Positions 1-64,000 of a DNA stretch of 64,000 nt are shown here, one piece after another (the first letter of the stretch is position 1; every line of letters begins with the position of its first letter). The notes under the pieces were generated by a model. The model had not been told where the DNA came from. It saw nothing but the letters and a program-made list of their open reading frames with translations, and made no database searches. The stretch lies in NCBI RefSeq assembly GCF_028622875.1, contig NZ_CP117709.1, positions 7,691,001 to 7,755,000 on the forward strand, read 5' to 3'. The stretch is from Streptomyces sp. MMBL 11-1. GTDB lineage: Bacteria > Actinomycetota > Actinomycetes > Streptomycetales > Streptomycetaceae. Made by a program: the position numbers and the translations under genes.

Positions 1-655
1 GGACGGCGAACCCCAGCACGTCGAACTCCGGGCAGGCGAGCCGGATCTGCTGGTAGATGCCCGGCGCCTCGATGAAGCGGTGGGGGTCGCCCGCCAGCAG
101 CGGCAGCCCGGAAGAGGTCCTCCCGCCGTCGAGCAGCCAGCCGTTGCTGCCCGAGCCCGTCGGCCCGTCCGTGGCGAAGCGGGCGACCGCTTCGGAGCCC
201 ATGACGGAGGCGACCCGGTCACGCCAGAGCTTCGCGGGGAAGCCCGCGAAGAGCAGGTGGTGGGAGAGCCAGATCGCCAGCGGCGCCCACGGCTCCCACT
301 CTCCCGGGGCGATCGCCGCATCGGCGAACTCGGGGGCCGAGGCGGCGGACCGCGGCAGGGCGGAGTTGACGCCGTCGGTGTAGGCGCGCACCCATGCGGC
401 CGTCACGGGCGAGAGACCGGCGTAACAGCGGCGCGCGGTGTCCGCCAGTCTCACCCGCCGGGCGAGCAGGTCCCAGGGCAGGTGGTCCGGCCCCAGGAAG
501 GCGGCGGAGGAACCGAGGGCGCGCCGGCGCTCGACCTCCAGTTGCCAGGCCCGGTCCCGGGCCGTCGCCGCCCCCTGCGCATGGGCGAGTTCGACGGGGT
601 CCGCGGCCCGCAGATGGGGTATGCCGTGGCTGTCTCGGTAGACGCGGGCACTCAA
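1..655 (-). CDS. Penicillin acylase family protein (N-terminal part, cut by window edge)
   Basis: Reading the minus strand in from the left edge gives an open frame that begins [13 protein letters not shown] and continues with an [13 protein letters not shown] stretch, both typical of the actinobacterial penicillin/acyl-homoserine-lactone acylase family. Further on, GSNGWLLDG supplies the Ser that becomes the N-terminal nucleophile after autoprocessing. The chosen start is a TTG at 655 because GAGGAG lies 5 bases upstream. No signal peptide is visible, so a cytoplasmic form is likely. The 3' part lies outside the window. The family hydrolyses amide bonds of acylated amines; the substrate cannot be told from sequence. 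It is divergent from desB. Confidence 0.82.
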
Positions 656-978
656 GCGAGCTCCTCGGGGTGGTTTCCCAGCAGTCCGCGTGCGCACCGC
701 TCCGGGGTGGCTGCGGTCACGGAAGATCGGACAGATAATCTAACTGGTCGGCAAGGAACCATCGGACGGGTATGCCGGAGTGGCCTTCGGCGGGACCTCG
801 GAGCAACGGCCGGAAAGCGGGACTCGGGCGGCAGCCCGGTCCGGGGACCCGTCCGGACAGACGCCGCGGAGCCGGTGCGTGCCGTCCGGGGGTCCGCGCC
901 ACCACGCACCGGGCACCGCCCCGAGCAGCGGGTCCCGCCCCGCAGCCCTGGAACACCCCCCGCTGGACTGGAGAACCC
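656..978. other. Divergent intergenic region upstream of desB
   Basis: About 320 bases between the acylase gene and desB. It should hold both promoters, but no 19-bp DtxR/DmdR-type iron box is recognisable; the AT-richer patch near 726-745 (ataatctaactgg) matches it poorly. No credible small gene is seen. A GGAG at 970-973 serves as the desB ribosome site. Confidence 0.5.
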
Positions 979-2295
979 ATGCCCGCTCACGCCACCGGCG
1001 AAGTCCACGATTTCGTCGCGATAGGCCTCGGTCCCTTCAACCTCGGACTCGCCTGCCTGACCGCACCGCTCGATGAACTCGACGGCGTCTTCCTGGAGTC
1101 CGAGGACCGGTTCTCGTGGCATCCGGACATGATGCTGGACTTCGCCACCCTGCAGGTGCCCTTCATGGCGGACCTGGTCACGCTTGCCGACCCGACGTCC
1201 CCGTACTCCTTCCTCAGTTATCTCAAGGAGAAGGGGCGCCTCTACTCGTTCTACATCCGCGAGCGGTTCTACCCGCTGCGGGCCGAGTACAACGACTACT
1301 GTCGCTGGGCGGCGGACCGTCTGACGTCGCTGCGCTTCGGCCACCGCGTCGAGCGGGTGGACTTCGACGAGTCGGCCGGCGTCTACGTCGTCACGTCGGA
1401 GCGCACGGCGACGGGCGACCGCGTCCGCCACTACGGCCGTCATCTCGTGGTCGGCACCGGCACTCCGCCCCACATACCGGATTCCTGCCGGGGGCTGAAG
1501 GGCGACGTGATCCACAACTCCGCCTACCTGAGCAACAAGGCCGTGCTCCAGGCGAAGGAGTCGGTGACGGTCGTCGGCTCCGGGCAGAGCGCAGCGGAGA
1601 TCTACTACGACCTGCTCGGTGACATCGACACCCACGGATACCGGCTCAACTGGGTGACCAGGTCGCCGCGGTTCTTCCCCCTGGAATACACCAAACTCAC
1701 CCTGGAGATGACCTCGCCGGAGTACGTGGACTACTACCACGCGCTTCCCGAAGCCACCCGGTACCGGCTGGAGGGGCAGCAGAAGATGCTGTCCAAGGGG
1801 ATCGACGCCGACCTGATCAACGGGATCTACGACCTGATCTACCAGAAAAACCTCGCGGGCCCGGTCGCCACCAGACTCCTGACGAACTCCGCCGTGCACA
1901 GCGCGCGGTACGACGAGGCCGAGGGCGTCTACACGCTGGGACTGCACCACTGCGAGCAGGACCGCGAGTTCACTCTCACGACGCACGGCCTGGTCCTCGC
2001 CACCGGATACTCCTGCGCACCGCCCGCGTTCCTGGAACCCGTGCGGGACCGGCTGCGGTGGGACGGCCACGGCCGCCTCGACGTCGCCCGCAACTACAGC
2101 GTCGACACCGGCGGCCGAGGGGTGTTTCTCCAGAACGGGGCCCCGCACGCGCACAGCGTCACCTCCCCGGATCTCGGAATGGGCGCCTACCGCAACTCCT
2201 CCATCATCCGCGAGCTGGTCGGCCGGGAGGTCTACCCGATCGAGAAGTCCATCGCCTTCCAGGAGTTCGGCGCCCCCGAGGACGTCATCGCGTGA
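979..2295 (+). CDS. desB: Lysine/diamine N-hydroxylase (DesB-type siderophore monooxygenase)
   Basis: A 438-residue flavoprotein monooxygenase of the IucD/SidA/DesB family that N-hydroxylates a diamine or lysine side chain to start a hydroxamate siderophore. The FAD-binding segment [11 protein letters not shown] is at residues ~14-24, the substrate region [18 protein letters not shown] follows, and [14 protein letters not shown] near residue 200 is the NADPH-binding motif. The ATG at 979 has GGAG eight bases upstream; a longer upstream reading in the same frame lacks family similarity. It is translationally coupled to desC by a GTGA overlap. In the desferrioxamine pathway the substrate is cadaverine made by DesA, but no desA lies beside this gene. 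Confidence 0.93.
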
Positions 2296-2873
2296 ACGAC
2301 TTCGACCGCCCCACCCTGTTCGCACACACCTCGGCGCTGGGCACCCTGGCCGTGCACCCCCTCGACCCCGCGGCGGACCGTGTCCTGCTGCACTCCTGGG
2401 TCACCCATCCCAAGGCCGCCTACTGGCTGATGCAGGACCAGAGCGTCGACGAGGTGGAGCACTTCTACCGCGAGGTCGCCGACCACCCGCACCACGAGGC
2501 GTTCGTCGGCACGCTCGACGGCACGCCCTGCTTCCTCATCGAGCGCTACGACCCCGAGCACGTGGAGCTGGCGGGCCTGTACCCGGCCCGCCCGGGGGAC
2601 ATCGGCATGCACTTCCTCTGCGCGCCCACCGACCGGCCCCGGCACGGCTTCAGCCGCGCCGTGATCACCGCCGTGATGGCTTATCTCTTCGACGACCCCG
2701 CAGTCCGGCGCGTGGTGGTCGAGCCGGACCTGCGCAACACGGCCGTACACGCCCTCAACGCCGCCGTCGGCTTCGTACCGCGAGGGCCGCTGGCCAAGCC
2801 GGAGAAAGAGGCGCTGCTGAGCTTCTGCACCCGGGAACAGTTCCGGGCCGCGACCGAAGGGATCACCTCATGA
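2292..2873 (+). CDS. desC: Siderophore N-acyltransferase (DesC/IucB-type GNAT)
   Basis: A 193-residue GNAT-fold acyltransferase of the RhbD/IucB/DesC family, expected to transfer an acetyl or succinyl group from CoA onto the N-hydroxylated diamine. Recognisable segments are [11 protein letters not shown] near the N terminus, the conserved [15 protein letters not shown] region near residues 98-120 and [16 protein letters not shown] near residue 140, where the acyl-CoA is bound. The GTG start at 2292 overlaps the desB stop (GTGA), and its stop overlaps the desD ATG, so the three genes form one coupled operon. Confidence 0.92.
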
Positions 2874-4672
2874 GCACGGGCACCACCGACCACCCGGCCG
2901 CCCGCGACACGGTGGCGCACCTGCGTCCGGACGCCTGGGCGGCGGCCAACCGCGCCCTCGTACGGAAGGCGCTGGCCGAGTTCGCCCACGAGAAGCTGTT
3001 GCGCCCCGATCCCGAGGGCGGGGGCCGCTACACGGTCCGCTCGGACGACGGCGCCGTCGCGTACCGCTTCGCCGCCCGGCGCATGGCCCTCGACCACTGG
3101 CAGATCGACCCCCACAGCATCACCCGCCACCAGGGCGAGGTGGAACTCGCGTTGGACGCCGCTGACCTGATCCTCGAGCTGCGCGGCTCCCTCGGGCTGA
3201 GCGACGAGGTGCTGCCGGTCTACCTGGAGGAGATCAACTCAACCCTGTCCTCCGCCGCGTACAAGCTCTCCCGCGCGCACGTGCCCGCCGCCGAGCTGAC
3301 CCGCGCCGGCTTCCAGGCCGTCGAGTCGGGCATGACGGAGGGGCATCCCGGTTTCGTCGCCAACAACGGCAGGATCGGCTTCGATATCGAGGAGTTCCAC
3401 CAGTACGCGCCCGAGGCCGCGTCCCCGGTCCGCCTGGTGTGGCTCGCCGCCCACCGCGAGCGGACGGTGTTCACCTCCTGTTCGGACATCGACTACGACT
3501 CGCTGATCGAGCAGGAGCTGGGAGGCGCCCAGCGGGGGCGCTTCGAGGCAGTGCTGACGGACCTGGGGCTGGACCCCGCGCACTACTTCTTCTTCCCTGT
3601 CCACCCCTGGCAGTGGACCAACCGGATCAGCATCACCTTCGCCGGCGAGGTGGCCACCCGCAGGCTGGTCCATCTGGGCCGGGGCGAGGACGCCTATCTG
3701 CCGCAGCAGTCCATCCGGACCTTCTTCAACGCGGACCGGCCCGAGCGGCGGTACGTCAAGACCGCCATCTCCGTGCTCAACATGGGGTTCATGCGCGGGC
3801 TGTCGGCCGCCTACATGGAGGCGACGCCGGCGATCAACGACTGGCTGGCCGACCTCATCGCGGGCGACCCGCTGCTGCGGGGCACCGGACTGACGATCCT
3901 GCGCGAACAGGCGGCCATCGGCTACCGGCACCCCCAGTACGAGGCGGCCACCGACCGCTTCTCCCCCTACCGCAAGATGCTCGCCGCGCTGTGGCGCGAG
4001 AGTCCGACACCCGCTCTGGCCCCCGGCGAGCGCCTGGCGACCATGGCCTCCCTGCTGCACACGGACCGCGACGGAGGGTCCTTCGCCGTCTCCCTCATCG
4101 CCGCCTCCCCTCTGGCCCCCCGGGAGTGGCTGCGCCGTTACCTGGACGCCTACCTCACTCCGCTGCTGCACAGCTTCTACGCGTACGACCTGGCGTTCAT
4201 GCCCCACGGCGAGAACGTGATCCTGGTGCTGGACGAGGACGGGACCGTGGTCAGGGCGGTGTTCAAGGACATCGCCGAGGAAATCGTCATCATGGACCCG
4301 GAAGCGGACCTGCCGGAGACGGTGCGGCGCATTCGCGCGGAGATCCCCGACGAGATGAGGCTGCTGTCCATCTTCACCGATGTCTTCGACAACTTCCTGC
4401 GCTACCTCTCCGCCATCCTCGATGAGGCGCGGACCCTCGGCGAGGACGACTTCTGGCGGACGGTCGCGGAATGCGTGCACGACTACCGCGAGGAGGTACC
4501 GCACCTCGCCGAGCGTTTCGAACGGTTCGATATCTTCGCCGAGGCGTTCCCGCGGTCCTGTCTCAATCGCCTCCAGCTGCGCGACAACCGGCAGATGGTC
4601 GACCTGGCCGATCCCTCGGCCGCCCTGCAGCTGATCGGCGAGCTGGACAACCCGTTGGCGCCCCACGCGTAG
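2870..4672 (+). CDS. desD: NIS siderophore synthetase (DesD-type IucA/IucC)
   Basis: A 600-residue NRPS-independent siderophore synthetase. Family members adenylate a carboxylate and join it to an amine or hydroxamate; DesD does this iteratively to build and close desferrioxamine. Visible motifs are HPGFVANNGRIGF (~160-172), the HPWQW stretch (~247-251), the KTAISVLNMGF segment (~303-313) and HGENVILVLDEDG with the downstream FKDI near residues 450-480. The length is normal. It starts at the ATG overlapping the desC stop and ends just before a 13-bp inverted repeat. The product is probably a desferrioxamine-type trihydroxamate, an inference from operon content. Confidence 0.93.
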   Translation: MSTGTTDHPAARDTVAHLRPDAWAAANRALVRKALAEFAHEKLLRPDPEGGGRYTVRSDDGAVAYRFAARRMALDHWQIDPHSITRHQGEVELALDAADLILELRGSLGLSDEVLPVYLEEINSTLSSAAYKLSRAHVPAAELTRAGFQAVESGMTEGHPGFVANNGRIGFDIEEFHQYAPEAASPVRLVWLAAHRERTVFTSCSDIDYDSLIEQELGGAQRGRFEAVLTDLGLDPAHYFFFPVHPWQWTNRISITFAGEVATRRLVHLGRGEDAYLPQQSIRTFFNADRPERRYVKTAISVLNMGFMRGLSAAYMEATPAINDWLADLIAGDPLLRGTGLTILREQAAIGYRHPQYEAATDRFSPYRKMLAALWRESPTPALAPGERLATMASLLHTDRDGGSFAVSLIAASPLAPREWLRRYLDAYLTPLLHSFYAYDLAFMPHGENVILVLDEDGTVVRAVFKDIAEEIVIMDPEADLPETVRRIRAEIPDEMRLLSIFTDVFDNFLRYLSAILDEARTLGEDDFWRTVAECVHDYREEVPHLAERFERFDIFAEAFPRSCLNRLQLRDNRQMVDLADPSAALQLIGELDNPLAPHA

Positions 4673-4676
4673 GGTC

Positions 4677-4735
4677 GTGTCCGCAAAGTCTCGTCCGGCC
4701 CGCCCGGAGGGCGGACGACGATACTTTGCGGACAC
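4677..4735. terminator. Bidirectional hairpin between convergent genes
   Basis: GTGTCCGCAAAGT (4677-4689) pairs perfectly with ACTTTGCGGACAC (4723-4735). A partly paired GC-rich interior lies between the arms. It sits 5 bases after the desD stop and faces the converging 163-residue gene, as expected for a rho-independent terminator lacking a U-tract, common in actinomycetes. Confidence 0.8.
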
Positions 4736-4813
4736 TCGCCAGGCCGACGTCGCGCGGCGTGGTGCTTCGGCGCTGCCCAGGGGAAGTACGAAGACGGTTC
4801 TGCCCGGTCGTGG

Positions 4814-5305
4814 TCACGGACTCGTGAGGAGCTGGGGCGAAAGGTTCTTGACCATGGTGTTGGTCCAGCGCATCTGCCGCAGTGTCCGAGGATGGCACGA
4901 GGCGGCCAGCTCCAGAAGGCGGGTGTCTTTCGCTGCTTGTCCGGCTTGGGCGAGCATCTCCCAGTACAGGGAGTTTCCGGCTGCGCCGAGGTGCAGTTCC
5001 CGCAGGTCCCTCAGCAGCAGAGGACCTGGTTCCGGGCGGTGGCCGACGGCTTCGGCGGTCTTCTCCCCGATGGCCGGCACCCACCCCGAAGCGGACTTCT
5101 GCGAAGGCCCGTCGAGATCCAGGCCGTAGTGGCCGGCCGTCTCCGCCAAGCGCAGGCAGTGCTCGTTCGACCACCTGGCGAGATCCCTGGCGACGTGGTG
5201 GACCTCGTGCTCGGAGCTGTGGCGTTCGCCGATCACGATGAGCGTGTTCGCCAGCTGCCGCTCTCCGTGGTGCAGCGCACGCAGGGTGAGGACGATGCCG
5301 TTCAC
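4814..5305 (-). CDS. Small helical protein coupled to the molybdopterin oxidoreductase
   Basis: A 163-residue protein with no domain I can name. It looks all-helical, with many His and Glu early (HHGERQLANTLIV, ERHSSEHEVHHVARDL), suggesting a helical bundle. The GTG start overlaps the oxidoreductase stop as GTGA, so the two are translationally coupled and probably work together, perhaps as assembly factor or partner subunit. There are no membrane segments or signal peptide. A ferritin-like fold is possible but unproven. Confidence 0.65.
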   Translation of the reverse strand: MNGIVLTLRALHHGERQLANTLIVIGERHSSEHEVHHVARDLARWSNEHCLRLAETAGHYGLDLDGPSQKSASGWVPAIGEKTAEAVGHRPEPGPLLLRDLRELHLGAAGNSLYWEMLAQAGQAAKDTRLLELAASCHPRTLRQMRWTNTMVKNLSPQLLTSP

Positions 5306-7791
5306 CGAGGACCTCCGACGGTGTCGTCCTGGTCCGTTCCGGTCGACTCCAGAACTCTCGCGGTGACACCACCCTCGGTGGGCCGGACGCCGCTCGGGCG
5401 GGAAGGCGCGGACGCGGTGGTCGTGGGGGCTGGTGCGGGCTGCCCCGCGCTCTTCTCCACCAGGGTGACCGCGGCTGCCGCCGTTTTGAACAGGGGCTGT
5501 TTCGACACGGGGTCCCAGTCGGTAATGGTCGTCTCGTTGGCCGCCCGTGGCGGTGTCGTGTCGTCGGGGCCGGAGCCGGAGGCCGTGTCCCAGTAGCCGT
5601 AGTGAAAGGGGACGAACAGGAGTCCGGGACGGATGCCGGTGATCCGCACCCGCCCCCGCAGGGCGCCACGCGGGCCGGCGACCTCGACGAGGTCGCCCTC
5701 GTCGAGTCCTTGGGCTTCCGCGTCGGAGGCGGAGAGCTCCACCCATACGTCGGGTGCCGCGGCGTTCAGCTGAGGAGCACGGCCGGTCTTGGTTCGGGTG
5801 TGAAAGTGGTAGAGCGTGCGTCCGGTCGTCAGTTGATACGGATAGTCGTCACTCGGCGCCTCATGCGGCGGAAGGAACTCGGCGGCTTTGATCATGGCTT
5901 TGCCGTCCGGGTTGAGGGAGCGGTACTCGACCACCGAAACGGACGCGCCGGTGACCAGGTCCTTGCCGTAGGTCTCGCACATGTCCGGATCCGCCCAGGC
6001 GATGCCGTCGGTGTACAGGCGGTCGGTTCCCCGCGGTGCCCGCTCGTTGCAGGGCCACTGGATGCCGCTGCCGCCGCGGAGCTTGCCGTAGGTGAGGCCG
6101 GTGTAGTCGCAGGGGCGGCCGGCGCTGCAGCGCTTCCACGCCTCGAACGCGGACTCCGGGTCGCGCCAGGAGATCAGCGGTCCGCCGTCCTTGTCCTGGA
6201 AGTCCATCCGCCGGGCGTAGTCGAGGAAGATGTCGAGGTCGGGCTTGGCCTCTCCCGGAGGTTCGACGGCCTTGTCGGACAGGTGCACGGTGCGGTCGGC
6301 GTTCGTGAAGGTTCCGGTCTTCTCACCCCACGTCGCCGCTGGCAGAACGATGTCCGCCAGCTGTGCGGTCTCCGTGAGGAACAGGTCCTGCACCACGACG
6401 AAAAGCCGGTCCTGCGCCAGGATCGAGCGGATCCGGGACAGCTCGGGCAGGGAGACAGCGGGGTTGGTGCCGCTGATCCACAGCATGCGGATCGAGCCCT
6501 GCTCCGCGTAGCGGAACATCTGCATGGCGTGGGTGGGCGGGGCGTAGTGCGGGATCGTCGTGGGCTCGACATTCCATACCTCGGCGAGGTCGGCCACGTG
6601 CTGGTCGTTCTGCCAGTTCCTGAACCCGGGCAGGTCCCCGTTCGCCCCGCACTCCCGGGTGTTCTGCGCGGTGGGCTGCCCGTTCATCTGCAGCATTCCG
6701 GCGCCCGGCCGCCCCAGCATGCCGCGGAGCAGATGCAGATTGTTGATCTGCACCGCGGCGGCCGTGGCCTGGTGGGACTGGTAGATGCCCTGCAGGGCGG
6801 TGGACAGGAGCCTGTCGGCCGTGCCGAGCACTTCCGCGGCCTCCGCGATGCGGGCGGCCGGGACGTCGCAGATGCGTTCCGCCCATTCGGGCGTGCAGTT
6901 CTCGACCGTCTTCGCCAGTTCGTCGAAGCCGACGGTACGGGCCTCGATGTAGTCGTGGTCGACGCGGTCGGTGCGGATGATCTCGTGCAGGAGCGCGTTG
7001 AGCAGCGCCACGTTGGTTCCGATCCGTGGAGCCAGGTGCACGGTGGCGGCACCAGCGACCCGTGTGGGCCGCGGGTCCACACACACCAGACGCGGCGGGT
7101 CGCTTCCCTCCAGCCGGTCGAGAACGCGCATCCACTGCACGGGCTGGGTCTCGGCAAGGTTGTGGCCGAAGAGCGCGATGACGTCCGCGTGGTCGATGTC
7201 GTCGTAGGTGCCGGGCTGTCCGTCGCAGCCGAAGGACTCCTTGAGCGCCTCCGCCGCCGTCGATGTGCACAGCCGTGTGTTGCCGTCCAGGTGGTTCGTT
7301 CCGATACCGGCCCGTGCCGCGACCGTCAGTGTGTAGTACTCCTCCAGGAACAGCTGGCCCGAGGTGTAGAAACCGACCGAGCCGGGGCCGCACTCCTGGA
7401 GCAGGTCGCGCGAACGGGCAACCACCGTCTCCATCGCGGTGTCCCAGTCCGTCTCGACCAACCGTCCGTCACGACGGATCAGCGGCCTGGTCAACCGGTC
7501 CCGCGAGGCGTTGGCCTGCCAGCCGAACGCGTCCTTCGGCCCCAGCCGGCCGCGGTTGACACGGTCCGTCACCCGGCCGCGTACACCTACCATCCGGCCG
7601 TCCTTGACGGCGATGTCCATGGCGTCACCGTCGGAATGCAGAATCGACGCGGCCTGTACCCATCGTTCCACGCCTGCGGCCTCCACCCCCTCGGCCAGGT
7701 GGGTGTCCTCCCGTGCCGGCCACGCCTCGCCTCGGGCATAAGGAGTACGGCCGCCCCACGGTCGCGCGATCCGGTCAACCGAAGTCTTCAC
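5302..7791 (-). CDS. Molybdopterin-dependent oxidoreductase (assimilatory nitrate reductase/formate dehydrogenase-like)
   Basis: An 829-residue enzyme of the bis-MGD (DMSO reductase) superfamily. The main molybdopterin domain includes NTRLCTSTAAEALKESFG, HNLAETQPVQW, the GRPGAGMLQMNGQPTAQNTREC stretch and a C-terminal MGD-binding beta-barrel (LTTGRTLYHFHTRTKTGRAP, DWDPVSKQPLFKTAA). The N terminus lacks the usual CxxCxxxC [4Fe-4S] motif: VERWVQAASILHSDGDAMD stands in its place, so this branch probably carries no proximal cluster. The GTG at 7791 is chosen because AGGAGG lies 5 bases upstream; the open frame extends further but without family sequence. The electron acceptor and substrate are unknown. 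Confidence 0.85.
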   Translation of the reverse strand: MKTSVDRIARPWGGRTPYARGEAWPAREDTHLAEGVEAAGVERWVQAASILHSDGDAMDIAVKDGRMVGVRGRVTDRVNRGRLGPKDAFGWQANASRDRLTRPLIRRDGRLVETDWDTAMETVVARSRDLLQECGPGSVGFYTSGQLFLEEYYTLTVAARAGIGTNHLDGNTRLCTSTAAEALKESFGCDGQPGTYDDIDHADVIALFGHNLAETQPVQWMRVLDRLEGSDPPRLVCVDPRPTRVAGAATVHLAPRIGTNVALLNALLHEIIRTDRVDHDYIEARTVGFDELAKTVENCTPEWAERICDVPAARIAEAAEVLGTADRLLSTALQGIYQSHQATAAAVQINNLHLLRGMLGRPGAGMLQMNGQPTAQNTRECGANGDLPGFRNWQNDQHVADLAEVWNVEPTTIPHYAPPTHAMQMFRYAEQGSIRMLWISGTNPAVSLPELSRIRSILAQDRLFVVVQDLFLTETAQLADIVLPAATWGEKTGTFTNADRTVHLSDKAVEPPGEAKPDLDIFLDYARRMDFQDKDGGPLISWRDPESAFEAWKRCSAGRPCDYTGLTYGKLRGGSGIQWPCNERAPRGTDRLYTDGIAWADPDMCETYGKDLVTGASVSVVEYRSLNPDGKAMIKAAEFLPPHEAPSDDYPYQLTTGRTLYHFHTRTKTGRAPQLNAAAPDVWVELSASDAEAQGLDEGDLVEVAGPRGALRGRVRITGIRPGLLFVPFHYGYWDTASGSGPDDTTPPRAANETTITDWDPVSKQPLFKTAAAAVTLVEKSAGQPAPAPTTTASAPSRPSGVRPTEGGVTARVLESTGTDQDDTVGGPR

Positions 7792-7989
7792 ACGTGCCTC
7801 CTGGCCTGCGCGCTCGCGGCGCTCCCTGTACCGACCGGTCATCGGTACCCGAAGCGGCCCTCCCTCAACATGACCCACGCGTTCGCCGTAACCCGGAAGG
7901 GCCACCCGTCGGCAAGCCGGGCGGCCCGGCCGGCCGCGCACGCTCGATGGGGGCGACCCTGTTCCTGTACGGGAGGGAACCCGGTCCGC

Positions 7990-8018
7990 GTCCGCCGCCC
8001 GGTCCTCGGGCGGCGGAC
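7990..8018 (-). terminator. Hairpin after the berberine-bridge-type oxidoreductase gene
   Basis: GTCCGCCGCCC (7990-8000) and GGGCGGCGGAC (8008-8018) form a perfect 11-bp stem around a 7-base loop. It lies 43 bases past the stop of the minus-strand gene ending at 8061 and probably closes the long chloroanthranilate operon. The rest of 7792-8060 holds the promoter of the oxidoreductase gene and no credible ORF. Confidence 0.75.
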
Positions 8019-8060
8019 TCCGGCGGACCCTCAGAACCCGCGCGTCACGTCGAACGCGGG

Positions 8061-9596
8061 CTAGACCGAGGCCGGAATGGCCTGGGGGAAACGGAAGAAC
8101 CCGTTCGGGTCGTACGTGCGCTTGACACGGCTGAGCTCGGGGAGGTTCGAGCCGTAATACGCGTCCGCCCAGTTCGTGAGGTCGGGATCAGGGAAGTTCG
8201 CGTACGAACGGCTGTTGGAGTAGGGGTCCATCGCTCCGAACACGCCGTTCAGCCACTGCCCCGCGGCCGCCTTGTCCTCGTCGGTGAGGTACGAGCCCTT
8301 GAGGCTGGTCGTGATGGTCGCGCTGTACAGGGCGTCGCGATGCACCCAGGCCGTGGAGTCCGTGGCCGGCAGATTGGCGTTCTTGCCCAGGCCGAGCAGA
8401 CTGATGACGCGGAACTGGCCGGCCCTGCGGTCGGCGTCGAACGCGGCGAGCATCTCGTCCACCCCGGTCCGGGGCAGGACACGGCTGAACATCCGGCCGC
8501 GGTTCTTGATGTAGGCGGTGCGCGGAAGGGACGCCTCGGGGGAGCTGCCCGTGGTGTGGCACGCGTCGACGGTCTTGTCCTCGCAGCCGAAGACGCGCAT
8601 CATCGCCTTCTCGTACGTGAGGTCCTGCACCACGCGCGTCGCGGGCTCGCTGCCGATGAGGGCCGACAGCATCCGCAGCTCGGCGTCGAGCGCCTCCATC
8701 GAGCCGAAGTGCACACCGGAGACGCCGAACACGGGCACGGCCCCCGGGCTCGCGTCGGGCATCCGCAGGACGCCGCCGCAGGCCAGGTCGGCGGAGCCCT
8801 GCGCCACCCACTCCAGGTAACCGGCGACCGCGGCCTGCGCCTTGTCCCAGGACCACGTCAGGCTGTAGTGACCGACCCGGGGGATGGAGGTCGCCTTCAT
8901 CCGGTAGTCGGTGATCACGCCGAAGTTGCCCCCGCCGCCACCGCGCAGCGCCCAGAAGAGGTCGGCGTTCTGGTACTTCGACGCGGTGACGACGCGCCCG
9001 TCAGCCAGGACCACCTGGGCCGAGAGCAGCCGGTCGGACGCCGGGCCGTACTTGCGGTACTGCCAGCCGGTGCCGCCGCCCGTGATGAAACCGCCGGGAC
9101 AGACGGTCGGACAGAAGCCGGAAGGGACCGTCAGCCCGCTCGCGCTGAGCCGGTCCACGACGTCCACCGTCTGCACACCGGGGCCGAGCCGGACCTGGTC
9201 GGCCCCGGGCACGACCTGGTTCATCCGGGTCAGATTGATGACGAGGCCCTCGGTCGTCGACCAGCCGCCGTAATTGTGGCCGCCGCTGCGCACCGAGGCG
9301 TGGATGCCGTGGTCCTGGGCGAAACGGATGCACGTGCTGACGTCCTGGGGCGTCTCACAGAGGGCGACCGCTTGCGGATATATGGAGTCGAACTGGGCGC
9401 TGGCCAGCATCCTGGCGCTGTCGTAGCCGATGTCGGAGGGGAGCACCACATCGCCGGTGAGGGACGCGCGCAGCGCGGCCCACTTCGTGTCCACGCGCGG
9501 CGCGGAGCGGGCTCCGGCCACGGAGGCCGTGACGATTCCGCTGGCGGCGGCGGTGAGGCCGGCGCCTGCTCCCAGCAGGGTCCTGCGGCTGATCAT
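8061..9596 (-). CDS. Secreted FAD-linked oxidase, berberine-bridge (BBE) type, Tat signal
   Basis: A 511-residue protein beginning MISRRTLLGAGAG, a twin-arginine signal with a hydrophobic stretch ending near residue 29, so the folded flavoprotein is probably exported. The PCMH FAD domain follows. RSGGHNYGG places His107 and GFCPTVCPGG places Cys162 where BBE enzymes attach FAD through two covalent bonds. The C terminus (SNLPELSRVKRTYDPNGFFRFPQAI) is the conserved BBE tail. Such enzymes catalyse two-electron oxidations or oxidative cyclisations, often late in a pathway. It is last in the halogenase operon, so a late extracytoplasmic tailoring step is inferred. Confidence 0.88.
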   Translation of the reverse strand: MISRRTLLGAGAGLTAAASGIVTASVAGARSAPRVDTKWAALRASLTGDVVLPSDIGYDSARMLASAQFDSIYPQAVALCETPQDVSTCIRFAQDHGIHASVRSGGHNYGGWSTTEGLVINLTRMNQVVPGADQVRLGPGVQTVDVVDRLSASGLTVPSGFCPTVCPGGFITGGGTGWQYRKYGPASDRLLSAQVVLADGRVVTASKYQNADLFWALRGGGGGNFGVITDYRMKATSIPRVGHYSLTWSWDKAQAAVAGYLEWVAQGSADLACGGVLRMPDASPGAVPVFGVSGVHFGSMEALDAELRMLSALIGSEPATRVVQDLTYEKAMMRVFGCEDKTVDACHTTGSSPEASLPRTAYIKNRGRMFSRVLPRTGVDEMLAAFDADRRAGQFRVISLLGLGKNANLPATDSTAWVHRDALYSATITTSLKGSYLTDEDKAAAGQWLNGVFGAMDPYSNSRSYANFPDPDLTNWADAYYGSNLPELSRVKRTYDPNGFFRFPQAIPASV

Positions 9597-9691
9597 CTGT
9601 CAATCTCCCTTTGTCACTCGGTTCGTGCGGATGATGGCGACGGGGCGGTACCGCGGAGGAGCGCCCCGCGCCGGCAGGCTCGCGGGCCGGG

Positions 9692-11482
9692 CTACTGCGG
9701 TCCCGGAACGCACCACGCGTCGATTCGACCTGCCAGGATGTGCGTCGCGACCTGGTCCGGGCGGGCCCGGAAGCCGCTCAGCATGACCGGGGCCCCCAGG
9801 GCCGTGCGTACCGTGTCGGCCGCTTCGAGGGCGTCGAGCACCGTCTCCGGTTCGGCGGTGCCGCCGGGCGGCGCCGCGAGGTCGGCCAGGTCGCACAGGC
9901 CGGCCGCGCGCAGCACGCGCAGCCGGGCCAGTACCGCCTCCGCGGCGTCGGTGAACCCGGTGCGTACGGCGACGGCCGGACCGGCCGGCCACCCGGCGGC
10001 GCGCGCGGTCCCGGCAAAGGCCTCGGCCTCCGCCGTGGCCCGCTCCGGGTCCTTCGGGCACGGCCCCATGTCGATCACGACGAGCGGAGCCGAGGCGTGA
10101 GCACGCCCGCCGAGCGGCACGTCCCCGGCGGCGACGACCACGCCCCGCGGCAGGCCCCGCGACGCGGAGCCCCGGTCCGCCGCCCGGTCCTCGGCGGCGC
10201 CCAGCACGCACCCGTACGTCTGGTCCTCGTGCTCTTCGGTCCCGGGGGCGCCGGAGGTGAGGTCCCGCACGAGGCGCCCGGGCAGGCGGGTGGCGCCCAC
10301 CTCCAGGGGCAGCGCGAGCACACCGGCGGACGGCGGCGCGTCCCCGGCCAGCAGCCGCGTCGCCTGCTCCACCAGGTCGGGGGCGTCGGCCTCGACCCGT
10401 TCCAGCGGGGCCAGCGAAGCGCGGCTGAGCAGGTGCACGGTGAACTGCGGCGCGGGCCTGGCCAGGTATTCCGGGGCGCGCTCGAACCAGCGCATGCTCC
10501 GCTCGCCCGCCGCCCTCAGCTCCCGGACGCCGGGCATACGCCGCCGCTCGTACTCCGCCAGAGCGGTCCCGATGTCGTCCTCGCGCCCCAGGGCCTGCCC
10601 GAGGAGGAACGAGTCCTCCAGCGCCAGACGGGTCCCGGAGCCCACCGAGTAGTGCGCGGTGTGCGCCGCGTCGCCGATCAGCACCACGTTCTCGTGGACG
10701 CACCGGTCGAGGTGGACGGTGGGGAAGTGTGCCCACCGCAGGTCCTTGGCCTGCAGGGGCCTCTCGTCGAGGTGCTCCGCGAAGACCTGTGACCAGTGGC
10801 CGAGGTCCTGCTCCAGATCCTCCCGTGGCCCCTGGCCTCCGCACGGCACCTCCACCACGAACGTGCTGATGCCGTCGCCGTGAGGGTAGCCGTGAGCGAT
10901 GACGGGACCCGCCGAGGTCTCCTCGAAGATGAACGTCATGGCGTCGAACGCGGCGGTGGTGCCGAGCCACGCGAAGCGCGACCGGCCGTATCCGACGCGG
11001 GCCCCCAGCGCCGTCGCGAGGGCGGTCCGGGTCCGGCTGCGCGCTCCGTCGGCGGCGACCACGAGGTCGTAGCGGGAGCGGAGACCGTCGATCTCGACGG
11101 GCGACTCGTAGCGCAGCTCGACACCCGCGTGGAGCGCCTGCCCGGCGAGTTCGGAGAGCAGCTGTTGCCGGGACAGGGCCACGTACCCATGGCCCGCACT
11201 GCGGTGCCGTCGGCCGTGCGCCCGGACCTCGACGTCCTGCCAGGTCACCTGGGAGGAGAGGAGGGCGCCGAGCGACGGCGTCATGAACTCGATCGTGCGG
11301 ACCGCGACGTCGGAGAAGACCACCCCGTACCCGTAGGTCACGTCCTTCGGCGACCGCTCGTGGACGACGACGTCCCAGTCGGGGCGGGCCTTCTTGATCT
11401 GGGTGGCGGCCAGCAGGCCCGCGGGGCCCGCCCCCACACAGGCGACCGTCCTGCGCGCGCTGCCGGAGCGGGGGCCGGTCAC
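9692..11482 (-). CDS. FAD monooxygenase related to salicylyl-CoA 5-hydroxylase / 2-aminobenzoyl-CoA monooxygenase
   Basis: A 596-residue protein starting at a GTG that overlaps the ligase stop (GTGA). The N-terminal ~375 residues are a group A flavin monooxygenase: GAGPAGLLAA (FAD), YGYGVVFSD as in salicylyl-CoA 5-hydroxylase, DLVVAADGARSRTR and LIGDAAHTAHYSVGSGTRLALED. Characterised aminobenzoyl-CoA monooxygenase/reductases carry an ~400-residue old-yellow-enzyme domain; here the C-terminal ~220 residues are shorter and show only weak barrel-like sequence (VMLSGFRARPDQVATHI). The likely substrate is a (chloro)anthraniloyl-CoA from the adjacent ligase. Confidence 0.8.
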   Translation of the reverse strand: MTGPRSGSARRTVACVGAGPAGLLAATQIKKARPDWDVVVHERSPKDVTYGYGVVFSDVAVRTIEFMTPSLGALLSSQVTWQDVEVRAHGRRHRSAGHGYVALSRQQLLSELAGQALHAGVELRYESPVEIDGLRSRYDLVVAADGARSRTRTALATALGARVGYGRSRFAWLGTTAAFDAMTFIFEETSAGPVIAHGYPHGDGISTFVVEVPCGGQGPREDLEQDLGHWSQVFAEHLDERPLQAKDLRWAHFPTVHLDRCVHENVVLIGDAAHTAHYSVGSGTRLALEDSFLLGQALGREDDIGTALAEYERRRMPGVRELRAAGERSMRWFERAPEYLARPAPQFTVHLLSRASLAPLERVEADAPDLVEQATRLLAGDAPPSAGVLALPLEVGATRLPGRLVRDLTSGAPGTEEHEDQTYGCVLGAAEDRAADRGSASRGLPRGVVVAAGDVPLGGRAHASAPLVVIDMGPCPKDPERATAEAEAFAGTARAAGWPAGPAVAVRTGFTDAAEAVLARLRVLRAAGLCDLADLAAPPGGTAEPETVLDALEAADTVRTALGAPVMLSGFRARPDQVATHILAGRIDAWCVPGPQ

Positions 11483-12972
11483 AGGGCCGGGCCAACCTGT
11501 TCCGCGAGCACCCGGCGCAGGATCTTCCCCGCGGGGTTGCGGGGGATCTCGGACACGGTCCGCGCCTCCTTCGGGAGTTTGTACGAGGAGAGCCGCCCGT
11601 GCAGGAAGACGAGGAGGGCGTCGGAGGAGAACGTGGCTCCCTCTTCGACGACGACGAAGGCAAGGGGAACCTCGCCCCACACGTCGTCGGGGACGCCGAT
11701 CACCGCGGCGTCCGCCACTCCGTCGAAACCGGCGATGGCGTTCTCGATCTCGGCGGGGAAGACGTTCTGGCCGCCCCGCTTGATCACGTCCTTCTTGCGG
11801 TCCTTGAGATGGATGTAGCCGCTCGCGTCCATCCAGCCCAGATCGCCGGTGCGGACCCAGTCGTCGATGATGGTGCGGCTCGTCTCGGCCGCGTTGCCGA
11901 CGTAGTGCGACATGCGCCCCGCGGCCAGCACGCACACCTCGCCGATCTCACCGACGGGCAGCGGACGGTTCTGCTCGTCGTGGATCTCGACGCGGATGCC
12001 GGGCACACTCCGTCCGCTGGACTCCAGCGGGATGCTGCCGTCCTTCTCCGTGGACGCGTCCGACAGCCAGGTGCAGAAGGTGCCGCCGGCCTCCGTCATG
12101 CCGTAGATGTTGCGGAAGCCGCAGCCGAAGGCGTGCCGGGCGTCCCGGAGCAGCTCGGGGCTCATCGGCGAGGCGCCGAACATGATCTCGCGCAGCGTGT
12201 TGGGGACCTTGGTGTCCTTTCCGACCGCCATCATCACGAACCGCAGCATCTGCGGCACCATCCATATGTGCGTGATGCCGCGTTCGGTGATCTGCCGCAG
12301 GACGGCCCGGGGCTGGAACTCGCGCATGACGTGCAGGGTGGCTCCCGCCGCGACGTAGTGGAGCGTCGCGGTGATGCTGCCGTGCGACAGCGAGTTGAGG
12401 TTGAGCAGGCGGACGCTGTCGTCCACCCGGGCCTGGGCGAGCCAGGACAGCGTCATCTGCCGCAGCGCGCCCGACGTCTGGAGCACGCCCTTGGGCGCGC
12501 CGGTCGTGCCGGACGTCAGCAGCACCGCGAGCGGGTCGTCCATGGTCGCGGCGAGCGGCGGCGGGGTCCGCCCGGCGACGAGCAGCTTCTGGAACTCCTC
12601 CGAGTCGAAGACGGTCGTCCGGTCCTCGGCGAGGCCGAGCTTCTCCACCGGGCGCTGTTCGCCCATGACGTGCCGGATCTCCATGCGCTCCGCGGCGTCG
12701 GCGAACTCCGTCGGCGACATGGCGTGGTTGACGGGGACGAAGGGCGCCCCCAGGTGTGCCAGGGCGAAGTAACTCGCGATGACTTCGAGCCTGTTGCGCG
12801 AGTACACGGCGACACGGTCGCCGTGCCGGACGCCGTGCTCGCTCAGGTACGCCGCGATCGAATGCGCGGCCCCCCGGAGTTCGAGCCAGGTGAGGCTGCG
12901 GTCGCCCTCCACCACGGCGGGCGCGTCCCCGCGCTGCTGGCAGTGCCGGTCGAGAATCTCACTGAGCCACAT
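11479..12972 (-). CDS. Aryl-CoA ligase (ANL superfamily), probable (chloro)anthranilate-CoA ligase
   Basis: A 497-residue adenylate-forming enzyme. Core motifs are LTSGTTGAPKG (P-loop, ~165-175), YGMTEAGG (~284-291), WVRTGDLGW (~390) and the catalytic Lys in NPAGKILRR near the C terminus. Length and architecture fit acyl/aryl-CoA ligases. The ATG at 12972 has GGAG upstream and overlaps the end of the kynureninase gene by 14 bases; a start at 13002 is possible. Its place between kynureninase and the CoA-ester monooxygenase suggests it activates the anthranilate released by kynureninase; the chlorinated form is inferred from the halogenase. Confidence 0.87.
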   Translation of the reverse strand: MWLSEILDRHCQQRGDAPAVVEGDRSLTWLELRGAAHSIAAYLSEHGVRHGDRVAVYSRNRLEVIASYFALAHLGAPFVPVNHAMSPTEFADAAERMEIRHVMGEQRPVEKLGLAEDRTTVFDSEEFQKLLVAGRTPPPLAATMDDPLAVLLTSGTTGAPKGVLQTSGALRQMTLSWLAQARVDDSVRLLNLNSLSHGSITATLHYVAAGATLHVMREFQPRAVLRQITERGITHIWMVPQMLRFVMMAVGKDTKVPNTLREIMFGASPMSPELLRDARHAFGCGFRNIYGMTEAGGTFCTWLSDASTEKDGSIPLESSGRSVPGIRVEIHDEQNRPLPVGEIGEVCVLAAGRMSHYVGNAAETSRTIIDDWVRTGDLGWMDASGYIHLKDRKKDVIKRGGQNVFPAEIENAIAGFDGVADAAVIGVPDDVWGEVPLAFVVVEEGATFSSDALLVFLHGRLSSYKLPKEARTVSEIPRNPAGKILRRVLAEQVGPAL

Positions 12973-14218
12973 GGGCCTCTCCGATGAGTCTGTGCGCCGC
13001 ATCCGTCCGTCCGCGCGAGAGGCGGTTCGACCCCGCCAGCTCGCCGAGGGCCGTCACGGCATCGTGGATGTCCATGTACGAGACGTAGAGGCTGTTGAAG
13101 CCGAAGCGCAGCAGCGTGGGCGGACGCACATCGCCGATCACACCGCGCTCGGCCAGTTGGTCCATGAGCCGGGACGCGTCCGGGTGGCTCAACGTGACCT
13201 GGCTGCCGCGCCGTTCGTCCTCGCGGGGCGTGACCAGATCGAATCCGAGGCCGGCCAGGTGCTCGTCGAAGCACTCGATGAAGAACCGGCCGAGCAGGAC
13301 GTTCTTCGCCCGGATGTCCTCGATGGACACACCGTCGAACATGTCCAGGGCCGCTTGGAGCGCCGACAGCGAGAGGATGTGCGGCGCGCCGACGCGGAAC
13401 CGCGACATGTCGTCGGCCGGACGGTAGTCGGGCGTCATCTCGAAGGGCGTGGCATGGCTGAGCCATCCGGTCAGGGGCGGGTCGGCGGCGGCGCGGTGCC
13501 GCTGGGCGACGTAGATGTACGCCGGGGCGCCGGGGCCCCCGGACAGGTACTTGTAGCTGCAGCCGACCGCGAGGTCGACGCCGTCCGCGTCCAGCGACAG
13601 CGGCAGGGCTCCGGCGGCGTGGCACAGGTCCCACACCGTGACCGCGCCCGCTCGGTGGGCCCGCGCGGTCACCGCCGCCACGTCGAACGCCTCGCCCGTG
13701 CGGAAGTCGACCGGACTGCCCAGGACGACGGCGACCTCGTCGCCGTACGCGTCCAGGGCGGCACCGATGTCGCCCATGGGGGTCTGCCGGACCTCCAGCC
13801 CGAGGATCCTGGCGACGGAGGACGCGAGGTAGCGGTCCGTGGGGAAGCCGTCGCTGTCGGAGAGGACGACCGTGCGCTCCGGCCTGAGCCGGGCGGCCGT
13901 CGTCAGCGCGTTGAACAGCTGTACGGAGGTGGAGTCGCCGGTCACGGTCTGCCCCGCCGCGGCGCCGATCAGCCGGCCGATGCGGTCGCCCGTCCGCATG
14001 GGGGAGTCCAGCCACCCGTCGTCGGTCCAGCCCTTGATCAGGTGGTCGCGCCACTGCTGCCGCACGGTGCGGTCCAGGGCGTCCGGCACGCCGGCCGGCA
14101 TGGCGCCGAGAGAGTTGCCGTCCAGGTACACGATGCCGGGCGGAAGCTCGAAGCGGTCACGAGCGGGTGCGAGGGGGTCGGCACGGTCCAGCCGCTCGGC
14201 GGCTGCTCGGCTCGTCAT
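12959..14218 (-). CDS. kynU: Kynureninase
   Basis: A 419-residue PLP enzyme cleaving kynurenine to anthranilate and alanine. YLDGNSLGAMP at residues ~31-41 is the family N-terminal signature, VTGDSTSVQLFNAL binds the phosphate, VWDLCHAAGALP holds the cofactor Asp, and GCSYKYLSGGPGAPAYIYV contains the Schiff-base Lys. It lies downstream of dioxygenase and formamidase genes in the same operon, so the substrate is likely kynurenine or its chlorinated analogue. It overlaps the ligase start. Confidence 0.94.
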   Translation of the reverse strand: MTSRAAAERLDRADPLAPARDRFELPPGIVYLDGNSLGAMPAGVPDALDRTVRQQWRDHLIKGWTDDGWLDSPMRTGDRIGRLIGAAAGQTVTGDSTSVQLFNALTTAARLRPERTVVLSDSDGFPTDRYLASSVARILGLEVRQTPMGDIGAALDAYGDEVAVVLGSPVDFRTGEAFDVAAVTARAHRAGAVTVWDLCHAAGALPLSLDADGVDLAVGCSYKYLSGGPGAPAYIYVAQRHRAAADPPLTGWLSHATPFEMTPDYRPADDMSRFRVGAPHILSLSALQAALDMFDGVSIEDIRAKNVLLGRFFIECFDEHLAGLGFDLVTPREDERRGSQVTLSHPDASRLMDQLAERGVIGDVRPPTLLRFGFNSLYVSYMDIHDAVTALGELAGSNRLSRGRTDAAHRLIGEAHVAQ

Positions 14219-14305
14219 GTACGGGATCTCCGATCCGATTCTGGGGTCGTCGTGTCGTGCGGGCGGGCGTCCGTGGACGCCCGCGCCGGGGACGCGGCGA
14301 GGCGG

Positions 14306-14815
14306 TCAGGCTTCCGGCCAGGTGCTGTAGCGTCGCCGTCCGTAGAGCAGGGGCTGGAGGTCCGGCACGGTGGTGACGCCGAAGACCTCGCCGAACACGA
14401 TGATGTGGGTGTCGCCGTCGGCGGTCCTGGTGACCCGGCAGTCCGCGACGGCGTGCGCCTGCTCCAGGAGGTGGGGCCCGCCCCCGCCGGGCGACCACGG
14501 CACCCGGTCGAACCGGTCGGAGTCCCCGGAGCTGAACAGCGCGGCGGCGGACTGCGCCTTTCCGTGCAGCAGGTTCACGGCGAAGGCGCCGCTCTCCAGC
14601 AGGGCGGCGAGCGTGGGACTCTCCGAGCGCAGGCAGGCCAGGACCGTCGGCGGTGACACGCTGAGGCTGCACAGCGAGGAACAGGTCATGCCCCACGGCC
14701 GCCCTTCGCGGTCGTGCGTCGTGACGACGGAGACCCCGGTGGGGAACTCGGACATGAGGGTGCGGAACTCCTCGGGTGTCACGGGTTTGGGGGACATGGT
14801 CGATAGGTCGGTCAC
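14306..14815 (-). CDS. NAD(P)H:flavin oxidoreductase (halogenase partner type)
   Basis: A 169-residue flavin reductase-domain protein with the typical FPTGVSVVTTHDREGRPWGMTCSSLCSLSVSPP flavin-binding region (cited in part; residues ~22-55) and the GxTHxxxFGEV-like C terminus (DTHIIVFGEV). Small flavin reductases supply FADH2 to tryptophan halogenases and two-component monooxygenases, and one usually sits near the halogenase. The GTG start at 14815 overlaps the antiporter stop as GTGA. Confidence 0.9.
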   Translation of the reverse strand: MTDLSTMSPKPVTPEEFRTLMSEFPTGVSVVTTHDREGRPWGMTCSSLCSLSVSPPTVLACLRSESPTLAALLESGAFAVNLLHGKAQSAAALFSSGDSDRFDRVPWSPGGGGPHLLEQAHAVADCRVTRTADGDTHIIVFGEVFGVTTVPDLQPLLYGRRRYSTWPEA

Positions 14816-16107
14816 GAAACGTTTCCTCTCGCTGGTGCGAGCCCAGAGGCCGCATCCGTGTCCAGCAGGCGGCGGTGTTCGGCGCGGTCGATGGTCAGCA
14901 GGGCGGGCCCGGTCAGGGCCGTGGTGGCCAGCGCCATGACGAGGAGGGCGAGGTAGAGCGTGCCGGTCAGCACGCCGGTGCTGTAGCCGATCTGGAGCAC
15001 GATCAGCTCGGTGAGTCCGCGGGTGTTCATCAGCGTCCCGATCCGCAGGGCGTCGAAGTGTCCGTACTGGCCCAGGCGCGCACCGACGTACCCGCCCACC
15101 GCCTTGCCGGCGGTTCCGAGCAGGATGGTGAGCGTGATCAGGACGGCCGACGCGGATCCCAGAGCCTCGGTCAGTACGGTGATGCCACTGACCACGAAGA
15201 AGACGGGCACCAGCGCGTGTCCGACCTTGGTCACGCCGGCCACGGGGCGCTGCCACACCTTGCGGTTCCGGGTGGGGACGGCCAGCCCGGCGAGCACGGC
15301 TCCCACGATCGCGGTCATGCCGTGCTTCTCCATCGTGAAGGCCAGGGCGATGGCGAACAGGGCGACCAGGAGCGCGGCGGCCCTGGGGAACCGTGTACAG
15401 GCACGGGTACTGACGTGGGTCGCGAGCAGCGTGCGCACCGCCACCGCCACGAGTGTGCCCGCGGCGAGGACCCCGGCAGCCCGCAGGAGGCCGCTGATGT
15501 CGCCGGAGCGCAGACCCACCGCCACGGGGAGCAACAGCCACGCCACGCAGTCGATCACGATCGCGGCGAGGAGCGCGGTGCGGCCCGTGGCGGTGTCCGC
15601 CATCCCCCGGTCGTCGAGGATCCGGGCCAGCACCGGGACCGCGGTGATGGACATGGACACCGCGACCACGAGCAGGAAGGAGGCCAGCGGGGCGTCGCCG
15701 CGGGCGGCACGGTCGTCGGTGAGCAGCACCCAGCCCGCGAGCATCAGTCCCGCGGCGAACGCGGGCAGGAACGATCCCGCGATGACCCACCGGGTGGGCT
15801 TGGACCTGGAGCCGGCGGGACGCGGGTGGAGATGGCCGACCATCCCCACCATGAACAGGACGAGACCGGCTTCGGAGATCGTCTTGAGGTTGTCGAGGAC
15901 GGCGTCGGGGAGGAGTGTCCGAAAGGTCTCGGGTCCGAGCAGTTGGATGAGGACGGGGCCGATCAGCAGGCCCGCCACGATCTCGCCGATCACCTCGGGC
16001 TGCCGGGTGGTGCGAGCCACCAGCCGGCCCGCACGCACGACCAGCACCGCAGCACTGAGGACCGCGAGCAGATGAGCGGCTCGAAGCAGTAGTTCCGGGG
16101 CTGTCAC
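14812..16107 (-). CDS. Cation:proton antiporter (CPA2/KefB-type)
   Basis: A 431-residue membrane protein with about 12 hydrophobic segments. It has the CPA2 features QPEVIGEIVAGLLIGP near residue 36 and a helix-5/6 region with SITAVPVLARILDDRG; GLTELIVLQIGYSTG is typical of the C-terminal transporter core. It lies inside the halogenase operon and may export the product or adjust ion balance for it. Transport direction and substrate are not readable from sequence. Confidence 0.85.
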   Translation of the reverse strand: MTAPELLLRAAHLLAVLSAAVLVVRAGRLVARTTRQPEVIGEIVAGLLIGPVLIQLLGPETFRTLLPDAVLDNLKTISEAGLVLFMVGMVGHLHPRPAGSRSKPTRWVIAGSFLPAFAAGLMLAGWVLLTDDRAARGDAPLASFLLVVAVSMSITAVPVLARILDDRGMADTATGRTALLAAIVIDCVAWLLLPVAVGLRSGDISGLLRAAGVLAAGTLVAVAVRTLLATHVSTRACTRFPRAAALLVALFAIALAFTMEKHGMTAIVGAVLAGLAVPTRNRKVWQRPVAGVTKVGHALVPVFFVVSGITVLTEALGSASAVLITLTILLGTAGKAVGGYVGARLGQYGHFDALRIGTLMNTRGLTELIVLQIGYSTGVLTGTLYLALLVMALATTALTGPALLTIDRAEHRRLLDTDAASGLAPARGNVS

Positions 16108-16177
16108 GGGGGTTCCTGTCGGTGTCGGGAGGAGACCGGCCGCCCGGGCCGCGCAGGGCCCGGGCGGCTCGAGAGGC

Positions 16178-18718
<2,541 letters not shown>

Positions 18719-18719
<1 letters not shown>

Positions 18720-19630
18720 CAGAACTCCGTTCGTACGGACCACAGTTCGGGGAAGAAGCGGTGCTCGGCGACCCGGCGGAGCCACTCCACGCCCAGCGTG
18801 CCGCCCGTTCCGGGCTTGTGGCCCATGATCCGTTCGACGGTCAGCAGATGCGTGGTGCGCCAGCGGGAGTACTGGTAGTTCAGCTCGGAGAGGGCCTCGG
18901 CGAGGGCGTGGAGCTGGGGGTCCGTCTCGGGGGACCGGTAGATGGCGGCCCACGCTTCCTCCACGAGCGCGTTCGGCTCGTACGGTTCGGCGTACTCCAC
19001 GGGGACGCACTTCTCGGGGATGCGACCCCTGCGGTGCAGCAGGGACAACGTCGCGTCGTACAGACCCGGCGCCTCCAGGACCGATGTGACCTGCTCGTAC
19101 AGCCACGGAACCGCCCGGTACGCCTCGGCCAGACGGCGCGACTTGTTGCCGAGGGAGAACTCCAACTGCCGGTACATGTACGACTGGAAGCCCGACGCGG
19201 CCCCCAGTTCGTCCCTGAAGTTGGCGAACTCCTTGGGGGTCAGCGTGCTGACCGGCTCCCAGCAGGCGACGAGAACGCGCTGGATGTGCTCGATCCTGCG
19301 GAGATACCGCAGGGACTCGTCGAGCCTGTCGTCGAACAGCAGGTCACGGACGCGGTTGATCTCGGTGAACAGCAGCTTGAACAGCAGTTCCTGGACCTGG
19401 CCCGTGATGTAGAAGGTCAGCTCCGCCGGCTCTTCGGTGCGCGGGTGCTGCAGGCTCAGGAGCGCGTCCACGCTGTGGTAGTCGATGTACGGCGTGCTGT
19501 TCTCGTTGACACGGCCCACGCTGAAGTCCAGGACCGGCTCGCCGTTGGTCTGTTCGGACTGGGCGCGCCGCTCCTCCTCGGTCATCGCGCGGTACGCGCG
19601 GGGCCCTTGTGTAACTCCATCGGTTGCCAT
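18719..19630 (-). CDS. kynA: Tryptophan 2,3-dioxygenase
   Basis: A 303-residue heme dioxygenase opening the indole ring of tryptophan to N-formylkynurenine. YIDYHSVDALLSLQHPR carries the distal His, ELTFYITGQVQELLFKLL is the following family stretch, and RWRTTHLLTVERIMGHK with GTGGTLGVEWL near the C terminus holds the proximal heme His and substrate loop. The ATG at 19630 begins the recognised family sequence and has CTGGAG about 10 bases upstream; the open frame starts earlier without similarity. First gene of the minus operon. Confidence 0.94.
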
Positions 19631-19909
19631 GCGTGATGAACTCCAGTCATGCCTGGTGACCCCTGGAGCGATGTCTGCCACGGGCCACTTTGGATGGGTG
19701 TGGGGCGCATTACTCTGCGGTGGGGAAGGCGAGTTGGCCAAATATCCCCTGAAGCAACCGCGATACAGATGCGGACCCTACGGGACGCAATTTTCCTGCG
19801 TCAAGAGGGTTAGTGACGGCGTTGCGCTGTCCCTTTGACCGGGCTATTGCCCTTTGGGTAAATGCGGCGCACGCTAAGCGGAACCATCCACGTCCATATT
19901 TCTCGGTGA

Positions 19910-19923
19910 CCGAAAATTTTCGG
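19910..19923. promoter_or_regulatory. Perfect 14-bp palindrome, candidate operator
   Basis: CCGAAAATTTTCGG is a perfect inverted repeat in an AT-rich patch of the divergent region. Its size and symmetry suit a dimeric winged-helix regulator such as the neighbouring Rrf2 protein. The role is inferred. Confidence 0.5.
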
Positions 19924-19928
19924 ATTGC

Positions 19929-20115
19929 GGCTCCGGTCTGGCTGATTCTGATGCCCCGGCTCCCCTTTGCCGGGGTGGCGTGAATGGGTTCACGGAGCTT
20001 TCCGGCCCCGAAGTGCCGGGAGGATCCATGGGTGGTGACCGCACGGCTCCGGGTTCAATGGTGGCTCCGGTTTGGCCAATTCTGGTGCCTCCATGCTCCT
20101 TTGCCGGCGGGGCGC
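19929..20115. repeat. Two diverged direct copies of a ~52-base unit
   Basis: Copy 1 (19929-19980) and copy 2 (20063-20115) both begin GGCTCCGGTYTGGC and both contain CTCCTTTGCCGG or CCCCTTTGCCGG near the end, with most positions in between shared. Their starts are 134 bases apart. They could be repeated regulator sites or a local duplication. Confidence 0.6.
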
Positions 20116-20233
20116 GCATGGTCATATGTGGCGTTCTGGCCGGTGAGCGTGGCGTCAGGATCCGTCGGCTCGCAGGCAGTTGGCGGACGGGCGACCCTGG
20201 GCGGGAACCAGGACAACTGCTATCCTGAGTGTC

Positions 20234-20716
20234 GTGAAGATGTCGTTGACGGTTGAGTGGACCATCCATGTGTGCCTCACGCTGGCATGCGCACCACCTG
20301 GGGAGTCCGTGCATGCCGGCGCACTGGCGGAGTTCCACGGACTGCCGAAGCCCTACCTCACGAAGCAGCTCCAGGCCCTCGTGAGGTCCGGAGTCCTGCG
20401 TTCCTCCCCAGGGGTGCGAGGCGGCTTCTCCCTGGCGCGCCCCAGCGCCGAGATCACGCTGATGGACATCGTCGCGGCAGTGGAGGGCCGAGCCGAGCTC
20501 TTCCAGTGCGTAGAGATCCGGAAAAGCGGCGTGATCGCCGAGTCCGGTCTGAGTAACATGAATCTTCCGTGCATCGTTCAGGTCGAGATGGCAAAGGCTG
20601 AGATGGTCTGGCGAAAGGCCCTGGCCGCGCAGACCATTGAGGATCTCGCCAAGCGTCTGGAAAAGGGTGCACCCCATGTGGTGGATGTCACCCGCAAGTG
20701 GATCGCAGCGATCTGA
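20234..20716 (+). CDS. Rrf2-family transcriptional regulator
   Basis: A 160-residue winged-helix protein of the Rrf2/IscR family. The N terminus (KMSLTVEWTIHVCLTLA) and HGLPKPYLTKQLQALVRSGV give the helix-turn-helix, and GVRGGFSLARPSAEITLMDIVAAVEG is the conserved wing and dimer helix. IscR-type regulators bind a cluster with three Cys; here only two Cys lie in that region (FQCVEI and NLPCIVQ), so an effector other than a classical [2Fe-2S] cluster is possible. GTG 20234 is preferred over ATG 20240 because the family starts Met-Lys. It sits at the hub of the divergent locus and is its likely pathway regulator. Confidence 0.86.
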   Translation: MKMSLTVEWTIHVCLTLACAPPGESVHAGALAEFHGLPKPYLTKQLQALVRSGVLRSSPGVRGGFSLARPSAEITLMDIVAAVEGRAELFQCVEIRKSGVIAESGLSNMNLPCIVQVEMAKAEMVWRKALAAQTIEDLAKRLEKGAPHVVDVTRKWIAAI

Positions 20717-20838
20717 GCCCAGACGCCCCGTTCTCTACTCTTTCCCGGGATACCTCCGGCGCTGGGTGCTTCGTCGCGCACCTCTCGCCAGCGAGCACCC
20801 TCGGCATGCACTATCGGAATTACAGGCAGAAGGGTGCC

Positions 20839-22488
20839 ATGACCAGCAACGCGACTACTTCGTTGAATGCAGATTCTTTAAAGCCCCGATCTCCAGGTCT
20901 CGCTGTTGCCATCGTTCTGGTAGCCGCGTTCCTCGTCCTCGCCGACACGTCCATCGTGAACGTGGCGGCACCCGTCCTGCAGAGCGATCTGGGCGCCAGC
21001 TTCGCCCAGACCCAGTGGGTGGTGGCCGTCTACCAGCTCACCTATGCGGTGCTGCTGGTCACCGGTGGCCGGCTCGGTGACCTGTACGGCCGCAGGCGGC
21101 TGTTCGTGATCGGTCTCGTCGGCTTCGTGATCACCTCGGCCGCGTGCGGATTGGCGACCAGCGCCCCCATGCTCATCGCGGCGCGGGCGCTCCAGGGTGC
21201 GACGGCCGCCCTCATGTACCCGCAGACGCTCGCCGTCATCCAGGTCGTGGTTCCCCCCGAGCGCCGCCCCAAGGCGTTCGCCGCCCTCGGTATGGTCATC
21301 AGCGGCGCCACCATCGCGGGCCCGATGATCTCCGGCGTCCTCATCGAACTGGACCTCTTCGGCAGCAGCTGGCGGCCGGCGTTCCTGCTGAACCTCCCCA
21401 TCGGACTGCTCGGTGTGCTCGCCGCGATGCGGTACCTGCCCGAGTCGCGTTCGGAGCAGGCCCGCAAGCTCGACATCCCGTCGGTCCTGCTGATCACCGC
21501 CGCGCTCGCGTGCCTCATCTACCCCCTGATCGAGGGCCACGAGCGCGACTGGCCCTGGTGGTCCTTCGCCCTGATGGTCCTGTCCATCCCGCTGTTCGCC
21601 GCCTTCCACCTCCGGTGCACCAAGGTGCACCGGGAGACACAGTCGGCTCTCGTGCCCCCGTCCCTGTGGCGTGACCGGGCGTTCACCGTGGGGCTGGTGA
21701 TGTACGTGCTGGCCTACTCGGCCATCGCGTCGTTCTTCCTCTACCAGTCCTTGATGCTTCAGTTCGCCTACGGGTACAGTGCGTTGGCCGTCGCGGCGAT
21801 CATGAGCCCCTTCGCGATCGGTTCGATGGTCGGCTACTACTCCTCGACGCCCTTCGCCAGGAAGACCAGTGGGCGGGTGGCCGTCGCCGTGGGCGCGCTG
21901 ATCTGGTCGATCGGCATCGCCGCGGTCGGTGCCACCACACTGCTGGCCGGAAACGGACTTCAGGGCTGGCACTTCGTTCCCGGCTTCGTGGTCGCCGGCT
22001 TCGGCCTCGGCATCGCCCTGGCCCCTCTGCTCGGAGTGGTTCTGGGTTCGGTGCGCAGCTCGGACGCCGGTTCCGCGTCCGGCACGCTGAGCACCGGCCA
22101 ACAAGTCGGTGCGGTCTTGGGCGTAGCGCTGATCGGAGCCGTTTTCTTCGGTACGCTCGGCAGCGCCGGCGAGAGTTCGGCGGAGCAGCGGGCCGACACG
22201 GTGCGCGCCGCCGTCTCAGCGAGTGCGGGTGCCGAACAGGCAGAGCGGCTCACGGACGAGTTCTCGGCCTGCGTGATCGCTCAGGGCAAGGGCGGCGACG
22301 AGGCCTCGGCCGAACCGTGCCGCGCGCTGCTCGCCGGATCCGACAGCACCGTGAAGACGCAACTCGTGGAGGCCAAACGCCACGACTACCGGATGGCCTA
22401 CGCGGTGAGCACCTTCGTGCTCGCGGCCGCGGTCGCCCTGGTCGCGCTCGGCGTCAGGCTCCTCCCGCGCCCCGCCCCCAAGTCGTGA
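20839..22488 (+). CDS. MFS drug exporter, DHA2 (14-TMS) family
   Basis: A 549-residue transporter with about 14 hydrophobic segments. VVAAYQ-like motif C region and GGRLGDLYGRRRLFVIG (motif A) near residues 75-90 place it among EmrB/QacA drug:H+ antiporters. The ATG at 20839 has AGAAGGG upstream. Codon 14 (20878-20880) is TTA, a rare Leu codon in Streptomyces that makes translation depend on the bldA tRNA. It is the first structural gene of the plus arm, so it probably exports the pathway product and gives self-protection. Confidence 0.9.
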   Translation: MTSNATTSLNADSLKPRSPGLAVAIVLVAAFLVLADTSIVNVAAPVLQSDLGASFAQTQWVVAVYQLTYAVLLVTGGRLGDLYGRRRLFVIGLVGFVITSAACGLATSAPMLIAARALQGATAALMYPQTLAVIQVVVPPERRPKAFAALGMVISGATIAGPMISGVLIELDLFGSSWRPAFLLNLPIGLLGVLAAMRYLPESRSEQARKLDIPSVLLITAALACLIYPLIEGHERDWPWWSFALMVLSIPLFAAFHLRCTKVHRETQSALVPPSLWRDRAFTVGLVMYVLAYSAIASFFLYQSLMLQFAYGYSALAVAAIMSPFAIGSMVGYYSSTPFARKTSGRVAVAVGALIWSIGIAAVGATTLLAGNGLQGWHFVPGFVVAGFGLGIALAPLLGVVLGSVRSSDAGSASGTLSTGQQVGAVLGVALIGAVFFGTLGSAGESSAEQRADTVRAAVSASAGAEQAERLTDEFSACVIAQGKGGDEASAEPCRALLAGSDSTVKTQLVEAKRHDYRMAYAVSTFVLAAAVALVALGVRLLPRPAPKS

Positions 22489-22532
22489 ACCCCGAGCCGT
22501 GAGCAGGTAGCGGCCAGAAGGGACTTCTCAGC

Positions 22533-24185
22533 ATGACTGAAACGGTACTGCAGTTACTGGAGAGCCGAGGCGCGCTCTCCTCGCTCACCTTCGTGGAGGA
22601 GGACCGAAGACTCTCCCTCGACGGCCTGTTGGCCGAATCCCGCGTGACCGCGGGCGGGCTGTCGTCCCTGGGCGTCGCCCCGGGCGACCGCATCGCCTTC
22701 ATCATGCAGAACGGCAGCGGCTTCCTCAAAGTGCTCTTCGGCGCCCAGTACGCCCACGCGGTGCCCCTGTCCATCGCCCTGCCCTTCGGGTACGGAGGGG
22801 TGGACGGTTACGTCGAGTACGTCCGTGCCATCCTCGAGGACGCCGACGCCCGCGTCCTCGTCGTGGACCCGGAGCTGGCGCGGGTACGGCGCGCCCTGGA
22901 GGCCGCGCTGCCCCAGGTCTCCGTCGTGTCGGCCGACGCCTTGGACGTGACGGCGGATGCCGGAGCGATACCTTCCGGATCCGGCACCACCGAACAGCTG
23001 GCGTACATTCAGTACACCTCCGGCAGCACGTCCCGGCCGAAGGGGGTGGCACTCACCCACGCCAACATCATCGCCGGGCTCCACGCCCTGGCGGCCCCCT
23101 CCGGCACGACCAGCGAGGACCGCTGGGGCCTGTGGGTGCCGCTCTTCCATGACATGGGCATGTTCTGTCTGCTGACCGCGCTCTCCGCGGGAGCCGATGT
23201 GGTGCTGTGGCGGCCGAGGGGCGGCATCAGGCGCCCTCTCGACTGGCTGCGCCGCTTCGCCGCCGAGGAGTGCACCCACACGGCCGCCCCCAACTTCTTC
23301 GTCGACGCGCTGGTCGAGGCCGTCAAGGCGCAGGAGGAACCACTGGAGCCGGCCGACCTGTCGAAGTGGCGGGTCTGGTGCAACGGCGCCGAGCCGGTCA
23401 ACGCGCGCTCCCTCGCGGAGTTCGAGGAGTCCTTCCGCGCCTGGGGCTTCAACCCGCAGTCCATGTGCCCGGTATACGGCATGGCGGAGGCGACGCTCAC
23501 CGTGACCTTCCCACCACTGGGCCGCGAGCCCGTGGTGCGCTGGGTCGACCGCGAGGCCCTCACCGACGGGCGGTTCGTCCCCTCGGAAGAAGGAGCGGGT
23601 GCGCGCGCACTCGTCGGAGTGGGCCGTCCCGTGCCCGGCATCGACGTTCGGATCTGCGGGGACGAAGGCCCCCTGCCCGAGGGGGAGCCGGGGGAGATCG
23701 AGATCTCGGGCCCTCCCGTGATGCGGGGGTACTACCGCAGGGAGCCCGGGGACGAGCGCTCGGCGGACGGCTGGTGCCGCACCGGTGACATGGGCGTGAT
23801 CGCGGACGGCGAACTGTACATCTTCGGGCGCAAGAAGGACATGATCATCGTCCGGGGCGTCAACTACTACGCGGAGGACACCGAGGCGGTCATCCGCGAC
23901 CTGCCCGGAGTGTTCCGCAAGCGGTGTGCCGCCGTTCCCGAAGAGGATCACATGGCGCTCGTGGTGGAGACCGCCCTGGAGACCGAGGAGGAGTGTGCCG
24001 CGCTCGTGGCCGAGTGCCACCGGCAGATCCGCTCCCGGATGGGGCTCGACAAGGTCACGGTCTACCTCGCCCCCACCCGCTTTCTGCCGCAGACGAGCAG
24101 CGGCAAGGTGCAGCGCAACAAGTTGCGTTCGTCTCTCGGCGAGCTCGTCGCCGACGGTTCCACCGGGCCCGGTGGCCAGGCGTGA
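22533..24185 (+). CDS. Fatty-acyl-AMP ligase (FAAL)-type adenylating enzyme
   Basis: A 550-residue ANL enzyme. YTSGSTSRPKGVALTH is the phosphate-binding loop, WVPLFHDMGM is a FAAL/FadD32-type motif, YGMAEATLTVTF follows, and SSGKVQRNKLR near the end carries the catalytic Lys. FAALs load an acyl-adenylate directly onto an ACP, and an ACP gene follows at once. Codon 8 (22554-22556) is TTA, a second sign of bldA dependence in this operon. The acid substrate, whether a fatty acid or a pathway aryl acid, is unknown. Confidence 0.88.
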   Translation: MTETVLQLLESRGALSSLTFVEEDRRLSLDGLLAESRVTAGGLSSLGVAPGDRIAFIMQNGSGFLKVLFGAQYAHAVPLSIALPFGYGGVDGYVEYVRAILEDADARVLVVDPELARVRRALEAALPQVSVVSADALDVTADAGAIPSGSGTTEQLAYIQYTSGSTSRPKGVALTHANIIAGLHALAAPSGTTSEDRWGLWVPLFHDMGMFCLLTALSAGADVVLWRPRGGIRRPLDWLRRFAAEECTHTAAPNFFVDALVEAVKAQEEPLEPADLSKWRVWCNGAEPVNARSLAEFEESFRAWGFNPQSMCPVYGMAEATLTVTFPPLGREPVVRWVDREALTDGRFVPSEEGAGARALVGVGRPVPGIDVRICGDEGPLPEGEPGEIEISGPPVMRGYYRREPGDERSADGWCRTGDMGVIADGELYIFGRKKDMIIVRGVNYYAEDTEAVIRDLPGVFRKRCAAVPEEDHMALVVETALETEEECAALVAECHRQIRSRMGLDKVTVYLAPTRFLPQTSSGKVQRNKLRSSLGELVADGSTGPGGQA

Positions 24186-24223
24186 CCATGTCCGCGGAAC
24201 GAAGAACCGAAAGGAGCACGAAG

Positions 24224-24505
24224 GTGGGGACCACTGTTCCGGTCGACGTCGAGGCGTCCGTCCGCGACGCTCTCGTGGCCGAGCTGGGTATCGAGGCCGA
24301 CGCCGTGGTGGGGGATGCCGAACTCTCCCTCCTGCCCGGCATGGAATCCGTCAAGCTGCTGCGTATCGTCAGCGCGCTGGAGGAGGTCCACGGCGTGGCC
24401 CTCGACGATGACGCGCTGTTCTCCATCGACACCGTGGACGATCTGGTCCGGGTCCTGCGGGGCGGGCCGGCCGCCGGCGGGACCGCCGCGGAGTCCGGGC
24501 CGTGA
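24224..24505 (+). CDS. Stand-alone acyl carrier protein 1
   Basis: About 93 residues from the GTG at 24224, chosen because AAGGAG lies 7 bases upstream; an ATG at 24188 has no ribosome site. The sequence has a four-helix carrier pattern with PGMESVKLLRIVSALEE, where Ser is the phosphopantetheine site; the usual Asp before it is Glu. The stop overlaps the next GTG. Likely partner of the FAAL just upstream. Confidence 0.85.
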   Translation: MGTTVPVDVEASVRDALVAELGIEADAVVGDAELSLLPGMESVKLLRIVSALEEVHGVALDDDALFSIDTVDDLVRVLRGGPAAGGTAAESGP

Positions 24506-25542
24506 GCGGAAGAACGGGGGCCCCGGCCGTTGCCGAGCCGCGGGGCACGGCCGGGTGGATCGACGCACTGCACCGGATCGTACCCACGCCCGACCGGTAC
24601 GTGCGCTTCGACACCGAGCGCGACAGCGCCCTCGCCATCATGCGGTGTTCGCCCGACGTCCTCGACCAGCTGATGCGGGCGGGACTGCGGCACCGCACCG
24701 AAGGCGGCCGGGTGCTGTTCGACGACAGCGACATCCGGAACGTGGCCGCGGCGTCCGGATCGGGCGGTTCGGTGCTGGAGCTGGTGCAGCGCTATCTGTT
24801 CCGGTTCGCGGTCTCCCCACCGGCGGAGTGGATCGACGAACGCGCGTGGGCGATACGGAACCTGGGTGCCTGCCCCGACGTCACGGGCTGCCGGGAGCCC
24901 TGGGAGTTCGCACCCCTGGCCGCGGAGGACTTCGCGGGGCGCTCACGTGACGAGCGCACCGTGACCGACGAGGCGGTGGACGCGTCCGGCGCCAGCGTCG
25001 ACGGGTACCCGCCGCTGGCGGAGTTCAGCGCCACCGTGCGGACCGTCGGTGCCGTACGGACGGTCCGCCACCAGCTGGTGCGCGACGCCTTCCACGAGTC
25101 GCTCGACGAGATGCGCACCGGCCGGATGTACTACCAGGCGATGCCGCCGGCCCTGCGCAACGACCCGGTGGCGGCCCGCGCGAACGGCACGGCGAACTGC
25201 ATCAGCGTCAGCCTCCACCTGGAGCGGGTCTTCACCGAGGCCGGTCTGGAGGCCCGCAGCCGCAAGGGCTACCTGATGGGCATCCTCGGCAGCGACCACT
25301 CCTGGGTGGAGGTCCGAGAGGACGGGGAGTGGAAGGTCGTCGACCCCGTCTTCGCGCTGCTCGGCCTCCGGCAGGGAGCCTCGGAGGAGTTCGTCGAGTT
25401 CTGTCTCGGCTCGGTGTCCAACCGGCTGGTCCCCTGCGACTGCCCCGCGGATCTGGAGACCGTACGTCACACCCACCGGCAGTCACCGGCCCCGACACGC
25501 AACGTGGTGCTGGTCAAACCCCTCAAGGAGATCCCGTCATGA
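24502..25542 (+). CDS. Transglutaminase-fold protein, candidate amide-forming enzyme
   Basis: A 346-residue protein whose C-terminal half has a papain-like/transglutaminase core: ANCISVSLHLERVF supplies Cys, GSDHSWVEVRE the His, and WKVVDPVFALLG the Asp. The N-terminal ~190 residues are unlike anything I can name. A transglutaminase homologue (AdmF of andrimid) condenses carrier-bound acyl groups, and this gene sits exactly between two ACP genes with start and stop overlaps on both sides. Acyl transfer between ACP1 and ACP2 is an attractive inference, not a demonstrated function. Confidence 0.72.
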   Translation: MSGRTGAPAVAEPRGTAGWIDALHRIVPTPDRYVRFDTERDSALAIMRCSPDVLDQLMRAGLRHRTEGGRVLFDDSDIRNVAAASGSGGSVLELVQRYLFRFAVSPPAEWIDERAWAIRNLGACPDVTGCREPWEFAPLAAEDFAGRSRDERTVTDEAVDASGASVDGYPPLAEFSATVRTVGAVRTVRHQLVRDAFHESLDEMRTGRMYYQAMPPALRNDPVAARANGTANCISVSLHLERVFTEAGLEARSRKGYLMGILGSDHSWVEVREDGEWKVVDPVFALLGLRQGASEEFVEFCLGSVSNRLVPCDCPADLETVRHTHRQSPAPTRNVVLVKPLKEIPS

Positions 25543-25790
25543 ACGGCCGCGAATTCCTGGCCCAGTGCATATCCGCGCCCGCGATCCTCGACTCCCTGGC
25601 GGACGACGAGGACCTGCGGGAGGCGGGGCTGAACTCGGGCGAGATCGTCCTGGTGGTGATGCGCCTGGAGGAAGGCATCGGCAGGGCGCTCAGCGACGAC
25701 GAGATCGCCTCGGTCACCACGATCGCGAGCATCGACGCCCTTCTGCGCGGGGCCGATCCGTCGGCCGCGTCCGCGCAGGACGCGGCGTAA
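25539..25790 (+). CDS. Stand-alone acyl carrier protein 2
   Basis: An 83-residue carrier-like protein. AGLNSGEIVLVVMRLEEGIG contains the probable phosphopantetheine Ser (canonical context D-S-L, here N-S-G), followed by typical helix-2 and helix-3 residues. Its ATG overlaps the transglutaminase stop. A PPTase follows. Two different stand-alone carriers in one operon suggest two substrates brought together. Confidence 0.82.
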   Translation: MNGREFLAQCISAPAILDSLADDEDLREAGLNSGEIVLVVMRLEEGIGRALSDDEIASVTTIASIDALLRGADPSAASAQDAA

Positions 25791-25825
25791 CCTCCGGGAA
25801 CACGACGGTGGCGGCGGGGGCGGTC

Positions 25826-26467
25826 ATGGCGGCGGCCGTCGCGCGAAGCGGCGGCCCGCCCCGAGGAACGGTCATCGGATTCGTCCGGGACGACGAGGGC
25901 GCGTCCCATGCCCTGCACGAGGCGGAGCGCCGTTTGATGACGGCGTTGCCCGCCGCGCGCCGGGACGACTTCCGGCTGGGCAGGGCGGCGTCCGCGCGCT
26001 GTCTGACCCGGCTGGGCACACCAGGACCCGTACTGGCGGACGGAAGGCTGCCGCGGTTCCCCGACGGCGTCACCGGCTCGATCAGCCACCGTGACGGCAC
26101 GGCGGTGTGCCTCGCTGCCGCGAGCCCACGGATCCGCGCGGTCGGGGTGGACCTGGAACTCGCGGACGCACTGCCCCTGGCCGCGGCCCGGCTCGTGTGC
26201 ACGGAGCGCGAGCGCGACTGGCTGGAAGGCCGGCCGGACGACGCCGCTCACCAGCTGACCGCGCTGTTCTCCCTGAAGGAGTCGTTGTACAAGGCGCTCT
26301 GCGTGCTGGGCGTGTCCGTCCGCGGCGTCAAGGAGGTCGAGTGCCCGGTGGGCCGTCTCGGAGGGCTCCCGGCCACCGGGTGCTTCACCGTGCGCGGAGT
26401 CCGGTTCGAGGCCGGCGGCGTGCGCTCCTCACGATCCGTACTGACCTGGGCAGTTGCCCGCACCTGA
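25826..26467 (+). CDS. Sfp/EntD-type 4'-phosphopantetheinyl transferase
   Basis: About 213 residues from ATG 25826 (GTG 25808 is an in-frame alternative; neither has a strong ribosome site). GSISHRDGTAVCLAA, AVGVDLELADALPL (Mg-binding D-x-E) and LTALFSLKESLYKAL (helix with WSLKES-like motif) are diagnostic of the Sfp superfamily. It would convert the two ACPs of this operon to the holo form. Confidence 0.9.
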   Translation: MAAAVARSGGPPRGTVIGFVRDDEGASHALHEAERRLMTALPAARRDDFRLGRAASARCLTRLGTPGPVLADGRLPRFPDGVTGSISHRDGTAVCLAAASPRIRAVGVDLELADALPLAAARLVCTERERDWLEGRPDDAAHQLTALFSLKESLYKALCVLGVSVRGVKEVECPVGRLGGLPATGCFTVRGVRFEAGGVRSSRSVLTWAVART

Positions 26468-26482
26468 TGTTAAGGACGTCTC

Positions 26483-26959
26483 ATGCGCAGCTACCACCGG
26501 CTCCTGGACAGGATCGTCGCCGACGAAGCCAGCCCGCCTGCCGTCGTCGAGGCCCTTCGTCTGCCCGGCCTCGACGGATGGGCGGACGGCCGTGTCTGGG
26601 GCACCTGGGACGTGGACCCGGTCATGGTGGGGCCCGGGGGGATGTTCGGCGGCTACCTGGCGGCCGTCGCGGACAGCTTCTCCGGTATCTGCATGTACAC
26701 CGTTCTCGAAGACGGACAGTGGCTGGCCACACGAGAACTGACCATGCGTTTCCTGCTGCCGGTGACCGGCGGCCGCGTCCGTACCGAGTCCGCCGTCGTA
26801 CGGACGCAGGGCCGACGTGTGTGGGTGGACACCGTGTTCACCACCGACGACGGCCTGAAGGTCTGCACGGCTCAGGCGGTGCAGGTCGTCATACCCGCGA
26901 AGAAGTCTGTCGATGAGGCCCGGCTGCCGGCACACCCTCCGGCCCGAGCGGTGCCGTAG
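26483..26959 (+). CDS. Hotdog-fold thioesterase (PaaI/4HBT type)
   Basis: A 158-residue single hotdog domain: PGGMFGGYLAAVADSFSG forms the central hotdog helix, and ATRELTMRFLLPVTGGRVRTESAVVRT the beta strands that follow. The ATG at 26483 has TAAGGA upstream. Proteins of this size hydrolyse acyl-CoA or acyl-ACP thioesters; here it could release or edit an acyl-carrier intermediate. Confidence 0.8.
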   Translation: MRSYHRLLDRIVADEASPPAVVEALRLPGLDGWADGRVWGTWDVDPVMVGPGGMFGGYLAAVADSFSGICMYTVLEDGQWLATRELTMRFLLPVTGGRVRTESAVVRTQGRRVWVDTVFTTDDGLKVCTAQAVQVVIPAKKSVDEARLPAHPPARAVP

Positions 26960-27015
26960 CGCCCGGAGCGCCATCCCCGAACATCCCACCCGACCGTACC
27001 GTTTGGAGATCCCCC

Positions 27016-28605
27016 GTGTCCGTACGATCCAGTGAGGCCCTTCGCATCGGCGAGCTGTTCGACATGGGTGCCGCGCAGCACCCGAACAGCCACGTGACCC
27101 TCGACCACACGCTGCGCATGTTCCCCGAGTCCGGCACCAGGATCACCTACCGCCGGCTCGCCGACCACGTCGCGGAGATATCCGCGCGCCTCACCGCGGC
27201 GGACGTCCGGGTCGGCGAACACGTCGTGCTGTTCGCCTCCAACACCTTCGACCTGGTGCTCACCGCCTGCGCGCTGGCACGCGCGGGAGCCGTACCCGTG
27301 CTGCTCTCCCCGCGGCTGGACGGCGACGTGGTGGCGCAACTGCTCACCAAGTTCGACGAGCCACCGCTGCTCCTCACCGACGCCGATACCCTGGGCGGCG
27401 CCCTGGACGGCGTCGACCTGTCCGGGGCGACGCGCCGGGTGCTGCTGATCAGTGGTGAGGCCGAGGGCCACACCTGCCTGGAGGAGTTCGCCGGCGCACC
27501 GCTCCGGGCGCCGGTGCGCCTGGAGGCCGACGCCCCCAGCCTGGTGACCCACACCTCCGGGACCACCGGCCTGCCCAAGCTCGTGCAGCAGTCGGCCAGC
27601 AGCCTGTGGTGGCACCTCAAGCCCCAGCTGAAGACCGCCAAGATCATGCGGGCCAGGGAGACCCGCGCCGTCTGCGTCTCCCTGGTGCACGCCCGGATGT
27701 GGCCCCTGCTGTACATCGTCATCTCCCGCGGCCAGCACACCGTGGTGCTGACCGACCCGGAGCCGAAGAAGGTCGCCGACCTCTTCAGCGAAACCCGGCC
27801 GGGCCTGCTGGAGGCGCACCCCAACTGCTTCATCCAGTGGGAGAAGCTGGCCGACGACCCGCGCGCCCCGCTCGCCAGCATCCGCTACTTCATCAACACC
27901 TTCGACGCCATGCACCCGCGGACGATGCGCATCCTGCTGGGCGCGAGCAAGCGCAGAATGCCCGTGTACATCCAGGGGTACGGGCAGTCCGAGACCGGCC
28001 CGATCTGCCTGCGCCCCTACACCCGCAAACTGCTCGAGTCCGCCGACGGCCGCTGCCTCGGGCACACCTTCAGGGGTATCACCGAGGTGAAGATCGGCGA
28101 ACCGCTGGCGGACGCCCCGGGATCCGAGAAGGTCGGCCCCATCCTCGTCCGCACGCACGGCCACTCCCTGGGCATCATCGGCGGGGCCGAGCAGTTCGCC
28201 GAGCGTTTCGCCGGTGGCTGGTGGCGCATGGGCGACCTGGGCTACCGCAGCAAGTGGGGCTGTGTGCACCTGCTGGACCGGGAGATCGACCACATCGACG
28301 GGGTGGCCAGCAGCCTGCGGGTCGAGGACACGCTGATGGAACGGTTGCCGCAGCTGACGGAGATGGTCCTGGTGGGCGACGAGGAGGGGCGCCCCATCCC
28401 GGTCGTCTCGACCCACGACAACGAGCCTCTCGACACCAGGGCCTGGGAGCGGGCGGTGGCCGATCTGCCCACGATGGCCGCACCGCTGCACTGCCGCTGG
28501 AACGCGATCCCCATGACCTCCACCTGGAAGGTCCGGCGACAGGCCCTGAGCACCATGGTGACCGAGGGCACGCTGCCCCTCGTGGGCCCCGCGGCCAAGG
28601 TCTGA
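27016..28605 (+). CDS. ANL-superfamily AMP-dependent ligase, second adenylating enzyme of the operon
   Basis: A 529-residue adenylate-forming enzyme. THTSGTTGLPKLVQQ is the P-loop, QGYGQSETGPICL the A5-type motif, WWRMGDLGYRS the hinge region, and TSTWKVRRQAL near the C terminus holds the catalytic Lys. The sequence is atypical of FAAL or benzoate-CoA ligase, so the acid activated is unclear. With two ACPs, this ligase may load the second carrier while the FAAL loads the first. Confidence 0.83.
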   Translation: MSVRSSEALRIGELFDMGAAQHPNSHVTLDHTLRMFPESGTRITYRRLADHVAEISARLTAADVRVGEHVVLFASNTFDLVLTACALARAGAVPVLLSPRLDGDVVAQLLTKFDEPPLLLTDADTLGGALDGVDLSGATRRVLLISGEAEGHTCLEEFAGAPLRAPVRLEADAPSLVTHTSGTTGLPKLVQQSASSLWWHLKPQLKTAKIMRARETRAVCVSLVHARMWPLLYIVISRGQHTVVLTDPEPKKVADLFSETRPGLLEAHPNCFIQWEKLADDPRAPLASIRYFINTFDAMHPRTMRILLGASKRRMPVYIQGYGQSETGPICLRPYTRKLLESADGRCLGHTFRGITEVKIGEPLADAPGSEKVGPILVRTHGHSLGIIGGAEQFAERFAGGWWRMGDLGYRSKWGCVHLLDREIDHIDGVASSLRVEDTLMERLPQLTEMVLVGDEEGRPIPVVSTHDNEPLDTRAWERAVADLPTMAAPLHCRWNAIPMTSTWKVRRQALSTMVTEGTLPLVGPAAKV

Positions 28606-28619
28606 CCAGGGTCATCGAG

Positions 28620-29951
28620 ATGACCACCGAGACGTCTGCCACCGCTCCCGCGGCCGCGCACGCCGCACCCCCCATCGACCTCTTCTCCCAGGAGTTCACC
28701 GCCGACCCGTTCCCGGTCTACGCCCAGCTGCGCCGCTCCGCGCCGGTCCACTACGACCCGGCCACGAAACTGTGGTTGGTCAGCCGGGACGAGGACATCC
28801 GCCAGGTGCTCCTGGAGCCGGCCACCTACCGCAACGACAACGCGCTCGGCTCGGTCGTGCCGCTGCGCCTGCCGGCGCTGCGGATCCTGGACAGGGCAGG
28901 GTTCAAGACCCTGCCGCCCGCGCTGTTCAACAACAGCGGGGACACCCATCCGGTGCTGCGCGGGGCCGTTCTCAGGCTGTTCAGCGCACAGCAGGTACGC
29001 GCCGCCCTGCCGATGATCGAACGGATCACCCATGAGGAACTCGACCTCATGGCAGCGGAGCTGGAAACGACCGGGCACCACGACTTCGCCCGGGGCCCGG
29101 CCCGGAGGATCCCCGTCCGGGTCATGCTGGAGATGCTGGGCGTCCCCGAGGAGGCGCGCGCCGACATCACGACGGTCGCCGACTGGACGGACGCGTTCAT
29201 CACCCTGTTCTGGGGACGAACGGACAAGGACCGGCAGCGGGAGCTGGCACTCCAGGTCGCCGACTTCTACAGATGGCTCAGCGAACTGGCCACCCGCGGC
29301 GACGCACCCGACGACTCCCTCCTCGGCGCCCTCGCACGGATCCGGATGCCCGACGGCTCCCCGGTGCCCCCCGAGGTCGCCGTGGCCGTCTGCTCCAACC
29401 TCATGGTCGCGGGTCATGTGACGACCTCCCAGATGATCAGTACGGCGGTCTACCGCGCCCTGGAGAGCGACGGCCAGTGGCGTGAGCTGGCGCGGGACCC
29501 CGGTCTGGCCGGGGGATGGACCGAGGAGACGCTGCGCCGGGAGCCGTCCCTGACCGCCTGGCGCCGGGTCACGAGCCGAGCCACCACTCTGGGCGGGGTC
29601 GATCTCCCGGAGGGCGCGGAAATCCTCCTCATGTTCACCAGCGCGGGCACCGACCCCGACGCCTACGAGGAGCCGGAGCGGATCTGCCCGATGCGCAAGG
29701 CCGGGCGCGGTCACCTCGGGTTCGGTCTCGGCCGTCACCGCTGCCCGGGCGGGGAACTCGCGCGGGTGGAGGGCCGGGTGGTGCTGAGTGCTGCGGCGGC
29801 ACGCTTCCCGGACCTGCGGCTCGCCACGCCGGAGCGCCCGCCCTTCCTCGAACTGGTCTCGTTCCGTGCCCCGACGCGTCTGGGCGTGACCCGCGCACCC
29901 TCCCGTACACAGGGAACCCCGTACGAAGCGAAAGGCAGCACAGCACCATGA
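28620..29951 (+). CDS. Cytochrome P450
   Basis: A 443-residue class I bacterial P450. NLMVAGHVTTSQMIS is the oxygen-binding I helix, EETLRREPS the ExxR motif and FGLGRHRCPGGELAR the heme-Cys loop. The ATG at 28620 comes 15 bases after the previous gene. A ferredoxin or reductase must come from elsewhere since none is in the operon. It probably hydroxylates or couples the pathway intermediate. Confidence 0.93.
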   Translation: MTTETSATAPAAAHAAPPIDLFSQEFTADPFPVYAQLRRSAPVHYDPATKLWLVSRDEDIRQVLLEPATYRNDNALGSVVPLRLPALRILDRAGFKTLPPALFNNSGDTHPVLRGAVLRLFSAQQVRAALPMIERITHEELDLMAAELETTGHHDFARGPARRIPVRVMLEMLGVPEEARADITTVADWTDAFITLFWGRTDKDRQRELALQVADFYRWLSELATRGDAPDDSLLGALARIRMPDGSPVPPEVAVAVCSNLMVAGHVTTSQMISTAVYRALESDGQWRELARDPGLAGGWTEETLRREPSLTAWRRVTSRATTLGGVDLPEGAEILLMFTSAGTDPDAYEEPERICPMRKAGRGHLGFGLGRHRCPGGELARVEGRVVLSAAAARFPDLRLATPERPPFLELVSFRAPTRLGVTRAPSRTQGTPYEAKGSTAP

Positions 29952-30745
29952 AATCGGTGGAACCCGAGGTCTCCGTGATCGCCAGGCCCGCACTCGACCT
30001 CGCAGAGATCGCCTCCTACCTCCAGGAGATCGGAGGCGAGGAGTGGCTCGCCCGGCTCGACCAGGGCCGGCTGGACGGCGAGCTGAACGACGCCCAGACC
30101 CTCGCGGAGGTCGCGGGCCGCATGTGCTACCGGTCGTGGGAGCCCGGACTCAACCCCAACGTGAAGCGCGTCCGCACCGACCAGACTGCCTACCTGCGCA
30201 ACATCCTGTCGAGCGCGCACGGTTCGGTTCTGGAGCACGTCAACTTCACGTTCGTACTGAAGGACGTGAGCCGGGTCCTCACCCATGAGCTGGTCCGGCA
30301 CCGGGTCGGCACCGCGGTCTCCCAGGAGTCGCTGCGCTTCGTCCGGCTCCAGGAGATCCCCTTCTGGCTGCCCGACTGGGCCCAGGAGGACCCGGAGCTC
30401 ATGGAGCGGGCGAACGAGATGCTCACCGAGCTCGAACGGTTCCAGTCCTGGATGGCCGACCACTTCGGGCTGGACGACGAGGGCGTCGCCTTCGGGGAGA
30501 AGAAGCACAAGACCTCGTTCATGAGGCGCTTCGCCCCGGAGGGGGTGGGGACGAGCCTTGTCTGGACCGCGAACATCCGGACGCTGCGGCACACGGTCGA
30601 ATCGCGGACCGCACCCGGCGCCGAGGAGGAGATCCGCCTGGTCTTCCACAAGGTCGGGGAGCTGATGCGGGCGGAGGCCCCGGCACTGTTCAGCGATTAC
30701 GAGGTACAGGAGGGGGCCTGGGTGCCGGAGTGGCGCAGAGTCTGA
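29948..30745 (+). CDS. thyX: ThyX-family FAD-dependent thymidylate synthase homologue
   Basis: A 265-residue homologue of flavin-dependent thymidylate synthase. HGSVLEHVNFTF and LVRHRVGTAVSQESLRFVR carry the ThyX signature; there are eight residues between RHR and the Ser, one more than the classical RHRx7S, as in some ThyX branches. GVGTSLVWTANIRTLRHTVESRT forms the C-terminal FAD/substrate region. Its start overlaps the P450 stop. In an operon of this type it may be a dedicated C-methyltransferase using methylene-tetrahydrofolate, as PolB is in polyoxin formation, though a housekeeping role cannot be excluded. Confidence 0.85.
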   Translation: MKSVEPEVSVIARPALDLAEIASYLQEIGGEEWLARLDQGRLDGELNDAQTLAEVAGRMCYRSWEPGLNPNVKRVRTDQTAYLRNILSSAHGSVLEHVNFTFVLKDVSRVLTHELVRHRVGTAVSQESLRFVRLQEIPFWLPDWAQEDPELMERANEMLTELERFQSWMADHFGLDDEGVAFGEKKHKTSFMRRFAPEGVGTSLVWTANIRTLRHTVESRTAPGAEEEIRLVFHKVGELMRAEAPALFSDYEVQEGAWVPEWRRV

Positions 30746-30796
30746 TCACGCCGCCCCGCAGCGCCGGTCCCGTACACCGATCACTTGGAAGGTGCC

Positions 30797-31798
30797 GTGA
30801 AACGAGAGATCACCACCCCGGTCGGGACACGCCACGCCCGCATCCTCGGGGTGGGCGCCTACAGGCCCCGGCGCGTCGTGGGCAACGACGAGGTATGCCG
30901 GTACATCGAGTCGACGGACGAGTGGATACGCCAGCGGACCGGCATCGTGAACCGCCGCTGGGCCGAGCCCGACGAGACCCTGGAGGCGATGGGCAGCGAG
31001 GCGGCGGACAAGGCCATGGCAGCGGCCGGGACCGACCCCGCGCAGATCGACTGCGTCATCGTGGCCACGTTCACCCATCTGATGCAGACACCGGCCGTCG
31101 CGGCGCGGATCGCTCACCGCACGGGCGCCACCCACGCGGCGGCGTTCGACGTCTCGGCGGGGTGCGCGGGCTTCGTGCACGCTGTGGCGCTCGCCGCCGA
31201 CGCCGTCCGGGCTCGCGGTGGCCACGTCCTGGTGGTGGGCGTGGAACGCATGACCGACCTGCTGAACCTCCACGACCGCTCGACCGCCTTCATCTTCGGC
31301 GACGGCGCGGGGGCCGTGGTCGTCGGCCCTTCGGAGACCCCCGGAATCGGCCCGGTGGTCTGGGGGGCGGACGGCTCCCAGGCGGACGTCATCAGCCAGA
31401 CGGAACCGTGGACCGCCCTCAGGGACGCGCCCGACACCGAGTTCCCCTCGCTGCGCCAGGAGGGCCAGAGCGTCTTCCGGTGGGCGGTCTACCAGATGCC
31501 CGAGGTGGCGCTGCGGGCGGTGAGCGCGGCCGGCCTCGGGGTCGAGGACCTGGACGTCTTCATTCCCCACCAGGCCAATGCCCGCGTCATCGACGCCATG
31601 GCGTCCCGCATCGGCTTCCCTCCGGCGGTGATCGTCAGCAAGGACATCATCGACAACGGGAACACCTCGGGTGCGTCGATCCCGCTGGCCATGGAGGCGC
31701 TGCTCGGGTCGGGTGCCGCCAGGAGCGGCGACACGGCGCTGCTGCTCGGATACGGAGCGGGCCTGTCCTACGCCGGGTGTGTCGTGACTCTGCCCTGA
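30797..31798 (+). CDS. Beta-ketoacyl-ACP synthase III (FabH/KASIII) homologue
   Basis: A 333-residue KASIII-fold enzyme with an intact Cys-His-Asn triad: Cys123 in SAGCAGF, His in IPHQANARVID and Asn in NGNTSGASIP. The GTG at 30797 has GGAAGG just upstream. Cluster-encoded KASIII enzymes often use unusual acyl starters or act as acyltransferases; PqsD, for example, uses anthraniloyl groups. A chloroanthraniloyl starter is therefore a reasonable but untested idea. It is the last gene before the terminator. Confidence 0.9.
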   Translation: MKREITTPVGTRHARILGVGAYRPRRVVGNDEVCRYIESTDEWIRQRTGIVNRRWAEPDETLEAMGSEAADKAMAAAGTDPAQIDCVIVATFTHLMQTPAVAARIAHRTGATHAAAFDVSAGCAGFVHAVALAADAVRARGGHVLVVGVERMTDLLNLHDRSTAFIFGDGAGAVVVGPSETPGIGPVVWGADGSQADVISQTEPWTALRDAPDTEFPSLRQEGQSVFRWAVYQMPEVALRAVSAAGLGVEDLDVFIPHQANARVIDAMASRIGFPPAVIVSKDIIDNGNTSGASIPLAMEALLGSGAARSGDTALLLGYGAGLSYAGCVVTLP

Positions 31799-32158
31799 AC
31801 GGTGGTGCCGTGAGGACAACTCCGAGGAGGGGGATGCCCGTCGTGTCCTCCCGGTACCCCCGCGTCGTCCGACGCGGGGGTACCGGCGGGGGCCGTCCGC
31901 TCGGTGCGCCGCCCGGGCGCAGCCGCCGGAGCGATTTGGGGCGCACCGTCACTCTGCCGGGGCGAGCGGGACCGTCGGCCACATCCGCGGCGCGTTCGGG
32001 CGGCTCGGACAGGAACGGGCCGCGCTGCTCGGCCCGAAAGGGACGGGGGCTGATGGTTCGGGTGAGCCCCCGCCGTGTTCCGGAGGGATGCCCGCACTGT
32101 TCTGCCGGCGGCAGAACACCGCTCGGGCCGGGCTCGACGGTCACTACAGTCCGGTCTC
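31799..32158. other. Intergenic region after the KASIII gene
   Basis: 360 bases that hold the strong hairpin at 31851-31886. From 31890 to the start at 32159 I see no gene; an imperfect CTGCCGGCGGCAG near 32102-32114 lies upstream of the hydrolase and may belong to its promoter. Confidence 0.5.
31851..31886 (+). terminator. Perfect 16-bp hairpin ending the plus-arm operon
   Basis: CCGGTACCCCCGCGTC (31851-31866) pairs fully with GACGCGGGGGTACCGG (31871-31886) around the loop gtcc. It lies 53 bases after the KASIII stop and marks the right border of the chloroanthranilate locus. Confidence 0.9.
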
Positions 32159-32899
32159 ATGACGACGATGACGACGGCGCGTACGGTCGAGTATCCGGCC
32201 GACGGTCTGACGATGACCGGGCACCTCGCGCTCCCGGCCGGTGTCGACCGCCGGCCTGCCGTGCTCCTCGGACCGGAGGGCACGGGGCTCAGCGACGTCG
32301 AGCGCCACCGGGCCGACGCGCTCGCCGAGCTGGGGTATGTGGCGCTGGCCTTCGACCTTCACGGCGGGCGCTATCTGGCCGACCCCGAGGAGATGCTGGC
32401 CCGTTGTCTGCCGCTGCTCGCTGATCCCGACCGGATGCGGGGCATCGGCCGTGCGGCGCTCGACGTGTTGCGCTCCGAACCGCGGACCGACCCCGACCGG
32501 ATCGCCGCGATCGGTTACGGCACCGGGGGCGCCGTCGCGCTCGAACTCGGGCGCGACGGCGTCGGCCTGCGCGCGATCGGGACCGTCAACGCGACGACCA
32601 CGGGCCGGCCGGGCGAGGCGGCGCGCATTCGCTGCCCGGTGTGGGCCGGGGTCGGGTCGGAGGACCCGATCATGCCGCCCGCGCAACGGGACGCGTTCGC
32701 CGCTGAGATGCGGGCGGCGGGCGTCGACTGGCGCCTCACGGTCTACGGCGGCGCCCTGCACGCCTTCCATCACCCGCCGGTCGCCCACCGTGTGGTCCCC
32801 GGCGTCGGCTACCACCCACGGCACGCACGGCGAGCCTGGCGCGACGTCGTCGACCTGCTGACCGAGTGCCTGCCCGTGACGGAGGATCCGGGGGCATGA
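32159..32899 (+). CDS. Dienelactone hydrolase-family protein, nucleophile position altered
   Basis: A 246-residue alpha/beta hydrolase-fold protein of the dienelactone hydrolase family. ALAFDLHGGRYL and the C-terminal YGGALHAFHHP (His) fit the family. The nucleophile elbow, usually G-x-C-x-G-G, reads IGYGTGGAVALE here: the Cys is Gly. It may therefore be non-hydrolytic or use other chemistry. The start is ATG 32159; a second ATG lies three codons later. It follows the terminator, so it is probably a separate unit converging on the ATP-grasp gene. Confidence 0.75.
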   Translation: MTTMTTARTVEYPADGLTMTGHLALPAGVDRRPAVLLGPEGTGLSDVERHRADALAELGYVALAFDLHGGRYLADPEEMLARCLPLLADPDRMRGIGRAALDVLRSEPRTDPDRIAAIGYGTGGAVALELGRDGVGLRAIGTVNATTTGRPGEAARIRCPVWAGVGSEDPIMPPAQRDAFAAEMRAAGVDWRLTVYGGALHAFHHPPVAHRVVPGVGYHPRHARRAWRDVVDLLTECLPVTEDPGA

Positions 32900-32983
32900 C
32901 CCCGGCGGACACGACGGCGCCAGGTCCGGCCGGCGTCGGGCACGGCCGGCCCCGCCCGTCGAGCCCGCACCGGAGAACCGGAG

Positions 32984-34372
32984 TCAGCGGTCGCCGCCGT
33001 GGAAGACGCAGCCGACCGTGGCGCCGCTGCCCATACTGACCACCCCCACGGCCGGATCAGCGCTGCCCCGTACGAAACCTCCCGCGTAGCCGTCGTCCCC
33101 GGCGCCGCGCGCGCTCAGGTAGACGCCCCAGTTGAGGAAGAGATCCCGCACACCGCCGGCGCTGTCGGGAAACGGCTCGGCGCAGGGACGTACACGGCGC
33201 TGGAGCACGAACGGGCCGTTCATCGCCGAGGTGACCCTGCTCTCCCACTCGGCCGGGTCCACCGTCCAGCCGGCGATGATTCCGTTGCCGCCGTGCAGCA
33301 GCGTCGGCTTCAGGACCAGCTCGTGCTGGTGGCCCAGGGCATGGGCGAGCAGGTCGACCCGGGTGCCGCCGGGGTCCGTGGCGTGGGGGCGCACATACCG
33401 CGTCCATGGCAGGATCCGGTCGAGGCACGCCAGTTCGGCGGCATCATACAGGTCGCGGTGCTCCTCGTCGGAGAGCATCGCCAGGGTGCCCTTGTTGCCG
33501 TACAGCTCGGCGTCCAGACGGCTGAACAGGCCCAGCCTGCCCTGCTCGACCGCGGTCAGCAGGGGCTCCAGCCCGGCCGCCGCGGTGGGGTCGACGAGGT
33601 CTTCGGGCAGGAAGTACCGGAAGACGACGTCGATGGTTCGCCCCGAGGCCGTCGGACGACCGTTCGGGTACGTGATCTCGCCGAGGTCGCAGGCGATCCC
33701 CTCGACCCCGAAGTCGGCCAGCTTCTCGGCGAACACCCGCAGTCGAGGTCCCACGACGGCGAAGTTCTCCACCGTGTCCACCACGGCGACGACGGGCGCC
33801 CGGTCGGTGGGGATGTTCGCGGCGCACTCGGCGTACATGGTCCGCACCATGTGGCCCAGTGTGTCCTCGTAGCGGAGTCCGTGCCGCCGTACGAACGCTT
33901 CGAGCGGTGGATAGGCCAGCATCGCCCGGTTGATGTCGGCGTTCTCGAAGCCGCCGAGCGCGCTGGTGATATTGAATTCGAGAAGTCTGAACCCCGCGCC
34001 GTCGTGATAGAGGTCGGCCCGCCCCAGCGGGAGGAGCGACCCGGTCCGGGCGCTCCGCGTGATCAGCGCCGATGCCGAGGGGTCCAGGCCGACCGCCGCG
34101 GCCAGCGCGGTGGTGCTTCCGCCGAACCGGCGCTCCGGCAGCGAGCGCAGCAACCCGTAGACGGTGTGGAGGTCTCCCACGAGGGTGCGGAGCTCGCTCT
34201 CGCCGAGGAAGGCGGGACCGTCCAGGAACCGGTCCTGGTACGCCAGTCTCAGGGTGGCGGACTCCAGCGCGGCGGCCGTGGGGCGGCCCGTCGACCCGTT
34301 CCGCGCGAGTTGCTCCCCGTACACGTGGCCCAACCGCGACCTGGGGGGCGTGGGCGGACTCGTGGTCGTCAT
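32984..34372 (-). CDS. Circularly permuted ATP-grasp-like protein, copy 1
   Basis: A 462-residue protein resembling the circularly permuted ATP-grasp/glutathionylspermidine-synthase-like group: RLLEFNITSALGG (~130-142), NKGTLAMLSDEEHRDL, HELVLKPTLLHGGNGIIAGW and FVLQRRVRP, where Lys, Gly-rich and Gln/Arg residues would bind ATP. It shares layout and motifs with the protein at 42468-43826 (LEFNVSGALGG, ELLVLKAALGESGQQVL, VVQEFVRP). The family forms amide bonds from a carboxyl phosphate. It lies at the left of the second small-molecule locus, facing the others. Confidence 0.72.
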   Translation of the reverse strand: MTTTSPPTPPRSRLGHVYGEQLARNGSTGRPTAAALESATLRLAYQDRFLDGPAFLGESELRTLVGDLHTVYGLLRSLPERRFGGSTTALAAAVGLDPSASALITRSARTGSLLPLGRADLYHDGAGFRLLEFNITSALGGFENADINRAMLAYPPLEAFVRRHGLRYEDTLGHMVRTMYAECAANIPTDRAPVVAVVDTVENFAVVGPRLRVFAEKLADFGVEGIACDLGEITYPNGRPTASGRTIDVVFRYFLPEDLVDPTAAAGLEPLLTAVEQGRLGLFSRLDAELYGNKGTLAMLSDEEHRDLYDAAELACLDRILPWTRYVRPHATDPGGTRVDLLAHALGHQHELVLKPTLLHGGNGIIAGWTVDPAEWESRVTSAMNGPFVLQRRVRPCAEPFPDSAGGVRDLFLNWGVYLSARGAGDDGYAGGFVRGSADPAVGVVSMGSGATVGCVFHGGDR

Positions 34373-34402
34373 GGGGTGTCCCTTTCCGGAATGGACCCGT
34401 CT

Positions 34403-34469
34403 GTTCGGTACGGTCCCGCGTTCGGTACGGTGCCGTGCCGCGTACGGTCCCGTGTTCGGTTCGGTGCCG
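34403..34469. repeat. Tandem GTTCGGTACGGTC-type repeats upstream of the ATP-grasp gene
   Basis: Four imperfect units: gttcggtacggtcccgc (34403), gttcggtacggtgccg (34420), gtacggtcccgt (34442) and gttcggttcggtgccg (34454). They lie in the 123-base gap between the MFS gene and the ATP-grasp gene on the minus strand, where a promoter or regulator array would sit. Confidence 0.6.
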
Positions 34470-34495
34470 GCGCCCCGCGGCGGACGGCTGCCCGC

Positions 34496-35761
34496 TCAGT
34501 CCGTTCCCGTCGTTCGCGGAGCCGGGTCGGCGCGGGTGATCCACCGTCGGCGGGCGCCCACGAGGAGCCCCATCGCGACCATCGCCATGACGACCGCGCC
34601 GCAGCCGAACACGGCGCGGGTGCCGACCTCGGCGGCGACGATGCCGCCGGCCGCCGCGCCGACGGGCAGTCCGCCCCAGGCCACGAGCCGGTAGACGCTG
34701 TTCGCCCGCCCGAGCAGGTGCTGCGGCACCAGGGTCTGCCGCAGGACGACCACGACGACGTTCCACGTCACCGTCCCGCACGCGAAGATCGCGAGGGCCA
34801 GGCCGGCCGCGTACACCGAGGGCACGGCGGCGAGCACCGTCTCGCTCGTGGTGATCAGGACGGCGGTGGCGACCAGCGCTCCTTCCCGGCCGAGACGTTC
34901 CGTCAGCGCGGGCGCGAACCGTGAGGCCACGACGGCTCCCACCGCTTGGCAGGCGAGCAGGACGCCGTACCCGAACGGACCCAGGCCCAGCACCTTCCCG
35001 CTGTGCACCACGAGGACCGCCAGCATCGCGCTCCCGGCGAGGTTGATCAGACAGGACACCAGGGCGAGGCTGCGCAGCAGGTGATGCGAGAACAGCCATC
35101 GGGCGCCGGCCAGCATCTCCGACAGCACGCCGGTCCTGTCCGGTCCGCGCTCGACGGGCCGGGTGCGGCGGATGCGGCTGATCAGGACGGCGGAGCACAG
35201 GAAGGTGGCCGCGTCCACGCCGAAGGGCAGGGCCGTCGCCACACCGAACATCAGCGCGCCGAGGAGCGGGCCGATGAAGCCGGTACCGGCCTCCTGCGCG
35301 GCCATGATGCGGGCGTTCGCGGTGGAGAGTCCGGCCTTCGGGGTGATGAAGGGAACGAGTACCTGGGCCGCGTTGCGGCAGAGGACCTCGCCGACGCCGA
35401 GCAGGAACATGCACACGTAGAGCAGCGGCAACCCGCCCCAGCCACCGAGGATCCCGAGGGTGAGCACCGCCAGCAGGACGGCCCGGCCGACGTCGACGCG
35501 CACCATCATCGCCCGGATGTCGATGCGGTCCACCAGCAGCCCTGCCGGGATGCCGAACAGGAGGAAGGGCGCGGTGAAGGCGACCGAGGCCGCACCGATC
35601 AGGCGGGGGTCGTCGGTCAGACGGGTGGCCAGCAGGGGCGCGGCGGCGATCGTGGCCCCGTCACCGAGCGAGGACACCGCGGCGGACCACCACAGCCGGG
35701 AGAAGTCACGTCCCAGAAGGGGCCGTCGCGCGTCGGCCTTGTCGGTCGTCGACGCGGTCAT
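34496..35761 (-). CDS. MFS transporter (MefA/MFS_3-type exporter)
   Basis: A 421-residue membrane protein with about 12 hydrophobic segments. FSRLWWSAAVSSLGDGA at the N terminus and GIPAGLLVDRIDIRAMMV (motif A-like) match the macrolide-efflux-like MFS group. It is the first minus gene, reading away from the biosynthetic genes that start at 36474, and probably exports their product. Confidence 0.87.
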   Translation of the reverse strand: MTASTTDKADARRPLLGRDFSRLWWSAAVSSLGDGATIAAAPLLATRLTDDPRLIGAASVAFTAPFLLFGIPAGLLVDRIDIRAMMVRVDVGRAVLLAVLTLGILGGWGGLPLLYVCMFLLGVGEVLCRNAAQVLVPFITPKAGLSTANARIMAAQEAGTGFIGPLLGALMFGVATALPFGVDAATFLCSAVLISRIRRTRPVERGPDRTGVLSEMLAGARWLFSHHLLRSLALVSCLINLAGSAMLAVLVVHSGKVLGLGPFGYGVLLACQAVGAVVASRFAPALTERLGREGALVATAVLITTSETVLAAVPSVYAAGLALAIFACGTVTWNVVVVVLRQTLVPQHLLGRANSVYRLVAWGGLPVGAAAGGIVAAEVGTRAVFGCGAVVMAMVAMGLLVGARRRWITRADPAPRTTGTD

Positions 35762-36473
35762 GAAAGCGCGTGGCAGCGCGACCGGCAGTACATTGCCTCC
35801 CCCTTCGATGTGGCTGCCCCGCCGTCGACGCCACCAGCCCGTCGTCGTTCGCCGAGGCCCGCACAGCCAGGTGCGCGGGGTTCCCGAGAGTAGTCGGCGT
35901 CCGCGGTGGAGTCGAGAGGACGATCGGGCTCCGCCGGGAGCGCCTCATCACCGCCGCTCATGTGCCGGACGAACCGGCCGAGCGCCTCCCAACGAAGATC
36001 AAATCATGTGTGAAAGAGGGGGGTTGTGTCCTGCGGTCTTCTGATATGTTCACCGCCGCTGGGCGGGTGGACCGGCGGTCATGGACGCGCACGCAGGGGA
36101 GGACATGCCGTGAACGGGGCTTCGGCTCTCCGCGGCTGACGGCACGGACGACTGACCGACGACTGATCGCCAGCTGATCGACGACTCATCGACGACTGAA
36201 GCAATGGCCGGCCGATGGCCGGCCGAGGTCTGCAGGAAGAGGCATCGTGACCGCCCGCTTCGGCGGACGGTCCGCAACGAACGGAAATCCCCGGTGAGGC
36301 ACCTGGCTGCCCGTGGCCAGGACTGCCACGGACCAGCCGCGCGCAGATGGAAGGGTGGGAACAACGTTCATGAGAACCTACGAACCCGATGCGGCGAGAC
36401 AGACGACCGGCGCCCGCCGTCGTCTCTTACGCCATCCCCTGGTCCGCCACCTCCGGCGCCCCGGAGGCATACG
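35762..36473. promoter_or_regulatory. Divergent region before the aldolase operon
   Basis: About 710 bases between the exporter (minus) and the acetaldehyde dehydrogenase gene (plus). Part of it is AT-richer (near 35995-36055). No ORF has both a credible start and coding bias. It carries short repeats at 36147-36225 and the GGAGG ribosome site at 36463-36467. Promoters for both directions are expected here. Confidence 0.5.
36147..36225. repeat. GACGACT repeats and a duplicated ATGGCCGGCCG
   Basis: GACGACT occurs at 36147, 36158, 36180 and 36191, followed by two back-to-back copies of ATGGCCGGCCG (36204-36214 and 36215-36225). The spacing of the first group (11, 22, 11 bases) is about helical, which would suit a regulator binding one face of DNA. 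Confidence 0.55.
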
Positions 36474-37424
36474 GTGAGTCTCGCGGACAGCCTGGCGCAC
36501 GCCCGGCCGGACATCGTCGAAAACCGGCCGGACATCGTCGAAAAGGTGACGGTCGCCGTCATCGGCACCGGGGCGATCGGGCGTGATCTGGTCAGCAAGA
36601 TCGACCGGTCACCCACGCTGGACTGCCGGCTGGTGGCCGGACGCAACCCGGATTCGGCGGGTCTGCGGTACGCCGAGAGCCTCGGCTGCGCCACCACCGC
36701 AGCGGGTATCGACGCCGTACTGGCGGCGGCGAGCCCGTTCGACGTCGTCTTCGACGCCACCAGCGCCGCGTCCCACCGGGACCACTGGCCGCTGCTGGAG
36801 CCGCTCGGGACGCTGGTGATCGACCTGACGCCCAGCAAGGTCGGGCAGATGGTGGCGCCCACCGTGACCGGGGTCGCGGCGGAGGCCGCGCGCAACGTCA
36901 ATCTGATCAGCTGCGGCGGACAGGCGTCCGTCCCGGTCGTGCACGCGCTCGCGGCCCGTTTCCCGGTGACGTACCTGGAAGTCGTGTCGACCGTGGCGAG
37001 CGACGTGGCCGGCCGCGCGACCAGACTGAATCTCGACGAGTACGTGACGGCCACCGGTCACGCCGTGACGACGTTCTCCGGCGTGCGCGACGTCAAGGTG
37101 ATCCTCAACATCAGTCCCGCGGTGCCGCCGGCCACCTTCCGCACCGTCATCCACGCACGGGTGCCCGACGTTGATCCGGCGGCGGTGCGCGCGGTGGTCG
37201 GCCGGGCGGCCGAGCAGGTGCGGTCCTTCGCCCCCGGGTACCGGGTCGTCGCCTGCACCGCGGCCGGCGATCTGGTGACGATCGTCCTCAAGGTCACGGC
37301 GCACAGTGACGTCCTGCCCCCGTACGCCGGGAACCTCGACATCATCAACGCCGCCGCCGTCATGGTCGCCGAGCAGTACGCGGCCCGGCCGGACCGGGCG
37401 GCACGGACGGGGGTGACGTCGTGA
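36474..37424 (+). CDS. Acetaldehyde dehydrogenase (acetylating), MhpF/BphJ-type
   Basis: A 316-residue enzyme that interconverts acetaldehyde and acetyl-Co[14 protein letters not shown] is the Rossmann motif, [17 protein letters not shown] holds the catalytic Cys, and [15 protein letters not shown] is the C-terminal family signature. GTG 36474 is chosen for its GGAGG six bases upstream. The N terminus carries a 7-residue repeat ([14 protein letters not shown]) from a perfect 21-bp duplication; a start at GTG 36546 would remove it. Coupled by GTGA to the aldolase, with which the family forms a channelling complex. Confidence 0.9.
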
Positions 37425-38434
37425 AGCGACTGGTGATCCACGACCCGACGTTGCGCGACGGCCAGCACGCCGTCCGCCACCAGCTCGGACTGACCGCACT
37501 GCGCCGTTACGCGGAGGCGGCGGACGCGGCGCGGATCCCGGTGGTGGAGGTCGGCCACGGCAACGGCCTCGGCGCCTCCTCGTTGCAGGTGGGGCTCGCG
37601 GCGGCGACCGACGACGAGATGCTGTCGACCGTCCGGGAGGCGCTGCGCCACAGCCGGTTGGGTACCTTCATGCTGCCCGGCTGGGGCACTTCCGACGACC
37701 TCCGGCGGGCGATCGCCCACGGGGTCGACGTCTTCCGCGTCGGCGTGCACGCCACCGAGGCGTCCCTGGCCGAACACCATCTGGGCTTCCTGCGGGACGC
37801 GGGCGTCGAAGCCCACTGCGTCCTGATGATGAGTCATATGGCCTCCCCGGACGAACTGGCCGAGCAGGCCGCACGAGCCGTCGGATACGGAGCGCAGGCC
37901 GTGGGGATCATGGACTCCGCGGGTCACTTCCTCCCTCCGGACGTCACCGCGAGGATCGGTGCGATCGTCGAGGCGGTCGGCGCCGCCCCGGTGATCTTCC
38001 ACGGACACAACAATCTCGGAATGGCCGTCGCCAACTCGGTGGCCGCCGCCGACGCCGGCGCCCAGATCATCGACGGCTGCGCCCGTGGCTTCGGAGCCGG
38101 GGCGGGCAACACCCAGCTCGAAGTGGTGGTGCCGGTGCTGGAGCGCAGCGGGTACGCCACGGGCATCGACCTGTACGCGCTGCTGGACGCCGCCGACCTC
38201 GCCGAGCGCGAACTCATGCCCGCCCCACCGGTGACCGCCTCGATGAGCATCGTCAGCGGCCTGGCGGGAGTGTTCTCCGGCTTCAAACACCGGGTCGTCG
38301 AACTCTCCGGGGCCGCGGGCGTGGACCCGCGCGAGGTCTTCTTCGAACTCGGCCGACGGCAGGCCATCGCCGGCCAGGAGGACCTGATCGTGGACGTGGT
38401 GGCGGAGTTGAGCGGCCGCGGCGCCGACGGCTGA
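37421..38434 (+). CDS. 4-Hydroxy-2-oxovalerate aldolase (MhpE/BphI-type)
   Basis: A 337-residue HMGL-like class II aldolase. [11 protein letters not shown] (metal and substrate loop) and [14 protein letters not shown] (metal-binding His pair) match the family; [17 protein letters not shown] follows. The partner reaction is pyruvate plus acetaldehyde to and from 4-hydroxy-2-oxovalerate. No catechol meta-cleavage genes accompany it here, so it probably runs in the synthetic direction. Confidence 0.92.
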
Positions 38435-38473
38435 CGCGGCATGAGACCCGGCGAAGAGAGGAGGACCAGCGAC

Positions 38474-39343
38474 ATGGCAGTTCCGGAAGCTGTGCCCGGC
38501 TCGAACGGGACGGCGGGTGTCGAGATCACCCGTATGTCGTTCGACGAGTTCCTGACCGTGGGCCCCCGGGGGCTGTACGAGGCCGACCGACCCGTGGTGA
38601 TCAAGCTGCCGGCCGACGTGCAGGGACTCGGACGGGACGAAGTGGCCGCGCGCCTGGCCGAGATGACCGTCACCCTGTTCACCGAGCCGGGCGACAAGAA
38701 CCACCCGGGGCGCTGGGAGACACGCGACATCAAGCTCCGCGAGTTCTTCGCGGACGAGCGGCACCTGACCAGCACGGACACCTGGCACCGGGTGGTGTCG
38801 AACATCCGCAGCAGTCCGGCCGACGTGAACGCCGTCATCGGCTTCGACGCCGAGGAGTTCTTCGGCTACGGCGACAGCCTGTACGCGGCCAACCTGTGGA
38901 TCAGCCACCGCGGCGTGTTCACCAAGAACCACTTCGACGAGTTCGAGAACTTCAACATCGCGCTGGAGGGCCGCAAGCGGTTCATCATCGCTCCACCCGG
39001 CGTCCGGGCCTACTACCCGAGGTCGGTCCTGCGCGGGTTCGGCGACAAGTCGAACGTCGTCGACCTCGACGACGTCGACCTGTCGCGCTACCCGAGGCTC
39101 GCGGCCGGACTCGCCCAGCGCCGCGACTTCGTCCTCGAACCGGGACACATGCTCTATCTGCCGCTCGGCTGGTGGCACCAGGCCGAGTCGCTGGGCGAGA
39201 TGAACATCAACGTCAACTTCTGGCTCAAGTCCAAGAAGATCCTCCGCAGGCCGCATGTGCTCGGCGTCGCCCTGTACACGTACGCCTACCGGAGACTCAA
39301 GGGCGTCTACAGCTACAAGCCCACCGAGGGGAACTCCCGATGA
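38474..39343 (+). CDS. JmjC/cupin-like Fe(II) oxygenase
   Basis: A 289-residue cupin-8/JmjC-type protein. SHRGVFTKNHFDEFENFN provides the HxD part of a 2-His-1-Asp iron site (His-Phe-Asp) and LYLPLGWWHQAES the distal His; IALEGRKRFIIAPP lies between, as in FIH-type hydroxylases. ATG 38474 is preferred over 38441 because GAGGAGG precedes it. The likely role is a 2-oxoglutarate-dependent hydroxylation of a pathway amino acid or carrier-free intermediate. Its stop overlaps the next ATG. Confidence 0.83.
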   Translation: MAVPEAVPGSNGTAGVEITRMSFDEFLTVGPRGLYEADRPVVIKLPADVQGLGRDEVAARLAEMTVTLFTEPGDKNHPGRWETRDIKLREFFADERHLTSTDTWHRVVSNIRSSPADVNAVIGFDAEEFFGYGDSLYAANLWISHRGVFTKNHFDEFENFNIALEGRKRFIIAPPGVRAYYPRSVLRGFGDKSNVVDLDDVDLSRYPRLAAGLAQRRDFVLEPGHMLYLPLGWWHQAESLGEMNINVNFWLKSKKILRRPHVLGVALYTYAYRRLKGVYSYKPTEGNSR

Positions 39344-40593
39344 GCGAGCGCAGGACCATCACCCCCACCCACCGGTACCGCAACAACGACAAACTCATCG
39401 GGATCGGCAACGCCTTCTGGAACCAGTCCTACGAGAACGGGGTCGCGGGCATCGTCGGCGACCTGGAGGACGGCGTGTTCCACATGCCCGACGGGCATGA
39501 ATTCGTCAACTTCACCGTCTGCTCCTACCTCGACCTGGACACCCACCCCAAGGTCATCGACGGCGCGGTCGACTCGCTGCGCCGCTTCGGGGTGCTCGAC
39601 CACTGCATCCCGCGCACCCGCGTCCAGACACCGGTACTGCTGGAGCTGGAGGAGTCGCTGGGCGAGCTGTTCGGCGCGATGGTGATCAGCGCGCTCTCCA
39701 CCGCGGCGGCCAGCACCGGCCTGCTGCCGATGATCGCGTCGGGACACCTCGGCAACGGCACCAGACCGCTGATGGTGTTCGACAAGAACGCCCATGTCTC
39801 CCTGGCCAACGCCAAGCCGAGCTGCGCCGACGAGAGCGAGGTCGTGACCTGCGGCCACCACGACCTCGACTTCCTCGAGGACATGTGCCGCACCTACGAA
39901 CGTGTCTGCTACGTGGTGGACGGCTCGGACAGCCTCGGCGGCTACGCGCCCGTCGGGCAACTGGCCGAACTGCAGGAGAAGTACAACCTCATGGTCTTCT
40001 ACGACGACTCGCACTCGCTGTCCGCGTACGGCGAGCGTGGCATCGGCTACGTACGCACGCACTCCCCGGTGCTGGACGAGCGGACCATCACCGTGGCGAC
40101 CCTGACCAAGGGATTCGGGGCCGGGGGCACGGCGATCCTGCTCGACGGCTACCCCGAGGAGACGCGCCGGCTCATCGAACGGTTCGCGGGCCCGCTGGGC
40201 TACTCGCAGAAGATGAACGCCGCCGCCGTCGGTGCGGCACTCGCCTCGGCCGAGATCCACCGCACCGAGGAGCTCACCCGGCTGCAGGAGCGCCTGCGGT
40301 CCAACATCGCGCTGTTCGACTCGCTCGTCCTGACCGAGCAGGCCGACAGCACCTACCCGATCCGGGTGGTGCCGATGGCCGACGACACGGTCGTCGAGGC
40401 GGCCAAACAGGTCTTCGCGGCAGGGTTCTACACCTCACCGGTGTTCTTCCCGATCGTCGCACGCGGCACCGCCGGACTGCGGGTGATGCTGCGGGCCGGC
40501 CAGAGCGCGGAGCAGATCAAGCGGCTCGGCGGCGCGTTGATCGAGGCCGGGGCGCGCCCGGCGGCCGCGGCCGCCGGGGCGGTGTCCCGGTGA
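39340..40593 (+). CDS. PLP-dependent alpha-oxoamine synthase (KBL/BioF/SPT-type)
   Basis: A 417-residue fold-type I PLP enzyme that condenses an acyl-CoA with an amino acid and decarboxylates to give an aminoketone. NFTVCSYLDLDTHPKV, FGVLDHCIPRTRVQTPVLLELE, FYDDSHSLSAYGERG (PLP His/Asp) and TLTKGFGAGGTAI (Schiff-base Lys) match, although the family's usual S-F-S-K-A is T-L-T-K-G. The acyl-CoA and amino-acid partners are unknown. Linked by 4-base overlaps to both neighbours. Confidence 0.88.
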   Translation: MSERRTITPTHRYRNNDKLIGIGNAFWNQSYENGVAGIVGDLEDGVFHMPDGHEFVNFTVCSYLDLDTHPKVIDGAVDSLRRFGVLDHCIPRTRVQTPVLLELEESLGELFGAMVISALSTAAASTGLLPMIASGHLGNGTRPLMVFDKNAHVSLANAKPSCADESEVVTCGHHDLDFLEDMCRTYERVCYVVDGSDSLGGYAPVGQLAELQEKYNLMVFYDDSHSLSAYGERGIGYVRTHSPVLDERTITVATLTKGFGAGGTAILLDGYPEETRRLIERFAGPLGYSQKMNAAAVGAALASAEIHRTEELTRLQERLRSNIALFDSLVLTEQADSTYPIRVVPMADDTVVEAAKQVFAAGFYTSPVFFPIVARGTAGLRVMLRAGQSAEQIKRLGGALIEAGARPAAAAAGAVSR

Positions 40594-41459
40594 CCGGGGC
40601 GGCACGGGCGATTCCGCGCAGCATCCTCTACACGCCGGCCCTGTCGCCGGAGAAGGTGGTGAAGGCCTGGTCGTACGACGCGGACGTCCACCTCATCGAC
40701 CTGGAGGACTCCGTACCGCCCGCCGACAAGCAGGCCGCCCGCACGGTCTGCCGGGCCGCGCTGGAGAAGACACCGCGGCCGGGGCACGTCGCCGTGCGGA
40801 TGAACGAACTCGGCAGCCTCGCCGGGGTCCAGGACGTCCTGATGCTGGCCGAGAGCCCGGTGCGGCCCGGCATCGTCCTGATGACGATGGTGACCTCGGC
40901 GGACGAGGTCGACCTGCTGCGCCGGATGCTGGCCTCGACGGGCGCGACCCCCGAGATCTACGTGACGGTCGAGACGGTCGAGGCGGTCACCCGCGTCGAC
41001 TCCATCGCGCGCTCCGCCGACGGACTGGTGCTCGGCTCGGCCGATCTGGCCGCCACGCTCGGTGTCGACATCAGCTGGGAGGCCATGCTGGCCGCCCGGC
41101 AGGCGATGGCGCTGGCCTGCGCCCGGCACGGCACGGCGTGCGTCGACACCGCCAACTACCGGCTCGCCGAACCGGCGGTCCTGGCCGAGGAGACCACCCG
41201 GGTGCGGGCGCTCGGCTTCCACGGCAAGGCCACGGTGCACCCGGGCGAACTCGATGTGATCAACCGGCTCCTGCGGCCCAGGCCCGACGAGCTGGGACAC
41301 GCCCGCAGAGTGGTGGAGGCCGTGACGGCGGCCGACGGCGGGATAGCCGTCCTGGAGGGCAACATGGTCGGCCCGCCGTTCGCCCGGCTGGCCCGCACCA
41401 CCGTGGCGCGCGAGGACGCCTGGACCAGCCGGTTCGGCCGCGACGGTGGAACCGCGTGA
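40590..41459 (+). CDS. CitE-like HpcH/HpaI aldolase/lyase family protein
   Basis: A 289-residue TIM-barrel lyase of the citrate-lyase beta/malyl-CoA-lyase family. HLIDLEDSVPPADKQ binds Mg and CoA, VAVRMNELGS the substrate Arg, VTVETVEAVTRV the Glu, and FHGKATVHPGELDVINR is the C-terminal signature. Relatives cleave or form malyl-CoA, beta-methylmalyl-CoA or citramalyl-CoA. Together with the MaoC gene at 43917 it suggests C4-C5 hydroxyacyl-CoA chemistry. Confidence 0.88.
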   Translation: MTGAARAIPRSILYTPALSPEKVVKAWSYDADVHLIDLEDSVPPADKQAARTVCRAALEKTPRPGHVAVRMNELGSLAGVQDVLMLAESPVRPGIVLMTMVTSADEVDLLRRMLASTGATPEIYVTVETVEAVTRVDSIARSADGLVLGSADLAATLGVDISWEAMLAARQAMALACARHGTACVDTANYRLAEPAVLAEETTRVRALGFHGKATVHPGELDVINRLLRPRPDELGHARRVVEAVTAADGGIAVLEGNMVGPPFARLARTTVAREDAWTSRFGRDGGTA

Positions 41460-42481
41460 GCGCGCCGGTGATGGTCCAGGCCGCCGACATGGCCGGTACC
41501 CGGCGGATGCTCCGCGTCATCGACGTGCTCGGCGAGATGTTCGCCGACCTGGCCGCCGGCCGGACCAGGTCCCCGGCCCGCACGGTCGTCGAGCACGGTG
41601 ACCGGCGTGTCCTCCTGGTCAGCCCCGCCGTCTGGGAGCAGCGCGGGGTGGGCAGCGTCAAGATCACCACGCTCACCCCCGACAACCCGGACCGCGGGCT
41701 GCCGTTGATCCACGGAGTCGTCGCGCTCACCGATCTGGAGACGGGGCAGATCACCGCGCTCCTGGACGGCGCCGAGCTCACCGCCGTCCGCACCGGCGCG
41801 GTCGCCGCCCTGGCGACCCGCTGGTGCACCCCCGACGACGCCGACGACCTGGCGGTGATCGGCGCGGGGGTGCAGGCCCGCGCCCTCGTCCGGGCGGTGA
41901 CGGCGGTACGCCCGGTCCGTACCGTCCGCGTCCACTCGCGCACCCGCGCCGGGGCCGAGAAGCTCGCAGACCTGATCCGCGACACCGCATCACGACCCGT
42001 GCGCGTGACGGTCTGCGACACCGCGAGGGACGCCGTCACCGACGCGGCGATCATCTGCACCGCCACCTCGACCGACGACGGCACACCCGTGGTGGAGGCG
42101 GACTGGGTGACCCCCGGGGCGCATGTGAACGTGATCGGCGGAACCCACCCGGACGCCGTCGAGCTCGCCCCCGCCCTGCTGGTCGGCGCCGTGACCCTCG
42201 TCGAGGACCGGGCCGCGGCGCTGGACGGGGCGGGGGAGATCCGGGCCGCCCTGGCCGACGGCCTGATCAGGGCCGAAGACCTGCGCGAACTGGGCGATCT
42301 GGTGAGCGGCGGGGGCGGCGTCACCGGCCGGACCACGGTCCTGCGCACGGTCGGCATGGCCATCGAGGACACCGCCGCCGCGGTGGCGCTGTTCGAGGAG
42401 CGCGGTACGGCCGAGCGGGGAACCGGCGGTCCGACCGCCGTTCCGCGAACGAAGGAGGGAGCGCCGGATGGACACGCATGA
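41456..42481 (+). CDS. Ornithine cyclodeaminase/mu-crystallin family protein
   Basis: A 341-residue NAD(P)-binding enzyme. VGSVKITTLTPDNPDRGLPLIHGVV and TGAVAALATRW match the family, and VIGAGVQARALVRAV is the Rossmann loop. Members are ornithine cyclodeaminases, ketimine reductases, alanine dehydrogenases or SbnB-type amino-acid dehydrogenases. Here reductive amination of the aldolase product 4-hydroxy-2-oxovalerate, giving 4-hydroxynorvaline, is an attractive inference. Its end overlaps the next gene by 14 bases. Confidence 0.85.
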   Translation: MSAPVMVQAADMAGTRRMLRVIDVLGEMFADLAAGRTRSPARTVVEHGDRRVLLVSPAVWEQRGVGSVKITTLTPDNPDRGLPLIHGVVALTDLETGQITALLDGAELTAVRTGAVAALATRWCTPDDADDLAVIGAGVQARALVRAVTAVRPVRTVRVHSRTRAGAEKLADLIRDTASRPVRVTVCDTARDAVTDAAIICTATSTDDGTPVVEADWVTPGAHVNVIGGTHPDAVELAPALLVGAVTLVEDRAAALDGAGEIRAALADGLIRAEDLRELGDLVSGGGGVTGRTTVLRTVGMAIEDTAAAVALFEERGTAERGTGGPTAVPRTKEGAPDGHA

Positions 42482-43826
42482 GGACCTCGGTCCAGGACAG
42501 GGGCACCCGTGGTTCGGCCGCCACCGGCTGAGGCCCGCCGCGTCGGCGGACACGATCCGGCACATGCTGCGGCACGAGCTGCGGGACACCGGCTGGCCGT
42601 ACCAGAGGGTTCTTCCCGCCGCGCCGCTGGCGATCCCGCGCGCGGCCTATGCCGAGATCTTCCGGGCGAGCGTCGCGCTGGTCGATCTGTTGCGCCGCGC
42701 CGCCCTGGAGAGCGGGCACACCACCGCCGACAGGCTGGCGGCCTACGGGATGCCCGCCACCGAGGACCGGCTGTGGATGCGCGACCCGTTCGTCGAGGAG
42801 CGCTACGCCGACTCCGTGGTCCGTCCGGACCTGGTCATCGGGCCCGACGGGCCGCAGTTCCTGGAGTTCAACGTCAGCGGCGCGCTCGGTGGCGTGGTGG
42901 AGACCCGGAGCCGTCTGGCGGTGTGGCACGGGCTGCACGCCGACGAGGAGGGCCGGGCCCCGTTCCGTTCGCCGGACCCGTTCGCCGTACGTGCCGAGAT
43001 GTTCCGGTCGCTCAGCGCGGAGTCGGCGGTGGCGCCGAGGGTGGCCGTCGTCGGCAGCGCCCGGGTGACCGGAGTGGAGCGACGGTACTTCGAGATGGAG
43101 GCCGACTACTACAACAGCCACGGCCTGACCGCACGCTTCTTCGAGCCGGAGGAGCTGTCCGAGGCATGGGACTGCGCCCCGCATCTGCGCCATCCGGTCG
43201 GACTGCGGAACTTCACCATCCCGGACTGGCTCGACGCGGGCCTGGACACCACTCCCGTCCAGGACGCCCTGGACCACGGCTGCCTGCTCGTGGGCACCCA
43301 GACATCGACCTTCCTGCACAGCAAGCTCACCATGGGGCTCCTGTCGGAGGGACGGCCCTGGATGACCGAGGGCGACCGCAGGCTCATCGACCGGTACCTG
43401 CCGTGGACGCGGATCCTCTCCGAGCGCAGGACCGAGCGCGAGGGCCGGCAGGTCGACCTGCTGCCGTTCGTGCTGAAGAACCGCGAGCTGCTGGTGCTCA
43501 AGGCGGCCCTGGGCGAGAGCGGGCAACAAGTGCTCATCGGCCGCGAGACCGATCAGGCCGCGTGGGAGTCCGCCGTCGGCGAGGCCGTCCAGGGCCGCAC
43601 CAGCGTGGTGCAGGAGTTCGTGCGACCGGGGACCTGCCGGGTCGCGCTGATCGCCGACGGGGTCGACGAGCCGTACGACGTCGATGTCGCCCCGGTGCTG
43701 GGGCCTCTGCTGTTCGGCGGCCGTCCGGCAGGGCTGTTCTGCCGCTTCTTCGGCGACGGTTCCGCCGGGATCGTCAGTGTCCGAGGAGGAACGAGCAGCT
43801 CCGACAACGTCATGGTGGCGATCTGA
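42468..43826 (+). CDS. Circularly permuted ATP-grasp-like protein, copy 2
   Basis: A 452-residue relative of the protein at 32984-34372. Shared elements are FLEFNVSGALGG, SKLTMGLLSEGRPWM, FVLKNRELLVLKAALGESGQQV, a W-x-x-A-V region and VVQEFVRPGTCR. The ATG at 42468 has GGAGGGA upstream. Probably an ATP-dependent amide or peptide-bond-forming enzyme using the amino acids made by the operon. The two copies could act on the two ends of the product or in sequence. Confidence 0.75.
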   Translation: MDTHEDLGPGQGHPWFGRHRLRPAASADTIRHMLRHELRDTGWPYQRVLPAAPLAIPRAAYAEIFRASVALVDLLRRAALESGHTTADRLAAYGMPATEDRLWMRDPFVEERYADSVVRPDLVIGPDGPQFLEFNVSGALGGVVETRSRLAVWHGLHADEEGRAPFRSPDPFAVRAEMFRSLSAESAVAPRVAVVGSARVTGVERRYFEMEADYYNSHGLTARFFEPEELSEAWDCAPHLRHPVGLRNFTIPDWLDAGLDTTPVQDALDHGCLLVGTQTSTFLHSKLTMGLLSEGRPWMTEGDRRLIDRYLPWTRILSERRTEREGRQVDLLPFVLKNRELLVLKAALGESGQQVLIGRETDQAAWESAVGEAVQGRTSVVQEFVRPGTCRVALIADGVDEPYDVDVAPVLGPLLFGGRPAGLFCRFFGDGSAGIVSVRGGTSSSDNVMVAI

Positions 43827-43916
43827 CGGCAGCACCCCGCACGCTCCGCCCCCGGCGTCGGTGCGCCGTCCGCGCCGCCGCCCCCTGATCGAGTGATATC
43901 ACCGGAGAGATGCCGC

Positions 43917-44471
43917 ATGACCCTGCGTCACGTCAAGGACAACGAGTACGTCGAGGAGCACGGCGGGGACTTCGAGGACTTCGAGCCGGGCATGGTGATC
44001 CGCCACTGGCCGGGCCGTACCCTCTCCGAGGCCGACAACACCTGGCTGACCCTGCTGACGATGAATCAGCACCCGCTCCATTTCGACCAGCACTACGGCG
44101 CCGGCGCCGAGTACGGAAGGGTCCTGGTGAACAGCGGTATCACGCTGTGCCTGGTCGGCGGAATGACCGTGCAGGCGCTGTCGGCGCGGGCGGTGGCCAA
44201 CCTGGGCTGGGACAAGGTCCGTCTGAAGAGCCCCGTCTTTGTCGGCGACACCCTCTACGCGACGAGCCGCATCCTCGACAAGCGGCTGTCCCGGTCCCGG
44301 CCGGGCCAGGGGATCATCACCGTGGAGACGACGGGCACGAAGTCGACGGGAGAGACCGTCATCGTCTTCGAGCGGTCCTTCATGGTCCGGTGCCGTGAGC
44401 TGCCCGACCCGCCCGAGGGCCAAGGAGGCCAGGACGCGACCGCCGCCGACGAGGACGGCGAGACCGCGTAG
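43917..44471 (+). CDS. MaoC-family hotdog hydratase (mesaconyl-CoA hydratase-like)
   Basis: A 184-residue R-hydratase-type hotdog protein. TLSEADNTWLTLLTMNQHPLHFDQHYG (split across residues ~37-64) carries the conserved His; the Asp common in enoyl-CoA hydratases is replaced by Asn, as in the mesaconyl-CoA hydratase branch. ATG 43917 is chosen for its GGAGAG; an upstream ATG at 43893 lacks one. It ends the second locus. With the CitE-like lyase it resembles the MaoC/CitE pair of ethylmalonyl-CoA-type pathways. Confidence 0.85.
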   Translation: MTLRHVKDNEYVEEHGGDFEDFEPGMVIRHWPGRTLSEADNTWLTLLTMNQHPLHFDQHYGAGAEYGRVLVNSGITLCLVGGMTVQALSARAVANLGWDKVRLKSPVFVGDTLYATSRILDKRLSRSRPGQGIITVETTGTKSTGETVIVFERSFMVRCRELPDPPEGQGGQDATAADEDGETA

Positions 44472-44649
44472 CGCACCGGGCCGCCGACCCCGTACCGCCC
44501 CGTTCCCCCAGCCCGTCGGACACCCGGCCCTGACCGGCGGAGGAAACACACCGCGTTCGCCGGGCCCGCTGACGTACCCGGGAACAGCCCCGGCCCACGG
44601 CCCGGAAAACCCTTGTCGTCCCCGCCGATCACGGTGCGACACTGGCCCC

Positions 44650-45315
44650 GTGGACACAGCGACGCGCTTCCGGCAGACGGTCATGTCCTGGGCCGCGGGC
44701 GACGGGGACGCCCCCGTGCCCGCCGAGGCCCGGGCCGCCCGTGAGCTGGCGGCCCGTCTGAGCCTGCGCACCGTCGTGCTCGTCGAGGGCGTCAGCGACC
44801 GGGCGGCGGTCGAGGCGCTCGCCGAGCGCCAGGGGCGCACCCTGAGCGCCGAGGGCGTCGTGGTCGTGCCGCTCGGGGGCGCCACCAGCATCACCCGCTA
44901 CCTGCGCCTGCTGGGGCCCGACGGGCTCGACGCCCGGCCCGCGGGGCTGTGTGACGCGGCGGAGGAGCGCTTCTTCCGCCAGGGCCTGGAGCGGACCGGC
45001 TTCGGCCTCGCCCCGGCCCCCGGCGACCTGGAGGCGCTGGGCTTCTTCACCTGCCACGCCGACCTGGAGGACGAGCTGATCCGGGCACTCGGCTCGGACG
45101 GCGTCCAGCAGGTCGTCGACGCCCAGGGCGACCTGCGCTCCTTCCGGATCTTCCAACGGCAGCCCGCCCAGCGGGAGCGGACGGTCGAGGCGCAGCTGCG
45201 GCGCTTCATGGGGACCATCGGCGGCCGCAAGGAGCACTACGCGCGAGCGCTGACGGAAGCGCTGGACCTCGCACGCCTGCCGGAACCGCTGGACGGACTC
45301 CTCTCCCACATCTGA
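44650..45315 (+). CDS. TOPRIM-domain protein (OLD-type endonuclease fragment-like)
   Basis: A 221-residue protein. RTVVLVEGVSDRAAVEALAERQ is the TOPRIM glutamate motif, followed by VVVPLGGATSITRYLRLL. Such stand-alone TOPRIM proteins are annotated in streptomycetes as ATP-dependent endonuclease or TOPRIM nucleotidyl transferase-like proteins; no ATPase domain is present. The GTG at 44650 is the likely start. Function unknown; probably unrelated to the neighbours. Confidence 0.72.
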   Translation: MDTATRFRQTVMSWAAGDGDAPVPAEARAARELAARLSLRTVVLVEGVSDRAAVEALAERQGRTLSAEGVVVVPLGGATSITRYLRLLGPDGLDARPAGLCDAAEERFFRQGLERTGFGLAPAPGDLEALGFFTCHADLEDELIRALGSDGVQQVVDAQGDLRSFRIFQRQPAQRERTVEAQLRRFMGTIGGRKEHYARALTEALDLARLPEPLDGLLSHI

Positions 45316-45525
45316 CCGAAGGTGGCCGTCTGACCGAAGCGTGGCCGTCCGGCCGGGTGAGCAGGTCGTCGGCGCAGAACACTGCGTCGGACGGTCGGAC
45401 GGTCGGGCAGCCCCGGCAGCCGGCCCCCCGCCCGCCCCGCCGCCACGTCGAACCGTTCCGTGGGCAGCTCCCGTCCTGGGCAGCTCCCCCAGGGCGTCCG
45501 GACCGAGCCCCGCCCCGGCGCCCGC

Positions 45526-47673
45526 TCACCCCTCGCGGCGCGACCGCCAGAGCAGCCAGATGAAGTACGGGGCGCCGATCACGGCCGTCAGCAGTCCGAC
45601 CGGGATCTGCGCCGGGGCGATGACGGTCCGGCCGACCAGGTCCGACACGACCACCAGCAGCGCGCCGAGCAGCGCGCTCACCGGTATCACCCGCACATGT
45701 CCGCGGCCCACCAGGGCGCGTGCCGCGTGCGGGGCGACGAGGCCGACGAACCCGATCACGCCGACCGCCGCCACGGCTCCGGCCGTCAGCAGGACGGCCA
45801 GGCTCAGCAGTGCCAGCCGGGTGGCACCGATCCGCACCCCGAGCAGGGCGGGCGTCTCGTCGTCCAGCCCGATCAGGTCCAGCTCGCGGCGCATCAGGGC
45901 GAGGGCGGGCAGCGCGACCACCAGGCCCACCAGCACCGGGATCAGCTCGGGGAACGTCCGCCCGTACGTCGAACCACCGAGCCAGGCCAGCGCCTTGGTC
46001 TCGTTGTGCGGGTCGGTGAGCACGATCAGCAGACTCACGAACGCGCCCGCACCGGCCTGGACGCCGATACCGATCAGCACCAGGCGGTTCTGCTCCAGCC
46101 CGCGGCGGGCGGCCAGACCGAACACCAGCGCCGCGGCGGCCGTCGCGCCGGCCAGCGCGGAGCCGCCGATCAGCCAGAAGCTCGCCAGCGGTACGACGGT
46201 GAGGACGGCGACCGCCCCGACCCCCGCCCCGCTGACGACGCCGAGGACCCCCGGCTCCGCCAGCGGATTGCGCGACACCGCCTGGACGACGGCTCCCGCC
46301 ACCGCCAGCGCCGCACCGGCCAGCAGGGCCGCGGCGACCCGGGGGACGCGCGTGTCGAGGACGTAACCGACGAACTGCCCCGCCCGGCCGCCGAGCCAGT
46401 TGCCCACGTCGCCCAGGAGCAGCGTCGCGTCGCCGAACAGCGTCGCCGCCACCACCGCTCCGACGAGCCCCACGACCGTCGCCACCAGGGTGAGGACGAA
46501 CGCCCGCCGGCCGCGCAGCCGGGTGAACGCCGTCGAGCCGCTGTCCGTGCCCATGTCGCGCGACCGGTAGGCCAGGACGACCAGGACGAGCGCGCCGAAG
46601 CAGGTCGTGACGATGCCGGTGGGCACCTCGGCCCCCGCCCGGGCGCCGAACACCGCGCGCAACAGCACATCCGCGCCGAGTACCACGAGCACACCCGCGA
46701 GCGCCGACGCGGGGATGAACGCGCGGTGCCGGACCAGGCCGGGGATCCAGGTGCTCAGCAGGCGGACCACGGCGGGCGCGCACAGTCCGACGAAGCCGAC
46801 CGGACCCGCGACCGCCACGGACACCGCCGCGAGCAGCACGGCGAGGATCACGGCCATGCTGCGCGTCAGCCGGGGACTCACGCCCACGACCGCGGCGCCG
46901 TCGTCGCCGAGGGCGAGGATGTCCAGCCGCCTGCCCAGCAGCATCAGTCCGGCGAACGCCACGAGCGCGACCGGGGCGAGCCGGTCGATGGACTGCATGC
47001 CGATCTGGGCGAGCGAACCATTGCCCCAGGCGAACAGCCCGGTCGTCTGCTGGGAGCGCAGGAGCAGCAGCATCCCGCTCAGCCCGGACAGGGCGAGGGT
47101 GAGCGCCGAACCCGCCAGTACCAGCCGGATCGGCCCGGCCCCCGCCCGGGACAGGCCGAGGACGACGCCCGCCGCCAGCAGTCCGCCGAGGAACGCCGTG
47201 GCCCCGGCCGGCAGCGCGGGCAGCGTGATGCCGAACGCGGCGACGGCGACCACCGCGAGGTACGCGCCCGCGTTCACGGCGAGCGTGTCGGGGGAGGCCA
47301 GCATGTTGCGTGACACCGACTGGAGGGCCGCGCCCGCCGCGCCGAGCGCGCAGCCGACGAGGAGCCCCGCGGCGAGCCGGGGCAGCCGGGAGTCCAGGAC
47401 CACGGCCGCCGTCTGCTCGTCGGCGCTCCGGTCGGAAGCGGCCCCGGTCGCCAACTGCCAGAGCGTGTGCAGGTCCACGGCGGCGGTGCCCTGACCCACG
47501 TGCACGATCGCGAGGGCGGCCAGGGCGACGATCCCCGCGATCGCGAGGAGGAACATCCGGCCGCGGCGGGCCGGCGGGCCGGCCGCCACCGGGGGCGCGG
47601 CCCCGAGCGGACCGGCCGCGCCCGTCCCCGTCTGCACGGGGGCGGGCGGGGCGGTTGCGGTGCGTGTACGCAT
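45526..47673 (-). CDS. Fused FecCD-type siderophore ABC permease (two permeases in one chain)
   Basis: A 715-residue permease with about 20 hydrophobic segments. It contains two complete BtuC/FecD-like halves: the first with LDSRLPRLAAGLLVGCALGAAGAALQ, the second with LDTRVPRVAAALLAGAALAVAGAVVQ, each followed by an SRN-L motif (SRNMLASP, SRNPLAEP) and a GFVGL segment before the ATPase-contact loop. Fusion of FecC and FecD, as in FhuB, explains the length. Two bases after the binding-protein stop. Confidence 0.92.
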   Translation of the reverse strand: MRTRTATAPPAPVQTGTGAAGPLGAAPPVAAGPPARRGRMFLLAIAGIVALAALAIVHVGQGTAAVDLHTLWQLATGAASDRSADEQTAAVVLDSRLPRLAAGLLVGCALGAAGAALQSVSRNMLASPDTLAVNAGAYLAVVAVAAFGITLPALPAGATAFLGGLLAAGVVLGLSRAGAGPIRLVLAGSALTLALSGLSGMLLLLRSQQTTGLFAWGNGSLAQIGMQSIDRLAPVALVAFAGLMLLGRRLDILALGDDGAAVVGVSPRLTRSMAVILAVLLAAVSVAVAGPVGFVGLCAPAVVRLLSTWIPGLVRHRAFIPASALAGVLVVLGADVLLRAVFGARAGAEVPTGIVTTCFGALVLVVLAYRSRDMGTDSGSTAFTRLRGRRAFVLTLVATVVGLVGAVVAATLFGDATLLLGDVGNWLGGRAGQFVGYVLDTRVPRVAAALLAGAALAVAGAVVQAVSRNPLAEPGVLGVVSGAGVGAVAVLTVVPLASFWLIGGSALAGATAAAALVFGLAARRGLEQNRLVLIGIGVQAGAGAFVSLLIVLTDPHNETKALAWLGGSTYGRTFPELIPVLVGLVVALPALALMRRELDLIGLDDETPALLGVRIGATRLALLSLAVLLTAGAVAAVGVIGFVGLVAPHAARALVGRGHVRVIPVSALLGALLVVVSDLVGRTVIAPAQIPVGLLTAVIGAPYFIWLLWRSRREG

Positions 47674-47675
47674 CG

Positions 47676-48650
47676 TCAGGCGGTCAGTGCGCCGACGAGG
47701 GCATCGACGTAGTCGCGCATCGACGCCGTGCCGCCGAACATCCAGATGCCGTCGGGCAGCCGGTGGACCTCGTCGTTCTTGACGAACGGGAGGGACTTCC
47801 ACACCGCGTTGTCCTTGAGGCCGTCGGCGAACGGGTCGCCGCCGTCGGAGTCGTTGGCGATGTACGCGAACTGCGCGTCGCCGATCTTCGTGAGGCCCTC
47901 GACATCGGTCGCCGCCAGGCCGTAGGCCTTGTCGCCCTTCAGCTTCCACGGGTCGACGAGGCCGAGTTCGGTGTTCACGTCGGAGAGCAGCGAGCCCTTG
48001 ACGTACGGGCGCACCGAGACCTGGTTGCCCTCCTGCCAGCCGTCGGCGAAGGCGACCTTCTCGCCGTCGAGACCGGCGTCCGCGAGCTTCTTCCTGCCGT
48101 CCGCGACCGCCTTGCGGAAGGAGCCGATCTCGGACTCGGCCCTGTCCTCCTTGCCGGTGGCCTTGCCGATGAGCTCGACGGTGTCGACCATCTGGTCGAT
48201 CTGCCGGCTCGCGTCGGCCGAGCGGACCACGGCGACGGGGGCGGCCTTGGAGAGCTGCGCGATGGCGGAGTCGGACAGGTCGGTGGTGGCGACGATGAGG
48301 TCGGGCTTGAGGCTCGCGACCGTGGCGACGCTGGGCTCGCCCCGGGTGCCTATGTCCTTGACGCCCTCGGTGAGCGGCGCGGCGGTGTTGTACGCGGTGT
48401 AGCCCTTGACGTCGGCCACGCCGACCGGCTGGACGCCGAGGGTCACGAGCGTCTCGACGACGTTCCACTCGGTCCCGACGACACGCTTGGCCGGTCCGTC
48501 GAGCGTGATCTTCTTGCCGCGCGAGTCGGTGACCGTCACCGCGCTGTTCCCGGCGGACTCCTTCATCGGCGCCTCGGTGGTGCCGCAGGCCGTGAGGGCG
48601 AGCGCGGCCGCGGCGGCGAGGGCGGGCCACGTCAGGTGCTGGTTCTTCAT
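47676..48650 (-). CDS. Iron-siderophore ABC transporter substrate-binding lipoprotein
   Basis: A 324-residue class III binding protein of the FepB/FecB type. The N terminus is a lipoprotein signal with lipobox ALTACG (Cys22). KRVVGTEWNVVETLVTLGVQPVGVAD and SLKPDLIVATTD are typical of the first lobe and FGGTASMRDYVDAL of the end. It would deliver a ferric siderophore to the fused permease. Between the ATPase and permease genes of one operon. Confidence 0.9.
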   Translation of the reverse strand: MKNQHLTWPALAAAAALALTACGTTEAPMKESAGNSAVTVTDSRGKKITLDGPAKRVVGTEWNVVETLVTLGVQPVGVADVKGYTAYNTAAPLTEGVKDIGTRGEPSVATVASLKPDLIVATTDLSDSAIAQLSKAAPVAVVRSADASRQIDQMVDTVELIGKATGKEDRAESEIGSFRKAVADGRKKLADAGLDGEKVAFADGWQEGNQVSVRPYVKGSLLSDVNTELGLVDPWKLKGDKAYGLAATDVEGLTKIGDAQFAYIANDSDGGDPFADGLKDNAVWKSLPFVKNDEVHRLPDGIWMFGGTASMRDYVDALVGALTA

Positions 48651-48658
48651 GGGGGTGT

Positions 48659-49612
48659 TCAGGGCCTTTCGGAACGGAGGTGGTGGCGGCCGACCGCGCG
48701 GGTACGCGGGATACCGGTGGAGGAGTCGGGTTCGACGTCGATGCGGATGCCGTACGCGTCGCTGAGCCGCTCGGGGGCGTACACCTCCGTCGGCGTGCCC
48801 GCGGCGACGATCCGCCCGCACGACAGGAGTACGACCTGGTCGGCGACGGAGGCGGCCTGGTCCAGGTCGTGCAGCACGACCCCGACGGTGACGCCGTGGG
48901 TGTCGGCGAGGTCGCGGACGAGGTCGAGGATCTCGACCTGATAGCGCAGATCGAGATAGGTGGTCGGCTCGTCGAGGAGGAGGACGTCGGTGTCCTGGGC
49001 CAGGCAGCAGGCGAACCAGACGCGCTGCAACTGCCCGCCGGAGAGGCTCTCGACCCCGCGGTCGGCGAACGCCGAGAGGTTGGTGACGGTCAGCGCGTGC
49101 TCGACCATCCGGGCGCCGTCGGGATCGGTTCCCCGGAGCCGGTCCCGGTAGGGGTGCCGGCCGAAACCGACCACGTCGCGCACGCTGAGGCCGGCCGGTG
49201 CGTTCCGGCTCTGCGCGAGGAGGGTGACACGGCGGGCGAAGTCGGAGCGCGACAGGGCGAGGGCGTCGACGGGTCCGCTCTCCTCCGCCTGGCCCGCCAC
49301 GGTCACGCTGCCGGCGCGGGCCTTGTGCAGCCGGGCCACGGCCCGCAACAGGGTGGACTTCCCACTGCCGTTCGGGCCGATGAGCGCGGTGACGCGACCG
49401 CGCGGCAGCCGGAGGTCGGCCCCGTGCACGACGTCGGTACGGTCGTACGCGATCGTCATGCCGCGGGCGTCGAGGCCGGCGGCGGTTTCGGGGGCGGGGA
49501 AGGACGCGGCCGGGCCGGGCTCGGCGCCGGGGGGCGCGGTGGTGGGACCGGCGGCGGGCGCGGAGCGCCGACGTGGCGGCGGGCCTTCTCGGTCGAGGGC
49601 AGAAGCGATCAC
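48659..49612 (-). CDS. Siderophore ABC transporter ATPase (FecE/FhuC-type)
   Basis: A 317-residue ATPase. LIGPNGSGKSTLLRAV (Walker A), SLSGGQLQRVWFA (signature), DVLLLDEPTTYLDLRYQ (Walker B and D-loop) and VLHDLDQAA (H-loop) are intact. An unusual ~45-residue Pro/Ala-rich extension precedes the ABC domain. The GTG at 49612 lies only five bases from the iron box, so a later start or leaderless message is possible. First gene of the iron-importer operon. Confidence 0.88.
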   Translation of the reverse strand: MIASALDREGPPPRRRSAPAAGPTTAPPGAEPGPAASFPAPETAAGLDARGMTIAYDRTDVVHGADLRLPRGRVTALIGPNGSGKSTLLRAVARLHKARAGSVTVAGQAEESGPVDALALSRSDFARRVTLLAQSRNAPAGLSVRDVVGFGRHPYRDRLRGTDPDGARMVEHALTVTNLSAFADRGVESLSGGQLQRVWFACCLAQDTDVLLLDEPTTYLDLRYQVEILDLVRDLADTHGVTVGVVLHDLDQAASVADQVVLLSCGRIVAAGTPTEVYAPERLSDAYGIRIDVEPDSSTGIPRTRAVGRHHLRSERP

Positions 49613-49617
49613 GACCG

Positions 49618-49636
49618 TGAGGTTAGCCTAACCTAA
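49618..49636 (-). promoter_or_regulatory. Iron box (DtxR/DmdR/IdeR-type operator)
   Basis: Read on the minus strand, TTAGGTTAGGCTAACCTCA matches the 19-bp actinobacterial iron-box consensus TTAGGTTAGGCTAACCTAA at all but one position. It sits just before the ATPase start, so iron-loaded DmdR-type repressor should shut off the importer. Confidence 0.93.
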
Positions 49637-49982
49637 ATTCCCCCGGTCAAGAGGGATCCGGAATCGCGTCCTCCGCGTGATCCGCGTGGCTCGCGCGACC
49701 CCGGGTGATCCCCGGGTGGCGGTGCTTTCCGGTCGAAGGGGCGGCTGGTCGCATCCGGGCCTTCTCTGTGTATCCGCAGGTCAAGGGATGGTTTTGCGTT
49801 GAACCGCCGAAGTTCGTCCACATGTTGGACGGTTCACGCGCACGGCCTGAGCTGCCCGAATGATCATTCGGTCGGGTCGAACGCCTGTCTTCGGCCGGAA
49901 GCTGGCCGTCGATGTGCGCTCACTTTCCGCATGCGTAAGACTCCTGACCGCAATCAGGCACACGACCAAGGAGCCTTCACTC
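49637..49982. other. Upstream region of the SSI-type inhibitor gene
   Basis: About 345 bases between the iron box and the inhibitor ATG. It holds the inhibitor promoter and AAGGAG ribosome site (49968-49973). An in-frame ATG at 49860 would give a longer N terminus but would bury the signal peptide, so it is not used. Nothing else is seen. Confidence 0.5.
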
Positions 49983-50426
49983 ATGCGACACAACCCTCAC
50001 GCGATCTTCGCGACCATCACGGCCGGCGCCCTTCTGCTCGGCGGATTCGCGGCCGCCACCGCCCAGGCGGCACCGGCGGGGGCGGAGAGCCTCTACGCGC
50101 CCTCGGCGCTCGTCCTCACCGTGGCCGGCGGCGAGGACCCGCGGACCGCCACCGTCGAACGGGCCGTGACGCTCAGCTGCGCTCCCACCGCGGAGGGGAC
50201 GCATCCCGATCCCGCCGCGGCCTGCGAGGAACTGGCGGCGGTCCGGGGGGAGTTCTCCGAACTGACCGCGGGCCCGTCGAACCGGACCTGCACTCGCCAG
50301 TGGGACCCGGTCGTGGTGACCGCCCACGGTGTCTGGCAGGGCGAGCAGGTCGAGTTCAGCGCCACGTACGGCAACGCCTGCGAGATGGCGGGCAGCATGA
50401 ACGGCAACGCCGTATTCGCCTTCTGA
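49983..50426 (+). CDS. SSI-family secreted protease inhibitor, Arg at predicted P1
   Basis: A 147-residue secreted inhibitor of the Streptomyces subtilisin inhibitor family. A signal peptide (residues 1 to ~29, ending AQA) precedes the mature start SLYAPSALVLTVAGG. Four Cys for two disulfides are present (LSCAPT, AACEEL, RTCTRQ, NACEMA). The reactive loop, usually C-P-M/K-V-Y-D-P, reads C-T-R-Q-W-D-P, which puts Arg at P1 and predicts inhibition of trypsin-like proteases. The ending GSMNGNAVFAF is diagnostic. Confidence 0.95.
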   Translation: MRHNPHAIFATITAGALLLGGFAAATAQAAPAGAESLYAPSALVLTVAGGEDPRTATVERAVTLSCAPTAEGTHPDPAAACEELAAVRGEFSELTAGPSNRTCTRQWDPVVVTAHGVWQGEQVEFSATYGNACEMAGSMNGNAVFAF

Positions 50427-50658
50427 CCCACCAGGGCGTGCCGACGCCGGGGTGACGGAGCGCGCCACCCTCCCACCGAGGCGTCCGGTGATCCGCCCCG
50501 CCAGGCGTGCCCCGCACACGCCACCCGTTCACGACGACCGGGAGCCATGCGGTCGCCCCAGCCGTTTCCGCCGCGGCGGGCGGCGACCCGTCCCGGTCGG
50601 CTCGTCACCGTCACCGGACGGCCGCATCCGGAAGGCCCCGGGCCGGGGGTGTCGCTTG

Positions 50659-50907
50659 CTACCTGCCCGCCGCGGAGCCGGAGTACGGCAGCAGGGCCAT
50701 CTCTCGGGCGTTCTTGATGGCCGCGGTCATCTGACGCTGCTGCTGGGCGCTGATCCGGGTGACCCGCCGGCTGCGGATCTTCCCCCGGTCGGAGATGAAC
50801 CGCCGCAGCAGATCGGTGTCCTTGTAGTCGACATACGTGATTCCGGCGGCGTCCAAGGGGTTCGGTCGGGGCTTGAGCGGCTTGCGGGGGTCCTGCTGAC
50901 GTGCCAT
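50659..50907 (-). CDS. rpsR: Ribosomal protein bS18, zinc-independent paralogue
   Basis: An 82-residue bS18: [26 protein letters not shown] is characteristic and [23 protein letters not shown] completes it. It lacks Cys, matching the C-minus paralogues made during zinc starvation. GAGGAA precedes the ATG at 50907. It follows the COG0523 gene in a minus operon under the Zur box at 52652-52672. The 230 bases between it and the SSI gene hold no gene. Confidence 0.93.
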
Positions 50908-51008
50908 GGGACTTCCTCGTGCTCGGTGTGTCGGGAATGTTCGGCGGGCGGTCGGTGGGCCGTGGCCGCAGGGGGGCGGGGCCGGGGTGCGGGCGGTACG
51001 GAGCGGGG

Positions 51009-52163
51009 TCAGTGGACCGGGTCGAGGAGCGCGTCGAACGCGGCGGGCAGGCTCTTCCACGCCTCCCGGCCGGAGCCGTACTCCTCGTCCGTGAGCAGGC
51101 AGGAGTCCAGCAGGCCGGTCAGACCGTCGCGGTCGAGGCCGGGGGAGACGAAGACCAGGTGCTGGCAGCAGTCCCCGTGCTCCGGGTGCCAGTCCAGTGC
51201 GGCGGCCGCCCGCCGGTAGGGCGGCACCATGGACCAGGCGGCGTCCGGGAGTGAGGCGAGCCAGGGGCCGGTGTCCTCCACGCACAGCGCGCCGCCCGCG
51301 GCGTCCCAGGAGAGCAGGGTGTCGGGCCGGTCCGCGAGCCAGAACCGGCCGCGGCTGCGGGCGGCCGCGCAGCTCAGGTCCTCCAGCGCGTCGAGGAGGC
51401 GTTCGGGGTGGAAGGGCCGGTGCCGCCGCCAGACGAGCGTGCCCACCCCGGCCTCGTCCGCCTCCTGCGGCAGCAGCGCGCAGGCCGGGTGCTGGCCCGC
51501 GTCCGCCGCCTCCACGTCGAATCCCGCGAAGGCGAGCCGGGCCAACTCGGCGGAACCGGCCCCGGCCTGGCGGGCCGTCGGGTGCAGCTGCCGGATCAGG
51601 GCGTGGTCCTCGTCGTCGGCCGCCGGGCTCGGCGTCACGGCCAGGACGGGCGCGTACTCCATCTGCCGGGCCCACGTGTCGCCGATGGTCCGCCGGTCGC
51701 CGGGCGCCGCCGCGAGGCCGGCCTCGGCCAGATCGTCGCCGTTGGAAAGGCAGGGCAGGACGAGGGTGGGGTCGACCGCCGTGAACACGTTGGTGACCTC
51801 GGCGGCGGTGGTGTGCGCGGCGATCACCTCCGCCATGGACTTCGGCTCGACGGAGTCCCAGAGCTCCAGGACGGCGAGGCGGGTCCGCCCGTCCCCCGCG
51901 AGGCGTTCGAGTTCGGGGACGAGGTCCTCGCGCAGCGCGCAGCAGGCGCATTCGTTCACCAGCGGCGTCTCGCCGGAGGCCAGTTCACCGCCGGCGTCCC
52001 GCAGGGAGCGACGTACCGTCCCGCCGGTGGCCGTGGACAGGTCGTGGTGCAGCGCGACGCTGTGCGGGACATCCCGCAGCAGCCCTTCCACCACGTCGCG
52101 GCGTGCTTCGGAGTGCAGGCCGCAGACGATGACGACGGGCAGTTTCGTACGGTGCTCGCTCAC
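51009..52163 (-). CDS. COG0523/CobW-like putative metal chaperone with degenerate P-loop
   Basis: A 384-residue member of the G3E GTPase (COG0523) group linked to zinc homeostasis. [20 protein letters not shown] carries the CxCC metal motif, [19 protein letters not shown] the switch region, and the C-terminal CobW-like domain begins near [16 protein letters not shown]. The Walker A that should follow VVIVCG is [13 protein letters not shown], with no GKS/T, so nucleotide binding is doubtful. The GTG start overlaps the bL31 stop. Confidence 0.85.
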
Positions 52164-52414
52164 CGGGCCTCACCGCGTCCGTAGCGGCGTTCGAAGCGCT
52201 CGACGCGTCCGGCGGTGTCCAGAACGCGGGCGGTGCCGGTGTAGAAGGGGTGGCTCGCGGAGGAGATCTCCACGTCGACCACCGGGTAGGTGTTGCCGTC
52301 CTCCCACGCGACGGTGCGGTCGCTGGTCATGGTGGAGCGGGTGAGGAACGCGAAGTCGGCGGCCTTGTCGCGGAAGACGACGGGGCCGTAGGAGGGGTGG
52401 ATTCCGGGCTTCAT
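52160..52414 (-). CDS. rpmE: Ribosomal protein bL31 type B (zinc-independent)
   Basis: An 84-residue bL31[21 protein letters not shown] and [25 protein letters not shown] are diagnostic, and the CxxC of type A is absent. The ATG at 52414 lies within the operon between bL33 and the COG0523 gene. It would replace the zinc-binding L31 when zinc is scarce. Confidence 0.95.
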
Positions 52415-52473
52415 GACGATCTCCTGGGGGGTCGGGTCTGTGGTGTGTGCGGGTGGGCCGGACCGACGGGGCC

Positions 52474-52638
52474 TCAGCGCTCCTCGCGGAAGTCGACATG
52501 GCGGCGGGCGACCGGGTCGTACTTCCGCAGCACCATCCGGTCGGGGTCGTTGCGCCGGTTCTTGCGGGTGACATAGGTGTAGCCGGTCCCCGCGGTGGAG
52601 CGGAGCTTGATGACCGGGCGTACTTCGTTGCGAGCCAT
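52474..52638 (-). CDS. rpmG: Ribosomal protein bL33, zinc-independent paralogue
   Basis: A 54-residue bL33 beginning [20 protein letters not shown] and ending [14 protein letters not shown], with [14 protein letters not shown] between. It has no Cys, unlike the zinc-binding form. It is the first gene of the minus-strand zinc-starvation ribosomal operon, 13 bases from the Zur-like operator. Confidence 0.94.
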
Positions 52639-52651
52639 GGGCGCTACTATA

Positions 52652-52672
52652 TGGCAATGGTTTCCATTTTCA
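52652..52672. promoter_or_regulatory. Zur-like operator between divergent ribosomal paralogue genes
   Basis: The minus strand reads TGAAAATGGAAACCATTGCCA with the palindromic core ATGGAAACCAT. The core matches those at 54683 and 58888 (ATGRWAAYCAT). It lies between rpmG (minus) and rpmB (plus), genes known to be Zur targets in streptomycetes, so one site would control both directions. Confidence 0.85.
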
Positions 52673-52709
52673 ATAATGGATGCGTCGAAGGAGAGGCAGG
52701 TAACCTTTC

Positions 52710-52946
52710 ATGTCCGCCCACTGCCAACTGACCGGCTCGAAGCCGGGATTCGGCAACAACATCTCCCACTCGCACCGCCGGACGTCCCGCCGGTTCGACC
52801 CGAATGTCCAGCGCAAGCGGTACTGGCTGCCCGGCGAGGGGCGGTACGTGCGCCTCACGCTGAGTGCTCGGGCTATCAAGACCGTCGACAGCATCGGCAT
52901 CGAGGCCGCGGTCGCGCGCATCCGCGCGCGGGGAGGGAAGGTCTGA
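52710..52946 (+). CDS. rpmB: Ribosomal protein bL28, zinc-independent paralogue
   Basis: A 78-residue bL28: [25 protein letters not shown] is diagnostic. Only one Cys is present instead of the four of the zinc form. First gene of the plus half of the divergent Zur-controlled pair; its stop shares a base with the rpsN ATG (TGATG). Confidence 0.94.
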
Positions 52947-53251
52947 TGGCGAAGAAGAGCAAGATCGCGCGGAACGACCGGCGCCGGGAGACCGTCGACC
53001 GCTACGCCGCCCGCAGGGCCGAGCTGAAGGAGATCATCCGTCGGCCCGGCACGCCGGAGCGTGAACGCGTCGCGGCGGTCGAGGAGTTGCGGCGTCAGCC
53101 GCGCGACGCCAGTGCCACGCGGGTCCGCAATCGCGACAGCGTCGACGGCAGGCCGCGGGGGTACCTGCGCAGGTTCGGGCTCTCCCGGGTCCGGATGCGT
53201 GAGCAGGCCCACGCCGGATTCCTCCCGGGGGTGACCAAGTCCTCCTGGTGA
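52946..53251 (+). CDS. rpsN: Ribosomal protein bS14, zinc-independent paralogue
   Basis: A 101-residue bS14 of the long, Cys-free type: [20 protein letters not shown] and [23 protein letters not shown] are diagnostic. Coupled to rpmB. It completes the zinc-sparing ribosomal set. Confidence 0.95.
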
Positions 53252-53272
53252 GGACGGCCCGAGCGCCGGCAG

Positions 53273-53310
53273 CGGGTGGTGGTGCGGCGGTCGCGCCGCG
53301 CCACCACCCG
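53273..53310. terminator. Hairpin between rpsN and the propeller gene
   Basis: CGGGTGGTGGTGCGGCG (53273-53289) pairs with CGCCGCGCCACCACCCG (53294-53310) with a single G-T wobble and a gtcg loop. It separates two convergent genes and can serve both. Confidence 0.85.
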
Positions 53311-53321
53311 CGACGCGTCGG

Positions 53322-54599
53322 TCAGCGGCCGACCGGGTCGGCGTGCGCCCCGTCCCCGGGAGCGAGGAGGGCGAGGTGGCCGCCGTCGTCCAGGGGCGTC
53401 GGGACGGTCAGGGTCGTGAGCAGGTCCGCCCGGTCCGCGTCGAAGACGTGGACCTCGCCGTGGCCTCCCCGGCTGACCGCCACCAGGCCCGCGCCGGGGG
53501 AGGCGGCGACGGCCCGCCGCTGCACACCGTCCCAGGGGGTTCCGCCGCGCCGGGGCGCACCGGACATGGCGGGCAGGGGTAGGCGCGCGCCGACCTCCGG
53601 GCGGCCTCCGGCTACCGGGGGCGCGGTGAGCAGGACGAGCTCGTCGCCGTCCGGGTGGACGCGGGTGTACGCGATGTGGCGTGCCGTCACCGCGAGCCGG
53701 AACACCAGACCGGGGCCCAGCTCAAGTCGGCCCGTGGCACCCGTGTCGAGGTGGTGCCACCAGGCGTCGTTGGACCAGTCCGGCCACTGTCCGGGGTCGC
53801 CCGGCCCGCCGCGCACGCAGGACCAGAGCATGCGTCGCACGGGGTCGAGCCGCAGGTAGTAGCCGCGTCCGCCGGAGCGCCCGTCGGCGGACCAGGACAG
53901 GGGGGCCTCGGGCGTGAGGCCGTCCCCCTCCCGTCGTACGCGATGCACCCCCGAGCCCGCGGCGGCGAACGCCCGGCCGGTGAGCGGGTCATGGGCGTCG
54001 CCGTGCCCGTCGTCGTCCGGCAGGGCGATCCGCCGGAGCGGCGTCGCCGGAGGGCACGCGGGGGCCGAACGCATCAGGTCGTGGTGCCGGTGGACCAGCA
54101 GCTCGCCCGGCTCCCGGTGGCGCAGCACCACGAGGGGGGACCGCCCGCCGAGGACCGTGACCCCCGGCTCGCCGGTCCGCCCCCGTACGCGTACGGCGAC
54201 GGCCCCGTCGGGTGCGTCGAGGTCGACGGCCGTCAGGAGCCCGGTCCAGGCCTCCTCGTTGCGGCCGAGACCGGTGGTCACCGCGAGGTGCCGCCCTCCC
54301 GGGTCCGCCGCCAGGTGCTCGGCGGGGACCGCGACCGGTATCCGCCGCCGGACCAGCGGCCGGCCGGCGCCGGGTCCGTAGGGGTCGAGGACCAGCAGCT
54401 CGCCCGCCCGGTCGTCCACGCAGGCGGTGAGGTCGCCCGGCAGGGGGAGGAAGCCGGCGTGCTCGGCGAGGTGCCGGTGGGTCAGCTCCGCGCGCTCCGT
54501 GCCGTCCGGGAGGTCCAACAGGCTGATCCGGCCGGCGACATGATCGGAGATCAGCAGGCGCGGCGGCGCCTGGGGCGAGGGGTTTGGGGTCTGCGGCAT
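53322..54599 (-). CDS. Beta-propeller-like protein adjoining a Zur-like site
   Basis: A 425-residue protein with repeated strand patterns of a YVTN/WD-like propeller, for example PRLLISDHVAGRISLLDLPDG, GELLVLDPYGPG, RHLAVTTGLG and AVSRGGHGEVHVFDADRADLLTTLTVP (short pieces cited). There is no signal peptide. AGGAG lies six bases before the ATG at 54599. It diverges from the metallophore importer and shares its Zur-like site, so it is probably a zinc-starvation protein. Its His-rich segments (HRHHDL, DDDGHGDAHD) could bind metal. No function is known to me. Confidence 0.75.
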   Translation of the reverse strand: MPQTPNPSPQAPPRLLISDHVAGRISLLDLPDGTERAELTHRHLAEHAGFLPLPGDLTACVDDRAGELLVLDPYGPGAGRPLVRRRIPVAVPAEHLAADPGGRHLAVTTGLGRNEEAWTGLLTAVDLDAPDGAVAVRVRGRTGEPGVTVLGGRSPLVVLRHREPGELLVHRHHDLMRSAPACPPATPLRRIALPDDDGHGDAHDPLTGRAFAAAGSGVHRVRREGDGLTPEAPLSWSADGRSGGRGYYLRLDPVRRMLWSCVRGGPGDPGQWPDWSNDAWWHHLDTGATGRLELGPGLVFRLAVTARHIAYTRVHPDGDELVLLTAPPVAGGRPEVGARLPLPAMSGAPRRGGTPWDGVQRRAVAASPGAGLVAVSRGGHGEVHVFDADRADLLTTLTVPTPLDDGGHLALLAPGDGAHADPVGR

Positions 54600-54677
54600 G
54601 GCGAACTCCTGAGCTCGGCGGGGTCGTAGGGGTGATGGGGGCCGGTGGGGTCCAGCTGTGCCTCCCGCCCACTTTAT

Positions 54678-54698
54678 TGGAAATGATAATCATGTGTA
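54678..54698. promoter_or_regulatory. Zur-like operator between the propeller and importer genes
   Basis: TGGAAATGATAATCATGTGTA with the perfect core ATGATAATCAT (54683-54693) in an otherwise GC-rich gap. It matches the Zur consensus TGAAAATGATNATCATTTTCA well and lies 92 bases before the binding-protein ATG and 79 from the propeller start. Confidence 0.88.
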
Positions 54699-54789
54699 TG
54701 GTTCCGGTCTGTGGCGGGGATCGCTCCCGGGGCTCCGCCGCCGTCTCTGCCGCACCCCGGGACCGCACAGGAACGTTGAGGGACCGTCG

Positions 54790-55776
54790 ATGCCACGAAC
54801 CGCGCTGAGAGTCCGCCGCTGGGCCGCGATCGCCGTACTGGGAGGCCTGCTGGCCGGCTGCGGGACCGGGGAGGCCGACACCGCGAAGGACGCCGTCGCT
54901 CCCGGGAACGGGACCGCGGCCCGTACGAGCACCGACGTGCGGCCCATCGAGGCCGCCACCCGGATCACCGACGCCCAGGGCGTCACGGTCTCCCTGCCGA
55001 AGCCGCCGCAGAAGATCGTCTGCCTGGTCGCCCTCTGCGACGACATCCTCGTCGAGCTGGGTATGACCCCGGCCGCCACCAACTCCCAGGTGCTGGCGCA
55101 CCCGAGGTTCCTGGGCGAGGAGAAGGCGGCGAGGATACCGGTCGTGCCCGGCGGCTTCCTCAGCCCCGAGGTCGAGGCGATCCTGTCCCACCGGCCCGAC
55201 CTGGTGATCGGTCTCAAGGACACGCACGGCAAGCTGGCCCCCGCGCTGAAGGGCGCCACGACGTTCTGGCCGGTCCAGCCCGGATCCTGGCAGGACAGCG
55301 TCGGCTACCTGCGGGACCTGGCCGCGCTCACCGGCCGCACCGAGCAGGGCGAGCAGGCGGAGAAGGCCTTCCGTGCCCGCCTGGCACAGGCGGAGAAGAG
55401 GAAGAGCGACAAGACCGCGCTGATCATCTACGGCAGCGACGAGAACTTCGGCGTGGCCACCCCGGAGACCGATGTGGCGGCCGGACTGTTCCCGAAGATC
55501 TCCCACTACCCATGGAAGAGCCGGGGCGTCGACGGCAGCTACAGCCTGGAGGAGATCCTCGCCCGTGACGTCGACGTCCTCTTCGTGGAGACCCTCTCGT
55601 TCGGTGCGCCGGACGGCAAGCTGTCCGACAAGCTGGCCGACAACCCGCTCTGGTCGCGGATCCCGGCCGTGAAGAACGGCAAGGTCATCGAGGTCGACTC
55701 CGAGGTGTGGGCCAAGGGGCGCGGCACCCGGTCCCTGGGGGTCGTCCTCGACGAGGCGACGGCCGCACTGCGGTGA
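54790..55776 (+). CDS. Metallophore/zinc-type ABC transporter binding lipoprotein (FecB-like)
   Basis: A 328-residue class III binding protein. The signal peptide ends in the lipobox LLAGCG. ITDAQGVTVSLPKPPQKIVCLVALCDDILVELGM is the first-lobe entry, with two Cys in place of the usual residues; SHRPDLVIGLKD, DVDVLFVETLSF and KNGKVIEVDSEVWAKGRG follow. FecB-like proteins carry metal-chelator complexes, and the Zur-like site upstream suggests a zinc-linked ligand. Coupled by GTGA to the first permease. Confidence 0.88.
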   Translation: MPRTALRVRRWAAIAVLGGLLAGCGTGEADTAKDAVAPGNGTAARTSTDVRPIEAATRITDAQGVTVSLPKPPQKIVCLVALCDDILVELGMTPAATNSQVLAHPRFLGEEKAARIPVVPGGFLSPEVEAILSHRPDLVIGLKDTHGKLAPALKGATTFWPVQPGSWQDSVGYLRDLAALTGRTEQGEQAEKAFRARLAQAEKRKSDKTALIIYGSDENFGVATPETDVAAGLFPKISHYPWKSRGVDGSYSLEEILARDVDVLFVETLSFGAPDGKLSDKLADNPLWSRIPAVKNGKVIEVDSEVWAKGRGTRSLGVVLDEATAALR

Positions 55777-56834
55777 GGCGCCCACCCGTGGCGCCGCTCT
55801 GCCTGGGCGCGGTGGCCCTGGCGAGCGCGGTCTGCGCGCTCAGCCTCGGCACGCCGTACGTCCCGCCCGCCACGCTCCCGGCCACGCTGGGGGACGACGG
55901 GCTGGCGGGGCTCGTGGTCACCGAACTGCGCCTGCCCCGCATGGTGCTGGCGCTGATCGCCGGGGCCTGTCTGGGCGCGGCGGGCCTCGTCCTCCAGGAG
56001 GCCCTGCGCAACCCGCTGGCCGTGCCCGAGATGCTGGGAGTCTCCTCCGGGGCGGCCCTGGGCGTTGCCGCACCGCTGGTCCTGGCCCTGTCCGTGCCCC
56101 TCGGGCTCCAGCCGTTCCTCGCCCTCGCCGGGGCGGCGTTCGGCGGTCTGCTCACCCTGGTCGCCGCAGGATTCGGACGGAGCCCCTCGGCCGTCCTGCT
56201 GACCGGAGCGGCCGTCGCCGCCGCGCTCCAGGCGGGCCTGCTGGTGCTCATGGTCATGGCCGACCAGCTCGACCTCCAGCTCATCTACCGCTATCTGCTG
56301 GGCAGTCTGTCCGCCCGCACCTGGGACGACGTCACCGGCCTGCTGCCCTGGCTCGTCGTGGCCGTCCCGGCTCTGGTGCTGTGCGTGCCGGTGCTCGGAG
56401 TGCTGCGCCTCGGCGACGACGACGCCCGGGCGCTGGGCGTAAGGGTCGAACGCGCGCGCGTGGCCGCGCTGGGCATCGCCGTCGTTCTGATCGCCCCCGT
56501 CGTCGCGGTCTGCGGGCCGGTGGCCTGGGTCGGCTTCCTCGCCCCCCATCTCGCCCGCCGCCTTCGCCCGGACGGCGGCGCGGCCGGCTGGCTCGTCCGG
56601 TCCGCCGTGTGCGGCGCGATCGTCGTGCTGTGCGCCGATCAGCCGGCCCGGCTGGCGCTCGCCCCGGTCGAGACGCCTGTCGGCGCCTGGACCGCCCTGG
56701 TCGGGGTGCCGGTCGGGGTCGTTCTGCTCAAGCGCGGCGGCCGGCCCGCCCGGGACCGGGGGCCCGTGGCCCCGCCCGCCCCGGGGGCCCTGTCGGACCT
56801 CGCCGCTCCCGTCCTGCGGAAGGCGGAACGATGA
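55773..56834 (+). CDS. FecCD-type ABC permease 1
   Basis: A 353-residue permease with about nine hydrophobic segments. LRLPRMVLALIAGACLGAAGLVLQ, NPLAVPEMLGVSSGAALG and GPVAWVGFLAPHLARRL are the BtuC/FecCD hallmarks. Its GTG overlaps the binding-protein stop and its end overlaps permease 2 (ATGA). Likely one half of a heterodimeric importer. Confidence 0.9.
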   Translation: MRRPPVAPLCLGAVALASAVCALSLGTPYVPPATLPATLGDDGLAGLVVTELRLPRMVLALIAGACLGAAGLVLQEALRNPLAVPEMLGVSSGAALGVAAPLVLALSVPLGLQPFLALAGAAFGGLLTLVAAGFGRSPSAVLLTGAAVAAALQAGLLVLMVMADQLDLQLIYRYLLGSLSARTWDDVTGLLPWLVVAVPALVLCVPVLGVLRLGDDDARALGVRVERARVAALGIAVVLIAPVVAVCGPVAWVGFLAPHLARRLRPDGGAAGWLVRSAVCGAIVVLCADQPARLALAPVETPVGAWTALVGVPVGVVLLKRGGRPARDRGPVAPPAPGALSDLAAPVLRKAER

Positions 56835-57889
56835 CGCTCATCGACACCGTGCCCGGACCGGCCCGTCGGGCCCTGCGCGCGCCGGGGGTCCGGCTGGGCG
56901 GCCTGGCACTGCTCGTCGCCGCGGTGGCCTGCGCCGACCTGTTCGCCGGCCGGGGTGTCACCCCCGAAGGCGTACGGACCGTGCTGCTCGGGGGCGGCGA
57001 CGACCCGACCGCCGAGCACATCGTGCTCCAACTGCGGCTGCCCCGGCTGCTGGTGGCGCTGGTCGCCGGAGCCTGCCTCGGGGTGGCCGGGCTCGTGCTC
57101 CAGTCGGCCCTGCGCAATCCGCTGGCCGGGCCCGAGGTCACCGGGGTCACTCCCGGCGCGGTGCTCGGCGCGGTCGCCGCGACCGGCCTCGGCCTCGCGG
57201 GCTGGGAATCCCCCACCGCCGTGGTCGTGGCCGCCTGCCTCGGCGGCTTCGCCGGAGCGGGGCTGCTGTGGCTGCTCGCCGGGCGGGACCGCGGCGACCC
57301 GGAACAGACCGCGGTCTACGGGGTCCTCGTCTCGGCGGTGCTCGCCGGGCTCACCGCGGTCGTCCTCCTGGTGGCACCCGGCGAACTCGGCAGCGTCGTC
57401 CAGTGGTTGATCGGTTCCACCGAGGGCCGGGTGTGGCAGCACTGGAATCTGCTCTGGCCGTGGGCCGCCTTCTGGGGCGCGGCGGCCTGGCTGCTCGCCG
57501 GGCCGCTGACCCTGTTGCGCTGCGGCGACGAACAGGCCTCCGCCGCGGGCCTGGCCACCGGCCGGGGCCGGGGCGCGGCGCTCGTCTGCGCCGTGGCGCT
57601 GACGGCCGGCGCCGTGTCGGCCGTGGGAGCGCTCGGCTTCGTGGGGCTGCTGGTGCCCCATCTGGCGCTGGCCGTCTTCGGGGCCGACCTGCGCATCACC
57701 CTTCCGGGTGCCGCGCTGCTCGGCGGGGCGGTGGTGTGCGGGGCGGACGCCGCTGCCCAAGTGCTGTCCCGGCTGCTGGCCACCGCGCTCGACGCGGACC
57801 GGCTGACCCTTCCGGTCGGAGCCCTGACCACGTTTGTCGGGGCGACGCTGCTGATGGTCGTGGCGCGGCGACGGGCGGACGAGCGATGA
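56831..57889 (+). CDS. FecCD-type ABC permease 2
   Basis: A 352-residue permease with the same signature: LRLPRLLVALVAGACLGVAGLVLQ, NPLAGPEVTGVTPGAVLG and ALGFVGLLVPHLAL. Resembles permease 1 and forms the other half of the channel. The stop overlaps the ATG of a small GI-repeat frame. Confidence 0.9.
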   Translation: MTLIDTVPGPARRALRAPGVRLGGLALLVAAVACADLFAGRGVTPEGVRTVLLGGGDDPTAEHIVLQLRLPRLLVALVAGACLGVAGLVLQSALRNPLAGPEVTGVTPGAVLGAVAATGLGLAGWESPTAVVVAACLGGFAGAGLLWLLAGRDRGDPEQTAVYGVLVSAVLAGLTAVVLLVAPGELGSVVQWLIGSTEGRVWQHWNLLWPWAAFWGAAAWLLAGPLTLLRCGDEQASAAGLATGRGRGAALVCAVALTAGAVSAVGALGFVGLLVPHLALAVFGADLRITLPGAALLGGAVVCGADAAAQVLSRLLATALDADRLTLPVGALTTFVGATLLMVVARRRADER

Positions 57890-58017
57890 CGGAGAGCGGT
57901 ACGCGGACGGGACACGTCGGCATCGGCATCGGCACCGACGTCGGCACCGGCATCGGCATCGACGTTGACGGAAGTGGAGGACAGCGGATGAGGAGGGTGG
58001 CATGCCGGAAGGCCTGA
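57886..58017 (+). repeat. Hexamer-repeat spacer with a possible 43-residue frame
   Basis: Repeats of GGCATC and GGCACC (57918-57962) lie between permease 2 and the ATPase gene. The same DNA carries a frame starting at an ATGA overlap with the permease stop, encoding MTESGTRTGHVGIGIGTDVG and ending ACRKA; it runs 16 bases into the ATPase gene. Whether it is translated is unclear; it may simply keep translation coupled. Confidence 0.4.
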
Positions 58018-58907
58018 CCGGACAAGTGGAATCGAGCCCGGCGGAGGCGGCCGGGCCGGAAGCGGAACCGTACGTCATGCCCGGCCCGGAGGTCGTCCGG
58101 GCGGAGGGGCTGGCCTTCGGCTACCCCGGACGGATGGTTCTGCGCGGGGTGGACCTGAGTGTCCGGGCCGGCGAGCTGGTCGCCCTGATCGGGCTGAACG
58201 GCTGCGGCAAGAGCACCTTCCTCAAGCTGGCCGCCGGGCTGCTCGCCCCGAGCGGCGGGCGCGTCCTGCTCGGGGGCGACGACGTGGCGCGGCTGCCCCG
58301 CCGCACCGCCGCCCGGCGCGTCGCCCTGCTCCATCAGTCGGCGCCCGCCGTACCGGGACTGACCGTGCGGCAGCTGGTGCGCCAGGGGCGCTATGCCGCC
58401 CGGGGGCCGCTCGGGATGCTGCGGGAGGGCGACGACGAGGTGACCTCGCGGGCGCTCGCGGACGTCGGCGTCACCGCCTGGGCCGACCGGCCCGTGGACG
58501 CGCTGTCCGGAGGCGAACGCCAGCGGGTCCGGCTGGCCATGGCGCTGGCCCAGGACGCCCGCGTGCTCTTCCTCGACGAGCCGACCACCTATCTCGATCT
58601 CCGGCACCAGCTGGAGGTGCTCCAGACGGTCGTACGGCTGCGCGCGGAACGCCGTCTGACGGTGGTGATGGTGCTGCACGACCTCAACCACGCCGCGCGG
58701 TTCGCCGATCGGATCGTCGCCCTGCGTGAGGGGCGCGTCGCCGCCGACGGGCCTCCGGCCGAGGTGGTCACCCGGCGTCTGCTGGCCGAAGTCCTCGGCG
58801 TGGAGGGCCGGGTGGGGATCGACAGCGAGGGCGGCTGGCCGGTCTGTTACCCAGATCACCCTCTCGACCCGCTCCAGCTATTGCGGAATGAAAATCATAT
58901 TCATTAG
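58002..58907 (+). CDS. ABC transporter ATPase (FecE/FhuC-type) of the metallophore importer
   Basis: A 301-residue ATPase: LIGLNGCGKSTFLKLA (Walker A), DALSGGERQRVRLAMA (signature), RVLFLDEPTTYLDLRHQ (Walker B) and VLHDLNHAA (H-loop). GAGGAGG precedes the ATG. The last codons, encoding NENHIH and the stop, lie inside the next Zur-like operator. Confidence 0.92.
   Translation: MPEGLTGQVESSPAEAAGPEAEPYVMPGPEVVRAEGLAFGYPGRMVLRGVDLSVRAGELVALIGLNGCGKSTFLKLAAGLLAPSGGRVLLGGDDVARLPRRTAARRVALLHQSAPAVPGLTVRQLVRQGRYAARGPLGMLREGDDEVTSRALADVGVTAWADRPVDALSGGERQRVRLAMALAQDARVLFLDEPTTYLDLRHQLEVLQTVVRLRAERRLTVVMVLHDLNHAARFADRIVALREGRVAADGPPAEVVTRRLLAEVLGVEGRVGIDSEGGWPVCYPDHPLDPLQLLRNENHIH
58883..58903 (+). 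promoter_or_regulatory. Zur-like operator overlapping the ATPase 3' end, before the RiPP precursor
   Basis: GCGGAATGAAAATCATATTCA with core ATGAAAATCAT (58888-58898), extended as AATGAAAATCATATTCATT. It overlaps the ATPase stop codon and lies 75 bases before the precursor ATG. An internal promoter for the precursor under zinc control is inferred. Confidence 0.82.
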
Positions 58908-58977
58908 TGTCTGTGCTGCGGCACGCACCGACGCCGCGAACGACACTCATCCGAACGACCGAATGGAGACTCAACTC

Positions 58978-59112
58978 ATGGAGCAGAACAAGGTGTTCAG
59001 CCCGATCGCCGACCAGGGCCAGCTCGCTCACCTCTCCGCCACCCACTCGAACGCCCTCGTCGAGAACCCCTTCGACGACGCCGTCGAGGCCGACGCCCCG
59101 GCCGAGAAGTAA
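58978..59112 (+). CDS. Candidate RiPP precursor peptide, 44 residues
   Basis: A small gene with GGAG eight or so bases before its ATG; an in-frame ATG at 58963 would add METQL. The peptide starts MEQNKVFSPIADQGQLAHL, continues with SATHSNALVENPFDD and ends in an acidic, Ala-rich tail (AVEADAPAEK). It has no Cys; Ser8, Ser20, Thr22 and Ser24 are the only heterocyclisable residues, and His18/His23 sit beside them. It is followed by a terminator-like hairpin and then ocin-ThiF-like, peptidase, YcaO and SagB genes, the standard layout of an azole-modified peptide locus. Precursor identity is an inference from position, size and company. Confidence 0.75.
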   Translation: MEQNKVFSPIADQGQLAHLSATHSNALVENPFDDAVEADAPAEK

Positions 59113-59118
59113 GCGGCT

Positions 59119-59193
59119 CCTGCCGCTGACGGCAGGTTTCCCGCGTAGCGCGGGGGCGGGCCCGCCCGGTGACCTCCCGGGCGGGCCCGCCCC
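59119..59193 (+). terminator. Attenuating hairpins between precursor and modification genes
   Basis: A small hairpin CCTGCCG/CGGCAGG (59119-59125/59130-59136) followed by TTT, then a perfect 17-bp stem, GGGGCGGGCCCGCCCGG (59153-59169) with its complement at 59177-59193 and a 7-base loop. Such a partial terminator is typical between a RiPP precursor and its enzymes, giving more precursor mRNA than enzyme mRNA. Confidence 0.85.
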
Positions 59194-59239
59194 GTTCAGC
59201 CCCGAACGTCCCTTCCCGCTTCCAGCTCCGGAGGAATCC

Positions 59240-60223
59240 GTGACCCGCAGTCGACTCGCTCCCGGCACCGGGATCGTCACCGTCCCCGGTGGCGCCCCCG
59301 TGCTCCGGACCTCCGGAGGGGAGTTCCTGCGCATCGACACCGGTGGCGTCGCCGGCGAGGACCTGGTGCGTCGGCTGGCGGGGGAGGAGGCGCGGGACGA
59401 GGGCGCCCACGCGGCCGAACTCACCCGACTCGTCGAGGCGTTCGAGCAAGGCGGGCACGCGGTCTCCGCGCCGGCCCGGGCCCCGCTCGAAGGCCGTACC
59501 GTCCATGTCCTCGGCGACCCCGTGCTCACCGTGCCGGTGGCGCGCTGCGCCGGGGCCGAGGGTGCAGAGGTCCACCGGATCACCCCGGACGGCGTGGCGG
59601 AGCTCGCCCGGGCGATCCCGGACCGCGGCGCCGAAGGGCGCGTCGCCGTGGTGTGGTGCCTCGACTCGCCCGTGCCCGAGGGTCTCTGGGACGCGGCGGA
59701 CCGGCTGCCCGGGCGGGGCATCGCCTGGCTGCGCTGCCACCGTGAGGGCGCCCACAGCTGGACCGAACCCCTTGCCGCGGCCCCGGGAGACGTCACCTCC
59801 CGCCACATCCGGCTCCGCAGGCTCGCGGCCACCCCCGCCCACCGTGAACTCGCCGCGTACTGGGCCGGACACCGGACGCCCGACACCGGGCCGCATCCCA
59901 CCGAAGCCTCGGCCGCCCTGATCGCCGCTCTCCTCACCGCCGATCTGATCGCCTGGGCCGAAGCCGAAGCCGAAGCCGAAGCCGAAGCAGGAGTGGCAGC
60001 CGAAGCGGAAGCCGGAGCCGGAGTTGGAGCAGGAGTGGCAGCCGGAGCCGGGGGAGGCCGGGCGACCGTTCTCCCGGTGCGCCGACGGCTGCGCCGCATC
60101 GACCTGCGCGATCTCACCCTCACCGAGCACCCCGTGCTCCCCGTCCCGGACGTCGCGCCTCTGCCCGCCCCGACGCCGGTGCGGGCGCGCACCGGGGCCC
60201 GGACCGCCGAGGCACGCCCGTGA
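59240..60223 (+). CDS. Ocin-ThiF-like / TOMM cyclodehydratase partner protein
   Basis: A 327-residue protein that best fits the RiPP cyclodehydratase C-protein group: an N-terminal ~90 residues of possible leader-binding fold, a Rossmann-like stretch GRTVHVLGDPVLTVPVARC, and a segment RGIAWLRCHREGAHSWTEPL followed by RRLAATPAHRELAAYW, comparable to the GP-xxPGxTxC-R motif of these proteins. The zinc Cys of other family members are not evident. Residues ~240-275 are a low-complexity Glu-Ala then Gly-Ala run from short DNA repeats at 59957-60057. The GTG has GGAGG upstream. It would present the precursor to YcaO. Confidence 0.62.
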   Translation: MTRSRLAPGTGIVTVPGGAPVLRTSGGEFLRIDTGGVAGEDLVRRLAGEEARDEGAHAAELTRLVEAFEQGGHAVSAPARAPLEGRTVHVLGDPVLTVPVARCAGAEGAEVHRITPDGVAELARAIPDRGAEGRVAVVWCLDSPVPEGLWDAADRLPGRGIAWLRCHREGAHSWTEPLAAAPGDVTSRHIRLRRLAATPAHRELAAYWAGHRTPDTGPHPTEASAALIAALLTADLIAWAEAEAEAEAEAGVAAEAEAGAGVGAGVAAGAGGGRATVLPVRRRLRRIDLRDLTLTEHPVLPVPDVAPLPAPTPVRARTGARTAEARP

Positions 60224-61842
60224 ACACCCGTACGGTGGACGTCCCCACGCCGGACGGAGCCGTACTCGCCACCGACGTATGCCTCCCGGACGGAACCCGC
60301 GCTCTCCCCGCCGTCCTGATCAGAACCCCTTACGGGCGCGACGCCCACCGCGCCGAGCTGCGCGGCTGGGCGGCGCACGGTTTCGCCGCCGTCGCCCAGG
60401 ACGTGCGCGGCCGCCACGGCTCACCGGGGGAGTGGCACCCCTACCGGGGCCACGAGAGGACGGACGGCGCGGCCACCGTCGCGTGGATGCGCGCACAGGC
60501 ATGGAGCAACGGGGAGGTCGTCGCCGTCGGCGCTTCCTACGCCGCGCACTGCGCCCTCGTCACCGCACTCGCCACCCCTGACGCCGCCGGGTGCGACGGC
60601 GTCCCCGACGCGGTCATCGCCGCCGTCCCCGCGCTCGGGCTCGCCGAGACGGCACGCGAGCCCGGGGGCCCCGAGCGACTGTGGGCCCGGGCCGGCTGGT
60701 GGGCGGCCCACGGCGACCGTCGCGACTCCGACCCGGACGCGTTGGCCCGCGCCCTGGCGGACGACCCCCGCCTGCTCGAACATCTCCCTGTTGCCCGCCT
60801 CGCCGAGCGGCTGGCCGAGAGCCTGGGACGCGAACTGCCCTCCTGGTCCGGGCTCTGGGCCGCCCGAGGGCGGGGCCGGCTGGCCGCGCTGGGCTCCAAC
60901 TGCCGCCTCCCACTGCTCGCCGTCGGTGGCACCCGTGACCCGTTCGCCGACGACACCGTGGCCCTGTGGCGCGCCTGGGGCGGACCGTCCCGCCTGCTGC
61001 TCGGGCCCTGGGGCCACCGCCTCACCGCCGACCCGGCCGCACCGGCCCGCGCACGCGTCAACCTCGGTGCGCTGTACGTACGGTGGGCCCGCGCGGCGCT
61101 CGCCGGGCGTCTGGAACCGACGCGGCACGGCGTCATCGCCCTCGGCGACAGCGGTCGCTGGCACAGCACCCGGGTGCGAAGCACTCCCCCGCCGGCCCTG
61201 CCCGCCACCCCGCGGGAGGGACCGGAGTGGCGGGCAGGGCCGGCGGGGGAGGACCGGCCTGACCGGCCGGAGGCGGAGTCCCGCTGGGCCTTCGGCTCGC
61301 CCACCGGTCTACGGCTGCTCCACGGAGCCGAGTTCAGCGCCGACCCGGACCGCCCCGTACGCTCCGACGACCTCGCCGTCCCGGCCGGCGGCGACCGCGC
61401 CGACCGCTGTCTGCTCCTCTCGCCGCCGCTGCCCGGCCCGCTCGACCTGGCGGGAGCCGCCGTCGCCCGGATCAACGTCACGGCCGACGCGCCCTGTGCC
61501 GACTGGGCCGTACGCCTGACCGCTCTCGACCCGTCCGGCCACGCGGACCCGCTCGCCTTCGGCATCGTCCGGCGCACCGACCCGCCAGGTGAGGCCGCCG
61601 ACATCACCGTGCCGCTCGGCACGCTGGGCCGCCGGCTGCCCGCCGGGACCCGGTTGCGCGCGGAGATCGCCGGACACCACTTTCCCGCCCACGCCCGGAA
61701 CCCGCACACCGGGGAGGACCCGGTCACCGCCACCCGGCTCGCCCCGTCCCGCCGCACCGTGAACCCCCGGGGCAGCGTCCTCCACCTGCCCGTCGTCGCC
61801 CGACGCCGCTACGTCGAGCCCGCACCGGAGATATGCCGTTGA
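60220..61842 (+). CDS. CocE/NonD (peptidase S15)-family hydrolase
   Basis: A 540-residue alpha/beta hydrolase: LIRTPYGRDAHRAEL, FAAVAQDVRGRHGSPGEWHPYRGHE, then VVAVGASYAAHC with the nucleophile Ser, GTRDPFADD with the Asp and GPWGHRLTADP with the His. The C-terminal jelly-roll typical of X-Pro dipeptidyl peptidase/cocaine-esterase enzymes follows. The start overlaps the previous stop. In this context leader or tail removal from the modified peptide is plausible, though S15 enzymes also act as esterases. Confidence 0.85.
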   Translation: MNTRTVDVPTPDGAVLATDVCLPDGTRALPAVLIRTPYGRDAHRAELRGWAAHGFAAVAQDVRGRHGSPGEWHPYRGHERTDGAATVAWMRAQAWSNGEVVAVGASYAAHCALVTALATPDAAGCDGVPDAVIAAVPALGLAETAREPGGPERLWARAGWWAAHGDRRDSDPDALARALADDPRLLEHLPVARLAERLAESLGRELPSWSGLWAARGRGRLAALGSNCRLPLLAVGGTRDPFADDTVALWRAWGGPSRLLLGPWGHRLTADPAAPARARVNLGALYVRWARAALAGRLEPTRHGVIALGDSGRWHSTRVRSTPPPALPATPREGPEWRAGPAGEDRPDRPEAESRWAFGSPTGLRLLHGAEFSADPDRPVRSDDLAVPAGGDRADRCLLLSPPLPGPLDLAGAAVARINVTADAPCADWAVRLTALDPSGHADPLAFGIVRRTDPPGEAADITVPLGTLGRRLPAGTRLRAEIAGHHFPAHARNPHTGEDPVTATRLAPSRRTVNPRGSVLHLPVVARRRYVEPAPEICR

Positions 61843-63206
61843 CCAGCGTCCTGCCCATCGAAGCACTCGTCGATCCCGTCAGCGGGATCATCCGTGACGT
61901 CGCGCCCGTCGAGCACCCCGCCGGTGCGCCGCCCCGCTACACCGCGATGACCGCCGACGTCGCCGACGCCCGCCGCCTCGGCGCCTGGCCCGCCGACCGC
62001 GTCTCGCTCGGCACCACGTTCGGCGACCCCCGGGGCGCGTGGATCGCAGCGGTGGCCGAGGCCGTCGAGCGCTACTGCGGCAACCGTCTCCCGCCGCCCG
62101 GCCACGCCCAGGCGCCGCGTCGGGCCACCGCCGCCGAACTGACCGCCGAGGGCCACCGGGTCTACGGGCCGGGCGCTCTGCCGGCCTACGCCCCCTGGCA
62201 GTTGGTCCGGCCGCGATTCCCGTACGCCGAACTCACCCCCGACACACCGGCGCTGTGGACCCGGGCCGCCGAGGGCGGTCGCCCCTGCTGGGCCCCCGTC
62301 GCGCTGACCCACCTCAACTGGCGGCAGGGCGAACTGCGTTCGCTGCCCCGTACCCACCACCTCAACTACGCGGGCATCGCCACCGGGCAGGGCCTCGACG
62401 ACGCCGTCGAGCGCGGGCTCCTCGAAGTCGTGGAGCGGGACGCCCTGGAGCTGTGGTGGCACCTGGACGGGCCCACCCGGGGCATCGACCCGGCGACCGT
62501 CCCCGGGCTCACCGAGGACCTGGCCGGCTGCGGGCTCGACGTGCACATCGTGGAGATGCCCTCCGAGTTCGCCCCCTGCGTGGCGGCCCTCGTGCACGAC
62601 CCCGGACGCGGCATCCACGCGGCCGGGTTCGCCTGCCGGTACGACCCGGCGGAGGCGGCCCGCAAGGCCGTGCTGGAGGCCGTGCACACCTGGGTGTTCA
62701 CCCAGGGCGCGGTGGACGCCGACGGCTGGGTGTACCGGGCGGTCGAAGCCGGGATGCTCGCCCGCGGCCTCTACCTCGACCACCGCGCCGACCGGCGCTA
62801 TCTCGACGACTGCGGGCCCGAGTTCGCCGCCGTCCGGGACCTCGGGGCCCATGTCCAGGTCTGGCTGGACGACCGGATGGCCCCGCTCGCCCGCCGCTTC
62901 ACCGAACCCGCCCTCGGCACGGTCCCGGTCACCGCGATCGATCCCGGCAGCCGTACCGCGCTCGACGCGGCGCTCGCCGCCGGGGGGCACCGGGTGATCA
63001 CCGCGGACCTCACCACGGAGGACGTCGCCGAGACACCACTGCGCGTCGCCCGCGTGCTGGTCTCCGGACTGATCCCCAACGCACCGGCGGCCTTCGGCTA
63101 CTTCGGCTGCCCGCGGTTCGCGGACGCCGCGCTCGCACGGGGCTGGCGCACCCGACCGCCCACCGCGCCGGGGGACTTCACCCTGGCCCCGCCCCCGCAC
63201 ATGTGA
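61833..63206 (+). CDS. YcaO cyclodehydratase (azoline-forming, D-protein)
   Basis: A 457-residue YcaO-domain protein. RGAWIAAVAEAVERYCG, DDAVERGLLEVVERDALELWW and AEAARKAVLEAVHTWVF hold the conserved Glu residues that bind Mg-ATP, and the C terminus ends in a Pro-rich tail (LAPPPHM) like the PxPxP end of azoline-forming YcaO enzymes. It uses ATP to cyclise Ser, Thr or Cys onto the preceding carbonyl, or to form related backbone changes. ATG 61833 overlaps the previous gene by 10 bases; TTG 61839 with better GGAG spacing is an alternative. Confidence 0.92.
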   Translation: MPLTSVLPIEALVDPVSGIIRDVAPVEHPAGAPPRYTAMTADVADARRLGAWPADRVSLGTTFGDPRGAWIAAVAEAVERYCGNRLPPPGHAQAPRRATAAELTAEGHRVYGPGALPAYAPWQLVRPRFPYAELTPDTPALWTRAAEGGRPCWAPVALTHLNWRQGELRSLPRTHHLNYAGIATGQGLDDAVERGLLEVVERDALELWWHLDGPTRGIDPATVPGLTEDLAGCGLDVHIVEMPSEFAPCVAALVHDPGRGIHAAGFACRYDPAEAARKAVLEAVHTWVFTQGAVDADGWVYRAVEAGMLARGLYLDHRADRRYLDDCGPEFAAVRDLGAHVQVWLDDRMAPLARRFTEPALGTVPVTAIDPGSRTALDAALAAGGHRVITADLTTEDVAETPLRVARVLVSGLIPNAPAAFGYFGCPRFADAALARGWRTRPPTAPGDFTLAPPPHM

Positions 63207-63220
63207 AGGAGCGCGCCGCC

Positions 63221-64000
63221 ATGCCCGACACCCCGGCCCGGACCGCCGCCCCCGATCCCGGGACGCACCCCGCGTCCGGCCTGCTGCGCCGGGCCCTCGC
63301 GGACGCCCGCTCCTCGCGCGCGCCGGGCCTCGCCCCCTACGTGCCCGAGCGCCCGTTCCCCTGGAGCGGGCCCGGGCTGCCGTTGACCGGGGTCGCGTTC
63401 CGGTCCGGGGCGGGTCCGGGGACCGGGGGCCGGGCCGCGATCGACCTGGACCGCGTCCTGCGCCTCTCCCTGGCCGCACCCGCCGGAACACCGGGCCGAC
63501 TGCGGCCCGTTCCCTCGGCGGGAGCCCTGCACCCGGTGCGCGCCCACCTCCTGATCGGGCCGCGGTGCTCACTGCCGCCCGGTCGCTACGCCTACGACCC
63601 GCGCGCCCACCGCGCCCACCCACGCGGCCCGGCCCCCGACGGCGCACCCCCGGGCGGGCTCGTCGTCCTCACCGTGGCCGCGTCCCGCACCGTCGTGCAC
63701 TACGGCCATCGGGCCTGGCCGCTCCTCCTGCTGGACACGGGCCACGCCGCCGCGGCCCTGGCACTGGCCGGGCCCCCGGCCGCCGACGTACGGGTCTGCC
63801 TCGACGCGGACGCCGACCTTCTCTCCGCCGCCGCCGGACTGCCCGCCGCGCCGGACTGGCCGGACACATGGCCCGGCACCGAGCCGGAACTGGCCCTCGC
63901 GGCAGTCAGGTTGACCCCTGCCGGCGTGACCGGCGACGACCTCGGGACACTGGCCGTCTGGGCCTGCCCGCCCCGCGCCGGAACCCCGTCGCCGCAACCC
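63221..64000 (+). CDS. SagB-type FMN dehydrogenase (N-terminal part, runs off the window)
   Basis: AAGGAG precedes the ATG. The frame reads to the edge as a SagB/nitroreductase-type azoline oxidase: RPVPSAGALHPVRAHLL is the FMN-binding SAGxxxP-type loop, PGRYAYDPRAHRAHP follows, and VVHYGHRAWPLLLLDTGHAAAALALA matches the conserved R-Y/W-x-x-L-D-x-GH region. It would oxidise azolines to azoles. Further tailoring or export genes may lie beyond the edge. Confidence 0.85.
   Translation, partial: MPDTPARTAAPDPGTHPASGLLRRALADARSSRAPGLAPYVPERPFPWSGPGLPLTGVAFRSGAGPGTGGRAAIDLDRVLRLSLAAPAGTPGRLRPVPSAGALHPVRAHLLIGPRCSLPPGRYAYDPRAHRAHPRGPAPDGAPPGGLVVLTVAASRTVVHYGHRAWPLLLLDTGHAAAALALAGPPAADVRVCLDADADLLSAAAGLPAAPDWPDTWPGTEPELALAAVRLTPAGVTGDDLGTLAVWACPPRAGTPSPQP

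Follow-up and report, generated by a model that had tools for sequence, protein, structure and literature searches.

Predicted Zur control of a streptamidine-family (ami) cluster and its neighbouring importer in Streptomyces sp. MMBL 11-1

A streptamidine-family (ami) cluster, a kind of RiPP cluster that is already known, was recognized by its sequence in Streptomyces sp. MMBL 11-1, and it is very probably controlled by Zur. Zur regulation of ami genes appears to be unreported and is the new element here; in the main text that describes the cluster, the word "Zur" occurs 0 times and "zinc" once (PMC8442711). The window, i.e., the whole stretch of DNA analysed, comprises 64,000 nucleotides. Family membership, the sites together with their promoter geometry, and the conserved linkage of the genes were observed here. 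That the Zur-repressed cluster serves zinc acquisition is our best overall explanation, which we hold with about as much confidence as doubt, and its full form, in which a zinc-scavenging peptide is secreted and re-imported, falls somewhat short of that level.

The precursor matches the streptamidine model NF040714 of NCBIfam with 70.0 bits (cutoff 40), and gene set and order are identical to those of the ami cluster published together with streptamidine from Streptomyces albidoflavus J1074 (Russell et al., 2021; PMC8442711), from which no anatomical difference was seen. The order is also identical in locus L078 of S. albidoflavus NRRL B-1271, where the YcaO protein is 83% identical. The FecBCDE importer and the two ABC transporters that belong to the definition of an ami cluster are present (Table 1), and Pfam or NCBIfam matches bear out the FecB-type importer, 44-residue precursor, S15 hydrolase and YcaO genes of the original prediction. 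Its SagB-like call corresponds to a score of 41.8 bits for AmiE, below the cutoff of 78.4 and obtained on the in-window part of the gene. The exporter matches, with 375.6 bits for CydD (cutoff 435) and 300.5 bits for CydC (cutoff 329.05), allow the designation "like" only. As had been noticed before, Zur-type ribosomal paralogues (S18, L31 type B, L33, L28, and S14) adjoin the locus.

Table 1. Features of the ami locus and its surroundings, in window positions unless another locus is named
Feature	Position	Strand	Evidence or remark
Neighbour genes S18, CobW-C protein, L31 type B, L33, L28, S14	50659..53251		Zinc-starvation type; context, outside ami
amiX (published name, probable by position), 425 aa, conserved	53322..54599	-	Divergent from importer; Zur site common to both
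Predicted Zur site, amiX/amiF1 intergenic	54678..54692		TGGAAATGATAATCA; 1 mismatch to ChIP motif
AmiF1, FecB-type substrate-binding lipoprotein	54790..55776	+	PF01497 3.1e-20
AmiF2, FecCD permease	55773..56834	+	PF01032 6.1e-68
AmiF3, FecCD permease	56831..57889	+	PF01032 1.1e-66
AmiF4, FecE-type ATPase	58002..58907	+	PF00005 1.1e-31
Predicted amiA promoter	58881..58910	+	TTGCGG 58881-58886, TAGTGT 58905-58910; sequence match
Predicted Zur site of amiA	58889..58903		TGAAAATCATATTCA; exact ChIP-motif match
amiA, 44-aa streptamidine precursor	58978..59112	+	NF040714 70.0 bits
amiB position, 327 aa, leader-binding/E1-like partner by analogy	59240..60223	+	Without family match
AmiC, S15/CocE hydrolase	60220..61842	+	PF02129 2.4e-37, TIGR00976 5.3e-51
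AmiD, YcaO protein	61833..63206	+	PF02624 4.7e-38
AmiE, SagB-like dehydrogenase, 510 aa	63221..64000, beyond window to 64753-equivalent	+	TIGR03605 41.8 bits
CydD/CydC-like exporters, AmiT1-T2 position	L003:1750-3486 and 3486-5315		Downstream of AmiE

The minus-strand gene ahead of the importer, amiX, is also part of the ami unit. A homologue was identified in 77 of 81 loci, and in the four exceptions (L033, L052, L058, and L085) the contig starts inside or just ahead of the importer genes. Sequence searches of Pfam, NCBIfam and PDB gave no match for the encoded protein, in which a repeat pattern read by eye, and not by any tool, suggests a beta-propeller.

Predicted Zur sites were located by reference to the ChIP motif of S. 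coelicolor, TGANNATSATNNTCA (Choi 2017), and the Zur-like sites originally proposed before the importer and the precursor gene were both recovered (Table 1). The amiA site is the sole exact match in the 64-kb window, where further sites with one mismatch occur at 37276 and 39201, and the exact motif is found three times in the whole 8.5-Mb genome, once at amiA. When an ad hoc 21-mer was searched with up to 3 mismatches allowed, Zur-like sites appeared at three places in the window vs. none in 100 shuffles. The amiA-side box overlaps the 3′ end of the AmiF4 ATPase ORF, as does the predicted amiA promoter, whose 18-nt spacer contains the Zur site.

For a comparison across the family, loci were searched for with the patterns THSNALVE and F[TS]PIA[ED][QP]GQ, and of 94 confirmed places 80 were kept; Zur boxes had no part in this selection, whereas invariance inside the search patterns is partly by construction. 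With at most one mismatch and within 150 nt upstream of amiA, the ChIP motif is present in 71 of 80 loci, as against 90 of 4760 other ORFs and, at the same threshold, 9 of 4000 Markov sequences; the boxes of the remaining nine loci have 2-3 mismatches. A Zur-like palindrome (at least 12/15) lies within 250 nt in all 80 loci vs. 37 of 2250 random stretches from those loci. At most one mismatch was also found in 26 of 30 Streptomyces loci (a set overlapping the 80 in species) and in 14 of 17 lineages defined at 80% YcaO identity, with 32 different box sequences. In 76 of 82 promoters, the -10-like hexamer TANNNT stands 1-2 nt behind the amiA box, which is the geometry expected of a repressor. 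Of 60 related loci, 57 have a site with no more than one mismatch in the 250 nt upstream of amiF1. These counts and the claim based on them cover the motif-A loci; motif-B precursors have been published from Frankia, Rhodococcus, and Clavibacter.

Homologous YcaO loci that lack a Zur site or importer are nearly absent from the family. The exception lies outside the 80 loci compared: genome G701 carries three ami copies, and one of them, L122, has no Zur motif in the 150 nt examined (best 4 mismatches); the other two, L145 and L146, have boxes with 0 and 1 mismatch, 83 nt ahead of amiA. The amiX match of L122 starts only at residue 50, which suggests that the promoter region common to amiX and the importer is missing from this copy. 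Among more distant YcaO relatives, L121 (35%) has neither a Zur-motif match with one mismatch or fewer nor a recognizable amiA-like peptide. The Streptomyces plasmid locus L125 (33% identity) has MFS transporters and no annotated importer beside its YcaO gene, and its best Zur match in the 300 nt upstream has 3 mismatches. Iron regulation of the FecB-type importer was considered and found no support in a scan that covered amiA upstream regions, where the best IdeR/DmdR box (one strand) within 150 nt had at least 8 mismatches of 19 in 80 of 80 loci.

Conserved linkage of importer, precursor and YcaO, sought across genomes as the original prediction had suggested, was found: FecB is present in 76 of 81 loci, the sequence of the other five ending before its expected place, and the AmiD YcaO in 70 of 80 related loci, with no match in the available sequence of the other ten. 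Importer and RiPP genes occur together in three arrangements, and the linkage is found across several families of Actinobacteria, where there are signs of horizontal transfer. Matches to the exporter or ATPase in 79-80 of 81 loci partly consist of cross-matches among ABC ATPases and cannot serve as counts. The mean column identity of AmiF1 is 72% in an alignment of 32 rows, and its nearest PDB relatives by sequence are siderophore-binding proteins. Deletion of amiF1-F4 stopped production of streptamidine, and that of amiT1-T2 substantially lowered it (PMC8442711). Because the predicted amiA promoter overlaps amiF4 here, the former deletion may have removed this promoter as well, and its effect may thus be polar.

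In AmiA, residues 18-23 are HLSATH, followed by SNALVENPF, and the published product of this core is the amidine hexapeptide HLSATH (m/z 647.33) rather than an azol(in)e (PMC8442711). The azole or azoline product first proposed is accordingly not what the published relative makes, and AmiA contains neither Cys nor a Ser/Thr/Cys-rich core as in a linear azol(in)e peptide. Likewise, the identity of the precursor as streptamidine (NF040714) rules out a new, undescribed azole RiPP. His18 and His23 are fixed in 80 of 80 loci, His23 lying inside the search pattern.

The 327-aa protein at the amiB position has no match in Pfam or NCBIfam, which do not back its earlier label as ocin-ThiF; support for an RRE/E1-like fold comes from the match between AmiB and TruD that Phyre2 gave in the published work (PMC8442711). 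In loci of the first group it is 44-96% identical over the matched stretch. Matches by tblastn were obtained in 71 of 81 loci; L041, L076, L100, and L101 end too early, and L067, L087, L104, L110, L112, and L124 gave no tblastn match despite available sequence. AmiC, for which PF02129 and TIGR00976 both score above cutoff, probably removes the leader. In a tree without outgroup, built solely from loci that bear amiA, AmiD nests among their YcaO proteins. The published negative results concern the hexapeptide, in which no oxidation is seen, whereas AmiE is essential (PMC8442711).

In the proposed mechanism, zinc-loaded Zur would directly repress two promoters, one that serves both amiX and the importer and that of amiA, which by position would also serve the genes that follow. 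As zinc drops, importer, peptide, maturation enzymes and exporters would be made together with the zinc-free ribosomal paralogues, most likely for zinc acquisition. AmiB and AmiD (with AmiE) would modify the peptide, AmiC would cut off its leader, and AmiT1-T2 would export it; AmiF1-F4 may then re-import a form of it, probably loaded with zinc via the two conserved histidines and the amidine. Binding of Zur, binding of zinc, export and re-import are the steps that we infer, and what is in print for streptamidine comprises the product and the gene requirements (PMC8442711). Of the zinc-starvation RiPP with importer in the original prediction, Zur control and linkage are thus strongly supported, the novelty of the peptide and its azole chemistry have fallen, and the zincophore is a hypothesis. 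The main evidence against it consists of published negatives: metal-binding assays were negative, with no zinc binding of streptamidine by LC-MS, and an amiD mutant had no phenotype under metal starvation (PMC8442711). Acidic LC-MS, if it was the method, would hardly preserve a complex of zinc with histidine. Our explanation also has against it that substantial streptamidine was present in the cultures used and in the heterologous host S. coelicolor (PMC8442711), that nine of the 80 amiA boxes have 2 or 3 mismatches, and that L122 lacks a box. Tentatively, the streptamidine family may be a Zur-governed ribosomal zincophore system of which the isolated hexapeptide is only a fragment or a metal-free end product.

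Zur control of the locus would also suit a zinc-starvation signal or antagonist, in which the exported peptide targets kin or competitors and is read or recycled through the importer. Signalling or development was considered by the published authors, who report no antibacterial or antifungal activity (PMC8442711), and the peptide lacks weapon-like diversification between genera (partly an effect of the search pattern). No dedicated immunity gene stood out; we regard this explanation as unlikely. Somewhat less probable again is that the importer and the RiPP genes form two distinct branches of the Zur regulon, with the importer carrying another zincophore or cobalamin and adjoining ami through shared Zur control. 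FecB-type systems carry many chelates and vitamins, which counts for distinct branches, and cobalamin import could let a B12-form methionine synthase replace the zinc-dependent one. The importer could indeed serve another metallophore or a vitamin, and the substrate-binding proteins of the first and second arrangements are barely alike in the one pair compared. The linkage kept through three arrangements, several families and apparent horizontal spread argues against this separation, as does the loss of production on deletion of amiF1-F4 (PMC8442711).

This same requirement for amiF1-F4, together with an essential AmiE and an unoxidized known product (PMC8442711), would fit an intracellular zinc buffer, chaperone ligand or cofactor, with the transporters serving maturation or recycling. 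The presence of a CydDC-like exporter pair, the published drop in product on amiT1-T2 deletion and the possibly polar nature of the importer deletion make such a product improbable. The genome also contains four FUR-domain genes, and the boxes might answer to a Fur-family protein other than Zur; this is very improbable, given that the boxes match the ChIP motif of Zur and that ribosomal paralogues of the Zur type lie next to the locus.

Zinc acquisition under Zur, our preferred reading, has a parallel in methanobactin, a copper-binding RiPP that is made under metal limitation, exported and re-imported. Methanobactin differs in its metal, enzymes and uptake route, and metal binding is proven for it. 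Ethylenediamine-disuccinate (EDDS) is an aminopolycarboxylate that does not derive from a ribosomal peptide. The clusters for EDDS in Amycolatopsis japonicum and coelibactin in S. coelicolor are metallophore clusters under Zur (PMC6103462, PMC12161575), as is predicted for ami; coelibactin is a putative non-ribosomal peptide, unlike the ribosomal AmiA. A YcaO-made amidine ring as in streptamidine occurs in klebsazolicin and bottromycin; klebsazolicin blocks the ribosome, whereas streptamidine does not (PMC8442711).

The streptamidine family is part of the most abundant actinobacterial network of YcaO-linked peptides, and for the wider precursor family (motifs A and B, 57 genera) metal import was suspected and no function found (PMC8442711). 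The conserved Zur promoter at motif-A loci offers a clue to both the metal (zinc) and the condition (strict zinc limitation). Streptamidines across Actinobacteria appear to stand under Zur beside their own exporter and importer, which points to zinc scavenging and, if true, would account for the joint occurrence of peptide, exporter and importer. If confirmed, this would be the first ribosomally made zinc metallophore as far as open-access PubMed Central and a few preprints show. The tentative family-wide reading includes a wider clan reaching Solirubrobacteraceae (L120), where a single row of genes comprises a ZigA-like zinc chaperone GTPase, an ORF of 37 residues rich in histidine, a YcaO enzyme that is extended far at its N-terminus, and transporters, namely two exporters and an importer of the FecB type.

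The source genome of the window is 8.5 Mb in size, and the window YcaO protein clusters in the YcaO tree with its Streptomyces griseus and S. globisporus counterparts. A single unit spans positions 53322 to 64000 and continues to about 68.3 kb in window numbering, on the DNA past the window end. The precursor matches the NCBIfam family NF040714 ("streptamidine family RiPP") with 70.0 bits (cutoff 40), and the gene order and content are those of the ami cluster already published by Russell et al. (2021; PMC8442711). The RiPP family is therefore already described, and the window holds an ordinary member of it. Russell et al. count 237 precursors, which are spread over 57 genera and fall into two motif types (PMC8442711); a profile built from 14 precursors gave hits in 12 of the 200 genomes searched in the family to which the window belongs. 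The adjacent ribosomal paralogues and CobW-C protein have counterparts in the S. coelicolor Zur regulon, which lists paralogues of these ribosomal kinds and a COG0523 gene (PMC6103462). On their far side lies a second importer, near which a window scan found no Zur motif with one mismatch or fewer.

Features of the ami unit and its neighbours, in window positions
Feature	Position	Strand	Remark
Second FecB/FecCD/FecE-type importer	45526-49612	-	
Ribosomal paralogues S18, L31 type B, L33, L28, S14 and CobW-C protein	50662-53248		
Conserved protein, 425 aa (amiX-like)	53322-54599	-	end of unit
Predicted Zur site, amiX/amiF1	54678-54692		1 mismatch
FecB-type importer, four genes (amiF1-F4)	54790-58907		
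TTGCGG	58881-58886		encloses amiA box
Predicted Zur site, amiA	58889-58903		exact
TAGTGT	58905-58910		encloses amiA box
Precursor, 44 residues (amiA)	58978-59112		
327-aa protein (amiB position)	59240-60223		no family match
S15/CocE hydrolase (AmiC)	60220-61842		
YcaO protein (AmiD)	61833-63206		
SagB-like dehydrogenase (AmiE)	from 63221		
Two CydD/CydC-like ABC exporters			end of unit, beyond SagB-like gene

The 15-bp Zur motif tGaNNatSatNNtCa, obtained from S. coelicolor ChIP-chip (Choi et al., 2017; PMC5472717), was applied without change to 80 amiA loci, kept out of 94 confirmed, which peptide patterns had retrieved from a one-genome-per-species collection. Within 150 nt upstream of amiA the best match had no mismatch in 53 loci, one in 18, two in five and three in four. 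The predicted Zur-like site before the precursor gene is thereby borne out, with at most one mismatch in 71 of 80 amiA loci compared with 90 of 4760 other ORFs of the same loci (none in 19, one in 71); among 4000 Markov sequences, zero mismatches never occurred and one occurred in nine. Because the loci are related by descent, the count does not represent 80 independent events; at 80% YcaO identity they form 17 lineages, 14 of which have a box with one mismatch or fewer, and the best boxes of 82 amiA promoters comprise 32 distinct sequences. Further Streptomyces loci, overlapping in species with the 80, agree (26 of 30 with at most one mismatch). Genome G701 carries three ami copies, two of which (L145, L146) have the motif with zero and one mismatch; the third (L122) has no Zur motif upstream of amiA, and the start of its amiX is missing too. 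Zur control of the motif-A family is well supported by these sequence comparisons, appears to be unreported in the literature searched, and makes the open question of function directly testable by experiment.

Promoter geometry was compared in 82 sequences (the 80 loci, the window and a Rhodococcus plasmid). A TANNNT hexamer begins 1 or 2 nt past the box in 76 of 82 amiA promoters, preceded at 17-19 nt by a -35 of TTG- or TTnA-type in 55; none at that spacing was found in the other 27. In the window the amiA box sits between -35-like and -10-like hexamers, whereas in the activated zitB promoter the box lies upstream of the -35 (PMC5472717), and a repressor bound at the amiA box would presumably obstruct RNA polymerase. 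The importer promoter, common to the divergent amiX-like gene, likewise has the predicted Zur-like site, with at most one mismatch in 57 of 60 related loci. The exact motif has three occurrences in the whole genome, one of them at the amiA promoter. The other promoter-like one (L126, G000:C1:574637) begins 73 nt ahead of an ORF whose product resembles an oligopeptide/nickel-type binding protein (NikA/Opp5A, 200.4 bits, cutoff 600) and may mark a second Zur-controlled importer. The third coincides with the start codon of what looks by eye like a gene for ribosomal protein L9 and is probably fortuitous. A one-mismatch site taken singly carries little weight, since 118 places in the genome match with at most one mismatch (17 for the reversed pattern).

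The linkage of importer and precursor recurs, with FecB in 61 + 15 of 81 loci; in the five without it (L033, L058, L085, L101, L105) the locus sequence stops before its expected place. Three arrangements are found. In Streptomyces and Streptosporangiaceae the importer precedes amiA and is read in the same direction (first group). It lies upstream on the opposite strand in Nocardioides, Nocardiopsis, Microbacteriaceae, Brachybacterium, Pseudonocardiaceae, an Arthrobacter MAG and a Rhodococcus plasmid (second), and follows the exporters in Cryobacterium, Paenarthrobacter, Paeniglutamicibacter and an Arthrobacter (third; L098, L099, L103, L104). The YcaO tree recovers the third group as a supported clade (99/96) and draws the second as one clade with lower support (82/73). 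The first group has two permease genes and the second a single one, and in the one pair of binding proteins compared between these groups the alignment was restricted to residues 2-139 of 328, at 34% identity. An amiX-like protein is present in 77 of 81 loci; its gene diverges from the importer in first-group loci and from amiA in those of the second and third groups. A prolyl oligopeptidase (PF00326; for example L104:6872-8836, minus strand) occurs in all 17 loci of these latter two groups, counting L101 and L105 as third-group by kinship, and in none of 64 first-group loci; it might cleave the peptide at NPF after import and so release the metal. The YcaO tree joins Streptosporangiaceae to Streptomyces sp. 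SCUT-3 (100/99) and Brachybacterium to Pseudonocardiaceae (97/92), suggesting that the ami locus moves between families with its box retained. One locus is plasmid-borne (L124, Rhodococcus rhodochrous pNit, NZ_CP032676.1:350079-375440); its amiA carries the annotation streptamidine family RiPP, and it also has a prolyl oligopeptidase, an importer, exporters and a one-mismatch Zur motif, whereas AmiB had no match there.

In the precursors of the 80 loci, all non-x positions of Q15-L16-x-H18-x-S20-x-x-H23-S-N-A-L-V-E-N-P-F32 are fixed; a G701 precursor, outside this set, has His in place of Gln15. The search pattern THSNALVE forces part of this invariance, although His18, Ser20 and Asn30-Pro31-Phe32 lie outside it. 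Over these 18 codons in 82 sequences, 15 third, five first and one second positions vary. Nocardiopsis precursors (L102, L100, L108) contain two complete units in tandem, the second beginning directly after the NPFD of the first. The published core is HLSATH, and ALV was suggested as recognition element (PMC8442711). Because the stretch after the core is conserved like the core itself, it may be either a recognition element or part of a larger product.

The product in S. albidoflavus, streptamidine, is HLSATH with an N-terminal amidine ring; it requires AmiB, AmiC, AmiD, AmiE and AmiF1-F4, and for full yield also AmiT1-T2 (PMC8442711). Under the mechanism that we consider most likely, zinc-loaded Zur would sit on both ami promoters; when zinc drops, the locus would be expressed along with the zinc-free ribosomal proteins, and the peptide would be matured, exported by AmiT1-T2 and, in zinc-loaded form, brought back in via AmiF1-F4. 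We infer Zur binding, export, zinc binding and re-entry alike, and a zincophore is plausible but unproven. Russell et al. suspected metal import because of the FecBCDE-like genes but left the role open, having found neither antibacterial nor antifungal activity (PMC8442711). Against a zincophore stand their assays, in which streptamidine bound no metal, zinc included, and an amiD mutant had no phenotype under metal starvation (PMC8442711). In favour of it, these assays, as we read the account, concerned the hexapeptide; the available text states no zinc level for the cultures; and AmiE is essential although the published product carries no oxidation (PMC8442711). Other zinc importers could mask a mutant phenotype. 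The requirement for amiF1-F4 may itself be a polar effect: in the window the end of amiF4 lies within the predicted amiA promoter, whose box is 89 nt from amiA, and the corresponding distance in S. albidoflavus NRRL B-1271 (L078) is 87 nt.

A possible distant cousin of ami, a lead rather than a result, is L120 (G664:C55), whose YcaO protein is named as Solirubrobacteraceae. One row at 2765-13142 on the minus strand holds a ZigA-like zinc chaperone GTPase (579.1 bits, cutoff 600), a His-rich 37-residue ORF containing NHHSHSSAL and having no family match, a 761-aa enzyme with a C-terminal YcaO domain and an N-terminal extension, two ABC exporters as judged from their ORFs, and an importer of FecB type. 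A Zur-like palindrome with two mismatches precedes the GTPase gene. This is the sole locus of the kind seen, in one of 249 genomes of that class; at least nine further proteins resemble its enzyme, with Frankia and Actinomadura among the matches listed.
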